Shown here piece by piece: positions 1 through 64,000 of a stretch of 64,000 nt of DNA. The translations under genes were made by a program, and so were the position numbers. Location: contig CAUYUJ010008047.1 in NCBI GenBank assembly GCA_963575745.1, forward strand, positions 368,139 through 432,138, in the 5' to 3' direction. The notes beneath the pieces were generated by a model. The model was not told where the DNA came from and did no database searches. It worked only from the letters and a program-made list of their open reading frames with translations. The DNA is from Prorocentrum cordatum (lineage: Eukaryota; Sar; Dinophyceae; Prorocentrales; Prorocentraceae). Positions within the stretch are counted from its first letter, which is position 1; the number at the start of each line of letters is the position of its first letter.

Positions 1-1085
1 ATAACTGGGAGTCGATAGATCCCCGAACGTCTCATGCACTACTGCTGCCTGCCTCTCGCGCGCGAGCTCCCGAGCTGCTGCACCGCGGGCCCGCTGGCTC
101 TGGGCCCCGGGGCGGGCCGGGCCCTGGGTCGAGGTTCTCGGGGCAGTTGGCTGCTGCGACGAGCCCGTGGCGCTGCCGCTGGCGCCCCGAACTGCGAAGA
201 CGAAGGGGCGCTCCACAGCGTGGCCTCCAGGGGGGCGCAAGGGCCGCCGAAGCCTGAGCGGTGCGCGGCACGCTCGAGTGGCTGGCGACGATGCAATCCA
301 ACGTGGCCCCTTTCCCTGAGGCGCACGCGTGCCCCGCGTCAGGCGCGAATATGACCCCCCCCCACCATTTCCGCGAAACCGTTCCGAATGGGCACCTGCG
401 GCTCAGCTTCGAAATCGCCAATGCTAAACCAGGGAAGTCGAACCTTTGAAACGAGAGCTCCAAGTCCAGCGAATCGAAGAAAGATTCGTCCGCCCGCCCC
501 GTCGGAGCTGAGCCCGTAGAAAGCGACGGCGACGACCGAGTAGATGCCACGGAGAACCCATCGTAGGCGCTGGCACCTGGGGCATGGAGGTCGTGAGTGA
601 CCGCGTCGGAGGGGCTGGGCCGTCGTTGAGCTTGGAGGCGCTGGCGACGCAAAGTCCACTTCGCACCCTCTTTGGCCTTGTCCTTACTGGCGCTCGTCTT
701 CTCCTTCCCCGACGGTCGTGCTGAATTGTCGATCAGCTTGGGTCGGCCATTCTGCGCCTGCTGTCTCCTATGCATGCTGTCAGGGCCTGGCCCGGAGTGA
801 GTCTCACCTGAACAGAAGCAATGCAACGGGGCGCGCGCTGGCCCTGTGATATAATCGCACCCCCCGCTTTGCCAAACAACAGGAATGAGACTGAGGCAAG
901 CTTGCACCCTGAAACACCTTCAAACGAAACTGCTGTGCACCACGAGCGCTCGTATAAGATAAGGTAGTATGAGCTGAAGAGGTCGATTGCGATGAGGTAG
1001 CGCTCCCACCATCAACTCCCCATGGGCCCGAGGGGGTCGCGTCGCCCACCGCGGCGGCACCGCCCGCGGGAACGCACCCTGTGAC
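1..1085. other. No recognisable gene
   Basis: There are open frames on both strands (for example minus 32-907), but their compositions are GC-driven and overlap each other, and I see no domain or motif. It could contain decayed sequence following the ORF1 relic. Confidence 0.4.
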
Positions 1086-2110
1086 TCAGCTCGGCGCGGG
1101 CGTGGCGACCGCCTGCTTTGCCGCCTGCGCCGTGGCCTTTTTGGGTGCTGTGATCTTCGCCGCCGCCGTCTCGATCCGCATCCCTTGATCGGCCTTCTGG
1201 GCGTCGTTGTGGCCGCCGCTGGAGGCTGCCGCGCCGCCCTCGTTGGACGCGCTGCTGCCGGAGCGCCCGCCACTGCCGCCCACGCTGTCAGGCGGGGCCG
1301 CTTCGACGGGCTGGCTGCCGACAGTGTCGCCATCAGCGCCGCGCCTCTTCGCGGCCATGTATTTTTCGATCAACGTCTGTAGCTCCGTGGCTCTCGTGAG
1401 CCGCGTGGCGACCTCTGTGTTCTTGGTCGTGACCTGCGTCCAGGCGTCCTTCAATTCGGACTCGAGCTTCCTCAAAAACTGCCCTCTCCGACTCTTCGGC
1501 CTCAAAGTTGTCTGAATTCGCGAAGGACTCGTCCCACGTTATCTCGAAAAGTGTGTCTCTGGCCCCGCTCTCCTTAGCCGCATGCTCCGACGGGATGACG
1601 CCGACCTTGGAGGCGAGCGCGTGCGTCGCGAGCTGCTTGGACTCGATTGCTGCGGCCACTACGAGAGCACACGTGCGTTCCTTTCCTTCAGCCCGTGCTA
1701 ACCTCCCGCGGCACCTCTCGAGGGTTGCGAAGGCCTGGTCGTGATTCGTCTGCGCGTCCTTGACAGCGCCATTCGGCTTTGCGGGCCGTCTCCTCGGGTG
1801 AAGGGGGCGTCCACCTGGGCAGCCTGTAGACGAAGGAGCCCGACCTGCCCGAGCATCGCCGTCTTCAAGGTCTGATCGGTGGTGATGGCGAGAGCAGCTT
1901 CCAACGTGGTATTGTGCGAACTCAAGGCCAGCAGTCCTACGAGTTGTCCGCCACCAGCGCTGCTCCCCTGAACTTTGGACTGACTCTTATCCTTATCCTG
2001 ACCGTTGCGGTCCTGATTGAGTTTGACCAAGCGTCCGCACTTATGGCATTTTGCGGCCACTCTCGATCAGCACGCTGTTCCACTCGGCTCTTCCGCACCC
2101 TCGGCACGTT
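1086..2110 (-). pseudogene. Decayed LINE ORF1-like gene (zinc finger plus coiled-coil region)
   Basis: Read on the minus strand, the segment opens with a zinc-finger-like motif, W-S-T-C-R-G-C-G followed 14 residues later by C-H-K-C-G (about 2097-2030). The two Cys pairs lie in different frames, so there is a frameshift between them. A polar Gln/Lys/Asp-rich stretch follows, then a helical charged segment (about 1505-1330, with L-E-S-E-L-K-D-A-W and E-L-Q-T-L-I-E-K-Y) and an Ala/Gly/Ser-rich tail ending at a stop at 1086. Another frame change lies near 1500. Zinc finger, coiled coil and Ala-rich tail match the ORF1 proteins at 21842-23059 and 40402-41667. I infer an old ORF1 relic. No ORF2 remnant is recognised downstream (below 1086). 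Confidence 0.45.
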
Positions 2111-2330
2111 GACCAGGCGTATGTTAAAGAGGCTGTCGTCGGGAAAGAAAGGACCTGATTCGCCCCGCTTCGCCACCGAGAAAGGCACGAGGTTGTGCTG
2201 CCTCGGTGCACCCCAAGCGCCAACGCGAAGGCGGGAACCTGACACACGCAAGAGCAAATAGTGTGTGAGGTATGTGTACCCTGTGTACCCTTCCACCTGC
2301 TGGTGCCAGAATTGCTTGAGGGAGGAGTAG

Positions 2331-2485
2331 GGAGGAGGAGGAGGAGGAGGAGGAGGAGGAGGACGAAGAAGAGGAGGAGGACAAGGAAGAGGAAGAAGAG
2401 GAGGAGGTAGGAGGAGGGAGGACAACCGGAGCAGGGAGGCAGGAGGAGGGAGGCAGGAGGCGGAGGAGGGAGAGGGGAGGACAAT
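2331..2485. repeat. (GGA)n-rich microsatellite
   Basis: Imperfect GGA/GAA triplets run through about 150 bases. The Ser/Pro/Leu-rich open frames on the minus strand here are products of the repeat. Confidence 0.9.
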
Positions 2486-2791
2486 CTAGATGCGCTCGCG
2501 TCATATCTGACGTCCTACCCCTCCCTCAGATCTCCTCTCTATTCGCAGAGTCCGATCTCGTAGCATGGCATAGCATTACATGGCATACCATGGTGTTGAA
2601 GATCAACGCGTAGCCTGACATAGTATGGCATGGCGACGCCCCAAAATGGGGGGGGAGCTTCTGCGGCCCAGAAAACCAACGAATCGACACCGAATGTGCA
2701 ATCACTTCCGATGGTTGTTTCGGTGATCATTCTATAGATTTGGAGCCTATTTAGACGGATCGAAAACCATGCCGAGGCATAGCGCTGGAAA

Positions 2792-2945
2792 TAATGACAC
2801 CAACGCTGTAGCGGGAGCACGATTCGGAACGAGCGGAAGCGCAAAAATGAGGCCAACGCTGCAGCGTGAGCATGTTTTGGAACTAGCAGTAGCCCGAAAA
2901 TGAAGCCAGCGCTTCAGCGAGAGCATCATTTCGAACAAAACTAAG
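2792..2945. repeat. Three tandem copies of a ~53-bp unit
   Basis: Units start near 2792, 2846 and 2899. Each begins AATGA-(C/G/A)-(A/G)CCA and continues CGCT-GAGC-TTC/TTT-GGAAC. They are degenerate, and no coding role is seen. Confidence 0.6.
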
Positions 2946-3668
2946 CGAAAACCCGTTTCCTGGGAATCCTGTAAAAAAACCAGGACGCGGAGGGGGGGGC
3001 CGAATATTTCCCGGACGTCACCAGGGGAGAGAGGAGAGTAGTATGCATGTTGTGTACATAATTGTGGAAGGAGAGATGAGGAACGAGGCAGAAAGGAGGC
3101 AGCCGACAGGAGGGAGGCCGCCCCTTTCGCATCGAAGGGCACGCCGCCTCCTGGGCGACTGCCGCGACGTCGCCGACTGCGTGGCCAGGTGCAGCTCCTG
3201 CGGGGGCCGTCCGGGCGGCCGAGCGCACCGCGCCTTCCTGTGACGCACAAGGACATACTGCGCACTGCGTGCCCTCCTCGGGAGTGTGCGTCCGACCCGA
3301 GCATCTCCTGCAGTCAACCAGTATAGTCAGGATGCGCGATAAGGACGCAAGGGCCCTGGACGCCCATTTCGAAGCTTTTCGAGCGGGGCGCGGCCAACGA
3401 AAGTGGCCAAGGATGGGCCGAGGAGGCAAGGATGCAAGGGTACCCTTGGGAGGGTGGCCCATCCTAACTATGCAGGTCGACTGCACAACCATCCCGCAGC
3501 AGCTGATGATCATCGGCCCACCCCGCCACCGTGCCTGGGTTGCGGGTGAGAGGCCTCTTGGACGTTCGTTGGGATCTCGTGGGCGGCCTCTCGGCGACCT
3601 CTCAAGACTTCTGGAGGCAACTTTGACGCCTGCGAGGGGCTGTTTGGTGGCGTCGCCTCCGGCGCAAT
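2946..3668. other. Unassigned non-coding stretch
   Basis: Several overlapping frames are open on both strands (for example minus 2941-3513, plus 3269-3778), but none shows a known motif. The stretch includes a run of eight G (2990s) and otherwise ordinary GC-rich sequence. Confidence 0.4.
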
Positions 3669-3693
3669 CCCTGGCACGCTCCGCGTGCCAGGG
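3669..3693. repeat. Perfect 11-bp inverted repeat
   Basis: CCCTGGCACGC and its exact reverse complement are separated by three bases (TCC). A hairpin could form. No gene starts or ends here, so terminator or mobile-element roles are unproven. Confidence 0.75.
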
Positions 3694-4750
3694 AGAGAGG
3701 TACAGCGCAGGTCCAAGAAATCCGAGCGGACCGTCGAAAGTCTATGATGATGCAGTTTCGACAATAGCCTGCCAATGAGGTTTCCACACAGGCGCGGCGG
3801 AGGTGGCCGTTCGAAGGGATGCCGCCCAAATGTGCTCTCACAGAGCTGCTGCGTCCACGCTTGCAGCTAAAGGCCCATATGGTTGAGAATGGCGCCGATG
3901 TCAGCCTGACAGGCTAGCGTCTGGTCCGACTGACCGAGCACGGGACCCTTCTGGTCAAATTGCGACACGCCTGCCACACCTGGCTTGCACAGCGAGGACG
4001 GCGAAGACAAGAGCTCAGTGGACACGGTGGATATCTTGGGTTGCATGCATTCAGCGAGCGACACGACGGGCAGATAACCTCAAGAAGCTCCACCGCATCG
4101 ACAACTGGGCGACGGTGCACAAGCGAAAAAGTATGGCGCATGTCTTCCAGGGTCGCAAGCCATGACCGCACATGGTGGACGTGGCAAATGCTTCAATGGC
4201 AACCTAACCTCAACCCGCGCAAGCGGGGCCAGAGGCAGCACGGTTGCCAACGCAAGCGTTGGGACGACGAAGTCAACGCTTGCTTACGCCAACGCGGACC
4301 AGACCTCCACCGCCCGCCCGCACATACCCACTCGAAAGGCGAACCAAACGACATCACACGGACGCGAACAGTCGAGGACACCTAACCCATGGACGGCACT
4401 CGAGCATCACTACACCGACCCCGCACCAACACGCACACAGGACCAAGACCATTAACACGAACTCCCACTATCCGCGCAGACATCGGCAACAAAGATGTTT
4501 GCCACCTCCCTCCCTCCATCCTCCCCCGCATCGACACACACGAACATCCCGTGCAGCATGCCGGCATCGACCTCAAGCACCTTCCCCCCCCCGTCCCTCC
4601 CCTCATAGCTTTTTATCAGAGTGAGGGGGCCGAACGGTCACTCATTGTCCCTGGATGCGTGGCTGAATAGGGAATTCGTGGTGAGAATTCTGATTGTTGC
4701 GTTGTTGTTGCAGTTGTTGTTGTAATTGTACTTGTAGCTGTTGTTGTTGT
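3694..4750. other. Unassigned non-coding stretch
   Basis: No recognisable protein or RNA. Toward the right end it becomes C-rich, then carries a short (GTT)n-like tract at 4692-4750. Confidence 0.4.
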
Positions 4751-4756
4751 CGTCAT

Positions 4757-4976
4757 CCCACCCGCGACCCACCCCGCGACCCACCCGCGACCCACCCGGC
4801 GACTCACCCGCGACCCACCCCGCGGCCCACCCGCGACCCACCCGCGACCCACCCGCGACCCACCCCGCGACCCACTCGCGACACACCCCGCGATCCATCC
4901 GCGACTCATCCGCGACCCACCCGCGACCCACCCCGCGACCCACCCGCCACCCACCCGCGACCCACCCCTCGACCCC
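4757..4976. repeat. Short tandem array, ~10-11-bp unit CCACCCGCGAC
   Basis: About twenty copies of a CCACCCGCGAC/CCACCCCGCGAC unit with one-base length variation. A few more copies lie at 5141-5210. The unit slips between 10 and 12 bases, so the Arg/Pro/Thr-rich open frames across it are not evidence of a gene. Confidence 0.9.
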
Positions 4977-5261
4977 TCAAGGGAGGGAAAACCATCCGGA
5001 CCCGACAATCTACGTTTACTAAACGGCCCTGGGCGTTTACTAAACAGCCCTGCCCTGTTCGTTTCATTCCTCGCGTGCGCTTGCAAAACGGCTTCGCTTG
5101 TCGGGGTGATTTTTATGGGGTAGATGTTCTGCCCTCTACACCCGCGACCCACCCGCGACCCAACAGTGACCCACCGGCAACTCATTTGCGACGCACCCGC
5201 GACCTACCCAAATTGGTTTAATGAAAAAATCGGCGCCTGCGGCGGGCTCGTCTTATGATTT

Positions 5262-5705
5262 GTGAAACTTTGGCGCCTGCGGCGGGTTTCTCCAGAGTCT
5301 CGCAAACTGCCGACGTCCCCACCGCCCCCTCACTCTTATCCGCATCTGCAGGGCGCTACGTACACGTGTCTCGCAGCGCGAGCTGTCCAAGCACGCAAGA
5401 TTTCTGAGGCCAAGGCCCTGCCTACCTGGTTGAAGCTAGGCGCGGACGATGTCCGCAGCGTAAACCGACAACCTACCAAATGGTGGCCTGACACGCTTCT
5501 TATCCGGTGCGACGAGTTGAGCACAGGGGCGAATGACTATGACAAGAGGCAGTGCTTGGTAACGTACTTGCTGGACCCTGCCGCGATCGGATTTCCCGAG
5601 GACGCCCCTTCGGAGATCGTTGGGAAGGTGGCGACAGACCACGGCGGTGGCACTTCCTGGGCACCAGAGGGGGTGCGCAGGGGGTTGGGGTGCTCACCAT
5701 CGTAG
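5262..5705 (+). other. Protein-like open segment, unrecognised
   Basis: One plus frame stays open for 147 codons. Between about 5380 and 5640 it has a less repetitive, protein-like composition (for example A-R-K-I-S-E-A-K-A-L-P-T-W-L-K and W-W-P-D-T-L-L-I-R-C-D-E-L). I do not recognise the family and see no splice or promoter evidence. It could be an exon or retroelement remnant, or chance. Confidence 0.15.
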
Positions 5706-6240
5706 GCTCGCAACGCGTGACAGGCGTGGCACTTCCTGAACTCAAGAGGGGCTGCATATCCGCCGTACACTCGCAAAGCGTGGCAGGCGTGGCACCAGGA
5801 AATCAGTGCCGAACGCTTTGCCTGATCACAAGGACGCACGCCCATATCAGCTTCGAACAAAGCATGGTGCAATATGAAATGCCCACGCAGGACCTAAACT
5901 AGGCATGTGGGAGCCATCGGTAGCGCATTTCTTATTCTTTGAGCCCCAACGCAAACCCCAGACCAGAAACTCAAGGACGGAGCCGGGATTAACCAACATC
6001 GAATCGAGAAACAATATTGCAACTGGCGGTGCGTCGGATCGGGCTGCATCGGCACGGAGTCGGAATCAAAGCCTATCGGCCTCGCTTACATCGGGCCGCA
6101 TCGGATTGCCAGAATATATCTGAATCGACTCGGATCGGTCTGGTCAGAATCGATATTGAATCAGATCGGTCGGGTCGAAATGGTGGCAAATGCACGAAAA
6201 GCAACCACGAACACACACTTTGGTAAGTTCGCGTGGATGG
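5706..6240. other. No gene seen; degenerate ATCGGA-rich stretch
   Basis: From about 6020 to 6190 the sequence is a loose mosaic of CATCGG/ATCGGA motifs. The rest is unassigned. Confidence 0.45.
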
Positions 6241-6334
6241 CTTGGATCGGTGCTGGACCTCCTCCATGGCGCGCGGAGTGCGCCAATGGGCGGCGCCGGA
6301 GGAGTCACAAAGGGGGGTCCAGCGCCGATCCAAG
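6241..6334. repeat. 94-bp imperfect palindrome
   Basis: The outer arms, CTTGGATCGGTGCTGGACC at 6241-6259 and the reverse complement of 6316-6334, match at 18 of 19 positions. Inside them lie shorter complementary TCCTCC/GGAGGA blocks. It resembles a small foldback element. No target-site duplication is obvious. Confidence 0.7.
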
Positions 6335-6799
6335 AGATCCCTGGGGACCTCCGAAAGATTATGTAAATGCCTTGATTTGGGGGGCTCGCGTGGTTCGTGG
6401 AGGCACTCTGGGTGACCAGACGATCGGCTACACGCAAGAAGACCCTAAGCACGAGTAACCTTTGTTGCGCAACTCTAGGGGGTCGCGGGGGCCAAATCCA
6501 AGCATGCTGGCCAGTGCCGAGGTGTCCCCAATGTGCCCGCATCAAAATTGAACGCACGCCAGCATGGATTATGGATCCGTGGATCTGGGGTCGCGGGCGC
6601 CAATTCACGGATCGGGGAAAGTACCACCCGAAACATGAAACCAATGCCACCTGATTGGCGACGGAGCGCGCCGATTTCGCATGGAAGCGGGACCCGTCGC
6701 TAACCCTCGCGCCTGAATCCATGTTCGCTTTTCCCTCAGAGAGGTCGCTCCCGCGAAGGGCCGCTCCCAGAGGAAGCTGGAATCGGAGACACATCGCCG
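6335..6799. other. No gene seen
   Basis: Unassigned GC-rich sequence leading into the 89-bp repeat array. Confidence 0.4.
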
Positions 6800-8185
<1,386 letters not shown>

Positions 8186-8639
8186 ATACTAACAACGACG
8201 GCGGTCACAACTGCATATGTTTGGGTCCTTCGCCTGACGATGTTTTTTTTCTCGCAGCCGCGCTGCTATCCCTTCGCCGCCCGTCTGCCCTCTGCGAGGA
8301 TGTGAAAGAGGAAGAGGGAGACAAGAACGACGGCGCATACTATCTATACGGGTACGAAGCAGAAAACAAGAAACATAATAGTAGCGATGCTACACATACT
8401 AGCAATAAGAATAGCACCATGGATACAACGTAACATAATACTAATAACGGGGAGGGGATGGGGGACGGGAGGACGAAAGAGAAGGGACTGGGAGGGGAGA
8501 GAGGGGAGGTCCTCCTGAAAATATGATGAAGTACAACCAACTCGGACGGATTACGATCATGTCGGTCCCAACCCCAACCAACGGGGAGCAAGGACAAACT
8601 CTTCTTCAGCTTGTTAGAGGTTTGTAAAAAGTTTCTTCG
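8186..8639. other. No gene seen
   Basis: Unassigned. Locally A-rich near 8300-8440, then G-rich. Confidence 0.4.
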
Positions 8640-9290
8640 TGGTGTCTGGTGGAGGCTCCTGAGAGGCTCCTTAGAGATTCTTTCGAGGCCCCTTGGAGGC
8701 GAAGCTTCTTGAAGGCTCCTTGGGGGCTCCTTAGAGGCTTCCTTAAAACAATTTCCTTAGAGGCTCTCTGGGATTTTTGGAAGATTGCTGGGGGATCCCT
8801 GCCGGATTCCCGATGGATTTCTCAAAACCTGGGGAGTCCGGAACAATGCATGAAGGATCCCCCAATGAATCTTCAAAGTTTTCTGGGTTACCTCAAGGTT
8901 CCCCAAACAAATGTCTGAAGGAGTCTTGTAGGATTCCTGCGTGATTGCTGATGGATTCCTGCGCGTTTGTTTTGTCGATTCCGAGGGAGTCCTGAGGATT
9001 CCTTTGGTATCCTGTGGGTTCCTGGGGATTCTTGAGAATTCCTCAGAAACAGAACCGAGGGATCCCTGAAGAACTCGTGAACGATTCCTCAGGGAGTCCT
9101 GAGGGCTCCTGCGGTGCTCCTTGGATTCATGTGGATTCCTGTCGGATATCGCGGGCTCCTTACGTTAAGTGTCCTGTGGATTCCTGAGGGATTCCTCTGG
9201 CCTCCTGAGAATTTCTTGCGGAATCCCCATCGGATTCCTGAAGGCGCCTGAGGATGCTGCAGACTTCCTGAGTATCCCTGATGTTTCCTG
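8640..9290. repeat. Degenerate short-period repeat (GGATTCCTG / GAGGCTCCTT motifs)
   Basis: The sequence is a mosaic of GATTCCTG(A/T)GG and GAGGCTCCTTGG motifs, spaced roughly 12-20 bases apart without a fixed period. No gene is seen. Confidence 0.6.
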
Positions 9291-9296
9291 ACATGG

Positions 9297-9640
9297 CCGA
9301 GCGAATTGCCCTGCCCCCCGCCGCCGCCGCCACCGCCGAGTCGTTCGATCCCCGCCTCCAGTTTTGAAGGCGCCAGATCCCCGAGCCCCCGTAGGCGACG
9401 CTTCCCATGGAAGCGGTTCGTGCTTCAGGGGGTTCGGGGGGCCCCCGAACCCGTGGGGAGGGAGAACGTGGCCGAACGATTCAGTTTGCACTCCGCCGCC
9501 GCCGCCGAGCCGCTCGGCCCCCGATTCCTCCCCCGCGGGCGCGGGGTTCACCGGGCCCCCGAGGGCGACGTTTCCAAAAGAAGCGTTTCGCGCCCTCGGG
9601 GCCTCGGGGCCTCGGTGACCCGGTGTGCCCCCGAACCCAT

Positions 9641-9674
<34 letters not shown>

Positions 9675-10110
9675 ACGGCCACTGGGCCCAGCACCGCCGC
9701 CGCCGAACCGTTCGGTCACCGCCTCCTTCCGTGTGGGCGCGGGCTCCCCCAGACACCCGAGGGCGACCCGTCCGATGGAAGCGTTTCGCCCCCGCGGGGG
9801 TTCGGGGGGAGCGAACCAAAGTGGAGGGAGGGGGACTCTTCCAATGGAGGCGTCTCGTGCCCTCGAGGGCTCTGGGGGCCCCCGAACCCAGGGGGGGGGA
9901 GAGCGTGGCCGAACAATTCACTTTGCCTCTGCCACCGTCGCGTCGTTCGGCCCCCGCCTCTTTTTTTTTGAGGGCGCGGGAGTTCCCTTGGCTCCGAGGG
10001 CGAAGCTTCCAATGGTAGCGTCTCCTACCCGCGGGGGTCCAGGAGACACCCGAACCCACGGGTAGGGAGAGCGCGGCCGAACGAGTCGCCCTGCCCCCCG
10101 CCGCCGCCGC
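9297..10110. repeat. ~170-230-bp tandem repeat, about 4.5 units
   Basis: A landmark GTGGCCGAACGATTC (variants) recurs near 9294, 9470, 9700, 9908 and 10074. It is followed by a CCGCCGCCGCC tract and a TCGTTCGGCCCCCGCCTC-like block, then GAGGGCGACG-TTCC-AATGGAAGCG. Units vary in length. A pure run of 32 G sits at 9641-9672 inside one unit. Frames across it are GC-driven. Confidence 0.75.
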
Positions 10111-10244
10111 CAGGTCGTTTTTCAGCCCTGCTCGGCTAGACGCTGTCGGGAGGTATCCTCGGCCATGCTCAGCTATCTTGACCGAACCCGAAACTGCTTT
10201 GAGCCACGCTAGACCTCCTAGGACCGGCTTGGGGGCAGGAGGGA

Positions 10245-10445
10245 GAGGGCGAGGAGGAGGAGGAGGAGGAGGAGGAGGAGGGAGGAGAAGAGGAGGAGGC
10301 GGATAAGGAGGAAAACGAAGAGGAGCAAAACGAGGGGGGAGGAGGAGGAGGAGGAGGAGGAATAAGAGAGAAGCAGAGGGGAAATGAGGAGGAGAACGAG
10401 GTATGCGGCACGAGGAAGCTGAGGATGAGGAGGAAGAAGAGGAGG
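10245..10445. repeat. (GGA)n microsatellite
   Basis: Long imperfect GGA/GAA triplet tract. Confidence 0.9.
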
Positions 10446-10964
10446 AACACGATTAGGGAAGAGGTAGGAATGGAAGAGGGAAATCACGGCCGAGGACAAC
10501 GAGGATCATAAGTCGGGCTTTCGAAATGCGTTGTTGTGGGAGGCGTTTGTGGGAATGTGTTGTGAATATATGCTGTTTTTGTGTTGGATGAACGTTGTTG
10601 TTTTTGTGTGATGTGTGTCGTTGTGAGTTGCTGCTGCACAACACAATTCCCAGATCCCAGCAAGTAAACTGGTACCAATTCCAAACGGGGCATCCATGTT
10701 GACTCCCCGGATAAATGTGCACTGTTAAGACGTTCGTTTGATGTCTGGATCGTCCTAAAATGCTGCGCAAAAGGAAGCCGATTGTAGGCCTGTAATTGGT
10801 ACCAGTTGGTTTTGTGACTGGTTGAGAAGTGTCCCAGTCGCTTGTAATTGGTCCCAGTCGGTTGGGATTGGTCCGACATGCGGATCCTCCTCCCCCTCCC
10901 CTCCTCGTCGTTGATGGCGACTAGTGACTACTTCAAGAACGGCCCACGGACGCCACAGCTGGCC
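10446..10964. other. No gene seen
   Basis: AT-richer than its surroundings, with short repeats of TTGGTACCAGT/TTGGTCCCAGT between 10660 and 10880. No coding or RNA feature is recognised. Confidence 0.4.
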
Positions 10965-10965
10965 A

Positions 10966-11098
10966 CCGGCGCAGGAAGGTCAAGAGGCATTTTCCAAGCG
11001 AGTACAAGGAACACCAGGACAGTGCACGGGGGAAAAACACTAACTGCCACCAGCTGTGCTGCATGCTGAACATCAGCCACCGCGTTTGCCGCGGTAGG
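10966..11098. repeat. Dispersed ~130-bp repeat, uninterrupted copy
   Basis: The left half (GCGCAGGAAGGTCAAGAGGC to about 11020) matches 14086-14140. The right half (GGGGGAAAAACACTAACTGCC to GCCGCGGT, about 11020-11098) matches 15262-15340. Here the halves are contiguous; at the other locus about 1.1 kb separates them. Confidence 0.7.
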
Positions 11099-11429
11099 AC
11101 CGGGGCGGCCCTCTGCAAGCCTCGCTGTTCATTCCTTCCCTGCTCCTTCTCCTTTTTATGTTTGTTCCCAGTCGGTGCTCCTCCTCGTCCCTGTCCTCTC
11201 TCTCTTCGTCCTCTTTTTCCATCCGCCCTCCTCTTCATGATTATCTTTACCCCGTATTGGTATAGACACGTCCTCTGCCACAATACCGGCCGATAGCAAT
11301 TGGACCCGGGGAAATCCGATCCTTCTTATCAGACAAATCAATACAAGCCGTTGTTTCCGTTGCAACATGGACGCTGTCTCGTTCAGGTTGCAAAGCGCGC
11401 TGCAATAATGGGACGGCCCGCGCAAAAGG

Positions 11430-12665
11430 CCGGAACAGCGCTCTCGCCACAGCGCAACGCTGGCTTTTTCTTGAGAGTGGAGCTTCTGCTTGAACGCGGC
11501 GCACAATTTTCGCACGCGCCTTCGTCGAGACGCGAGCGAACAAAATGTTGCTGTCGCCTTGGCGCCGCGCAAATTTCGAGCGAAAATGGCGTTCCTGCCT
11601 CGACACGGCGCATATCTATCGCTCGCCAACGTCGGGGAGCCCCCGCGCAACTGGGCGACTTGTCGCCTTTGCTCAAATTCCGTGCGCATTTTGCTCAGAA
11701 GCGGCGTTCAAGCGTGGGCGCGGCGCATGGCTCGCTCGCCCAATCGCATGACAGCGACACCGACTGCGAGGCCGCGCAAGAGTGCGACAAAATGCTAACA
11801 TTGCTTTACGACCCGCGTATCTTGTGAGTGAAAACGGATGTGCTGTGCCAGCGCAGCGCATGCTTTGTCTTCGCCGCGCCCATCAGAAATTTTGCCGCTC
11901 CCGCACCGGCGCGCCGCCCGCATAGCTATTTCTCCGGCAGGTCGTCGGAAACAGGCCCGCGCGAGAGCGCGAGCGCTTTCCGTGTGCGAAGTGGGAGCGC
12001 GTTCCAGCCCCAATATCAAGCTGTGCCACACTTGAGCCCTCTGTTATGGGAGGGAGGTTGGGAGTAGGCGGGGCCCTCCGATTCGATCAACCTGGCTAAC
12101 TTGAGCCCTTACTATATATCATATATCCCCACGTCGCAAAATGCGTGGCAACAAAGGGACGGGGCGCGCGGGACGAAGCGCCGCTCTCACTTCGACGCCG
12201 CGCTCACTTCTCTGGAGCATAGACTTTCCGCTTGGGCGCAGCGCGCATTATTCGCACGCCAGTTCGTCGACGCGCGAGCGGGCGAAAGTGCCGTTCTCGC
12301 CTCGGCGCCGCGCAAAGATCGCCTGAAGCTGGCGATCCCCCCTCGACGCGGCGCATGCTCGTCACTCCCCGCGTTTTGGGGTCTCACGCGAGCGGGCGAC
12401 TTGTCGCCCTCACCCAAGGTCCCGTGCACTCTTCGCTTGGAAGCGGCTTTCGCGCGAGGGGGCGGCGCACGCCGAAGCGCATTCTGGCGGCAGCGGCAGC
12501 GGGGCCGCGCGAGAGCGGGCGATCTGCTGTCCTCGCGCTGGCGCCGCGCAGTTTGACGCGCTGCAATCCCGATATCATGTTGTGCCATAGGAGGGGGGGT
12601 GGGAATGGGCGGGGCCCCCTGGCTCGCTCGACTCGGCTGACTTGACTCCTTACTATATACTCCCG
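11430..12665. repeat. Two diverged tandem copies of a ~740-bp unit
   Basis: The first copy (from about 11430) and the second (from about 12175) align at an offset of about 742 bases. Examples are CGCACGC at 11511 and 12253, and GGGCGACTTGTCGCC at 11653 and 12394. Both end with GGGCGGGGCCC then a CTTACTATATA block (about 12071-12120 and 12606-12660). The second copy is shorter. GC-rich frames on both strands are open, but I see no recognisable protein. Confidence 0.65.
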
Positions 12666-13785
12666 CTCTGCTGACTCCTTCGGCCTGGCTACCTTGATCG
12701 TCCTCCTGCTTCCCCTCCTCTTTCTCATACTCCTCCTCCTGACCCGCGGTGGAGATATGCTGAGATGCATGCAGTCGGCCTTGATTAGAGAGGACACGCG
12801 AGAGGACACAAGACCCTTCCGAGGGCCACATCGCCATAGGAGTGTGAGAAGGCACGTGTCGCGAGGCACAGGGCACAAGGGTACCCTTGAGCTGGCAGGG
12901 TCGACCTACTCATCCAGGCCGACTGTAAAAGGCCACGGAACAACTAGAACCACACTGGATCTACAACTCCAGCTAGAGTGCTTCTAATGTTACAACTCTA
13001 CGTAATAGAAGCGAACGACCGTGTCGGCGTATGTGACAGGGAGTTCTGGGCAGGTCGTCCTTATGCGGTCCTTGGAGAATGTAATCATCCCTTCCCCTTT
13101 GGCTCTCTGATCTCGCCAACCCGAGGTAAATAGAGTCAGGCCGCAAGCGAGTCCAGGGAAAGCCCCTTCACGTTGATCAGGGGGGAGGGCCTTGAGGGGT
13201 CATTGGGTCAGAATGCTTTCCCTCGCTCAACGAGGCCCCCAAACGGCCCAATAGGCCTCCAAGACGGCTCGAGGGGGCCCTTCGAGACCTCTCGAGCTCG
13301 AGGACCCCATGAGGGCCGGACCAGGGACGAGTGCTGGAGAGACGTGAGGCCTCATGTGTATCCAACCCTCGTCCAAGTCCAAGCCAGCCGCGCCATGTGT
13401 CCGTCTCCAGCTTCCTGGCAAGCGGGAGCGAACCCCTCCACAAGGTCTACGAAGCCACCTGGGGCAAAAGTGCCCCTCAGCCTCCTGGCCGCTCTAGGTT
13501 GCCCCAGGATTCCCATAGGGACGCTGCCAGACAGTCAAGAGAGCCTTATCAGCTTCGAAAACTGCTTCAAAGACCCCGAATAGGCCCTCAAGAGCCCAAG
13601 GCGGCCGAAGATGGCCCCAAGATGCCTCAAAAGTGGCGCAGGATGTCCCCATGACGCCGCGGAGAAAGCCAACTCATCGAAACAATAGAATAGCGAATAG
13701 CGCCTTCGTTGCAGCACTGCTTTTTCTCGACCGCCCCTGTGCTCTCCTCCTCCCCCCAATCAGGGGAGGACTGTTAGGGGTAGAA
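12666..13785. other. No gene seen
   Basis: Includes a CTCCTC tract near 12705-12745. From 13190 to 13670 it is a loose mosaic of CCCCAAGAGGC/GAGGCCC motifs like that at 15840-16460. Confidence 0.45.
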
Positions 13786-13788
13786 CGA

Positions 13789-13875
13789 AGAAAAAGAAGA
13801 AGAAGAAGAAGAAGAAGAAGAAGAAGAAGAAGGAAGGGGAAAGAGGAGAGGAGGGAAGGGGAAGAAGAGGAGGGA
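13789..13875. repeat. (GAA)n microsatellite passing into GGA-rich tract
   Basis: AAGAAG triplets at 13789-13835, then GGGAAGAGG-rich sequence. Confidence 0.9.
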
Positions 13876-14085
13876 TCCTCCTCCCCTCCCCCCCTCTTCC
13901 TCCTCATATCCTCCTACCCCTCCTCGTCGGAAAGCGACTGATTGGTGAAACGCGCGTAAAAGTATATGGACAATGCGCTGGAGACGGAGGTCTGTGTTGG
14001 ATCGCGATGTGCATTGTGGAATGCTTTTTGGGCATGATCGTAGCACACTTAAACATCATTGCGCACGGCAGAAGGCTTGCCGATG

Positions 14086-14140
14086 GCGCAGGAATGCCAG
14101 GAGGCACTTCCCCAAGCGACCATAGTGAACACCAAGAGAC
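14086..14140. repeat. Left half of the dispersed ~130-bp repeat
   Basis: GGCGCAGGAATGCCAGGAGG onward aligns with 10966-11020. The match stops after GTGAACACCAAGAGACTGC. Confidence 0.6.
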
Positions 14141-14259
14141 TGCATCAAACAAGTTATCCTGGCGAAGGGCCCAACCATATGAAGCTGCGGGTACCGCGAG
14201 GCAAGAGAGAAGAAGCAGGAAGGGGAGGAGTGAGGGGCGTGAAAACGTGGGGCGGGTGC

Positions 14260-14875
14260 GCCAGGCGGACCCTGCCGCTCGGGCCTTGGATGGAGCTCCC
14301 TGTGGGGCCCCGGCACGTGTGAGGGGTGTGCCCAATCGGGTGCGGGTGCGCCATGCGGGGGGGGACCGCTGGGGCCTTCGGCTGAGCTCCGTATGGGGCC
14401 ACGCCACGTGCGAGGGGTGTGCCCAGGCGGGTGCGAGTGCGCCCTGCGGGCCCTGCCGCTGGGGCCTTCGGCGGAGCTCCTCATGACGCCACGACGCGTG
14501 TGAGAGGTATGCTGAATCGAGCGCGGGTTCGCCATGCGGGCCCTGCCGCTGGGGCCTTCTGTGGAGCTCCCTATGGGGCCGCGAAACGCGTGAGGGATGT
14601 ATCGAATCGGGCGCAGGTTCGCCGGGCCCTGCCGCTGGGGCCTTCGGAGGAATTCCCTGTGGGGCCACGGCACCTGTGAGGGGTGTGCCCAAGCGGGTGC
14701 GGGCACGCCATGCGGTCGGGCGGTCGGGGCCGCTGGGGCCTTCGGAGGAATTCCCTGTGGGGCCACGAAGCGTGTGAGGGGTGTGCCCAAGCGGGTGCGG
14801 GCACGCCATGCGGTCGGGGCCGCTGGGGCCTTCGGTAGAGCTCCCTATGGGGCCACGAAGCGTGTGAGAGTTGTT
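14260..14875 (-). repeat. ~90-bp tandem array, inverted member of the 89-bp family
   Basis: About seven units carry the reverse complement of the 6800-8185 unit: GGAGCTCCCTATGGGGCCAC, GTGTGAGGGGTGTGCCC and GCCATGCGG recur every 86-100 bases (landmarks near 14303, 14394, 14483, 14574, 14660, 14759 and 14849). The array abuts a GAT microsatellite. Confidence 0.85.
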
Positions 14876-14896
14876 GTGTGTGAGGGGTGTGATGAC

Positions 14897-14901
14897 TGTG
14901 G

Positions 14902-14933
<32 letters not shown>

Positions 14934-15140
14934 GTGATGATGATGGTGGAAGTGGTGGTGGTGGTGGAGGTGGAGGTGGTGATGGTGATGGTGGTGATAA
15001 TGATAGTGGTAATGATAACGATGATGGTGGCGGTGATGATGTTGATGGTGATGATGCTGATGCTGCTGTTGATAATGTTGATGATGATGATGCTGATGAT
15101 GATGCTGATGATGATGCTGATGATTACTGCGATGATGATG
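14897..15140. repeat. (GAT)n/(GGT)n microsatellite
   Basis: GATGAT and GGTGGT triplets throughout. The 473-codon antisense open frame (Ile/Thr-rich) across this tract is a repeat artefact. Confidence 0.93.
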
Positions 15141-15251
15141 GCGATGGCGACGAGGAGGGCAGAGGCAAGGAGAGAGAGAAGGGAGGAGGGGAAGAAGGGA
15201 GGAGAGGAGGGGGAGGAGGAGAAGAGAAGGACGCGGGGACTTGATAACCAG

Positions 15252-15346
15252 GGCACAACACCAGAGAATGGCTGGGGGAAAACACTAATTGCCACTGGCT
15301 GCGCTGCATGCTGAACATCCGCCACCGCCCTTGCCGCGGTGTTTGG
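15252..15346. repeat. Right half of the dispersed ~130-bp repeat
   Basis: ACACCAGAGAATGG through GGGGGAAAACACTAATTGCC and GCATGCTGAACATC to GCCGCGGTG aligns with about 11008-11098. The first ~16 bases overlap what is also present at the end of the left half (14121-14137). Confidence 0.65.
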
Positions 15347-15439
15347 CGTGACCCCATCGCCAAGTTCTCATCACCTGTTTACGTTACTGCTTCGTGTGTG
15401 CTCGGCGGCCCCTGGGGGGTATGTCGACCCCGGCGTTGG

Positions 15440-15560
15440 TTCCTGAAACCGCGTGGATCGTTCAATCTGGAACGATCGGCCGTTTCCGAAACGTCAGATC
15501 GTTCAACATCGACCAGCTCTGGGTTGCCGGCGGCGTTCAACGTTGAACGCCGGCGGTGGG
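15440..15560. repeat. Palindrome-rich block including a perfect 22-bp palindrome
   Basis: 15531-15552 is a perfect palindrome centred on AACGTT, with arms of CGGCGTTCAAC. It extends to 15-base arms with one mismatch. Upstream, GATCGTTC and GAACGATC form a second stem (about 15458-15479). Function is unknown. Confidence 0.7.
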
Positions 15561-15610
15561 GTCGCCCCAGGTCGACACGACGCGAACCTACCGTTTGAGC
15601 AGGGACCGAC

Positions 15611-15810
15611 CGTCCTGGCATTCCTATAGCCATACCACGAAATGTTCTTAGAACCCAAACATGTTCTAAGAACAAAACAATGTTCTTAGAACATAAACCC
15701 GATGTGACAAAACAAGACAGACTCCGCCAGAAATGTTCTGAGAACATTTCGTGGAAACCACACAGGGTTCTTAGAACATTGCTTGGTGGGGCTATAGGCG
15801 AGCCAGGACG
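15611..15810. mobile_element. MITE-like element with 46-bp terminal inverted repeats
   Basis: The first 46 bases (15611-15656, starting CGTCCTGGC and ending GTTCTTAGAACCC) match the reverse complement of the last 46 (15765-15810) at 38 of 46 positions with no gap. The 108-bp interior repeats the small palindrome TGTTCTTAGAACA and variants at least three times. There is no open frame. A ~200-bp non-coding unit with long inverted termini fits a miniature inverted-repeat element. I see no clear target-site duplication, so a non-mobile foldback is also possible. Confidence 0.55.
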
Positions 15811-15839
15811 CTGCGCCGCTGCTTGAACGGTACCCCAGG

Positions 15840-16460
15840 CCCCCAGGCAAGTCCCGAACAACTCGGGTCAGAGCTGGCCGTGCTCCCGGGCGCGGCCCTC
15901 AGGAGCCCCCAAGGCAACGCAGGGAGCGCCCAAGGAAGCCCAAGAGCGGCCCGGGAACGGCGAAAAATGGGTGCCAGCGCACACGATAATCCCCGAGGTG
16001 GCCCACGATGGCCCCAGACAGCCGCCAAAAGACTTCCAAGAGGCCACTAGTAACAAAGAACGAGAATTTACCCCAATTACGTTTTCGTTCGGGCTTTTTT
16101 TTCCTGTGGGCATCTAAAGTCTCAAGATGGCTCTGCGATCGCCCAAGATGACTCCACATGAGGCCCAGACGGGCTCCAAGAGGGCTGCGAATACTCCCAA
16201 GAGCGAGACCCAAGAGAGCTCCAAGAGGGCCCAAAAGCGGCTAAGGAGCTGGGACTGATGGAGGGCAGGCTCAAGACTCTCCATATGCTTCCTGGAAGAG
16301 ACCCCTGAGACCTGGGACAATACTGGGGACTCATAAGGTGGCAGGCCTCAGGATGCCCCCAAAACAGCCCCGAGCGGCCTCAAGATGGCCCATGGTGGTC
16401 CAAGACAGCTCTCACGAGGCCCCCAGAAAACCCCCGCAAGACTCCAGAAACCCCTGAGAC
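15840..16460. repeat. Degenerate CCCAAGAGGGCCC-type mosaic
   Basis: Short motifs such as CCAAGAGGGC, CCCAAGATGG and CTCCAAGAGGGC recur irregularly. Related mosaics lie at 13190-13670 and 50370-50560, and in the opposite sense at 20210-20930. No gene is seen. Confidence 0.55.
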
Positions 16461-17900
16461 ACCCCCCATGACCCCCAGATTAATCCCACTGACTTCCATG
16501 AGTCCTCCAGATGTTCCCCCTGCCCTTCCATAGTGATAGCATGCCCTCATGCAAAGGAATGCGGCTTTCCGCATGCACTTGCATGACCCTTCGTGGCCTG
16601 ACCCTCTCATTCATAGCACTCCCCTACATAACTAAATGCCAGCAATGATACATTATGGAGCGCCAGGAAAACCGAAGCAATCGAATGATGTCTCGCACGG
16701 CGGTCCTGACCCTGTTGAAAAACAAGCCTGCGCCACGCACTTCGATCACGCCACTGCTGGGAAGAAGTCCAGGATGGTTCAGAAAACTGCTGATTGGGCG
16801 CGCCTAAGGCAGACTGGGAGACTCAAAAAACAGAAAGCACGAATGCCAGCTGGCCCAGCGCGATGCGCCCCAGACATCCCAGAGCCACGCAAGTGGAGCC
16901 TTAGAAGCAAAGAGTCGAACACTAAACATTTCAATTCAAGAGCTACCAACAGAGTCAACCCCGTCATGTTGAGTCTTTGTGTCCATGCCTGCTATACCCT
17001 GTGCAAAGACCAAGGCGCCTACTCATTAGTCAGCAGGCCGCGCCCCCTTCTGATCCTCATCTTGCACTTCAAGAATCACGCTTCGTCTACAATGGAGGTC
17101 ACATCCGAGATGGACCATGATGGATGCAAGTCTTAAGTAGTCCTGCCACTGGTTAAAACCATGCGGGAGAATAGCGAAAACGTGCCCAACGACCCCCAAG
17201 AGGCCACGCTAGTGAAGCCAACGTCTGCAAGCACGTCCGTGGCATCGAAAATCAAAGGTTTCAAATTAGCCATATTCGTACAACTTCACCCTGCTGGATG
17301 ACGTGCAACATTATCTTTCAAAACAACCATCTTCCAAAACCGCTATCTTCGTACAGGGTCCTCGGGGTCTTGTCAGAGTCCTCGGGCCGCTTGCTTGTGG
17401 ATAGGATGCTTCAAGAAACATCCTCGACGTCTCTGTACTGTTGCGGAGCGTCAGAGCGTCAGAAGCATGGACAAATCAAAGGTTCCGAGGCTGCCACTGA
17501 AGTGCAACGCCATGTCGTCTGGTCTCAAAGTCGACGAGCAGTCCGCGCGGCAATCCGAACGAACGCACGGCCGTCACCAGAGCGACGCGCCCTCCTCGGT
17601 ATGAACCACCACGGTATCGAACCGGACAGTCCCCTGGGCCGGCGCGCATCCAGAGATGCCCGAAGAGCTCGCAGCCTGCACGGGTTAAGCAGCCCAACTG
17701 GGGTCGGAGCAGGTGGGGCTGGAAGATCCCGCTGCAGCGCCGATACATAGGCGATGCCAGGATGAAGAACTCGGGCTCCGCTTATCTTCGCGCCCTCGCG
17801 CCCTCGTGCCGCCCTCTTGGAGAAGGGCAGCCGCTCTGGCCTGGTCCGCGGCGCGCGAAGCGCGGCCATCTTCGCGCCCGAGGGGGAGGCCCCCAGGATT
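16461..17900. other. No recognisable gene
   Basis: Plus frames of 166 codons (16636-17136) and 150 codons (17298-17750) are open but have no motif I recognise. A partial copy of the GCCGATACATAGGCGATGC hairpin motif lies at about 17739-17757. Confidence 0.4.
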
Positions 17901-17934
17901 GCGCCGCATCGCCGATACATAGGCGATGCGGCGC
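17901..17934. repeat. Perfect 13-bp inverted repeat with 8-nt loop
   Basis: GCGCCGCATCGCC, loop GATACATA, then the exact reverse complement. A shortened version with the same loop is found near 17739-17757. Confidence 0.8.
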
Positions 17935-17990
17935 GATCCTCCGACCATCTGCTCGGGAAGGTGGCGACAACCGAACCCTGCCCCCACCAA

Positions 17991-18014
17991 CCATCGATTC
18001 TCCTGAATCGATGG
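17991..18014. repeat. Perfect 10-bp inverted repeat with 4-nt loop
   Basis: CCATCGATTC, loop TCCT, GAATCGATGG. A decayed second copy (CCATCGAGTTGCCTGAATCG) follows about 90 bases downstream, so the hairpin belongs to a short tandem duplication at 17985-18140. Confidence 0.75.
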
Positions 18015-18319
18015 GAGGCGGGGGTTCAGATTCCGCCACGTGATCGACGCAGTCCTAACCCTACCCCCCCCCCCCGACCATCGAGTTGCCTGAATCGTTG
18101 ATCGGCGAAGTTCAGGTTCGGATTCCGCCGCCGATCGAATCCCATTCGGGCGGCACGGATGCACGGAGCCTCCGGGCCGCGCGCGGTGATAGTGGGCCGC
18201 CACGCGCGGATACTGGGCTTGCCCGTGGCCTGCCGCAAACAGGTCGGGCCATGCTTGAACACATATGAATATTACACCAGAGAAAAAACAACCATTGGGT
18301 GGCGTGAAAATTAGTGATA

Positions 18320-18560
18320 TGGATATTCAGATCGATAGTGAGATCGATAGTGAAATCGATCGTGAGGACGATTGGAAGTTCGATCGTGAGACCGATGGTG
18401 AAGTTGATTCAATGAAATCGATAGTGCGATCGATCGTGAGATCGCTCGTGCGATCTATAATGAGATCGATTGTGAGATCGATGTTGAGATCGATTGTGAG
18501 ATCGATAGAGAAATGGGTAATGAGATCGATGGTCAAACAGATCGATAAGAAGATCGACCA
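18320..18560. repeat. 12-bp tandem array, unit close to GAGATCGATAGT
   Basis: About twenty units of (T/G)GAGATCGAT(A/C/T)G. Because 12 is a multiple of three, both strands stay open with 4-residue periods (I-V-R-S on plus, T-I-D-L on minus). Nearly every unit contains GATC and most contain ATCGAT. Confidence 0.9.
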
Positions 18561-18586
18561 AGAACCTGGGAACCCTGCCGCCCACC

Positions 18587-18652
18587 GAAATCGGCCTGGA
18601 ACCCGGAACCGGGAACCCGGGAACCCGGAACCGGGAACCTGGAAACCGCGCC
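18587..18652. repeat. GGAACCC/GGGAACC short tandem repeat
   Basis: Repeated GGAACCCGG and CCGGGAACC blocks that are partly palindromic. Confidence 0.8.
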
Positions 18653-18904
18653 GCCTACCGAGATCGGCCCCGAACGGTCGCCAAATCCTTCAATCTCCGC
18701 TAGGACCCCTTCAGTGCAAGCACTGATTGGGGAACATGATGGGGAACATGATGGATGCATATCGCCATGTCTGTCGTTTGCACACTCCTCTCGTTACTCG
18801 GCCTCCCGAGTCTCCGCTCCGTCCCCTCTCCTCTCCACATCCCCCTCCCTCTGGCACCTCCCCTCAACCAGCTGCCCCTCCCTTCTCGTCCTGCTCTCCT
18901 GCGT

Positions 18905-19135
18905 CCATCCTGCTTTCTTTCTCTCTCTCTCTCTCTTTCTCTCGCTCTCTTCCTCCCTCGCTCTCCTTCTCTCTCTCTCTCTCTGTATCTCTCCTCCGTC
19001 CACCCACTTGGAGGAGGGAGGAGGCAGTAAAGTGAAGTGAGCACACAGCACCAACTCACAGGTCGCATCCTCCCAAGTTCTCCCCTCCTCCTCCTCCTCT
19101 TCCTCCTCCTCCTCCTCCTCCTCTTCCTCCTCCTT
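18905..19135. repeat. (CT)n tract followed by (TCC)n tract
   Basis: CT dinucleotides dominate 18905-18995, and TCC/TTCC triplets dominate 19078-19135. The Ser/Leu-rich and Glu/Arg-rich frames here come from the repeats. Confidence 0.9.
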
Positions 19136-19589
19136 CACTCGTGCCTCGACAGAACGGTGAAAGGCGTTGAGGGCAGCGTTCCCGAGACGGACACCAAGAA
19201 GACTCCAGCATGAATCGCCCCAGAACGACATGACGGGAATATCTTCCTCCTCTTCCTCCTGTTCCTCCGTCGACGCACCCTTAACCCCTCTTTCAGCCCT
19301 CCCTTCACCCTCTTTGCCGTAATCATCTCTCCTTCGTTCTCATCATCCGCATTATCATCTTCGTTCTTCACCTCCACTTCCAACCCCTCCACATGTTCCT
19401 ACTCCTACCATCATCCAGTCCTCCTGCGCAGCGTGACAGAGAGCAAGGACACAATTTGGACGGTAACTTCCTAGAACCAACATGTGGGACAACATCAACC
19501 GCTTTCAGACGATGGTGGTATTGAAGTGTCTCTCTAGGAGTGTTTGGACCCTCTTTGAGACCCCAGAGACAAGGTTCACATCCGCCTCC
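19136..19589. other. No gene seen
   Basis: Pyrimidine-rich to about 19400, then unassigned. Confidence 0.4.
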
Positions 19590-19890
19590 GCGCCTACTTC
19601 GGCACACCCTTTTCACGTATCGTGCCACTCAAGAAGCTTTCTTCACGGCGGCAGAGACAAGGTTCGCATAACAGCCTCCCGCCCTTTTCAGCACGCGCCG
19701 CACACGGATCGTGCCCCACAGGGAGCGCCATATATGGCCCCATAGACGAGGTTCGCACAACATCCCCCCGCTCATTTCGGCGCATGCCTCACGCGAATTG
19801 TGCCCTGGAAGGAGCTCTACCATGGACAATTTAGCGAGGCGTCCCCCTGCCCATTTCGGCGCATGCCTCATATGGATCGTGCCCCACAAG
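19590..19890 (+). repeat. Third, diverged array of the 89-bp family
   Basis: About four units of 81-100 bases with landmarks (A/G)(A/T)(A/T)(C/T)GTGCC(C/A) near 19617, 19698, 19798 and 19879. Each contains TTCGGC(A/G)CA(C/T)(G/A)CC and GGAG(C/G) blocks like those at 6800-8185. It is weaker than the other two arrays. Confidence 0.6.
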
Positions 19891-20209
19891 GAATTCAGCG
19901 CAACTGTGCACGCTTGCTCCGAAATTCTGTGGCACTCCAACGGCGGTTGCGCCAAGAACCGTATGAGGCTGGACGACCATCCGACATGGGGGGGGGGAAG
20001 CAGCCGCTGTGCCTACAGCGCCTCAGGTGCAGCGGGGTGGTTTGAGACTCAAGATGCCCTTGCCTAATGAAAAGCATGATTCAGAACGACCTCGGATCCA
20101 GGAAACGACGCTGCACGAAGGGCGCCTCAAGCGCAGCAAATATGCCTTGGCCTCGAGAGGCCTCGTTTTGTCTCAGTCGGATGCCGAACTGAAGGATTTG
20201 GGCTTCCTG
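19891..20209. other. No gene seen
   Basis: Unassigned, with an eight-base G run near 19990. Confidence 0.4.
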
Positions 20210-20930
20210 GGGGCCTAGGGGCCTCTAGGCCTGTCGGGAGCCTGTTGGGGGCCTCTTAGGGCCGTCTGGGGGCCATCTTGAGCTGTCTCGGCCGTCTGGA
20301 AACCATGGTGGGCCGTCCTGGCGGCCACGAGGGCTCTCGTGAAGCCCATATTCGGCCATCTCGGGGCCATCTTGAGGGGTCCAGGGGCCCCCTGTGGACC
20401 ACATGCGGGCTCGCTTGGGCTCCTCTGGGGCGCTGTTGGCCCGTCTGACGTGTTCAGAAGCCGTCTGGGGGGGCACTCTGGGAGGTCTCTCGGGCCGTCA
20501 TGGAAAACTCTGGGGCGCTCTGGTGGCCGTCGTGTGGCCATGTGAGGTTCCTCTTGGGGCAAGCTTGGGCCATTCGACGACCACCCGTAAGCCTCAGAAG
20601 CCCATCAGAAACAAACAAGCGAGATCTTGAACAACTCACGGTTTTCCCGTTGGTGTGTTCACTGATGGTGGCCCCTTATGGTCCTCTTGAAAGCTTCTTG
20701 GAGCCAGAACCTTTTCACAAGTCGAAAAGTTTGCCTCTCGAGGCTCGTTCGTGGGCTCAGTTGGACTCGTTCGCGCGGTCGTTGGGGTCTGTTCTGGCCA
20801 GCTTGTGGCCATCTAAGAACCTCCGTGGTCACGTTGGTCTGTCTTGGCGGCCCCATGTGCGTCCTCTGGGGCCGTCCTCGAGGCCCCTGGGGTCCTTGAG
20901 GCCCCTGGGGCCTGGAACATTAATCGGAAC
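20210..20930. repeat. Degenerate GGGGCCGTCTTGGGGCC-type mosaic
   Basis: Recurring GGCCGTC(T/C)(T/G)GG, GGGGCCATCTTGAG and CTCTTGG motifs. It has the opposite strand sense to 15840-16460. Confidence 0.55.
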
Positions 20931-21657
20931 AATTCTTCTGATGAGGGAGAGGGGGGGTAAGTTTGAAAATTGTGGGCTCCTGGCCCCGGGACCCCGTCGC
21001 CGTTTACACCGTATAAAACTATAGGGACGCGTGCTGTGTGTACTGCGGTCCTCCTCCACATGTTCTCCAGGAATTCTACTCGAAGGCGGCTACGGAGTAG
21101 CCCGCCCCCTCCGTGTACTGTTGCTTGAAACAAGAAGGATTTCATGGTCTGGCCTTTCCTGCGGTCGTGGCTCCATTGAAACATCTCCTGGTGTCTCAAA
21201 ATGGTGCTGCCGACGGCCTTGTGTTAAGATCGGCGCGTTGCTCCCGTCGTTCAGAATGGCGCTCTCGTCCAAGCGCGGGCCACTTTCTGTATCCGAGTCA
21301 TTCTTCATCGTTCTCGCCCCTCGCCATTCTTATCCTCCGCATTCCCCTAGTCCTCCTGTTCCTGCCGCGCCTTCGACTCCACTTCCCTCTGCTGCTGTTC
21401 AGCCTCCTCATCACCTTTTCTCCTCCTCCTCCTCCTCCTCCTTTGCTGCTCATCCGCCGTCTCCTCCTCCTTCTTCCGCTCATCCTCTGTACGCAGCTCC
21501 CCTGTTCAGACTGCGAATGCAACGATGGGGTCTGCTTGGGAGTTCCAGGTGCGCTATGGCACGCATCCGCGGATAGAGTCAAATCAGCGCAATGGTAACG
21601 GATGGGTGGGATGGGTCGGATGTCAGGTACTAGGGGGTGAGCGCACCTAGCGTGTCT

Positions 21658-21815
21658 TCTTCCTATATCCTCCTCCTCCACCTCCACTTCCACCTCCACC
21701 TCCACCTCCTCCTCCTCCTCCCCCTCCCCTCCCCCTCCCCCATCCTCCTCCTCCTCCTCCTCCTCCTCCTTCTCCTCCTCCTCCTCCTCCTCCTCCTCCT
21801 CCTCCTCCTCCTCCA
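21658..21815. repeat. (TCC)n microsatellite just upstream of LINE ORF1
   Basis: Almost pure CTC/TCC triplets end about 25 bases before the ATG at 21842. A similar pyrimidine tract at 21420-21480 is shorter. Either the tract belongs to the element's 5' region or the element is truncated against it; the sequence alone does not decide. Confidence 0.9.
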
Positions 21816-21841
21816 GCCGTGCTGGCACAGGCGAGATCCCT

Positions 21842-23059
21842 GTGCTTGCAAGCACGTATCTTCAGTGCGGCTCGTGCTTGCGGGCCACCATCTACGATCA
21901 TCCCGACAGTTTTGGCTCCCTCCCAATGCGGCGGCCGATGGCACCGCCGCCGCCCGACCTGCCCGATGTCCTGCGCGGCCCCAGGAGGCCGACTTGGGCC
22001 TGCGGGGCCTGCGGCATGGCCCCCTCCAACTGGGCCTGCCGTGTGCGCTGCGCCTGTGGGCGGGAGGCTCCGCTGCGCATCCGCAAGACGGCCGTGGAGC
22101 AGCACCAACGATGGGAGAAGGAGCACGCTGCTGGCGGCGGAGGCCGCGGCGGCAAGGGCAAGAGCACGGGCCCCAATCAGCGGGGGGTCTCATCGTCGAC
22201 TGTGCCGTCCGAGCTCGGCAAGCGGTTGGCGGAGATTGAGAAGCTCTTGCGAGGGCAGACGTCCCAGCCTGCTGACAAGGAGGGCGAGGCCAGCGCCAAG
22301 CCTCCACCTTGGCAGGCCAGCGCTGACCCCAAGAAGGATAACACAATCGCGGACGATGACACCGACGAGGTCAAGAAGCGCAAGCTTGCGAACCAGCTGG
22401 CGTGCTTCGAGGCCAGTCTCAAGTTGGTCCCCCACGGCTCGGACAACGACGAGCTCCGCTCGAGCATTCAGCGGAAGATTGAAGGAGTTCGTGACCAGCA
22501 GAAGGCTCTGCGCACCCCTGCCGTGGTGCACCGCAGGGCCACTTCTGATCTGCAGAAGGCTACGTCTGCAGTCGCTAAGCTGGAAGCGGACATCACCGAG
22601 AAGCAGAAGCAGCTCGACGAGTTGCAAGAATCCCTCAAGAATAAGCGCGCCACGCTGGAGGCCAAGAAGATCGAGGTCACTGTGCTGCGCGCGGAGGTCA
22701 GCCAGGCAGCGCAGCAGCTTGGCGGCAAGGCTACGGACAAGCCAGATTCCAACCCGCTCGACGTCAAGCCAGACGATGTCGATGATGAGGAAGTGCGCAC
22801 GCTGCTTGGGTCTACCGCCTGGGCCAAGCTCCGAGAGCACCTCGCGGGTAAGATGCCCGCCCCGAAGGACGCCTCCATGCCCCAGGCACCTGATGATGTT
22901 CCTGGTGACGCTGGCGGCGACGGCGGCGGCGATCTCAAGCGCTCCCTGGACGAGCTGGAGGAGTCCGAGAGAGAGCAGCTCTTCGAGGCGGCCAAGTCAG
23001 GTGCAGAGGCTTTCGCCAAAACGCTTGGCGACATGGCCAAGCGAAGGAAACATTCCTAA
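21842..23059 (+). CDS. LINE ORF1 protein (RanBP2-like zinc finger, coiled coil)
   Basis: 405 codons, predicted RNA-binding partner of the element's RT. Near residues 46-70 a W-A-C-x2-C-x5-N-x6-C-x-C motif resembles a RanBP2-type zinc finger. A Gly/Lys-rich basic stretch follows. From about 170 to 290 the sequence is Lys/Glu/Gln/Leu-rich with heptad-like spacing (for example L-E-A-D-I-T-E-K-Q-K-Q-L-D-E-L), a likely coiled coil. The C-terminus is acidic, then ends K-R-R-K-H-S. Met29 or Met33, just before the Pro-rich lead to the finger, may be the true start, because the ORF1 at 40402-41667 begins the same way. ORF2 starts 10 bases after the stop, in another frame. Confidence 0.85.
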   Translation: MLASTYLQCGSCLRATIYDHPDSFGSLPMRRPMAPPPPDLPDVLRGPRRPTWACGACGMAPSNWACRVRCACGREAPLRIRKTAVEQHQRWEKEHAAGGGGRGGKGKSTGPNQRGVSSSTVPSELGKRLAEIEKLLRGQTSQPADKEGEASAKPPPWQASADPKKDNTIADDDTDEVKKRKLANQLACFEASLKLVPHGSDNDELRSSIQRKIEGVRDQQKALRTPAVVHRRATSDLQKATSAVAKLEADITEKQKQLDELQESLKNKRATLEAKKIEVTVLRAEVSQAAQQLGGKATDKPDSNPLDVKPDDVDDEEVRTLLGSTAWAKLREHLAGKMPAPKDASMPQAPDDVPGDAGGDGGGDLKRSLDELEESEREQLFEAAKSGAEAFAKTLGDMAKRRKHS

Positions 23060-23069
23060 CCTTCCTCTC

Positions 23070-26000
23070 ATGTCAGGTCTGCGGCTCTGTGATGGAGCTG
23101 TTAGGCGACCTGCGCAGCCTGATGTTCAAGGCACATTCTTTGTTGAAACCTTCAATGCTTCTGGAGGCCGTGACACGTTGAAGGCACGATTGACCAAGAC
23201 GAAAGCTACGATACTGCTATGCCAGGAGATAGGATACATTGAGGACAGCTTGGATGATCTTCACTCCTGGGCTCAGAACCGTCAATGGAAATGCTCTGCC
23301 ATACCTGCCCGTCGTACGTCAGGTACCGTTCCCTCAGGTGGAGTTGCAGTGTTCGTTCGAGACGCACTGGGCCTTCGGCATCCACCTCAAAGGCAGCTGG
23401 TGTGGGACCACCGACTCCAGCAGGTCATTGTTGACATCAGCGGCTGGCCCCCCATCACGATCTTCAATGTGTATATGCAAGATTCCCTTGGGGCTGTTGG
23501 CATAAACGCTGAGATATTAGCTGCTGCAGGTCGCTTGCTCTCGACATGTTCTGGGCCCGCCATCATGGGTGGTGATTGGAACATGGCACCGACTGATCTG
23601 GAGCAAAGCCTTTTTCCCGCAGCAGGTGGACATGGTTCTGGCCTTCCCTGCTCAGGCTACGTTCCGAGGAGGCATGGGCGCCAGCACTATCGACTTTTTC
23701 TGCCTCAATGATGCTGTTGTCCGTGGTTATCGGGGAGTCAACGCGGTCATGACCTGGCACAAGAAGGCTCATCGTCCTGTGCAGTTGCAGCTGATTGACA
23801 ACGGGGTGGACGTGCAGCACTATGTGTATTCTGTCTCCTCCAAGCTGCCTGCCACCCCGCCGCCAGGGCCGCGCACGAGGCCTACCGACTGGACGCTACA
23901 TCGAGCCCTTGCTGAGCGCACCGTCGAGCTGGCGGCTGACCCCAGCAGCGACGTGGCGGTGGTCTGGGCACTCCTCACACGCGTGTACGGGCGATTTGCT
24001 GTTTCCTTCGCCGAGTACATTGCGCAGAATGTGGGAGTGGAGCTTCGTGGGCCCAGTGCATATGCCAGAAATCTCGAGCCTCGATGGATCAATGTGACAT
24101 GCCCGACTAAGGATCCGAATGATATACAGAGTATTGGTCAAGGCTGGCAGTGGTTGCAGAACATGGTCACCACGATTCAAGCGTTATATACCAAAGATGA
24201 TTCCATGGTGCAATGTTCTGAGGAGATCGCCCTGTTTGTGACGTCACCGTACCCAGGCCAAGGCCTCAACGCTCGCCTAGACGCCACGGTCGTGCAGGCG
24301 AGAAACCTAATCAATGCTATCCCCATGGACATGGACCAGATTCAATCGTTCGTTGATGATAGTGCTGGTGATGTAACCCTGGCAGTCAAAGGTCAGACCA
24401 AAGATTCCAATGCAGCATGGGCCGACTGGTGCAGCGCAGCATCCTGCGGCGACGCCCGCCCTCTGCATCGACTTACCAAGGTCAAGGCTATCCCGACGCC
24501 AGCTGTGGCAGCTGGTATTCAGTCAGGCGACCCTGTTATTATCGTTGCGCAGGAAGTGGAACTGCATCGTCGTCTATGGCATGCTTCCGACGTCGCTCTC
24601 CCACCCTGGGTACCAGACCGATCGATGTGCCCGCTCCTGGAGCCAGCCGACCTGCGACGTGCTGCCATGTCATTTCCAGCTGGGACGGTCACTAGCTATG
24701 ATAACTTTCACCCGAGGCACTTCCTGCTCCTTGACGACGACGGCCTCCACACGCTGGCTCTGCTGCTCTCGGCGTCTGAAGCCATAGGCATGTTGCCCAA
24801 GCAGCTGTGCTGGATCCAGATGCCGATGCTGGCAAAGCCGTCTGGAGGCAATCGTCTGATAATATTGGATGCTGCCATCTACCGTATGTGGCAGAGAGCA
24901 CGCAAGCCCATGGTTGCGCACATGCACGACGCCCTCGACAGAAGATACTGGGGTGCCAGCCGTGGGAGATCGGCCACTGACTGTGCATGGTTGCAGGCGG
25001 CTCGATCAGAGAGCAACCACGCTTCTCACAAGTATGGAGTACCCATCACAGTGGACTGGGTCAAGTACTATGAGTCGATTCCGCTACTCGGGTTGCGACG
25101 CGAGTTTCAGCGCCACGGAGCTCCTCATTGTTGGTCGAAGCTGGTCGTCAACATGTGGTCGTGCCCGCGAGTCATCCGACTTGGGCGACACCACGCCCTG
25201 GCGGCCTTGGTGGCCACTCATGGGCTGCCTGCAGGCGACGGCTACAGCGACCTGGCGATCAAGGTCAACGCTGTCGACGCCTTCGACACGTTCGTTGAGC
25301 TGGCTCCATTCGTGGACTCCCAGAACTACATCGACGATACTGGGCTCCATGTCGCCTCGAGTGATTACGTAATAGCTAAGTCAGCGGCAGTTGCGGGGAT
25401 GAAGCAGTTCCAGGCGGCCAGTTCGAAGTTGAATGCGGAGCTGCACCCAGGGAAGCTGTCAATTGTCTCTACCTCGAAGGAGCTCGCTCGAGACGTGTGC
25501 ACGGCTCTGCAGCTGCCACGATCTGTTTGCAAGGCGAGTGTTGCGCATCTTGGCATAGATGAATCTGCAGGCGCTCGACGGTATGCACAGCGAGCTCGGC
25601 TGAAACAAAAAGGCCGCATTGCTATTATGAACGAGCGAATTCGCAAGGTTCGAGCCCTCCGAAGGCGTTTCAAGGGACCCAAGGAGACCCCGTTCAAGGT
25701 GTCCAAACTAGGCGTTGCTCCTGCCTGCGGTTTCGGAACGGGGGTCTTGGGCCCCACGGCCTCGGAGTGGCTGAACCTTAGGAGAATGATGGCCCGCAGC
25801 GAGGGGCCTTCTCACGGGGGCGTTTCCCTCGCGGCTAAAGTCGCCCTTCTTGGGGATGGTAGTGCTCGCTATGCTATCGCTCCTGCTATACAATGGTGCC
25901 GTATGATGTGGACCGCCTCGCGGCGTCCCGATCTCTCGCTGGTCTCGCGCGATGAGCTTTTGAAGCTTTGGGATTCGTGTCAGCATCTGGAGTGCCCAAC

Positions 26001-27363
26001 TTGGAACAGATCCCAGGGGCCCATCTCTAGAGCTGCTCTCAGTTTAAAGCGTGCTGGCTGGAGGGCTGAAGGCCCATGCTTCTGGATAGACCACAATGGA
26101 CTCAGAGTAGACCTGTCTGCCACGCCCCCTGCTCTCTTGGCCGTACAGCTGGAAGCTGGACTGCAGAGAGAGACGGAATTTGATTTTTCTCGAACGCTCG
26201 GTTTCCCTCCGGGAACTAGGGCCACCCTGGACCTGATTCGGGGCGAAGTCGGACCCAAGGCCCGAAAACTCACTCGGTTTCAAAAGTACCTAATTAAGAG
26301 TTGCGGCTGCGGTGGACCGTGGACCAATGATCGTGTCATGCGTTCGGGGTACTTGTGTGACGGGTTGTGTGAGCGTGGAAAACGAGACACAGTCCACCAT
26401 AGGTTGTATACCTGCCAGCTTACGCGAGTTGTTGATGCACGGGCGGCGTCTGAGGTGCCTGATTCATTCCTCAACGCGGCTTGCGAAGATCCCGACAACC
26501 CCATCTTCACTCGAGGGGTTCACGTATATGAAGACAGCGCGTTGCCTTGCCCGTCGATGTCGTCTGAGGTTTATATTTATGACGGGCAAGGCAACGATCT
26601 GGACATGACTCCTGAGTCAATCGCTAGTCTCACCACCCAAGCCCCGTTGCGTCTTGCGTCAGATGGTTCGAGCACCAAGCCTTGGATCCGACCCTTGCAG
26701 CGCGCGGCCTGGGCGATCGCAGTATGCCCCGACGAGGGTGAAGACCCCGTGGCGATTGTCCAAGGAATAGTTCCAGGAGTCCTCCCGCAGACGCCTGCAA
26801 TGGCTGAGCACTGCGGTATTGCTATTTGCGGTCAGATTGCTACGCGACCCACAGTGCTGGGTGCGGACTGTCAGGCTGCCATTCGTGTCTGTCAGAAAAA
26901 TGTGAATGGCCAGATTGCCCTCTCCAGCCAGTTCGCTGGAGTGCGGGCCTTCGCGCACGAGCTCGAAGGCACCCAGCTGATTCACACTGTTCGGCACGTC
27001 AAGGCACATCGCGATGACGCGGAGATTCAGGGCCTGGAGGGCGAAGAAAAGATCTTTGCGCTCGCGAATGCTGCTGCCGACCGATATGCAAAACAAGGCC
27101 TGAATTTGCACCCAGCACCGATGCCAGATTTTGTCCAAGAGTTAAGCCTCGCTGGAGAGAGAGCACGGCACTTCATCAAGCTTGCGGCACAGGTGCTCCC
27201 ATGTTTTGACAATGATGCACGGTGGGCAAGGCCCCACAGATTCGGCGCTGCTCGGTCTCGACGACAAGTGTCGTGGCATGACTGGCACAAAGGAGAGCTC
27301 GGACTTCAATGTCGGAACTGTTTCAGAGTTGCCGAAGGCAGCCGTGACAACCTCCCCATGGAT
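23070..27363 (+). pseudogene. LINE ORF2: endonuclease, RT, RNase H (one frameshift, open at gap)
   Basis: The ATG at 23070 begins the endonuclease/exonuclease/phosphatase-type domain: L-L-C-Q-E (about 23212), G-G-V-A-V-F-V-R-D, then G-G-D-W-N-M near 23571. The frame then breaks at a T5C3 run (23610-23617), and the protein continues one base on, with S-T-I-D-F-F and a terminal K-K-A-H-R-P-V. RT follows: V-D-W-V-K-Y-Y (about 25060), the L-P-A-G-D-G region and Y-I-D-D at 25327-25338. A C-x3-C-x8-H-x5-C knuckle lies near 26357-26415. RNase H shows S-D-G-S (about 26660), A-E-H-C, G-A-D-C-Q-A-A and A-A-A-D-R-Y-A-K (about 27073). One inserted base, or programmed slippage, would explain the break. 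All key catalytic residues are otherwise visible. Confidence 0.88.
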
Positions 27364-27463
27364 NNNNNNNNNNNNNNNNNNNNNNNNNNNNNNNNNNNNN
27401 NNNNNNNNNNNNNNNNNNNNNNNNNNNNNNNNNNNNNNNNNNNNNNNNNNNNNNNNNNNNNNN
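27364..27463. other. Assembly gap (100 N)
   Basis: Exactly 100 N, the usual placeholder for unknown length. It separates LINE ORF2 coding sequence from a pure microsatellite. Confidence 0.99.
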
Positions 27464-27501
27464 ACCATCACCATCACCATCACCATCACCATCACCATCA
27501 C

Positions 27502-27555
<54 letters not shown>

Positions 27556-27570
27556 AAGCATCAGCATCAG

Positions 27571-27602
<32 letters not shown>

Positions 27603-27910
27603 GCATCAGCATCAGCATCATCATCATCCTTATCCTCCTCCTCCCCTCCTCCTCCTCATCCTCCTTTTTTCTCCTCTTCGTCCTCCATATTCTCCTCCTC
27701 CTCATCCTGCTTCCTTCCTCCCCCTCCTCCTCCTTATCCTCATCCTCCTCCTCCTCCTCGCCTCCTCCTCCTCCACCGCCTCCTCCTCCTCCTCCTCTTC
27801 CTCCTCTTCCTCTTCCGTTCCTCCTCCTCCTCCTCTTCCTCCTCTTCCGTTCCTCCTATTCCTCCTCCTCCTCGTCCTCCCTGTCCTCGTCCTTCTCATC
27901 CTCGTAATGC
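27464..27910. repeat. (CAT)n/(CAC)n then (TCC)n microsatellite
   Basis: ACCATC/CAT triplets occupy 27464-27630 and TCC-type triplets 27630-27905. The tract begins directly at the gap, so it is a likely cause of the assembly break. The poly-His frame joined to ORF2 across the gap is not real coding evidence. Confidence 0.95.
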
Positions 27911-28155
27911 GCCCTCCCTTTGGTCCGCCCTCGTCCTCCTCCCTCCAACCCTCCCTTCTTACCATCCGGTCCCCGTTTCCTGCCCCCCCCTCGCCCACCC
28001 CCCCATCGGGGGCGCAGGCCGCGGCTCCTCCTGCAAGTGGTGCAAGGCCTGCTCGTGCTCCTGGCGCAGGCGTTCCCGTTCCCGCTGGAGCCTGGGCCCG
28101 CGCGCCCCCCACCCCGCCCGAGGCGCCGAACGGCCCCGCGTAACTCCCGGGAGGT

Positions 28156-28222
28156 TGGAGGAGGAGGAGGAGGAGGAGGAGGAGGAGGAGGAGGAGGAGG
28201 AGGAGGAGGAGGAGGAGGACCT
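28156..28222. repeat. (GGA)n microsatellite
   Basis: Over twenty GGA triplets, nearly pure. Confidence 0.95.
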
Positions 28223-28540
28223 GAGGAGGAGGACGACCAGTGTAAACCCAAGAGGCACCGACGTTGTTGGAATAACCCACCCACCCAAGCTCCCTCTTCA
28301 TAGGCTCCGACAGCGGCCTATTTGACTGAGGGAACTGCCCCGTTGGAAAACAACTGGTTCAAGACCCTGAAGCATGCCACAACGTTGTTCTCGGGATTCC
28401 AACGCCACGGATCAGCCTGGCTGCTGCGCCTTGACGTTCCTGGATCGTGCCAAACATAATTTGTGCACGCCCATTAGCGCGAATCCTTCCAAAACGCCAA
28501 TTCCGGTACGCTGATCATGGGAATCCGTGAAACGCCTCGC

Positions 28541-28850
28541 AACTGCTTAAGACGAGTGCGTGAAGCGCTAAGGCGAAAGCCACATGTTGAAAAAGGTACG
28601 GCCCTCAACCAGCGAAACTCAGGCAAATGTTTGAAACGACTGTGCGCGGCGCTAAAGCGAGAGCCACTGTTTGAAAAAGGAACCGCTCCCAATCCGTGAA
28701 ACTTTTGTAACTGTTTAAGACGAATGCGCGCGGCGCTCAGGCGAGAGCCACAGTTTGAAAACGTCTCCCCCTCAACCCGTGGCAATATTGCAAATGTTTA
28801 AGACGACCGTGCGCGGCGCTAAGGCGAGAGCCGCATTGTGAAAACGACCC
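28541..28850 (-). repeat. 84-bp tandem repeat, four units, codon-periodic
   Basis: Units start near 28541, 28625, 28709 and 28794 and share TGTTTAAGACGA, TGCGCGCGGCGCTAAGGCGAGAGCCAC and GTTTGAAAA. The period is 84 = 3 x 28. The minus strand stays open (28474-28785) as 28-residue repeats with R-L-S-A-A-R-x-R-L-K-Q-L. There is no sign of a real gene besides the periodicity. Confidence 0.8.
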
Positions 28851-29389
28851 GCCCTCCACATGTGAACTGGTTGTCAGCTTTCCACCTTCAGAGTCTCAGG
28901 CGGAACGCCCGGCCCGCCCTAAAAACTGGCCTCGGGGCGCCACAGGGACAACGAGTTGCAAAGAGAAGGGATGGAGGAGGACGAGGAGGAGACGACGTAA
29001 CCATGAAAGTCTGTCCGACCACCGGCCTCGACCTCGGCCGGCGCAAGCGCATCGACGGAGGGAGTGGGCTTCAGCTGGGTGGCGCTCGGGTTCATTTTCG
29101 GCCTCCCGAGGGGCGGCGAAACCCTTTGCCACTTCCGCCACCAGCAAGGCCCACAAAAAGCTGGTGTTCGAGGCAGACCAGAAGCTAAATATAGGCCTCG
29201 CAAGCGAAGGCAAACAAGAAAAAAGAGGTGGAAGGAAAGAGGCACAGGGCACTGCGGGAGACTCATCACCACAACATGCCGCCGCCGCTGGACCATCGAA
29301 CGATCCCCCCCCGTCCCGCGTCCCACTACCTGGCAAATCCACCACCCAGGGAATAGAATGAAAGACAGAGCAAACTGTCGATGATAGCG
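28851..29389. other. Unassigned; flank of decayed LINE
   Basis: The minus frame that carries the LINE zinc knuckle remains open through here, but the similarity to retrotransposon sequence fades below about 29390. Possibly LINE 3' UTR. Confidence 0.35.
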
Positions 29390-32900
<3,511 letters not shown>

Positions 32901-32904
32901 CAAG

Positions 32905-33405
32905 CCAAGCTTAACAAGCTTGCCGCGTTCATGCGGAAGAGAGCGGTGATTCTACTTCAAGAATGCAGAGGAACGCTGGACAAGCTGACCGCTGCACTGG
33001 CGACATGCCCGTGCCCTTGCAAAATCTTCTTCAAGCCTCTCTCACAGAAGGCTGGTGGCACTGCGCCCCTCGTTCCAATGGACGTTAGAGTCCAAGATGA
33101 CCCACATGTTCGATTGCACCATCAGATTTTAGCTCCTGGCACGGTTGCCCTCCTCACCATCACAAATGATAAGGACAACTTCGCCATGAATCTCATTAGC
33201 GTTCGCAACTTCGAGCTGGACAACCGAGCGCAGGACAAGATTCGGGCATACTGGAGGGAACTTGTCGATTGGAACCTGCAAGGCCCCACTACGAGAGCAT
33301 TTTTGGCGGCTGGTGACTTCAATATCAAGTCGGGCGCGACCCGCAGCTACGTGGACCCCATCACGGAGGGCTCACCCCTGGCTCTGTTCCGGGCTGCCGC
33401 TTCTG
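32905..33405 (+). pseudogene. Inverted LINE endonuclease N-terminal half
   Basis: The plus frame reads K-L-N-K-L-A-A-F-M-R-K-R-A-V-I-L-L-Q-E (the glutamate strand of the endonuclease/phosphatase fold) from about 32907, and F-L-A-A-G-D-F-N-I at about 33300-33326. The domain stops before its S-D-H end, which is found on the other strand at about 32885. It is therefore a partial domain, most simply the inverted 5' part of the same insertion. Some 40-60 residues between G-D-F-N and S-D-H seem missing. Confidence 0.65.
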
Positions 33406-34020
33406 CCATAGTCAAAGTTTGTTACATCGCATGAGTTTGTTGTCGCCTTCGCTGCTGCTCTGCCTCCACCTTGTCTGCTCGGGATTGTAATTCGCGCGCG
33501 CTGCTGTCGCGCACCTCGAGATGTGACGGGCCCTGCCGGCTGGCTGCCAGGACCTCGCGCACCTGTGCGTTGGAGAACTGCTGCTGTTGAGCAACGAGGA
33601 GATCTGCCGCTGCCGTGGGTTTGCGCCGTCGCCGCCTTTGCTCCTTCCCAGCGCGGCCAGCCTTTGTTCCATTGGAGTCAGGTCGCCAAACAGAGGATGA
33701 GCATCAGCATCTCGTGGGGCCGACAATCGGCGCGCCGGCAGCTGGAAGCTCACCTTCAGGGAACGTAGGAAACATGTCCGAATCCTATGCAACTTGGCGA
33801 TTAGCACGTGGCGAGAGAAGAATGCGCCCAGATCCGCGATGTCGAACAGGTCCTCCGCTAGCTCCTGCGCGCAGTCGTTGGCCAGCCGCTGCAGCTATCC
33901 AGGGGCCCCGTTCAGCCAGAGCGTCTGGACGTGGAGCCGACGGTCCAGATGTGCGCGGTGGTGCTCGGTCTGCTTCACGATGTGTTTCATGTCCACGCTC
34001 GCGTTCTCTCTCGTCGCCCC
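33406..34020. other. Unassigned
   Basis: Minus frame 33412-33807 is open with a protein-like patch (P-M-E-Q-R-L-A-A-L-G-R-S-K) that I cannot place. It could be more decayed retroelement. Confidence 0.3.
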
Positions 34021-34021
34021 T

Positions 34022-34049
34022 TATATATATATATATATATATATATATC
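34022..34049. repeat. (TA)n microsatellite
   Basis: Fourteen TA units. Confidence 0.95.
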
Positions 34050-34259
34050 TGTCTCGTCGGCGGCGGTGTCGTCGTTGTCTGCGTGCGCGTGTAGATCCAC
34101 TGCGGTCGCCTCCACTCCTGTTCTGGGAGCGGCTGTTGTCCTGCCGTCTACGATCGCGGGGGTGAGGATTAGATTTTCGAGCGCCGCTGGAGGAGGGCGA
34201 GCTGCTGCTGAGGCGGGCATTGGTCGCAGCGCGACATGGCGACATGAACCCGACTGGCT

Positions 34260-34490
34260 ACGGGAGGAGGAGGAAAAGGAGGAGGAAGGGGACGAGGAGG
34301 AGGAAAAAGAAGAAAAAGAGGAGGAGTAGGAGGAGGGGGAAGAGAAAAACGAGGAGGAGGAGGAGGACGACGACGACAAGGAGGACGACGAGGGCGAGGA
34401 CGAGGACGAGGACAAAGAGGAGAAGGACGAGGAGGAGGAGGAGAGGACGAGGAGCAGGAGGAGGGGGAGGAGGAGGCGGGGGGATGAGGA
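34260..34490. repeat. (GGA)n/(GAC)n microsatellite
   Basis: Imperfect GGA, GAC and GAA triplets. Lys/Arg- and Ser/Pro-rich open frames are artefacts. Confidence 0.92.
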
Positions 34491-35210
34491 TTTTTTTTTG
34501 GGGTCGACCCATGATCAGCCACATGACTCCGCTGGCGTGGCGAGTGCCAGCGAGAAAAAGAGACAGGAGCGCAGCGGTGAAGGCACATCACTGCGCAGCA
34601 GCACGGCTCGGGCTGTCCACTATACAAGGACAGCAGACTGGGCGGCGAGGAAGAGCTATACAACCTGCAGCCGCCACCCGAGCAGGGTGCAACACGGGAG
34701 CCCACCGAAGGGGTCGTGATGCAGAGACCCAGAAAGCAACTACAGAGCAGAGTAGGCGACGGCGCCACACTCTACAGGCAGCAGCAAACGGATCCAGGAG
34801 CAGCAGACAGGAGGACCGATCGATCCACCCCGCACTCCAGGAAAGACACGGACCCACTGCACAGGGTAGTGCGGACAGTGCACGGGAGCGTGCAGGTGAA
34901 TCACGAACACGCCTCGAAAAAAGAACGAGAGAGGGCCCTCATCCAACAAGGGGCACTCTCCGCGCCGTGCGCGGGGCAGGGGAGCGACGGTGCGAGGGTC
35001 ACTAACGGCGCAGCGCCGGGCAGTCCCCACTCGCACCGCGCCCCCCGCCCGCACCCACCCACTATTCAGGTGCCTCGGGCTCGGGCGCCTGCTGAGCATC
35101 GCAGGCACCCCGAGCTCCGAGAAAACAAGCGGCTCGAGGGGCTCGCCCGCCTTGGGATGCAGGCCCCTTCGAGCCAGCTCGAGCATCGACGCGATGGAGG
35201 CCAAGACAGC
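34491..35210. other. No recognisable gene
   Basis: Plus frames 34220-35005 and 34716-35234 are open, but Arg/Gln/Ala-rich with no motif. Possibly the flank or 3' region of the LINE that follows on the minus strand. Confidence 0.35.
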
Positions 35211-35243
35211 CCGCTGCACTTAAGGGGCCCTTAAGTGCAGCGG
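35211..35243. repeat. Perfect 16-bp inverted repeat (33-bp palindrome)
   Basis: CCGCTGCACTTAAGGG, one G, then the exact reverse complement. It lies about 360 bases past the ORF2 stop on the minus strand, so it may sit in or beyond the LINE 3' UTR. The corresponding place in copy 2 falls in the gap. Confidence 0.85.
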
Positions 35244-35603
35244 ATCTGCTCCTTAGGAAACAAGGTACAGGCAACAAGCGAGCCGCGGCAGCTGCTTGCA
35301 GCAAACTAATTGGCAGGGAAGATTTAACGTGTTACAGTCAGCCCGTGGCCGACTAGCCTTGCCAGCCGTGCTGGCGAAAGTTCCTGACCAAATTTTTCAA
35401 CAAGCATCCAGCGCAACATGGGGAGGAGGATAAACGAGGACGCCGCCGCAAGCGTCCTCGCAAACGAAGTGCCTAAGACTGCCCGCTGTGCCGCCGTCAC
35501 CACAAGGAGCCTTCACCCCGTGGCCGCGCAGCAGCGAGCAAGGGCCGTGCAACAGCAGTGGCGTGAAAGTGAACCGCATCACACACCCTGAGCAAAGGCA
35601 CAA

Positions 35604-38600
35604 TTAAACCTGACAAAACGTATTGACATCCACCCGCACTCCTGGTTTATTGTATGACGGGTGGAGGCCCTTTTGGAGACGACTCCAAGGATTACAATGC
35701 GAGGCCCGTTTCGAAGGCTCACACTTCTTACCTAGGCGATCAAGCCGGCCCCCCGACGTGTAATAACCACATTTGTGGCAAATGCAAACGAAACTACCAT
35801 CCGTACAGTCTATGAGCACACATCTATGCCCTAGATCACGAAGTACTGACGGGTGCACATGCAAAGCGAGCGAGCATGACCCACCAGGAGGTTCGACGCC
35901 AAACGTGCCACGACGACCACGCAAGCACGTAGCACATTGCCAATACGAGCCTACCCAATGCCATTCATGTGAAGGTTTCGCAGGAGCCTGCTCTTTAGCA
36001 GGTGGCTTGATTCGCTCTAAATCTTTGCCCAAGTCTAATCTAGGCCACAAGGACATTAATCTGGCACCCAAACGTCCTACAGCTCGGGCCACGGCCACGG
36101 ACGGGGCAGGATGCAAGGATGCCGCAACCTTGGCCGAGGTATCAGCCCACGCATTGCCTTGTCTTAAATAGCGATCCCTTTCGTCGACCGCTTCATCGAC
36201 AGCAAGATGGGCTTTCACTTTGGATACCGTGACTTTGTGCATGTGCGGACGAGCAAACTGAGCCACGCCAGCAAACATATACCTGGCTGATATCTGCTCC
36301 ATCCAGGGCATCCCGAAAAAAATCACAACATTTAAACAGTCCGAAAAAATGTCACACTGGCCTGTGCTCCACTGAATGGCGATAGACATGGCAAAAAACT
36401 CGGCTGCTTGTGGAGTCTGGGGGCATGGCCCCCAAACTGGTCCTCTGACTCTCACTAATTCAAGCCCAGTCTCCCTGTCAACCAAAGTGAAGGCCCAGCC
36501 AGCTCGGTTCAATTCTTTCACAACGTAACGCGAACACGATCCATCCACGAACATGTCTCCAGCGAACACACTATGAAGGTCCCCAACCTCTCCTTGGGCC
36601 CACTCCACCTGAATACCACCTTTATCCAACGGAGCAGGAAAAACATCACCCGGGTGAGGAAACACCCCAAAGACAGCCAAGTTGTCGTCCACCTGGCTCG
36701 CCCACTTCTGGATCTTTATGGGCACAATCGAGTTCCTTAGTTCGACTACATCAGGACACTGGCATTCCCACAATCTATGGCGGAGCGTGTCAGGCGCCTC
36801 GCCACACAGCGGGCACAGCACGTTCTGCAGCTGGTAGCCTAGGTCTGCCGCACGCGTACGAGTGTACACCGCGTTGCAAAAAAGCGCCCTCAGACAGCCT
36901 TTTTCAAAGGCAGAATACTTCGTGCTCTGGAGATAACTAAGGACCCCATCAGTGCAAACACGCCCAGACATGTTCAGACGAGCCCCCATGTCCCACTCGA
37001 GACCTCTCACAACAGCTTTGCGAAGCAGATTCTTAATCAAAGTAGGCGAGAACTCCGTCAATTTAACCTCCTCACCCTTGTCAGTTCTAAAAACAGCGAA
37101 GGAAGGCATGGACCAGGAAATCCGCTCACATGATTTCCTCAACGCCGTGATCGGCCCCGAGACCGACCGCCACAAAGGGGAGTCTCCCGAGAAACCAACG
37201 TCCCAGGCCTCCCTGAGTTCGGGGAGCGAGAGACAGTGGGGGTAGGTCCGATGGTGAGCAATCCATATTTCCTTCGACCATCTGACCATCGGAGCGACCG
37301 ACGCATACCAACACGGCTCGCCATGCGAAAGAAGAAGAGCCGTCAGCGATCTTCCAGACGCTGATGGTTGCAAGACTGACGCCGCCTGGCGCCGCAATCT
37401 CAACAGCTCGTAGTCGCTCACACCATATATTTCGGATCCGAAAAGCTCCGAGGCCAAAGCTCCCGAGGCAAAAACGTTTTTGGTCACACGGGCCCCAACC
37501 AGAGGCCTCAAGCGGGCCAAACGGGAAACAAAACCACGAGCTTTTTGTTCACGCTTCTTTTGCTTCGAGCTCCTACCAGCAACACGTCTAGGGCGTCCCA
37601 CACAATCATCCACTCCTAGGTTCGCCGCTGAACTGACTAAGGGGCCAGCCAGGCCACCTAGTGCCTGAGCGAGATCACGCCCAAGCGCCTTAGAAGAAGC
37701 GATCAAGGATCTCTTTCCCACATCTTGACTCACCTTAGCTCCGATCCCCTCCTCCAGAATAGAAACCAAGGCTCTGACCACCGGTGGCAGATGCTCCACA
37801 ATGTATCGCCGCGACCCCGTAGCACTGAGGCCAGAGTCGTCGATATACAACTTAAAATGCACCTGTGGCGGAATGCACAGCATGTCGAGGGAAGCAATCG
37901 AGTACACTCTGATCAACGTGGTGGCAAACGTACACCCCGCGATGATTCCCCCCAAGGCCCAGAAGGGCCCATCCACAAACCCGTTCAACACAAAAAACCG
38001 AGCCTGAAGATACATCGCAATCGCGAGCCGAGCGATCGCGAGGGGGAAATTCACCTGCTTGCAACGCCACAGGAGCAACTTGAGATCAATAGTCTCATAA
38101 TATTTGTAAAGATCGAGCAGGACCGTTGCGGCTTCATCCTTGCTCAAAGTCGAGGTCTCCGCACGAACCGCCTGTCTCCACACCACGTCCTGGGCCCCCT
38201 CGAAGGGCCCAGCCGCGAAAAAACTCCGAGCGTTTTTGAACTCCCACTCCTGGGCCAGGGGCCTCCGCACCTTACCGTAAGCACGGTAAATCGCACAAAA
38301 ATTCCCAATCGGGCGAAAACCAGAAGCTGGTTTCGGGATCAACGTAAGGAGAGTGATGGCCACCTGTCTCGGTATCAGCGCCGTGAGCTCCATCACGGCA
38401 AACAGACCACACAGAATTCTGAGCAGCTCATCACTCAAGAAAGAGAAATGCCGCATGTGAAATCCGTCGACGCTGACAGAAGTGTTGATTTTGAAACGCC
38501 TGGAAAACTCACGTATCGCCTCCACAGGAACCTCAGGAAGTTCAGGGGCAAGCTCACCGACATGGAACCAGGGACCCCCACCAGCATCCCCCCAGAGGTC

Positions 38601-40154
38601 GGAAAAACGTTTGGACTCAGCTTGGAGCAACGACAAGGGGTCCGCCACCACCACTCCGTCCAAGGACAGGGTGGTGGTGGGGACCCATGGCGTCGCTCCT
38701 TTGGAAACGGTGTGGACCCTTCGGGCTCCCCGATTCACCTTAAACAGTAACCACTCCTTGAACTCTTTCCTGGCAAGCTTCCTAGAGGCAGCCTCAATAT
38801 TCACAAGCATGTCACGGCACATCTCATGCAAGTGATGGAAAAAATCAAGCATTGGGCCGTCTGCTGGCTCGTACATCGGGAGCTCGCGGACGAACTCCTC
38901 CAGCGAAGACCTAAAATTCTCCATCTGGCCTAGATCAGCGGCGCACTGAGCTGGTGGCTGCTCCAGGCGCTCGAGCACCCGTCCGATGCCAGACTGGTCT
39001 CCCACGGTCCAGTAGCACTCGAACTCACTAAAGAGATTGGTCAGCCACCTAGCAGCAAACAGTGTGCCATCGCCTTTGCCAGAGTCCTTGGACAGCACTG
39101 GGCGCCAGCACATTTGGGGAGGCTTACCACGAGAACCCCAAACAGGAAGGACCTTACCCGTGGCAGCGGAGACCTCACGCTCGGCAGCATTCGCCCAGTG
39201 TTTATAGACCAAGTCAACCGAGTCCTGAACTCGTTCGAAATCCCCCACCGTCGCCGCTCTACGAGACGAGTCCAGCACATCATGCAGCCACGTCGGAGGC
39301 TCACAAGCGGCGACGAGGCACACAGGCGGGAGAGGCGACGTGGGCAGCGGAGGGGGTTTCCGAAAAGACAAAGCCTGCAACCGCCCGAACTGCGGATGCA
39401 TGCTAATCCTGACTGGGACATGCGTACAGAGGTTGGTGTCACGGATGGCCTGCACACTGCTGACCGTCTTGGCCAAGTCAGAGGAGGCAATAAAGAAATC
39501 GTACTGCTTAAGACCCGCAACAGATTTCATCGTGTGACCCTCAGGCACCAGGAACTGGATGCTTTTCTGGTCCCCCAGGCCCCCAGTCAGGAGCTTCTCA
39601 GGCTCCATGTTAAAATCCGCGCCCAGGAAAAAAGGGAAACCGAGGCCCTCCCCCAGGGACAAACACGAACACAAGATATCGATGTTTGAATCCGAGAGGT
39701 CCTGGCAGTCATGGAAGTAGGCGGCCATCACCAAAAACGTGGGCTGCCCAGGCACCTCGACGATGCCTGCCAGAGCCCTCGACGGTATAATGATAGCTCC
39801 AGAGTCAGGAGCCCGCAGACCAAGCCCATCACGAACAAAGAGAGCGACTCCCGATGACGGGCCTTGACCATCACCAGGCACAGCAGCACTCCATAAACTT
39901 TTCCACCCGTGGCGTCTAGCCCAGGAAGAACCAGGATCGATTTGGTTAGCCAACTGCTTATGCTCCTGCATGATCACGATATCAGCACTAGTCTTCAGCA
40001 ACCAGAGCTGGCCAGGCCCCCACCCTGAGACATTGCAGGTTTCAACTGAGGGCGAAAAAGATTCAACAGGAAAAGCATTGGCCTCCATGGGCCTGATCAA
40101 CTGCACATCGGACCTGGGCGGAACACCAGGCAAAAGCGGGCCCCTAAGGGTCAT
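35604..40154 (-). CDS. LINE ORF2 polyprotein, copy 1: endonuclease, RT, RNase H, open throughout
   Basis: 1516 codons from the ATG at 40154; Met at 40088 is an alternative start. The frame is open further upstream, but there it overlaps ORF1. Domains: endonuclease/phosphatase fold with I-V-M-Q-E-H (about 39975), G-V-A-L-F-V-R-D, G-A-D-F-N-M and a C-terminal Y-D-F-F; RT with I-P-K-P-A-S-G-F-R-P-I, L-D-L-Y-K-Y-Y (38115-38095) and Y-I-D-D (37847-37836); a C-P-L-C-x8-H-x4-C knuckle (about 36818-36765); RNase H with F-V-D-G-S (about 36550), Q-A-A-E, F-S-D-C and N-A-W-A-D (about 36145); and a C-terminal Cys-pair region (C-A-T-C, C-I-C-H-K-C). A 30-base in-frame deletion relative to copy 2 lies near 36100, after the last RNase H Asp. 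It is potentially functional, though unproven. Confidence 0.92.
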   Translation of the reverse strand: MTLRGPLLPGVPPRSDVQLIRPMEANAFPVESFSPSVETCNVSGWGPGQLWLLKTSADIVIMQEHKQLANQIDPGSSWARRHGWKSLWSAAVPGDGQGPSSGVALFVRDGLGLRAPDSGAIIIPSRALAGIVEVPGQPTFLVMAAYFHDCQDLSDSNIDILCSCLSLGEGLGFPFFLGADFNMEPEKLLTGGLGDQKSIQFLVPEGHTMKSVAGLKQYDFFIASSDLAKTVSSVQAIRDTNLCTHVPVRISMHPQFGRLQALSFRKPPPLPTSPLPPVCLVAACEPPTWLHDVLDSSRRAATVGDFERVQDSVDLVYKHWANAAEREVSAATGKVLPVWGSRGKPPQMCWRPVLSKDSGKGDGTLFAARWLTNLFSEFECYWTVGDQSGIGRVLERLEQPPAQCAADLGQMENFRSSLEEFVRELPMYEPADGPMLDFFHHLHEMCRDMLVNIEAASRKLARKEFKEWLLFKVNRGARRVHTVSKGATPWVPTTTLSLDGVVVADPLSLLQAESKRFSDLWGDAGGGPWFHVGELAPELPEVPVEAIREFSRRFKINTSVSVDGFHMRHFSFLSDELLRILCGLFAVMELTALIPRQVAITLLTLIPKPASGFRPIGNFCAIYRAYGKVRRPLAQEWEFKNARSFFAAGPFEGAQDVVWRQAVRAETSTLSKDEAATVLLDLYKYYETIDLKLLLWRCKQVNFPLAIARLAIAMYLQARFFVLNGFVDGPFWALGGIIAGCTFATTLIRVYSIASLDMLCIPPQVHFKLYIDDSGLSATGSRRYIVEHLPPVVRALVSILEEGIGAKVSQDVGKRSLIASSKALGRDLAQALGGLAGPLVSSAANLGVDDCVGRPRRVAGRSSKQKKREQKARGFVSRLARLRPLVGARVTKNVFASGALASELFGSEIYGVSDYELLRLRRQAASVLQPSASGRSLTALLLSHGEPCWYASVAPMVRWSKEIWIAHHRTYPHCLSLPELREAWDVGFSGDSPLWRSVSGPITALRKSCERISWSMPSFAVFRTDKGEEVKLTEFSPTLIKNLLRKAVVRGLEWDMGARLNMSGRVCTDGVLSYLQSTKYSAFEKGCLRALFCNAVYTRTRAADLGYQLQNVLCPLCGEAPDTLRHRLWECQCPDVVELRNSIVPIKIQKWASQVDDNLAVFGVFPHPGDVFPAPLDKGGIQVEWAQGEVGDLHSVFAGDMFVDGSCSRYVVKELNRAGWAFTLVDRETGLELVRVRGPVWGPCPQTPQAAEFFAMSIAIQWSTGQCDIFSDCLNVVIFFGMPWMEQISARYMFAGVAQFARPHMHKVTVSKVKAHLAVDEAVDERDRYLRQGNAWADTSAKVAASLHPAPSVAVARAVGRLGARLMSLWPRLDLGKDLERIKPPAKEQAPAKPSHEWHWVGSYWQCATCLRGRRGTFGVEPPGGSCSLALHVHPSVLRDLGHRCVLIDCTDGSFVCICHKCGYYTSGGRLDRLGKKCEPSKRASHCNPWSRLQKGLHPSYNKPGVRVDVNTFCQV

Positions 40155-40401
40155 AGGTTTCGACGGCCGAGCAGAAACACCATTCGCCAGCAGGGCCCCC
40201 TTGGCCCTGGCTAACGCATGCTGAACCGCCCGAACGAGAGGGCCACTGTGGGCCCACAAAAAATTAGTATTAGAGACCGCATGTGACTCAGAGGTGCCCT
40301 GGGAGATCCACTCAGGGCTGGCCAACACACAGGCTGCTGTGGGGGAGGTACCCCCTCCGTTGGAAGAAGTCAAAAAATTCTGATCTCGCTGGCTCCCCCC
40401 C

Positions 40402-41667
40402 TCAGGCGCTGTCACCTTTGGGGGGGTCTGATTGTAAAATCTTGGCTGCACGCGCCTTGGCATCAGAACTCGCCGATGGCGCGCCCGTACCGCTTGATGG
40501 AGCCGCCGTGGGGGAAGTCGACTCTTGACCAGCCTCCGGAGCTTCACCACCAGGAGCCTGCGCAGTGGCTGAATGACCCACATGCGGACCATCATCTTCA
40601 GCTCCTGCAGCGGCACCTGGTACAAGAACCTTCCGCTTCTTGCCAGCCAAGCGTGACTTCTGCTCCTCCATCTCTTTACGAACGCGTTCAGCATGAGCCT
40701 GCGCGGCACCAAATAGTTTCTTCGCCTGCTTCTGTATCTCGTCGTTGAGTGTCTTGAGCCGAGCCGCAGCCTCGTTTCTGTCCTCCTCGTTGAGGTCGTA
40801 GTCTGCTTCCCACTCCAAAAGGCTGGACATGTCAATGGGTAGCGGTTGTCCACCAAGCAGGTCAGAGATGGAGATCTTGACCTCCTGCTTGACAGAGCCC
40901 TCGGGGTTCCGAGGCCGATCATCCACCGACTGGTGCAACTGCTCCACCAGCTCCTTGTGTAGCTTCTCCGAGGCCTCCAACTGCGAAGTAATTGACTCCA
41001 CATTGGCGCGGGCCTGGACCAGCTCGTTGGAGATGCGCTCGAAGGACTCCACCGCTTTGGACAGTCGGGCCTCCAAGCTCCGCATGCTGTGGTACGCCTG
41101 GTTGACCTTCTGCTGCAAGGGGGGCTCAACCTTCTTGGCTGCGGCCATCTCGTCGAGCTTGTGTTGATAACGCTTTGCTGATTCTTCGTCACCCTGGGCT
41201 CGCAACAACTGTACCAGTGATGCAATCCGAGTGTTCTCGTCGGGGGGTAGCTGGGCTCCTCCTGCGCCTGGAACTTGCGGGCCAGGATGAAGAGGAGCAG
41301 CACCACCGGGAGACAGCATCGGATTAGCAACCCATGTCCCTGGGGGCGGCGGCCCCTGTGCCCACACTCCGCGAGGAGCGGCGGGTTGTTGGAACGATGG
41401 TGACGAACGCCAAGCCCAGCAGTGTTTGCACTGCTGCCAAGCCTGCTTGTTCTTCTTGCAGCCGCAACTCGGACAAGTCCACCTCGATGAAGGTGCATCG
41501 CCGTGCTGGGCGCCACCCTTTCCACCGAACGTAGTACCTGTCTTGCCTCCTTTGCCGAATCCTTTGCCTTTGTTGAAGGACTGGGCATACTGCTGCTGCT
41601 GCGCCTCCAGCTGCCAAGGCGGGATCGGCCCTCCCCAGTTCGCCGCTGCTGGGGAAGGCACAGCCAT
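40402..41667 (-). CDS. LINE ORF1 protein, copy 1 (RanBP2-type zinc finger, coiled coil)
   Basis: 421 codons starting M-A-V-P-S-P at 41667, the first ATG downstream of the spliced leader in this frame. The frame is open upstream too, but that part is a microsatellite and GC-rich translation beyond the leader. N-terminus: Gln-rich, then G-K-G-F-G-K-G basic repeats. A finger W-T-C-x2-C-x4-N-x6-C-x2-C (about 41495-41435) fits the RanBP2-type signature. A Pro/Gly stretch comes next, then a long Glu/Lys/Gln-rich helical region (about residues 150-345) compatible with a coiled coil, and an Ala/Ser/Gly tail. Role by analogy: RNA binding in the retrotransposition particle. The stop at 40402 lies 248 bases before the ORF2 ATG. 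Confidence 0.9.
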   Translation of the reverse strand: MAVPSPAAANWGGPIPPWQLEAQQQQYAQSFNKGKGFGKGGKTGTTFGGKGGAQHGDAPSSRWTCPSCGCKKNKQAWQQCKHCWAWRSSPSFQQPAAPRGVWAQGPPPPGTWVANPMLSPGGAAPLHPGPQVPGAGGAQLPPDENTRIASLVQLLRAQGDEESAKRYQHKLDEMAAAKKVEPPLQQKVNQAYHSMRSLEARLSKAVESFERISNELVQARANVESITSQLEASEKLHKELVEQLHQSVDDRPRNPEGSVKQEVKISISDLLGGQPLPIDMSSLLEWEADYDLNEEDRNEAAARLKTLNDEIQKQAKKLFGAAQAHAERVRKEMEEQKSRLAGKKRKVLVPGAAAGAEDDGPHVGHSATAQAPGGEAPEAGQESTSPTAAPSSGTGAPSASSDAKARAAKILQSDPPKGDSA

Positions 41668-41795
41668 CGCACACACAACTGGATGGGTATCGTGGTAGGA
41701 AGCGCGGGACTCCGCCCGCAGAAACGAAAAAGGCTCGCAGGAACGCGGGCCCTTCTGAAGAACTGTTCCTGCAACGCTACTCGAGCGCAGAAGGG

Positions 41796-41817
41796 CTTGA
41801 GCCAAAATGGCTACGGA
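41796..41817 (-). promoter_or_regulatory. Complete dinoflagellate spliced-leader relic (copy 1)
   Basis: The minus strand reads T-CCGTAGCC-ATTTT-GGCTCAAG, matching all 22 nt of the dinoflagellate trans-spliced leader. It is followed by CCCTTCTG rather than a GT donor, so this is not an SL RNA gene but the leader of a trans-spliced mRNA copied back into DNA. It marks the exact 5' end of the inserted LINE. The 5' UTR after it contains a CCCTTCTG...CAGAAGGG stem. Confidence 0.95.
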
Positions 41818-41838
41818 AGGCGGGGGGATGAGGAGAAG

Positions 41839-41943
41839 CAGGGGGAAGAGGAGGAGGAGGAGGAGGAGGAGGAGGAAGAGGAGGAGGGGGGAGGAGGAGG
41901 AGGAGGAGGAACAGGAAGAGGGCGAGGAAGAGGAGGAGGACGC
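41839..41943. repeat. (GGA)n microsatellite directly outside the LINE 5' end
   Basis: Begins about 20 bases beyond the spliced leader, so it is flanking DNA, possibly the insertion target. Confidence 0.93.
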
Positions 41944-43885
41944 ACATGTGTTCGACCACCGCAGGCGCGCTCGCCATGTCCGCGCCAGGCCAAGCCATGC
42001 GCGCGCAGGGGAAAGAGGCGGAGGCGCAAACAGAGAGGCACAACGAGAACCATGAGAGGAACAAAAAGAGCAGCGGCGGGCATTCCGCACGAGGAGTCCG
42101 TTGTCATGAGGCGGGCGCGCGTTCCCACCAAATCGGACCATCGCGATTCGAGCGAATCGCCCCGCGCGCGCGCCCGAGCCACCGTCGCCACCAAACGACG
42201 GGGCCAGCTCAGCAGAGCAACAACACAGAAACACAAACAAGGGCGCCCCACAAAAACGGGGACACAGCACAAATAAGACACAACGACGCAGGAGCCTCGA
42301 ACCGCGTCGGGAACCCGGCACGGGGTGGCTGGCTAAAAGCAGGCGGCAGCGGCAGGGCGCCGCAAGCGCCTCGAACGCGGGGGGCATGGCGCGGGCGGGC
42401 GGGCGCAGATTTCTCGGGGGCGAGCGCTCTAGGCACAACGTGCCGCCTGCAAGCATTCGAGCTGAATGCTAAATGCCGGAAAGGGGGGGGGGCAGCGAGC
42501 CCAAAGGCGCGCTCGACTCCCTGCGTCGAGGGGCCGACCGCCGACCCACCGACGGGTCGGCCAAGGAACCGCACTTCGATTTCCAAAAAACAGGGGGCGG
42601 CAAGCGCGGGCGCGGCGAAAGAGGCGAGAGGGCCGGCGGGCAGCTCCTCCCCCAGCCCCAGGCCGCGCGTGAAACGAAGGCACACAAGCAAAGACACGAG
42701 CAGGATGAGCAGCAAAAAGCATGGGACAGGAGGGGGGGCGGCACGGGGCAACAACGAGCAGAAGAGAGAGGGCAGCAAGAGGACCAGACCAAGGGAACCG
42801 CGGAGGGCAACAAACCGAAAAGGATATAACGCAAGCGGACAAGGGCCAGCGCCCACGAGCCACGCATCCGAACCTGGAAGATCACGGCCGGCCTTGAATT
42901 CGCCAAGAAATATAAATCTCATACATTCGCAGCCGTATTCCAGGATCGCCACGAACCTCGGGCAGCAGTCAGCCAACCTTAAGACCCACGAGGGTCGCAA
43001 ACACTGCCAATCACATGCAGGGGCAGGGGGCCACAAGGGAAGGGAACTAAGGGTGCCACAGGAAAACGGGGGAACAGCAAGAGGGGAGGGCCCACAATCT
43101 ACCCCTGGGGAGGGGGGCAAGGGGGGGCGAGGGGCGAGGGGGGGCCCACCGAGAACCGAAGCCATACTGAGCGACTAATGCGCTTCCAACACTTCGGGGC
43201 GACGGCGAGACAATTGCCTCAACCGCGCCTCGACAAATGGAAGTCCTCAAGGACCTAGGATCCCGCCCGACGGGCATTTAGAGCAACCAGAAAATGGCCA
43301 ATAAAACCACGCCCCACCAGGTCACGAGACCTCCCTAAACGCGGCCACACGCAGCGAAGCGTCAATGGCCAGACGCCGCCATCCAATTGATCAGACCACG
43401 ATGCAAGTAGACCGCCACGGGGGGAGGTGCCGACGAGGCAACGTTTGAGATTCGGGCGCGCGCGATAATGCCGAAGGTCGTCATCAACAGACCCCTCCGC
43501 GTATCCAAGGGCGCAACCTAGCAGAGTGGAATGAACGCGGCTCAACGCGCACGTTCCCAGACGCAGTGCCTTGAGGGCGCGCGTCCCACGGTGCGTCGCG
43601 CTGTCTTTCTTTGCCTGGCGAAGCCTCGTGGCCTGCGCCTGGAATCGGCGACCGAAAAACGATCGGGCCCCGCCGCCGCTCGGGTGCCTTTGGGCCCGGG
43701 TGCCGATGGGCGCCATGGGGTCGCGGAGGGCGTTCGACCGCTTTATGGCGTCTTCCTGATTTTCTTTTATACGAAGCTGATTCCTGGGGGCGGGCGCGAG
43801 AGCGGGTGCCGAGAAGCTGCCCGCTTCTTGCGGTCGCCCTGATCCAAGATCCCCCCCACCGAGCCGCGCCCGCCCTGTCTGCGGG
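41944..43885. other. No recognisable gene between LINE and DIRS-like element
   Basis: Long frames on both strands are open (plus 41946-43178, minus 42209-43165), but they overlap and are Arg/Gly/Pro- or Leu/Ala-rich with no motif. This is what GC-rich non-coding DNA yields. A GGCCGAC...GTCGGCC stem lies near 42525-42562. Confidence 0.45.
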
Positions 43886-43888
43886 AAG

Positions 43889-44180
43889 ATGGCAAGGAAG
43901 AAGAGGAGGAGGAGGAGGAGGAGGAGGAGGAGGAGGAGGAGGAAGAGGAGGAAGAGGCGCCGGGGAGGAGGGGGAGGAGGAGGGCCCAGGGAGGAGGAAA
44001 CAAAAAGGAGGAAGACGAGGAGGACGAGCGACCAACGAGGAGGAAGCGGAAGCGGAGACGAGGGGGGGAGGAATGATGGGGGGGCAATAAAGGAGGAAAG
44101 GGGGCAGGGGAGGAGGCGGATCGGCCCTGACGACATGAGGACGAGGAGGAGGAGGACATACAGGGACGAGGAGGGATAGT
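43889..44180. repeat. (GGA)n-rich microsatellite
   Basis: GGA triplets, purest at 43900-43945. Confidence 0.93.
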
Positions 44181-44322
44181 GGCAAGGAGGAGAAGGAGGA
44201 ATGAAGAGGAAAGGGGGAATGGGGAGGGGAGGCAATCAAAAGGATGATAGAACAAAACCAAGGTTGAGGGGGATCAGGATGGAAGCGGAGGGGGGGATAA
44301 CGAAGCTGCTTACCCGCAAACA

Positions 44323-44355
<33 letters not shown>
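44323..44355. repeat. (TA)n microsatellite at the DIRS-like 3' end
   Basis: AT dinucleotides with one TG interruption, ending five bases before repeat B2. Confidence 0.95.
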
Positions 44356-44360
44356 GTGTT

Positions 44361-44426
44361 ACCCCATAGCGACGCATTGCGAAGCTTCCCACTCGACGCC
44401 GCTGAAATGGATTGGGAGCGCGCCCC
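44361..44426 (-). repeat. Split direct repeat B2
   Basis: 66 bases that match B1 (44591-44656) at 54 of 66 positions without gaps, sharing TTGCGAAGCTT, CTGAAAT and GCGCGCCCC. It is the outermost block at the 3' end of the element. Confidence 0.75.
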
Positions 44427-44445
44427 CTGGGAGGGCGGGGCGGGG

Positions 44446-44560
44446 GCGATGCGAAACCATGAGCACGGGCAACGGGCGAGGCGCGACAAGCTGTGCTACC
44501 GTAACCTTTACTCGCGTCACTGAACGGCCACTGATACATCATTACTGCGCACGCACGAAC
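44446..44560 (-). repeat. Split direct repeat A2
   Basis: Matches A1 (50160-50271) across about 112 bases. The most conserved part is ACTGCGCACGCACGAAC preceded by CTGATACATCATT. It lies between B2 and B1. Confidence 0.78.
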
Positions 44561-44567
44561 ATGCTGT

Positions 44568-45500
44568 TTAACCGCAACAAATAAAATGATATCCCAGAGA
44601 GACGCGTTGCGAAGCTTGCCACCAGACGTCACTGAAATCGATTGCAAGCGCGCCCCGCACCCCATCCAGGAACCCCGCGTTCAGGAACGCGCTGGTTTCG
44701 GGCGGGCTGTGGACGGAGACGCCGTAGAACTCAGCCGAGAAGTATATGGATACGGAACAGTGGTAACGTACTTCCATGCCCACGGCGACCTGAACGCACG
44801 TGCCACAGCACGACATAGCTGCGATATAATGTTTAGTTCGAAACGTATTCCAGCCAGCTGCGTCGACTCCTTCGAGGTGCTCATGAGGCCTACCAACGCG
44901 CGACCACATTCCAGCCGTGCCCATGCACTTGCGACCCAGGAGCGAGTCGTCAAAATCTGATGGCATGGGGGCGGAGGTCCAATTCCTGAAGTCGGCCCCG
45001 AACTGGCACTGGTCAAAAACGATGATAACTGTTTCCATTGACTTGCTGAGGCGCTCCAAAAACGGCACTGCCCAGAGCATCGAGGACGCTGGATTCTCGA
45101 TCGCGAGGGGGGCGTTGCACGGCGGGGCTAGCCTCGCCAGCTTGCATGTTACTTCAGCGAGCCCGTCGCCCCCAAGACACACCTTGCGACCCTTATCCGA
45201 TAGATGCGAAAGTCCCCAAATACACTCTGCAGAACGCGCGGCGCCAGGCAAGGGGCGAAGAACGCGGAGTTCTTCTAGCTATACTGAAGGAGCGGCACGG
45301 CGCAAAATAATATTCACTGCGCCTTGCCTTCGCCCATGAGCCGCATCAGGCCCGGCGCGATGCCTGGCGCGAAGATATTGGCGACCAGCTCGAGCTCGAT
45401 CTCTAGCGACGGGATGCCGCGCCGTGTCGCGGCTTTGCCAATGCCTGCCGCGCCTGCAAAGATGCCCAGGGAGATGTCGCCTCTGGCCAGCCAAGCGGTC
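44568..45500 (-). pseudogene. Cytosine-methyltransferase-like module of the DIRS-like element
   Basis: The first part (45493-45314) reads G-I-F-A-G-A-A-G-I-G-K-A-A followed by P-S-L-E-I-E-L-E-L, resembling the FAGxGG S-adenosylmethionine loop. A stop follows. The second part (about 45245-44800) has I-W-G-L-S-H-L-S-D-K-G-R, A-I-E-N-P-A-S-S-M-L-W (an ENP/ENV-type motif), V-F-D-Q-C-Q-F-G-A and G-R-P-H-E-H-L-E-G. I find no Pro-Cys catalytic motif, which should lie between the parts where about 60 bases (45250-45313) are out of frame. Assignment to a C5-methyltransferase-like family is by motif order only. The last ~60 codons run into repeat B1 and are probably not part of it. Confidence 0.5.
44591..44656 (-). 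repeat. Split direct repeat B1
   Basis: Partner of B2 at a spacing of 230 bases, sitting immediately inside A2. Confidence 0.75.
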
Positions 45501-45559
45501 GGGGCGCGATGACCTTGTCTAAGGGGACGTCGCCGGGCTGCTCGCTGCAGCGCAGCAGG

Positions 45560-46560
45560 GGCCCCTGGACGTTCGGCGGCAGGTCCACCAGCTGGGCGTT
45601 GATATTGCTCGACTTCTCGCGTCTGGCGAGCGAGCTGGCGCTGGCCCAGCGCCCGCGCCCCTGGACCTCCAGCTGCGACCTCCCGCCAGTGAGCGCGTCC
45701 CAGGACGGGCCCGCGCGCCGCGGGCCGCGCGGCGCAGTGCCGAGCGCCGAGCTTCTCCAGGTGGCGCAGCTTCGCCGCCTTCGCGACGAGGTTGCCCAAC
45801 TCCCACGAGATCAACGTAGCGGCGGACCCTTCGGCCGCTTGCCTCTGCGGTTCCGCTCGAGAAAGCTGCCTAGGAACTGCGAGTTGTTGTGGTCGAGCAC
45901 CACGTTGTCGTCGCAGACGCCCGTCTTGGTCGGGCTCCCGTCGTCGTCGGAGGGCGCTAGGGTGAGGGGCCAATTCTGGCAATCTCGGCCAGGCCCAAGT
46001 GAGGGCGGGGCGACGTCTCGAACGCGGAGACCGCAACTCCCCCGGCCGCGAGTGGGCGCCGAGCGCGACCACTGAGACCGCCACATTCACATCCGTTCGG
46101 CCCACAAGGTGCAGGGCCACAGCCAACCCGCAGATGGTCGGACATGGCCGAGGTAGCCGACCCCAATCTGGTCGCCGTCGCCCCCGCGCCTTGAGGGGCC
46201 TCTCGGACCTGGCGAGCGGCTAGGCGCTGGGCCTCTGGAGGAGGCTCGGGTAAAAGTGCAGGGCGGCAGCCTTCAGCTTCTCGCCGTCGCGCATCTTCCT
46301 GCCCGCCAGGTAGGCGCGGCCCGCCCGCCACGGCAGCGCCCCCCCCCCCAGGACGTCCAGGCTGTTCTCCTTCAAGCCCTGGGGGCGGGCGTGCTCCAAG
46401 AACTCCGCGACGCGCCTGTTGCAGTCCTCGACCTGGGAGGGCTTCGCCGCGATGCTCTCCGGGCAGGAGATCCCCCCGCTGCAGGCTGAACGCTGGGCGA
46501 CAGCCAGCCTCGCTGAGGTTGGGGCTCGCGACCTCCGCGAGCCGCCGCGATGCGAGGCTG
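45560..46560 (-). pseudogene. Tyrosine recombinase of the DIRS-like element
   Basis: The N-terminal part (about 46480-46220) reads Y/C-N-R-R-V-A-E-F-L-E-H-A-R-P and A-Y-L-A-G-R-K-M-R-D-G-E-K-L-K-A-A-A, the arm and core-binding region. The next frame (about 45990-45830) has P-T-K-T-G-V-C-D-D-N-V-V-L-D-H. The catalytic part (about 45745-45590) reads R-R-A-G-P-S-W-D-A-L, V-Q-G-R-G-R-W-A-S-A-S-S-L-A-R-R-E-K-S-S. In relatives I would expect R-H before A-G-P-S and a nucleophilic Tyr in L-A-R-Y-E-K; both positions are Arg here. At least three frame changes occur. It would have integrated the element's circular DNA; this copy is inactive. Confidence 0.68.
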
Positions 46561-46839
46561 GCGCCGCAGGCGGACGGGGCAGAATCGGCAACCCGGATGG
46601 CCCTGGAGCGCCGCCCGCCAGCGGGGGCGCCCCGCTCGCCCGGCGGTCGCCAAAGCGGCCAAGTGGCAGCGCGGCCGTCACCTCCAGGCGCCCGGCCCCG
46701 TTGCGCGCCACCACTCCGGGAGAGGGCCCCCGTCTCACAGCGGGCGCCCTCGTCGCAACGCCAGGCGCCAGGATGAACGAGCCCAGGGGGAGGGCGCCAT
46801 GGGCGACCCAGCGGCCAGAGTGCAAGTTCCCAAACGCGC

Positions 46840-47660
46840 GGAGGCCGATCGGCAGGATTGACCTGGGACGGGACCCATCGGCAATGGGCCCGTAGTCCAG
46901 TGGCCAGCTGAAGGGCGGCGACCTGTCTGAGCTGGCCCAACAGAGCGGGGCCCCTGCACCTGCCCTTCTGCGTCGCAAGCACCAGGCCCGCGTCGTCCAC
47001 GAGCAGGAGCACCGTTCTGTCGCCAGCGGCTGCAGCGCACCACGCGCTTGACGCCCAGCTTGACACCGCGCGCTTCATTGGCATGGGCGGCTCCTTCATT
47101 CATGTCCGCCACGCGGCCGTTTTGCCACAACGGCCCACTTCGCATCAGCAACCGATGTAAGGTTGATGTCAAGGAACCCGTGGCATGCCAGCCAGACAGG
47201 CTCCCCATCGCCCTGGATGATGTTGCGGCCACTCTCGATGGGGGGCTCGCCCAGCTCGTGGCCAGCCAGGGCAATTTCCCGGCGCCTGCGATTTGGGTCC
47301 TTCTTGAACCGCCGGCGCTCGCCCATGCGCCCCGTGAGCCGAACATCATCTGGACCCCGCGCAGAAACGCAGACGCCCGGGCCAGTCTGGCTGGCGTCGC
47401 AACACCTTGCCCAGCCAGCCTGCCCCGAGGTCCGTGTATCCAAGAGGCAAGATGGCCGCTGCGACGAGTAGCCCCCGCGCGACGCTCGGCCAGATGCCCC
47501 CGGCCTCGCCCCCTGCGGACTCCGCGAGGCATGGCAAGCAGGGCTGCCGCGAGAGGAACGCGAAGAACAGGCGACCCAGCACTGCCCGCATCTCCCTCCC
47601 AGCGCAGTGGCCGCGCCGCACGAGAGCGCGAAGCCCTGCACGGAGCCTCCGCGATCGCTG

Positions 47661-47718
<58 letters not shown>

Positions 47719-48470
47719 TCGCTCGCCGCTCCCCGTCCAGGCGGGCGCCGGCGATGTCGAGGGAGGTGCTGACCTGCTCGATCTCGTGGACCTGGAAACC
47801 CTCCTTCCGCGCGCCCGGGAGCGCCCGTCCACGCGGCTATTCCACTTCGGCTCTGTCGCAGCCGACCACTCCGAAGTTGTCGAGGCACGCCGCGCGAACG
47901 GCCCCATCCCCCAAGCTTGGCGGCGGCGCGCCGTAAATGCGCGGGGTAGATGAGATCCCGCGGGCCGACCTCGATCCCGTCGATGCCCCGCGCCCCCGGA
48001 GGCGACGCGCGGGCGGGTGGCGGGGCGAAGTGCCGCGACAGCTCCTCGTCGATCCTTAGCTCGTGGAAGTAGTCCTTGACGTCGAAACTGGCCGAGTAGA
48101 CGACCTGGCCCCGGCTCGTCTCCAGGTGGCTGAGGGGGCCCCCAGTAGCAAGCTGAATGGCATCTGGGATCTCGACGCGGGCGTTGCTCCAACGTGCGCC
48201 GCGCATGAGTCGTGGATCACACTCTTTCTGCGAACAAAGAACGGCCCGGACCTCCATTTGCAAGTTCGAATCCGCGCGAAGTTTCAGACGATAAAACCCC
48301 CCAACTTCGCCGGGCGTGCCGCCAGCACCAGGTCAAAGTGCAGGTTGGGCGGCCCCTCATCCCTGATGCGCAATGCATGCCCCTCTTGCCCGTCTTCGCT
48401 GAAAAGAACGGCGGTGCGAAACCGCTTGAGCTTGCGCGACGCCGCCCTGGGCGCGACGCTGTAGACGCCC
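46840..48470 (-). pseudogene. Reverse transcriptase and RNase H of the DIRS-like element
   Basis: A lead-in of unknown role (about 48470-48240, with A-L-R-I-R-D-E-G-P-P-N-L-H-F-D-L-V-L) precedes RT motifs: A-S-F-D-V-K-D-Y-F-H-E-L-R-I (about 48090-48045), then C-L-D-N-F-G-V-V (about 47890-47865), where Y-x-D-N-F is expected, and R-L-F-F-A-F-L-S-R further on. A 51-base GA tract interrupts the frame (47665-47715). RNase H-like sequence (about 47030-46850) reads L-L-L-V-D-D-A-G-L-V and R-W-V-P-S-Q-V-N-P-A-D-R, a hallmark of DIRS-type RNase H. Three frames must be combined to read it. Confidence 0.72.
47665..47715. repeat. (GA)n tract inside the DIRS-like RT (copy 1)
   Basis: 51 bases of GA. On the minus strand it falls between codons for E-R-R-A-I-T and F-A-A-I-A-E-A. 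Its length is identical in copy 2 (63245-63295). Confidence 0.95.
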
Positions 48471-48899
48471 CCCCCCCCCCCGCCAGGTCGCGACTCGGCA
48501 GCGAAGCGGAAGCCGAGCCAAACGGCGCAATGCCCCCAGCGCGCTCGCTGTCACCATAGCGAGTCTGCACGCAGGGGCGCCGCGAGGGCTTCTTGCGGGG
48601 AGGGCCGCTCCCTCGGCACGGGCGCAGCGGCAGCGGCATCTCGGGCCAGCGCAAGAGCAGCCCGCGTTTGCCCGCCCCCTGGCCCGCCCGGCGCCGCGCT
48701 GCCGACGCCCCCCCGCAGAGCGCTCGTCGATCCAAGCGCGCTGCTGATGCGCTGTCGGACTCCGCGACTGAGCGGGCTGCGAGGGCCCTCGCAATCGCGG
48801 CGCCGAGGCAAGGGCAGCGGGCCCCGCAAGCGACCGCAGGACACGCCCCGAACACGACTGCGCCGCTGCCCCCGGAGAGGATGTTGGCAAGAGGGCGGC

Positions 48900-50110
48900 C
48901 CGCTGAGGGCCGCGAAAAGGGGGGGGGGGGGGGGCGGGGCGACTAGCCCTTCCTCGCAAGGGCTGCCTCCTCGCGGGCCTTGCGTCGATCCTTCTGGATC
49001 TGTGCCTCGCCCTGCACCTGAAGCGCCGCGCGCGAGGTGGGCTGCGGCGCAATGGCCGCGATATTCTTGTCGAGCCCCTGAAACTACCCGCCCCCTCCGA
49101 ACCTCGGCGGCTTCGGGTTGGCGGCGCAGGCTTCCTCCAGCGGCTGAACCCCGCGCGACAGCAGCTCGAGGCTCGCCAGCGCTGATACGTCCAACTGGTC
49201 GTGCGCGATGGCCCGCCCCAGGGTCTCCATGAGGCTGCCGCGCCCATACTTGACTCCGTCATTGTCTGGCACGCGGGCGCCGCGCATTCACTTCTCTGTC
49301 CTGGTGCGAGGATCGCAGCCTTGGTCGCGGATGAACTTGCGCAACCACAAGGTCGTCCTCGGCCCCTGGATGGGGAAATCCCTCCACGTCGGCTCTCCCA
49401 GCGGGCCTGCGCCGCCATTGCGCGGTCGGGCGGCGCTGGCCCATCTGGTCACGCAAGATGGGCAGCACTCGAACATCCGCCGATCGCACTCCGCCCTAGT
49501 CGAGCCCCGAGGCGGCCGACCCGGGTGGGCCGGCGATGGCCGTCGCCAGGCCTCCAGCAGCAGGGGCGGTCGCGACCGCCAGCTCGAGCTCCTTCTTCCT
49601 GCCCTCCAGGTAACTGCCCTCGCTGCGCGCGGCGATGGGCCCCAGCGCGAGCGTGGCCGACCCAAGCTTGGCGAAGGCAAACTTACCCTGGATGACGGCG
49701 TTCGCGCCCGCGCTCCAATCCTGTCCGGCCACGCCAGGATCAGTCGCCCCGGCGCGATCGGCCTCGAATCGGCAACGCACGCGCCGCAGCCCAGCGCCCC
49801 AGATGGCTCCCGCGCAGCAGCCAGCCGCCAACCCCGCGAGGCCCGCGCCGATCACGGCGATGAGTCACCATCCGCTGAGGCCTGCCGCCGCCACCGGGCA
49901 GCTGACTCCGGACAACTCGGGCAGGCCGCGCCCCTGAGCGTGCGAGGCGGGGAATGCAGGGCATGGCGCGCCAGGTGCGGCGAGAGCGCGCAGTCGGGGC
50001 AGGCGCGCTCGCTCTGCCCAGCCCGCGCGAGAGAAGCGGTGCCCGCGGTCCGCGCAGTCCCGCGCAACGTCCACCAGCACGTCGCCGAGCCGACCAGACA
50101 TGCACGGCCG
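48900..50110 (-). pseudogene. Gag-like first ORF of the DIRS-like element
   Basis: Pieces in three frames. Paired Cys motifs C-P-D-C-A-L-S and C-P-S-C-P-E-S lie near 50010-49900. A hydrophobic Ala/Gly segment (G-A-G-L-A-G-L-A-A-G-C-C-A-G-A, about 49850-49800) could be a membrane span. D-F-P-I-Q-G-P-R-T-T-L-W lies near 49385-49340, H-D-Q-L-D-V-S-A-L-A-S-L-E-L-L near 49205-49160, and I-Q-K-D-R-R-K-A-R-E-E-A near 49000-48960, close to the stop. I recognise this order from repetitive dinoflagellate ORFs that precede DIRS-type RT. A structural (gag) role is inferred from position only. Confidence 0.5.
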
Positions 50111-50159
50111 CTAGCCAGCGGGCGGCGGGCAGCGCGCAGAGCCTTCGGAACAACAAAAA

Positions 50160-50271
50160 GCGATGGGCCATGAACGCGGGCGACGGGCGAGGCACGCTAT
50201 GCATTGCTACCTTCGCCCTCACTCGCGTCGCTGAACGGCCCCTGATACATCATTACTGCGCACGCACGAAC
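50160..50271 (-). repeat. Terminal repeat A1 of the DIRS-like element
   Basis: Aligns with A2 (44446-44560) with a few small gaps. The block from CTCGCGTC to CACGAAC is nearly identical. It lies just upstream of the gag-like region, so it bounds the element's 5' end. Confidence 0.78.
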
Positions 50272-50934
50272 AGGATGCAAAGGAGGAGGGCGCGAAGGAG
50301 GGGCGAGGCAGGACGAGGAAGGAAGGGGCGTAGGAGGCCCCGCAAGTCACGCAAATATGCTCCGAAGAGGGCTTCAACGCCGACCAAGGAAGCCCCGAAA
50401 CGGCCCTGATGGGCCCCCAACGCGGCCCCAAGAAGGGCTCAGAGGGAACGCCAAGCATCCCTGGGAACTTTTTCAACGCAACCTAACCTCGCAAAGCCCC
50501 CGAGCCCCAAGATCTCCAAGGCCCCCGAGTGGCACCCCATGGGGCCCCAAGAGGGCTGATCCGAGATCTGAAAATGCCAACGAGCTCGCCCGAAGACTAC
50601 TAAATATTCAAAGTCTCGAATCACACAGGTAGAATGTTTGGCCGAGCCCCCCCCAGGCGGTATGCTTCGCTCGCGCGAATGCCATAAACATATCAGAGAG
50701 CGACATGTCAAAACTGAACAACAAGGTGATGCGTGGGCAGCGGAGGGAAGCGTCGGGAGTCTGAGAAGCGTGCCGACCCAACGAATCATCGTCGTAGTGG
50801 CCACCGTCGTCGTCATTGCTGTCACCGCCATCGTCATCGCCGTCACCATCCACCATCACCGCCCCCTTTGCGTTCCAACCCCTGCTCCTACATTTTCCTC
50901 CAACTCACTCAGAATGACCGTCCATCTCGCCCAC
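50272..50934. other. Unique spacer between the two long copies; no gene
   Basis: 50370-50560 is a CCCCAAGAGGGC-type mosaic, and 50770-50865 a CGTCATCGTC/CACCATC microsatellite. There is nothing recognisable otherwise. Confidence 0.6.
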
Positions 50935-51034
50935 NNNNNNNNNNNNNNNNNNNNNNNNNNNNNNNNNNNNNNNNNNNNNNNNNNNNNNNNNNNNNNNNNN
51001 NNNNNNNNNNNNNNNNNNNNNNNNNNNNNNNNNN
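50935..51034. other. Assembly gap (100 N)
   Basis: Exactly 100 N. Copy 2 of the duplicated segment begins at the first base after it. Confidence 0.99.
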
Positions 51035-51130
51035 CCGCTGTGCCGCCGTCACCACAAGGAGCCTTCACCCCGTGGCCGCGCAGCAGCGAGCAAGGGCCGT
51101 GCAACAGCAGTGGCGTGAAAGTGAACCGCA

Positions 51131-54100
51131 TCACACACCCTGAGCAAAGGCACAATTAAACCTGACAAAACGTATTGACATCCACCCGCACTCCTGGTTT
51201 ATTGTATGACGGGTGGAGGCCCTTTGGAGACGACTCCAAGGATTACAATGCGAGGCCCGTTTCGAAGGCTCACACTTCTTACCTAGGCGATCAAGCCGGC
51301 CCCCCGACGTGTAATAACCACATTTGTGGCAAATGCAAACGAAACTACCATCCGTACAGTCTATGAGCACACATCTATGCCCTAGATCACGAAGTACTGA
51401 CGGGTGCACATGCAAAGCGAGCGAGCATGACCCACCAGGAGGTTCGACGCCAAACGTGCCACGACGACCACGCAAGCACGTAGCACATTGCCAATACGAG
51501 CCTACCCAATGCCATTCATGTGAAGGTTTCGCAGGAGCCTGCTCTTTAGCAGGTGGCTTGATTCGCTCTAAATCTTTGCCCAAGTCTAATCTAGGCCACA
51601 AAGACATTAATCTAGCACCCAAACGTCCTACAGCTCGGGCCACGGCCACGGAAAGATCCAGGCCCTCACGCAGCTCGTCCGACGGGGCAGGATGCAAGGA
51701 TGCCGCAACCTTGGCCGAGGTATCAGCCCACGCATTGCCCTGTCTTAAATAGCGATCCCTTTCGTCGACCGCTTCATCGACAGCAAGATGGGCTTTCACT
51801 TTGGATATCGTGACTTTGTGCATGTGCGGACGAGCAAACTGAGCCACGCCGGCAAACATATACCTGGCTGATATCTGCTCCATCCAAGGCATCCTGAAAA
51901 AATTCACAACATTTAAACAGTCCGAAAAAATGTCACACTGGCCTGTGCTCCACTGAATGGCGATAGACATGGCAAAAATCTCGGCTGCTTGTGGAGTCTG
52001 GGGGCATGGCCCCCAAACTGGTCCTCTGACTCTCACTAATTCAAGCCCAGTCTCCCTGTCAACCAAAGTGAAGGCCCAGCCAGCTCGGTTCAATTCTTTC
52101 ACAACGTAACGCGAACACGATCCATCCACGAACATGTCTCCAGCGAACACACTATGAAGGTCCCCAACCTCTCCTTGGGCCCACTCCACCTGAATACCAC
52201 CTTTATCCAACGGAGCAGGAAAACATCACCCGGGTGAGGAAACACCCCAAAGACAGCCAAGTTGTCGTCCACCTGGCTCGCCCACTTCTGGATCTTTATG
52301 GGCACAATCGAGTTCCTTAGTTCGACTACATCAGGACACTGGCATTCCCACAATCTATGGCGGAGCGTGTCAGGCGCCTCGCCACACAGCGGGCACAGCA
52401 CGTTCTGCAGCTGGTAGCCTAGGTCTGCCGCACGCGTACGAGTGTACACCGCGTTGCAAAAAAGCGCCCTCAGACAGCCTTTTTCAAAGGCAGAATACTT
52501 CGTGCTCTGGAGATAACTAAGGACCCCATCAGTGCAAACACGCCCAGACAAGTTCAGACGAGCCCCCATGTCCCACTCGAGACCTCTCACAACAGCTTTG
52601 CGAAGCAGATTCTGAATCAAAGTAGGCGAGAACTCCGTCAATTTAACCTCCTCACCCTTGTCAGTTCTAAAAACAGCGAAGGAAGGCATGGACCAGGAAA
52701 TCCGCTCACATGATTTCCTCAACGCCGTGATCGGCCCCGAGACCGACCGCCACAAAGGGGAGTCTCCCGAGAAACCAACGTCCCAGGCCTCCCTGAGTTC
52801 GGGGAGCGAGAGACAGTGGGGGTAGGTCCGATGGTGAGCAATCCATATTTCCTTCGACCATCTGACCATCGGAGCGACCGACGCATACCAACACGGCTCG
52901 CCATGCGAAAGAAGAAGAGCCGTCAGCGATCTTCCAGACGCTGATGGTTGCAAGACTGACGCCGCCTGGCGCCGCAATCTCAACAGCTCGTAGTCGCTCA
53001 CACCATATATTTCGGATCCGAAAAGCTCCGAGGCCAAAGCTCCCGAGGCAAAAACGTTTTTGGTCACACGGGCCCCAACCAGAGGCCTCAAGCGGGCCAA
53101 ACGGGAAACAAAACCACGAGCTTTTTGTTCACGCTTCTTTTGCTTCGAGCTCCTACCAGCAACACGTCTAGGGCGTCCCACACAATCATCCACTCCTAGG
53201 TTCGCCGCTGAACTGACTAAGGGGCCAGCCAGGCCACCTAGTGCCTGAGCGAGATCACGCCCAAGCGCCTTAGAAGAAGCGATCAAGGATCTCTTTCCCA
53301 CATCTTGACTCACCTTAGCTCCGATCCCCTCCTCCAGAATAGAAACCAAGGCTCTGACCACCGGTGGCAGATGCTCCACAATGTATCGCCGCGACCCCGT
53401 AGCACTGAGGCCAGAGTCGTCGATATACAACTTAAAATGCACCTGTGGCGGAATGCACAGCATGTCGAGGGAAGCAATCGAGTACACTCTGATCAACGTG
53501 GTGGCAAACGTACACCCCGCGATGATTCCCCCCAAGGCCCAGAAGGGCCCATCCACAAACCCGTTCAACACAAAAAACCGAGCCTGAAGATACATCGCAA
53601 TCGCGAGCCGAGCGATCGCGAGGGGGAAATTCACCTGCTTGCAACGCCACAGGAGCAACTTGAGATCAATAGTCTCACCATATTTGTAAAGATCGAGCAG
53701 GACCGTTGCGGCTTCATCCTTGCTCAAAGTCGAGGTCTCCGCACGAACCGCCTGTCTCCACACCACGTCCTGGGCCCCCTCGAAGGGCCCAGCCGCGAAA
53801 AAACTCCGAGCGTTTTTGAACTCCCACTCCTGGGCCAGGGGCCTCCGCACCTTACCGTAAGCACGGTAAATCGCACAAAAATTCCCAATCGGGCGAAAAC
53901 CAGAAGCTGGTTTCGGGATCAACGTAAGGAGAGTGATGGCCACCTGTCTCGGTATCAGCGCCGCGAGCTCCATCACGGCAAACAGACCACACAGAATTCT
54001 GAGCAGCTCATCACTCAAGAAAGAGAAATGCCGCATGTGAAATCCGTCGACGCTGACAGAAGTGTTGATTTTGAAACGCCTGGAAAACTCACGTATCGCC

Positions 54101-55734
54101 TCCACAGGAACCTCAGGAAGTTCAGGGGCAAGCTCACCGACATGGAACCAGGGACCCCCACCAGCATCCCCCCAGAGGTCGGAAAAACGTTTGGACTCAG
54201 CTTGGAGCAACGACAAGGGGTCCGCCACCACCACTCCGTCCAAGGACAGGGTGGTGGTGGGGACCCATGGCGTCGCTCCTTTGGAAACGGTGTGGACCCT
54301 TCGGGCTCCCCGATTCACCTTAAACAGTAACCACTCCTTGAACTCTTTCCTGGCAAGCTTCCTAGAGGCAGCCTCAATATTCACAAGCATGTCACGGCAC
54401 ATCTCATGCAAGTGATGGAAAAAATCAAGCATTGGGCCGTCTGCTGGCTCGTACATCGGGAGCTCGCGGACGAACTCCTCCAGCGAAGACCTAAAATTCT
54501 CCATCTGGCCTAGATCAGCGGCGCACTGAGCTGGTGGCTGCTCCAGGCGCTCGAGCACCCGTCCGATGCCAGACTGGTCTCCCACGGTCCAGTAGCACTC
54601 GAACTCACTAAAGAGATTGGTCAGCCACCTAGCAGCAAACAGTGTGCCATCGCCTTTGCCAGAGTCCTTGGACAGCACTGGGCGCCAGCACATTTGGGGA
54701 GGCTTACCACGAGAACCCCAAACAGGAAGGACCTTACCCGTGGCAGCGGAGACCTCACGCTCGGCAGCATTCGCCCAGTGTTTATAGACCAAGTCAACCG
54801 AGTCCTGAACTCGTTCGAAATCCCCCACCGTCGCCGCTCTACGAGACGAGTCCAGCACATCATGCAGCCACGTCGGAGGCTCACAAGCGGCGACGAGGCA
54901 CACAGGCGGGAGAGGCGACGTGGGCAGCGGAGGGGGTTTCCGAAAAGACAAAGCCTGCAACCGCCCGAACTGCGGATGCATGCTAATCCTGACTGGGACA
55001 TGCGTACAGAGGTTGGTGTCACGGATGGCCTGCACACTGCTGACCGTCTTGGCCAAGTCAGAGGAGGCAATAAAGAAATCGTACTGCTTAAGACCCGCAA
55101 CAGATTTCATCGTGTGACCCTCAGGCACCAGGAACTGGATGCTTTTCTGGTCCCCCAGGCCCCCAGTCAGGAGCTTCTCAGGCTCCATGTTAAAATCCGC
55201 GCCCAGGAAAAAAGGGAAACCGAGGCCCTCCCCCAGGGACAAACACGAACACAAGATATCGATGTTTGAATCCGAGAGGTCCTGGCAGTCATGGAAGTAG
55301 GCGGCCATCACCAAAAACGTGGGCTGCCCAGGCACCTCGACGATGCCTGCCAGAGCCCTCGACGGTATAATGATAGCTCCAGAGTCAGGAGCCCGCAGAC
55401 CAAGCCCATCACGAACAAAGAGAGCGACTCCCGATGACGGGCCTTGACCATCACCAGGCACAGCAGCACTCCATAAACTTTTCCACCCGTGGCGTCTAGC
55501 CCAGGAAGAACCAGGATCGATTTGGTTAGCCAACTGCTTATGCTCCTGCATGATCACGATATCAGCACTAGTCTTCAGCAACCAGAGCTGGCCAGGCCCC
55601 CACCCTGAGACATTGCAGGTTTCAACTGAGGGCGAAAAAGATTCAACAGGAAAAGCATTGGCCTCCATGGGCCTGATCAACTGCACATCGGACCTGGGCG
55701 GAACACCAGGCAAAAGCGGGCCCCTAAGGGTCAT
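51131..55734 (-). pseudogene. LINE ORF2 polyprotein, copy 2 (frameshifted before RNase H)
   Basis: Endonuclease and RT are as in copy 1 (Y-I-D-D at 53427-53416). Near 52222 a four-A run (five in copy 1) shifts the frame just after P-H-P-G-D-V-F, so the RNase H and C-terminal Cys region (52210-51131) are in another frame. Motif A region reads L-Y-K-Y-G-E instead of L-Y-K-Y-Y-E (53679-53680 region). Copy 2 keeps ten residues (D-E-L-R-E-G-L-D-L-S) that copy 1 lacks. A T-run difference at 51223 gives the protein a different C-terminal tail and a later stop. Either copy could hold assembly errors at these homopolymers. Confidence 0.9.
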
Positions 55735-55981
55735 AGGTTTCGACGGCCGAGCAGAAACACCATTCGCCAGCAGGGCCCCCTTGGCCCTGGCTAACGCATG
55801 CTGAACCGCCCGAACGAGAGGGCCACTGTGGGCCCACAAAAAATTAGTATTAGAGACCGCATGTGACTCAGAGGTGCCCTGGGAGATCCACTCAGGGCTG
55901 GCCAACACACAGGCTGCTGTGGGGGAGGTACCCCCTCCGTTGGAAGAAGTCAAAAAATTCTGATCTCGCTGGCTCCCCCCC

Positions 55982-57247
55982 TCAGGCGCTGTCACCTTTG
56001 GGGGGGTCTGATTGTAAAATCTTGGCTGCACGCGCCTTGGCATCAGAACTCGCCGATGGCGCGCCCGTACCGCTTGATGGAGCCGCCGTGGGGGAAGTCG
56101 ACTCTTGACCAGCCTCCGGAGCTTCACCACCAGGAGCCTGCGCAGTGGCTGAATGACCCACATGCGGACCATCATCTTCAGCTCCTGCAGCGGCACCTGG
56201 TACAAGAACCTTCCGCTTCTTGCCAGCCAAGCGTGACTTCTGCTCCTCCATCTCTTTACGAACGCGTTCAGCATGAGCCTGCGCGGCACCAAATAGTTTC
56301 TTCGCCTGCTTCTGTATCTCGTCGTTGAGTGTCTTGAGCCGAGCCGCAGCCTCGTTTCTGTCCTCCTCGTTGAGGTCGTAGTCTGCTTCCCACTCCAAAA
56401 GGCTGGACATGTCAATGGGTAGCGGTTGTCCACCAAGCAGGTCAGAGATGGAGATCTTGACCTCCTGCTTGACAGAGCCCTCGGGGTTCCGAGGCCGATC
56501 ATCCACCGACTGGTGCAACTGCTCCACCAGCTCCTTGTGTAGCTTCTCCGAGGCCTCCAACTGCGAAGTAATTGACTCCACATTGGCGCGGGCCTGGACC
56601 AGCTCGTTGGAGATGCGCTCGAAGGACTCCACCGCTTTGGACAGTCGGGCCTCCAAGCTCCGCATGCTGTGGTACGCCTGGTTGACCTTCTGCTGCAAGG
56701 GGGGCTCAACCTTCTTGGCTGCGGCCATCTCGTCGAGCTTGTGTTGATAACGCTTTGCTGATTCTTCGTCACCCTGGGCTCGCAACAACTGTACCAGTGA
56801 TGCAATCCGAGTGTTCTCGTCGGGGGGTAGCTGGGCTCCTCCTGCGCCTGGAACTTGCGGGCCAGGATGAAGAGGAGCAGCACCACCGGGAGCCAGCATC
56901 GGATTAGCAACCCATGTCCCTGGGGGCGGCGGCCCCTGTGCCCACACTCCGCGAGGAGCGGCGGGCTGTTGGAACGATGGTGACGAACGCCAAGCCCAGC
57001 AGTGTTTGCACTGCTGCCAAGCCTGCTTGTTCTTCTTGCAGCCGCAACTCGGACAAGTCCACCTCGATGAAGGTGCATCGCCGTGCTGGGCGCCACCCTT
57101 TCCACCGAACGTAGTACCTGTCTTGCCTCCTTTGCCGAATCCTTTGCCTTTGTTGAAGGACTGGGCATACTGCTGCTGCTGCGCCTCCAGCTGCCAAGGC
57201 GGGATCGGCCCTCCCCAGTTCGCCGCTGCTGGGGAAGGCACAGCCAT
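55982..57247 (-). CDS. LINE ORF1 protein, copy 2
   Basis: 421 codons, intact. Differs from copy 1 by P-M-L-A-P-G in place of P-M-L-S-P-G and a silent change in the zinc-finger flank. Finger, coiled-coil region and tail are as in copy 1. Confidence 0.9.
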   Translation of the reverse strand: MAVPSPAAANWGGPIPPWQLEAQQQQYAQSFNKGKGFGKGGKTGTTFGGKGGAQHGDAPSSRWTCPSCGCKKNKQAWQQCKHCWAWRSSPSFQQPAAPRGVWAQGPPPPGTWVANPMLAPGGAAPLHPGPQVPGAGGAQLPPDENTRIASLVQLLRAQGDEESAKRYQHKLDEMAAAKKVEPPLQQKVNQAYHSMRSLEARLSKAVESFERISNELVQARANVESITSQLEASEKLHKELVEQLHQSVDDRPRNPEGSVKQEVKISISDLLGGQPLPIDMSSLLEWEADYDLNEEDRNEAAARLKTLNDEIQKQAKKLFGAAQAHAERVRKEMEEQKSRLAGKKRKVLVPGAAAGAEDDGPHVGHSATAQAPGGEAPEAGQESTSPTAAPSSGTGAPSASSDAKARAAKILQSDPPKGDSA

Positions 57248-57375
57248 CGCGCACACAACTGGATGGGTATCGTGGTAGGAAGCGCGGGACTCCGCCCGCA
57301 GAAACGAAAAAGGCTCGCAGGAACGCGGGCCCTTCTGAAGAACTGTTCCTGCAACGCTACTCGAGCGCAGAAGGG

Positions 57376-57397
57376 CTTGAGCCAAAATGGCTACGGA
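57376..57397 (-). promoter_or_regulatory. Complete dinoflagellate spliced-leader relic (copy 2)
   Basis: Identical to the relic at 41796-41817, in the same position relative to ORF1. Confidence 0.95.
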
Positions 57398-57418
57398 AGG
57401 CGGGGGGATGAGGAGAAG

Positions 57419-57523
57419 CAGGGGGAAGAGGAGGAGGAGGAGGAGGAGGAGGAGGAAGAGGAGGAGGGGGGAGGAGGAGGAGGAGGAGGAACAGGAAGAG
57501 GGCGAGGAAGAGGAGGAGGACGC
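57419..57523. repeat. (GGA)n microsatellite, copy 2
   Basis: Same length and sequence as 41839-41943. Confidence 0.93.
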
Positions 57524-59465
57524 ACATGTGTTCGACCACCGCAGGCGCGCTCGCCATGTCCGCGCCAGGCCAAGCCATGCGCGCGCAGGGGAAAGAGGCG
57601 GAGGCGCAAACAGAGAGGCACAACGAGAACCATGAGAGGAACAAAAAGAGCAGCGGCGGGCATTCCGCACGAGGAGTCCGTTGTCATGAGGCGGGCGCGC
57701 GTTCCCACCAAATCGGACCATCGCGATTCGAGCGAATCGCCCCGCGCGCGCGCCCGAGCCACCGTCGCCACCAAACGACGGGGCCAGCTCAGCAGAGCAA
57801 CAACACAGAAACACAAACAAGGGCGCCCCACAAAAACGGGGACACAGCACAAATAAGACACAACGACGCAGGAGCCTCGAACCGCGTCGGGAACCCGGCA
57901 CGGGGTGGCTGGCTAAAAGCAGGCGGCAGCGGCAGGGCGCCGCAAGCGCCTCGAACGCGGGGGGCATGGCGCGGGCGGGCGGGCGCAGATTTCTCGGGGG
58001 CGAGCGCTCTAGGCACAACGTGCCGCCTGCAAGCATTCGAGCTGAATGCTAAATGCCGGAAAGGGGGGGGGGCAGCGAGCCCAAAGGCGCGCTCGACTCC
58101 CTGCGTCGAGGGGCCGACCGCCGACCCACCGACGGGTCGGCCAAGGAACCGCACTTCGATTTCCAAAAAACAGGGGGCGGCAAGCGCGGGCGCGGCGAAA
58201 GAGGCGAGAGGGCCGGCGGGCAGCTCCTCCCCCAGCCCCAGGCCGCGCGTGAAACGAAGGCACACAAGCAAAGACACGAGCAGGATGAGCAGCAAAAAGC
58301 ATGGGACAGGAGGGGGGGCGGCACGGGGCAACAACGAGCAGAAGAGAGAGGGCAGCAAGAGGACCAGACCAAGGGAACCGCGGAGGGCAACAAACCGAAA
58401 AGGATATAACGCAAGCGGACAAGGGCCAGCGCCCACGAGCCACGCATCCGAACCTGGAAGATCACGGCCGGCCTTGAATTCGCCAAGAAATATAAATCTC
58501 ATACATTCGCAGCCGTATTCCAGGATCGCCACGAACCTCGGGCAGCAGTCAGCCAACCTTAAGACCCACGAGGGTCGCAAACACTGCCAATCACATGCAG
58601 GGGCAGGGGGCCACAAGGGAAGGGAACTAAGGGTGCCACAGGAAAACGGGGGAACAGCAAGAGGGGAGGGCCCACAATCTACCCCTGGGGAGGGGGGCAA
58701 GGGGGGGCGAGGGGCGAGGGGGGGCCCACCGAGAACCGAAGCCATACTGAGCGACTAATGCGCTTCCAACACTTCGGGGCGACGGCGAGACAATTGCCTC
58801 AACCGCGCCTCGACAAATGGAAGTCCTCAAGGACCTAGGATCCCGCCCGACGGGCATTTAGAGCAACCAGAAAATGGCCAATAAAACCACGCCCCACCAG
58901 GTCACGAGACCTCCCTAAACGCGGCCACACGCAGCGAAGCGTCAATGGCCAGACGCCGCCATCCAATTGATCAGACCACGATGCAAGTAGACCGCCACGG
59001 GGGGAGGTGCCGACGAGGCAACGTTTGAGATTCGGGCGCGCGCGATAATGCCGAAGGTCGTCATCAACAGACCCCTCCGCGTATCCAAGGGCGCAACCTA
59101 GCAGAGTGGAATGAACGCGGCTCAACGCGCACGTTCCCAGACGCAGTGCCTTGAGGGCGCGCGTCCCACGGTGCGTCGCGCTGTCTTTCTTTGCCTGGCG
59201 AAGCCTCGTGGCCTGCGCCTGGAATCGGCGACCGAAAAACGATCGGGCCCCGCCGCCGCTCGGGTGCCTTTGGGCCCGGGTGCCGATGGGCGCCATGGGG
59301 TCGCGGAGGGCGTTCGACCGCTTTATGGCGTCTTCCTGATTTTCTTTTATACGAAGCTGATTCCTGGGGGCGGGCGCGAGAGCGGGTGCCGAGAAGCTGC
59401 CCGCTTCTTGCGGTCGCCCTGATCCAAGATCCCCCCCACCGAGCCGCGCCCGCCCTGTCTGCGGG
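57524..59465. other. No recognisable gene (copy 2 of the LINE-DIRS spacer)
   Basis: Identical by eye to 41944-43885. Open frames are GC-driven. Confidence 0.45.
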
Positions 59466-59468
59466 AAG

Positions 59469-59760
59469 ATGGCAAGGAAGAAGAGGAGGAGGAGGAGGAG
59501 GAGGAGGAGGAGGAGGAGGAGGAAGAGGAGGAAGAGGCGCCGGGGAGGAGGGGGAGGAGGAGGGCCCAGGGAGGAGGAAACAAAAAGGAGGAAGACGAGG
59601 AGGACGAGCGACCAACGAGGAGGAAGCGGAAGCGGAGACGAGGGGGGGAGGAATGATGGGGGGGCAATAAAGGAGGAAAGGGGGCAGGGGAGGAGGCGGA
59701 TCGGCCCTGACGACATGAGGACGAGGAGGAGGAGGACATACAGGGACGAGGAGGGATAGT
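59469..59760. repeat. (GGA)n-rich microsatellite, copy 2
   Basis: Same as 43889-44180. Confidence 0.93.
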
Positions 59761-59902
59761 GGCAAGGAGGAGAAGGAGGAATGAAGAGGAAAGGGGGAAT
59801 GGGGAGGGGAGGCAATCAAAAGGATGATAGAACAAAACCAAGGTTGAGGGGGATCAGGATGGAAGCGGAGGGGGGGATAACGAAGCTGCTTACCCGCAAA
59901 CA

Positions 59903-59935
<33 letters not shown>

Positions 59936-59940
59936 GTGTT

Positions 59941-60236
59941 ACCCCATAGCGACGCATTGCGAAGCTTCCCACTCGACGCCGCTGAAATGGATTGGGAGCG
60001 CGCCCCCTGGGAGGGCGGGGCGGGGGCGATGCGAAACCATGAGCACGGGCAACGGGCGAGGCGCGACAAGCTGTGCTACCGTAACCTTTACTCGCGTCAC
60101 TGAACGGCCACTGATACATCATTACTGCGCACGCACGAACATGCTGTTTAACCGCAACAAATAAAATGATATCCCAGAGAGACGCGTTGCGAAGCTTGCC
60201 ACCAGACGTCACTGAAATCGATTGCAAGCGCGCCCC
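59941..60236 (-). repeat. Split direct repeats B2-A2-B1, copy 2
   Basis: Same three blocks as 44361-44656, with no differences seen. Confidence 0.75.
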
Positions 60237-61080
60237 GCACCCCATCCAGGAACCCCGCGTTCAGGAACGCGCTGGTTTCGGGCGGGCTGTGGACGGAGAC
60301 GCCGTAGAACTCAGCCGAGAAGTATATGGATACGGAACAGTGGTAACGTACTTCCATGCCCACGGCGACCTGAACGCACGTGCCACAGCACGACATAGCT
60401 GCGATATAATGTTTAGTTCGAAACGTATTCCAGCCAGCTGCGTCGACTCCTTCGAGGTGCTCATGAGGCCTACCAACGCGCGACCACATTCCAGCCGTGC
60501 CCATGCACTTGCGACCCAGGAGCGAGTCGTCAAAATCTGATGGCATGGGGGCGGAGGTCCAATTCCTGAAGTCGGCCCCGAACTGGCACTGGTCAAAAAC
60601 GATGATAACTGTTTCCATTGACTTGCTGAGGCGCTCCAAAAACGGCACTGCCCAGAGCATCGAGGACGCTGGATTCTCGATCGCGAGGGGGGCGTTGCAC
60701 GGCGGGGCTAGCCTCGCCAGCTTGCATGTTACTTCAGCGAGCCCGTCGCCCCCAAGACACACCTTGCGACCCTTATCCGATAGATGCGAAAGTCCCCAAA
60801 TACACTCTGCAGAACGCGCGGCGCCAGGCAAGGGGCGAAGAACGCGGAGTTCTTCTAGCTATACTGAAGGAGCGGCACGGCGCAAAATAATATTCACTGC
60901 GCCTTGCCTTCGCCCATGAGCCGCATCAGGCCCGGCGCGATGCCTGGCGCGAAGATATTGGCGACCAGCTCGAGCTCGATCTCTAGCGACGGGATGCCGC
61001 GCCGTGTCGCGGCTTTGCCAATGCCTGCCGCGCCTGCAAAGATGCCCAGGGAGATGTCGCCTCTGGCCAGCCAAGCGGTC
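60148..61080 (-). pseudogene. Methyltransferase-like module, copy 2
   Basis: Same two out-of-frame parts as 44568-45500, including F-A-G-A-A-G and E-N-P-A-S-S-M-L-W, with the same stop between them and no visible Pro-Cys motif. Confidence 0.5.
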
Positions 61081-61139
61081 GGGGCGCGATGACCTTGTCT
61101 AAGGGGACGTCGCCGGGCTGCTCGCTGCAGCGCAGCAGG

Positions 61140-62140
61140 GGCCCCTGGACGTTCGGCGGCAGGTCCACCAGCTGGGCGTTGATATTGCTCGACTTCTCGC
61201 GTCTGGCGAGCGAGCTGGCGCTGGCCCAGCGCCCGCGCCCCTGGACCTCCAGCTGCGACCTCCCGCCAGTGAGCGCGTCCCAGGACGGGCCCGCGCGCCG
61301 CGGGCCGCGCGGCGCAGTGCCGAGCGCCGAGCTTCTCCAGGTGGCGCAGCTTCGCCGCCTTCGCGACGAGGTTGCCCAACTCCCACGAGATCAACGTAGC
61401 GGCGGACCCTTCGGCCGCTTGCCTCTGCGGTTCCGCTCGAGAAAGCTGCCTAGGAACTGCGAGTTGTTGTGGTCGAGCACCACGTTGTCGTCGCAGACGC
61501 CCGTCTTGGTCGGGCTCCCGTCGTCGTCGGAGGGCGCTAGGGTGAGGGGCCAATTCTGGCAATCTCGGCCAGGCCCAAGTGAGGGCGGGGCGACGTCTCG
61601 AACGCGGAGACCGCAACTCCCCCGGCCGCGAGTGGGCGCCGAGCGCGACCACTGAGACCGCCACATTCACATCCGTTCGGCCCACAAGGTGCAGGGCCAC
61701 AGCCAACCCGCAGATGGTCGGACATGGCCGAGGTAGCCGACCCCAATCTGGTCGCCGTCGCCCCCGCGCCTTGAGGGGCCTCTCGGACCTGGCGAGCGGC
61801 TAGGCGCTGGGCCTCTGGAGGAGGCTCGGGTAAAAGTGCAGGGCGGCAGCCTTCAGCTTCTCGCCGTCGCGCATCTTCCTGCCCGCCAGGTAGGCGCGGC
61901 CCGCCCGCCACGGCAGCGCCCCCCCCCCCAGGACGTCCAGGCTGTTCTCCTTCAAGCCCTGGGGGCGGGCGTGCTCCAAGAACTCCGCGACGCGCCTGTT
62001 GCAGTCCTCGACCTGGGAGGGCTTCGCCGCGATGCTCTCCGGGCAGGAGATCCCCCCGCTGCAGGCTGAACGCTGGGCGACAGCCAGCCTCGCTGAGGTT
62101 GGGGCTCGCGACCTCCGCGAGCCGCCGCGATGCGAGGCTG
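61140..62140 (-). pseudogene. Tyrosine recombinase remnant, copy 2
   Basis: Same frameshifts and the same Arg substitutions at the expected catalytic positions as 45560-46560. Confidence 0.68.
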
Positions 62141-62419
62141 GCGCCGCAGGCGGACGGGGCAGAATCGGCAACCCGGATGGCCCTGGAGCGCCGCCCGCCA
62201 GCGGGGGCGCCCCGCTCGCCCGGCGGTCGCCAAAGCGGCCAAGTGGCAGCGCGGCCGTCACCTCCAGGCGCCCGGCCCCGTTGCGCGCCACCACTCCGGG
62301 AGAGGGCCCCCGTCTCACAGCGGGCGCCCTCGTCGCAACGCCAGGCGCCAGGATGAACGAGCCCAGGGGGAGGGCGCCATGGGCGACCCAGCGGCCAGAG
62401 TGCAAGTTCCCAAACGCGC

Positions 62420-63240
62420 GGAGGCCGATCGGCAGGATTGACCTGGGACGGGACCCATCGGCAATGGGCCCGTAGTCCAGTGGCCAGCTGAAGGGCGGCG
62501 ACCTGTCTGAGCTGGCCCAACAGAGCGGGGCCCCTGCACCTGCCCTTCTGCGTCGCAAGCACCAGGCCCGCGTCGTCCACGAGCAGGAGCACCGTTCTGT
62601 CGCCAGCGGCTGCAGCGCACCACGCGCTTGACGCCCAGCTTGACACCGCGCGCTTCATTGGCATGGGCGGCTCCTTCATTCATGTCCGCCACGCGGCCGT
62701 TTTGCCACAACGGCCCACTTCGCATCAGCAACCGATGTAAGGTTGATGTCAAGGAACCCGTGGCATGCCAGCCAGACAGGCTCCCCATCGCCCTGGATGA
62801 TGTTGCGGCCACTCTCGATGGGGGGCTCGCCCAGCTCGTGGCCAGCCAGGGCAATTTCCCGGCGCCTGCGATTTGGGTCCTTCTTGAACCGCCGGCGCTC
62901 GCCCATGCGCCCCGTGAGCCGAACATCATCTGGACCCCGCGCAGAAACGCAGACGCCCGGGCCAGTCTGGCTGGCGTCGCAACACCTTGCCCAGCCAGCC
63001 TGCCCCGAGGTCCGTGTATCCAAGAGGCAAGATGGCCGCTGCGACGAGTAGCCCCCGCGCGACGCTCGGCCAGATGCCCCCGGCCTCGCCCCCTGCGGAC
63101 TCCGCGAGGCATGGCAAGCAGGGCTGCCGCGAGAGGAACGCGAAGAACAGGCGACCCAGCACTGCCCGCATCTCCCTCCCAGCGCAGTGGCCGCGCCGCA
63201 CGAGAGCGCGAAGCCCTGCACGGAGCCTCCGCGATCGCTG

Positions 63241-63298
<58 letters not shown>

Positions 63299-64000
63299 TC
63301 GCTCGCCGCTCCCCGTCCAGGCGGGCGCCGGCGATGTCGAGGGAGGTGCTGACCTGCTCGATCTCGTGGACCTGGAAACCCTCCTTCCGCGCGCCCGGGA
63401 GCGCCCGTCCACGCGGCTATTCCACTTCGGCTCTGTCGCAGCCGACCACTCCGAAGTTGTCGAGGCACGCCGCGCGAACGGCCCCATCCCCCAAGCTTGG
63501 CGGCGGCGCGCCGTAAATGCGCGGGGTAGATGAGATCCCGCGGGCCGACCTCGATCCCGTCGATGCCCCGCGCCCCCGGAGGCGACGCGCGGGCGGGTGG
63601 CGGGGCGAAGTGCCGCGACAGCTCCTCGTCGATCCTTAGCTCGTGGAAGTAGTCCTTGACGTCGAAACTGGCCGAGTAGACGACCTGGCCCCGGCTCGTC
63701 TCCAGGTGGCTGAGGGGGCCCCCAGTAGCAAGCTGAATGGCATCTGGGATCTCGACGCGGGCGTTGCTCCAACGTGCGCCGCGCATGAGTCGTGGATCAC
63801 ACTCTTTCTGCGAACAAAGAACGGCCCGGACCTCCATTTGCAAGTTCGAATCCGCGCGAAGTTTCAGACGATAAAACCCCCCAACTTCGCCGGGCGTGCC
63901 GCCAGCACCAGGTCAAAGTGCAGGTTGGGCGGCCCCTCATCCCTGATGCGCAATGCATGCCCCTCTTGCCCGTCTTCGCTGAAAAGAACGGCGGTGCGAA
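62420..64000 (-). pseudogene. RT and RNase H remnant of DIRS-like element, copy 2 (partial)
   Basis: Same motifs as 46840-48420: R-W-V-P-S-Q-V-N-P-A-D, C-L-D-N-F-G and F-D-V-K-D-Y-F-H. The GA tract lies at 63245-63295. Confidence 0.72.

Follow-up and report, generated by a model that had tools for sequence, protein, structure and literature searches.

A LINE lineage of Prorocentrum cordatum with two probable 5′ ends, one of them the spliced leader

The leader-bearing LINE and its insertion boundaries

The window, i.e. the whole 64,000-nt stretch of the Prorocentrum cordatum genome analysed here, carries on its minus strand an exact copy of the 22-nt dinoflagellate spliced leader (SL), TCCGTAGCCATTTTGGCTCAAG, at positions 41796-41817. 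When the window was shuffled 100 times, SL matches averaged 0.00 even with a tolerance of up to 3 mismatches. The leader lies 128 nt before the ATG (41667) of ORF1 of a LINE (40402-41667, minus strand, 421 aa), which is open. It contains a coiled-coil-like stretch, matched by Pfam below the curated threshold, and, spotted by eye, a CxxC motif that resembles a zinc finger. ORF2 (35604-40154, minus strand), whose putative start is the first ATG past the ORF1 stop, codes by homology for endonuclease, reverse transcriptase and RNase H. The second frame is open to 35604. The position of the leader and the open two-ORF layout are thus as described in the original prediction. The ORF2 frame is also open across the entire ORF1 and 5′ UTR (41810-40402, minus strand) as far as the TAG within the SL, and the CCCCCCCAAA run just upstream of the ORF1 stop may be a site of frameshifting.

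Among the best 8,000 candidates scored from a database of 5.8 billion proteins, at least 19 proteins match residues 100-1450 of ORF2 at E 0.001. The best-scoring relative listed is 35% identical, and nine relatives show 30-35% identity across 44-98% of these residues. Pfam detects RVT_1 in 6/10, Exo_endo_phos in 6/10 and RNase_H in 3/10 members of a set of 10 ORF2 proteins; the window ORF2 itself matches no Pfam family at 0.01, Exo_endo_phos reaching 0.049. It is through these relatives that the element is assigned to the LINEs with a predicted reverse transcriptase and APE-type endonuclease. ORF2 relatives were not confirmed in viral and genome contig collections, and a search of solved structures gave no match.

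The complete insertion spans 7,327 bp (34491-41817, minus strand). A 17-bp target site duplication (TSD), TCCTCATCCCCCCGCCT, directly adjoins SL base 1 (5′ copy, 41818-41834), and its 3′ copy (34474-34490) adjoins the A9 tail that forms the 3′ end of the element (34491-34499, read past ORF2). The target is a TCC-rich polypyrimidine tract upstream of the SL (41818-41944, minus strand), and polypyrimidine sequence resumes past the element with one break (34490-34256). Within these two low-complexity tracts a similarly anchored repeat of at least 17 nt is found for 8 of 23,220 position pairs. The element thus has the A tail and TSD of a LINE and, as in SL-relic retroposed units, the full SL at its very start, forming its first 22 bases. 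The order TSD17-SL-element-A9-TSD17 means that neither end of the insertion is missing and that it starts with SL base 1, in line with the earlier proposal that the leader is part of the retroposed unit and that the insertion is full length at its 5′ end. Since the SL opens a complete insertion, the RNA of the LINE itself would have been trans-spliced and then reverse-transcribed, and trans-splicing before reverse transcription best explains the position of the leader.

Dinoflagellate genomes do contain SL RNA genes, and an SL could stand beside a LINE by chance. Either reading has a negligible probability here: the bases directly after the leader, CCCTTCTG, begin with CC and provide no GT donor, eight loci share the arrangement, and the TSDs, within which the SL lies, already refute it. 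The earlier dismissal of an SL RNA gene is therefore upheld. An exact SL followed by GT does occur in an rDNA spacer, between rDNA-like stretches, of a contig binned as Dehalococcoidia (L003, 4334-4354), which suggests an SL RNA gene of dinoflagellate type on an rDNA contig that is a contaminant. Another Dehalococcoidia contig has an exact SL near its start, directly after a (TCA)n run (L002, 32-52). IMGVR_UViG_3300045993_001077 (L001), a contig of 22% GC that is giant-virus-like in our reading, has on its minus strand, within about 1790-2766 and 2893-2913, two exact 21-nt SL matches and, after one of them, a GC-richer, dinoflagellate-cDNA-like stretch, possibly a host mRNA retroposed into a giant virus genome.

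A second exact SL in the window (57376-57397, minus strand) belongs to a 12.9-kb near-copy, in which 51035-64000 repeats 35483-48420, beginning right after an N gap. The duplicate is 100% identical over 41672-48420, and every difference found, about 20 substitutions and a 29-nt indel, lies inside the LINE. It is probably an assembly product whose LINE was filled from several genomic copies, and its SL was counted as the same locus as 41796-41817. The window holds a further, distant LINE on the plus strand, with ORF1 at 21926-23059 (ATG to TAA) and an ORF2 region at 23070-27363, taken from the first ATG after ORF1; the reading frame of ORF2 changes once near 23.6 kb, and an N gap conceals its 3′ end. 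Downstream of this LINE (21815-27363, plus strand) are (CAT)n and (TCC)n tracts. The ORF1s of the two window LINEs scarcely align, and 27/1000 shuffles score as high as the alignment of these two 5′ UTRs taken by themselves.

The 5′ ends of related copies

Part of ORF1 was searched against the 4.13-Gb assembly, in which the window lies in G000:C8047. The search gave at least 40 matches (40 scored of 72 candidates, hence a lower bound). Among the 40 listed, 2 lie in the window, 19 are long (98-100%, 85-86% and one of 71% identity) and 19 are short; judged by 5′ domain and ORF1 match, the short-match loci are other LINE families. The 5′ end could be read at 38 loci, counting the window copy and leaving out its duplicate and L017, where the 5′ end is scrambled. 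L017 is joined to an apparent inverted piece of ORF1, as in twin priming. A database gene model, P0020 (L013, G000:C6136), fuses ORF1 pieces with N-terminal residues absent from the window; here a LINE copy was probably taken for a portion of a host gene.

Two kinds of 5′ end are found. SL or SL relics are carried by 8/38 loci (the window, L014, L021, L029, L031, L035, L036 and L037), single, doubled or, once, as a four-unit ladder. The other 30/38 begin with AG and the element body, and beyond AG their 5′ ends showed no piece of the SL. In the window copy the last two bases of the SL, AG (41797-41796), occupy the place of the other copies' own first two element bases. We refer to SL plus the 5′ domain described below as class I, which includes the window copy, and to AG plus this domain as class II. 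Both occur intermixed among copies more than 99% identical in ORF1 (L012 and L014 compared with the window). Leaderless copies are thus commoner than SL copies among those examined. The upstream survey suggested by the original prediction did bring up SL relics and tandem SLs, but the majority (30/38) proved leaderless, and the view that the element inherits a new leader each round does not hold for these copies, which start with AG and the conserved domain.

Where both ends could be compared, the boundaries are mostly precise. Among the SL copies, TSDs ending at SL base 1 measure 17 nt in the window, 15-16 nt in L014 (a T is possibly shared) and 11 nt in L036, a member of another LINE family. 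In L031, the ladder copy, a TSD of 14/15 nt with one mismatch, found by eye, also ends at SL base 1. L029 has a consistent TSD of low complexity, no TSD was resolved in L021, and the boundary set leaves out L035 and L037, whose 3′ ends were not seen.

The 3′ end was seen in 14/30 AG loci and not in the other 16/30. A TSD was resolved in 12 of these copies, and 10/12 start exactly at AG. By script, the TSD stands directly before AG in L012, L016, L018, L019, L023, L024, L028 and L047, the last with a TSD of 17-18 nt that is not polypyrimidine. It does so also in L020, where the repeat begins 7 nt inside the 3′ flank, and in L030, where it is imperfect and was found by eye. L039 starts 1 nt and L025, by eye, 2 nt before AG; no TSD was found in L022 and L026, although their 3′ ends were seen. 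TCC repeats of low complexity make up most class II TSDs; across both classes, the few TSDs that are largely non-TCC belong to the window copy, L012, L014, L036, L047, L030 (imperfect) and L031 (one mismatch). L012, L030 and L047, whose TSDs are largely non-TCC, thus provide the most telling AG-copy boundaries.

The 16 TSD-resolved loci (4 SL, 12 AG) accordingly start at the SL, at AG or 1-2 nt before AG, rather than continuing well upstream of the leader, the outcome that had been named as contrary to the prediction. At the level of insertion boundaries in DNA, they show several sites at which LINE RNA bearing the SL was inserted. The claim that the LINE's own RNA was trans-spliced and then used as template gains from the SL copies elsewhere with other TSDs, one of them in another family. 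By the same kind of boundary, a second, unspliced and leaderless RNA that begins at AG appears to have been copied as well; the SL-spliced and the AG-started transcripts are both deduced from these DNA boundaries.

LINE reverse transcriptases are known to jump between templates, and the leader might have been gained by a switch to another SL-bearing RNA during insertion. We consider this very improbable, as the five single-SL copies (window, L014, L029, L035, with one SL base changed, and L036) join the SL to the body at the splice position, and neither SL RNA intron nor other mRNA sequence follows the SL. The tandem leaders argue against it too. Splicing at the inner AG of a genomic SL leaves 15-nt relics, and units starting after this AG are present in L021 (two units) and L031 (four units), not in the window copy. 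In L021 the SL and an exact 15-nt relic are joined to CGTTGCAGG, with the 19 element bases after AG skipped, as though splicing had used the following AG. In L031, TCCGTAG and then four 15-nt units stand between the TSDs, and L037 has a decayed double SL. Such ladders would be expected if the inner AG were used for splicing round after round, and in this sense they may be read as a record of those rounds. Slippage could be a part source of the L031 units, because the youngest and the oldest share one variant.

The conserved 5′ domain and the leaderless end

The first 66 nt of the element (41732-41797, minus strand) are nearly invariant in the long copies, with the exception of L021 (55/66). 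L030, the most distant long copy (ORF1 71% identical), keeps 64/66 of these bases; outside the domain it matches at 25/63 positions in the remainder of the UTR and at 711/1000 in ORF1. The extreme 5′ end therefore holds a short conserved block, placed like the Pr77 hallmark, which makes it unsafe to state, as had been done, that no promoter need lie inside the copied RNA.

Conservation and covariation support a pseudoknot within this domain. On the minus strand, P1 pairs 41796-41788 with 41757-41749 (domain bases 2-10 with 41-49) and P2 pairs 41772-41765 with 41744-41737 (domain bases 26-33 with 54-61); in the model, a hairpin H lies within 41787-41775. In 14 distinct rows, all related sequences, 94.2% of cells are paired compared with a mean of 90.3% in shuffles, none of which (0/500) is as high, and pairing drops to 38-50% when the pseudoknot is slid by 1-3 columns. 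Changes on both sides affect 14 cells (4.8 in shuffles; 0/500) and five pairs (0/500). Further pair types, 11 against 10.0, do not exceed the shuffles (66/500 as high). Most of the support comes from P1, with 99.2% paired and four pairs changed on both sides. P2 is 89.3% paired, one of its pairs being unpaired in 6/14 rows, in one of which it was misplaced by the alignment. A P2-like stem pair was matched in 1/4,000 shuffled UTR pairs. The helices covary, so the domain presumably acts as RNA.

The second window LINE shares the arrangement: (TCC)n is followed by AG and the same pseudoknot, with no SL (21815-21886, plus strand), which places it in class II, its TSD being unreadable. The alignment misplaced its P2 by two columns; in hand registration, where the L045 row omits one base of a T run, 8/8 pairs are Watson-Crick and two are changed on both sides. 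A descriptor fitted to both window LINEs, and hence not independent of them, matches 58/127,034 window positions, both LINE starts included. The single-strand fold energy of both 5′ UTRs is unremarkable (z −0.7 to −1.6). An additional GCTCG/CGAGC helix closing the domain was discarded, since by inspection L046 and L048 are unable to form it.

We also considered whether the element start is itself a decayed leader. Read as a decayed 15-nt relic, CCCTTCTGCGCTCGAG after the window SL has a score that is reached at 53/127,484 positions, SL-overlapping ones included; for the start of the second LINE 10/15 bases agree, and 9/8,317 AG-preceded positions are as good. This reading was dropped because the same bases form P1 in many families and the shared structure explains them; P1 may possibly have been derived from an SL relic. 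As the SL ends in AG, trans-splicing would in any case rebuild the first two bases of the element and with them P1.

The AG end could be made by self-cleavage, by transcription start or by a stop of the reverse transcriptase; these are the candidates. In the first, the pseudoknot would be a self-cleaving ribozyme with a fold outside the known classes that cuts read-through RNA 5′ of AG and frees the class II template. The domain sits at the first bases of the insertion, its helices covary and class II starts are mostly precise. HDV-like ribozymes are nested double pseudoknots with P3 between P2 and P1′; the present topology is different, with an extra hairpin between P1 and P2 and short linkers of only 6-7 nt (P2-P1′) and 2-4 nt (P1′-P2′). 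No Rfam family matches the 5′ domain, and no HDV or other ribozyme family is found up to E 10. An HDV-like ribozyme was therefore rejected, and self-cleavage in general is weakened by the first A of the copy, which is unpaired in the first family. HDV-like ribozymes that free RNA from co-transcripts are established at LINE 5′ ends, as in R2 and L1Tc (PMC8190864, PMC12222951), and we hold self-cleavage as a tentative possibility with the balance against it. A slightly more tentative extension is that a new ribozyme class, with P1 at the cleavage site, frees the LINE RNA and that SL trans-splicing at the same AG provides the capped route; if true, two interchangeable 5′ ends would regenerate each other, since the leader itself ends in AG.

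Transcription from A+1 by an internal promoter overlapping the 66-nt domain would likewise account for a nearly fixed 5′ base and for conservation limited to this block, the SL form then being a side product of read-through. The precedent is Pr77, a 77-nt 5′ hallmark with promoter activity and unspliced transcripts (PMC8190864). As the covariation of the stems points to a function in RNA rather than DNA, we regard this as doubtful. If, in the third case, the SL mRNA were the sole RNA, class II copies would be reverse transcripts that always halted after two bases of the SL had been copied, for example because of a modified base or a bound factor. The final AG of the SL does coincide with the AG at which class II starts, and one RNA is simpler than two, but 30 AG loci show no SL piece beyond AG, full SLs were copied in 8 loci, and the conserved pseudoknot is left unexplained, so that we think a reverse transcriptase stop unlikely.

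Target sites, a proposed cycle and known systems

The 40 nt upstream of the element are at least 85% pyrimidine in 29/38 loci, compared with 2.3% of window positions. By class, this holds for 25/30 AG and 4/8 SL loci; with half of the SL class lacking it, the target preference is not strict. Kibi, Waldo and Mino are LINEs that target microsatellites, and by target preference alone the present elements resemble them in favouring simple repeats. Here the sense strand of the preferred target is polypyrimidine and would provide a splice acceptor as well. Such a tract with AG behind it resembles an acceptor, so landing there may permit trans-splicing of new copies; in Amphidinium, the trans-splice acceptors are reported to have no simple sequence consensus beyond AG (PMC2488372).

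Taken together, we consider it probable that this is a LINE lineage with two discrete 5′ ends, maintained as follows. A class II copy would land in a (TCC)n tract, in keeping with the observed preference, and its own AG after the pyrimidine run would serve as a ready-made trans-splice acceptor. Read-through transcription of the copy and SL trans-splicing at this AG would give an SL-LINE mRNA, which as template yields a class I copy, an insertion that TSDs ending at SL base 1 document. The terminal AG of the SL would restore the first two bases of the element and the P1 helix, so each form could yield the other, and later splicing at the inner AG would add 15-nt relics, giving doubles and four-unit ladders. 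In parallel, unspliced RNA starting at AG would be copied into class II elements, whose start in DNA is fixed by the TSDs. The pseudoknot most likely helps to make or protect the AG end, like the 5′ ribozymes and hallmarks of other LINEs.

SL relics on retrogenes are well known in dinoflagellates (PMC3229502, PMC12014239, PMC7245778, PMC6050394). In the model of Slamovits and Keeling, a trans-spliced mRNA is reverse-transcribed and inserted with its SL, and splicing at the inner AG leaves 15-nt relics (PMC3229502, PMC12014239, PMC7245778). The LINE copies follow the same route with two differences: it is the retrotransposon's own RNA that was retroposed, ORFs, tail and TSD included, and most of the copies examined are without SL and share the AG start and a conserved RNA domain. 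The ingi/L1Tc LINEs of trypanosomatids also live in SL-trans-splicing cells and have, at +1, a conserved 5′ hallmark that is about as long; their Pr77 is an HDV-like ribozyme and promoter with unspliced transcripts (PMC8190864). In the present elements the fold is another, and SL-bearing copies exist. R2 elements share a structured RNA at the LINE 5′ end, for which a role in RNA processing or protection is proposed (PMC12222951). They differ in their HDV-like 5′ ribozyme and 28S rDNA targets, the present elements having another topology, polypyrimidine microsatellite targets and, in their relatives, an APE-type (Exo_endo_phos) endonuclease.

Links between leaders and mobile elements have been noted in other organisms. 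In Schistosoma, six genomic SL exons are merged to transposable elements, for which retro-transcription of trans-spliced RNA or an assembly artefact was suggested (PMC5832876), and in Hydra about 30% of transposable element Iso-Seq reads bear the SL (PMC12220107). The available parts of these two reports do not describe insertion boundaries or TSDs, and neither ladders nor a second kind of 5′ end are mentioned (PMC5832876, PMC12220107). A study of endogenous RNA viruses reports SLs close to viral genes that have been inserted, and it implicates LINEs (PMC10235124). SL-bearing LINEs are not mentioned in the available text of the P. cordatum genome paper and a decade review (PMC10666404, PMC11453091), and in the mostly open-access literature, as far as its accessible parts go, we found no published report of a dinoflagellate LINE with the SL at its insertion boundary or of the 66-nt 5′ domain.

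The observation is thus stronger than first stated, and it is better told as one of two exchangeable 5′ ends and a conserved, putatively functional 5′ RNA. This conserved domain poses the question whether it acts in self-cutting, transcription start or protein binding. Retroposition is blamed for much of the gene turnover in dinoflagellates, and as candidate source of the enzyme one review favoured LTR elements (PMC6050394). With a LINE lineage that inserts its own SL-bearing RNA, flanked by a TSD and ending in an A tail, LINEs become plausible producers of SL-tagged retrogenes.
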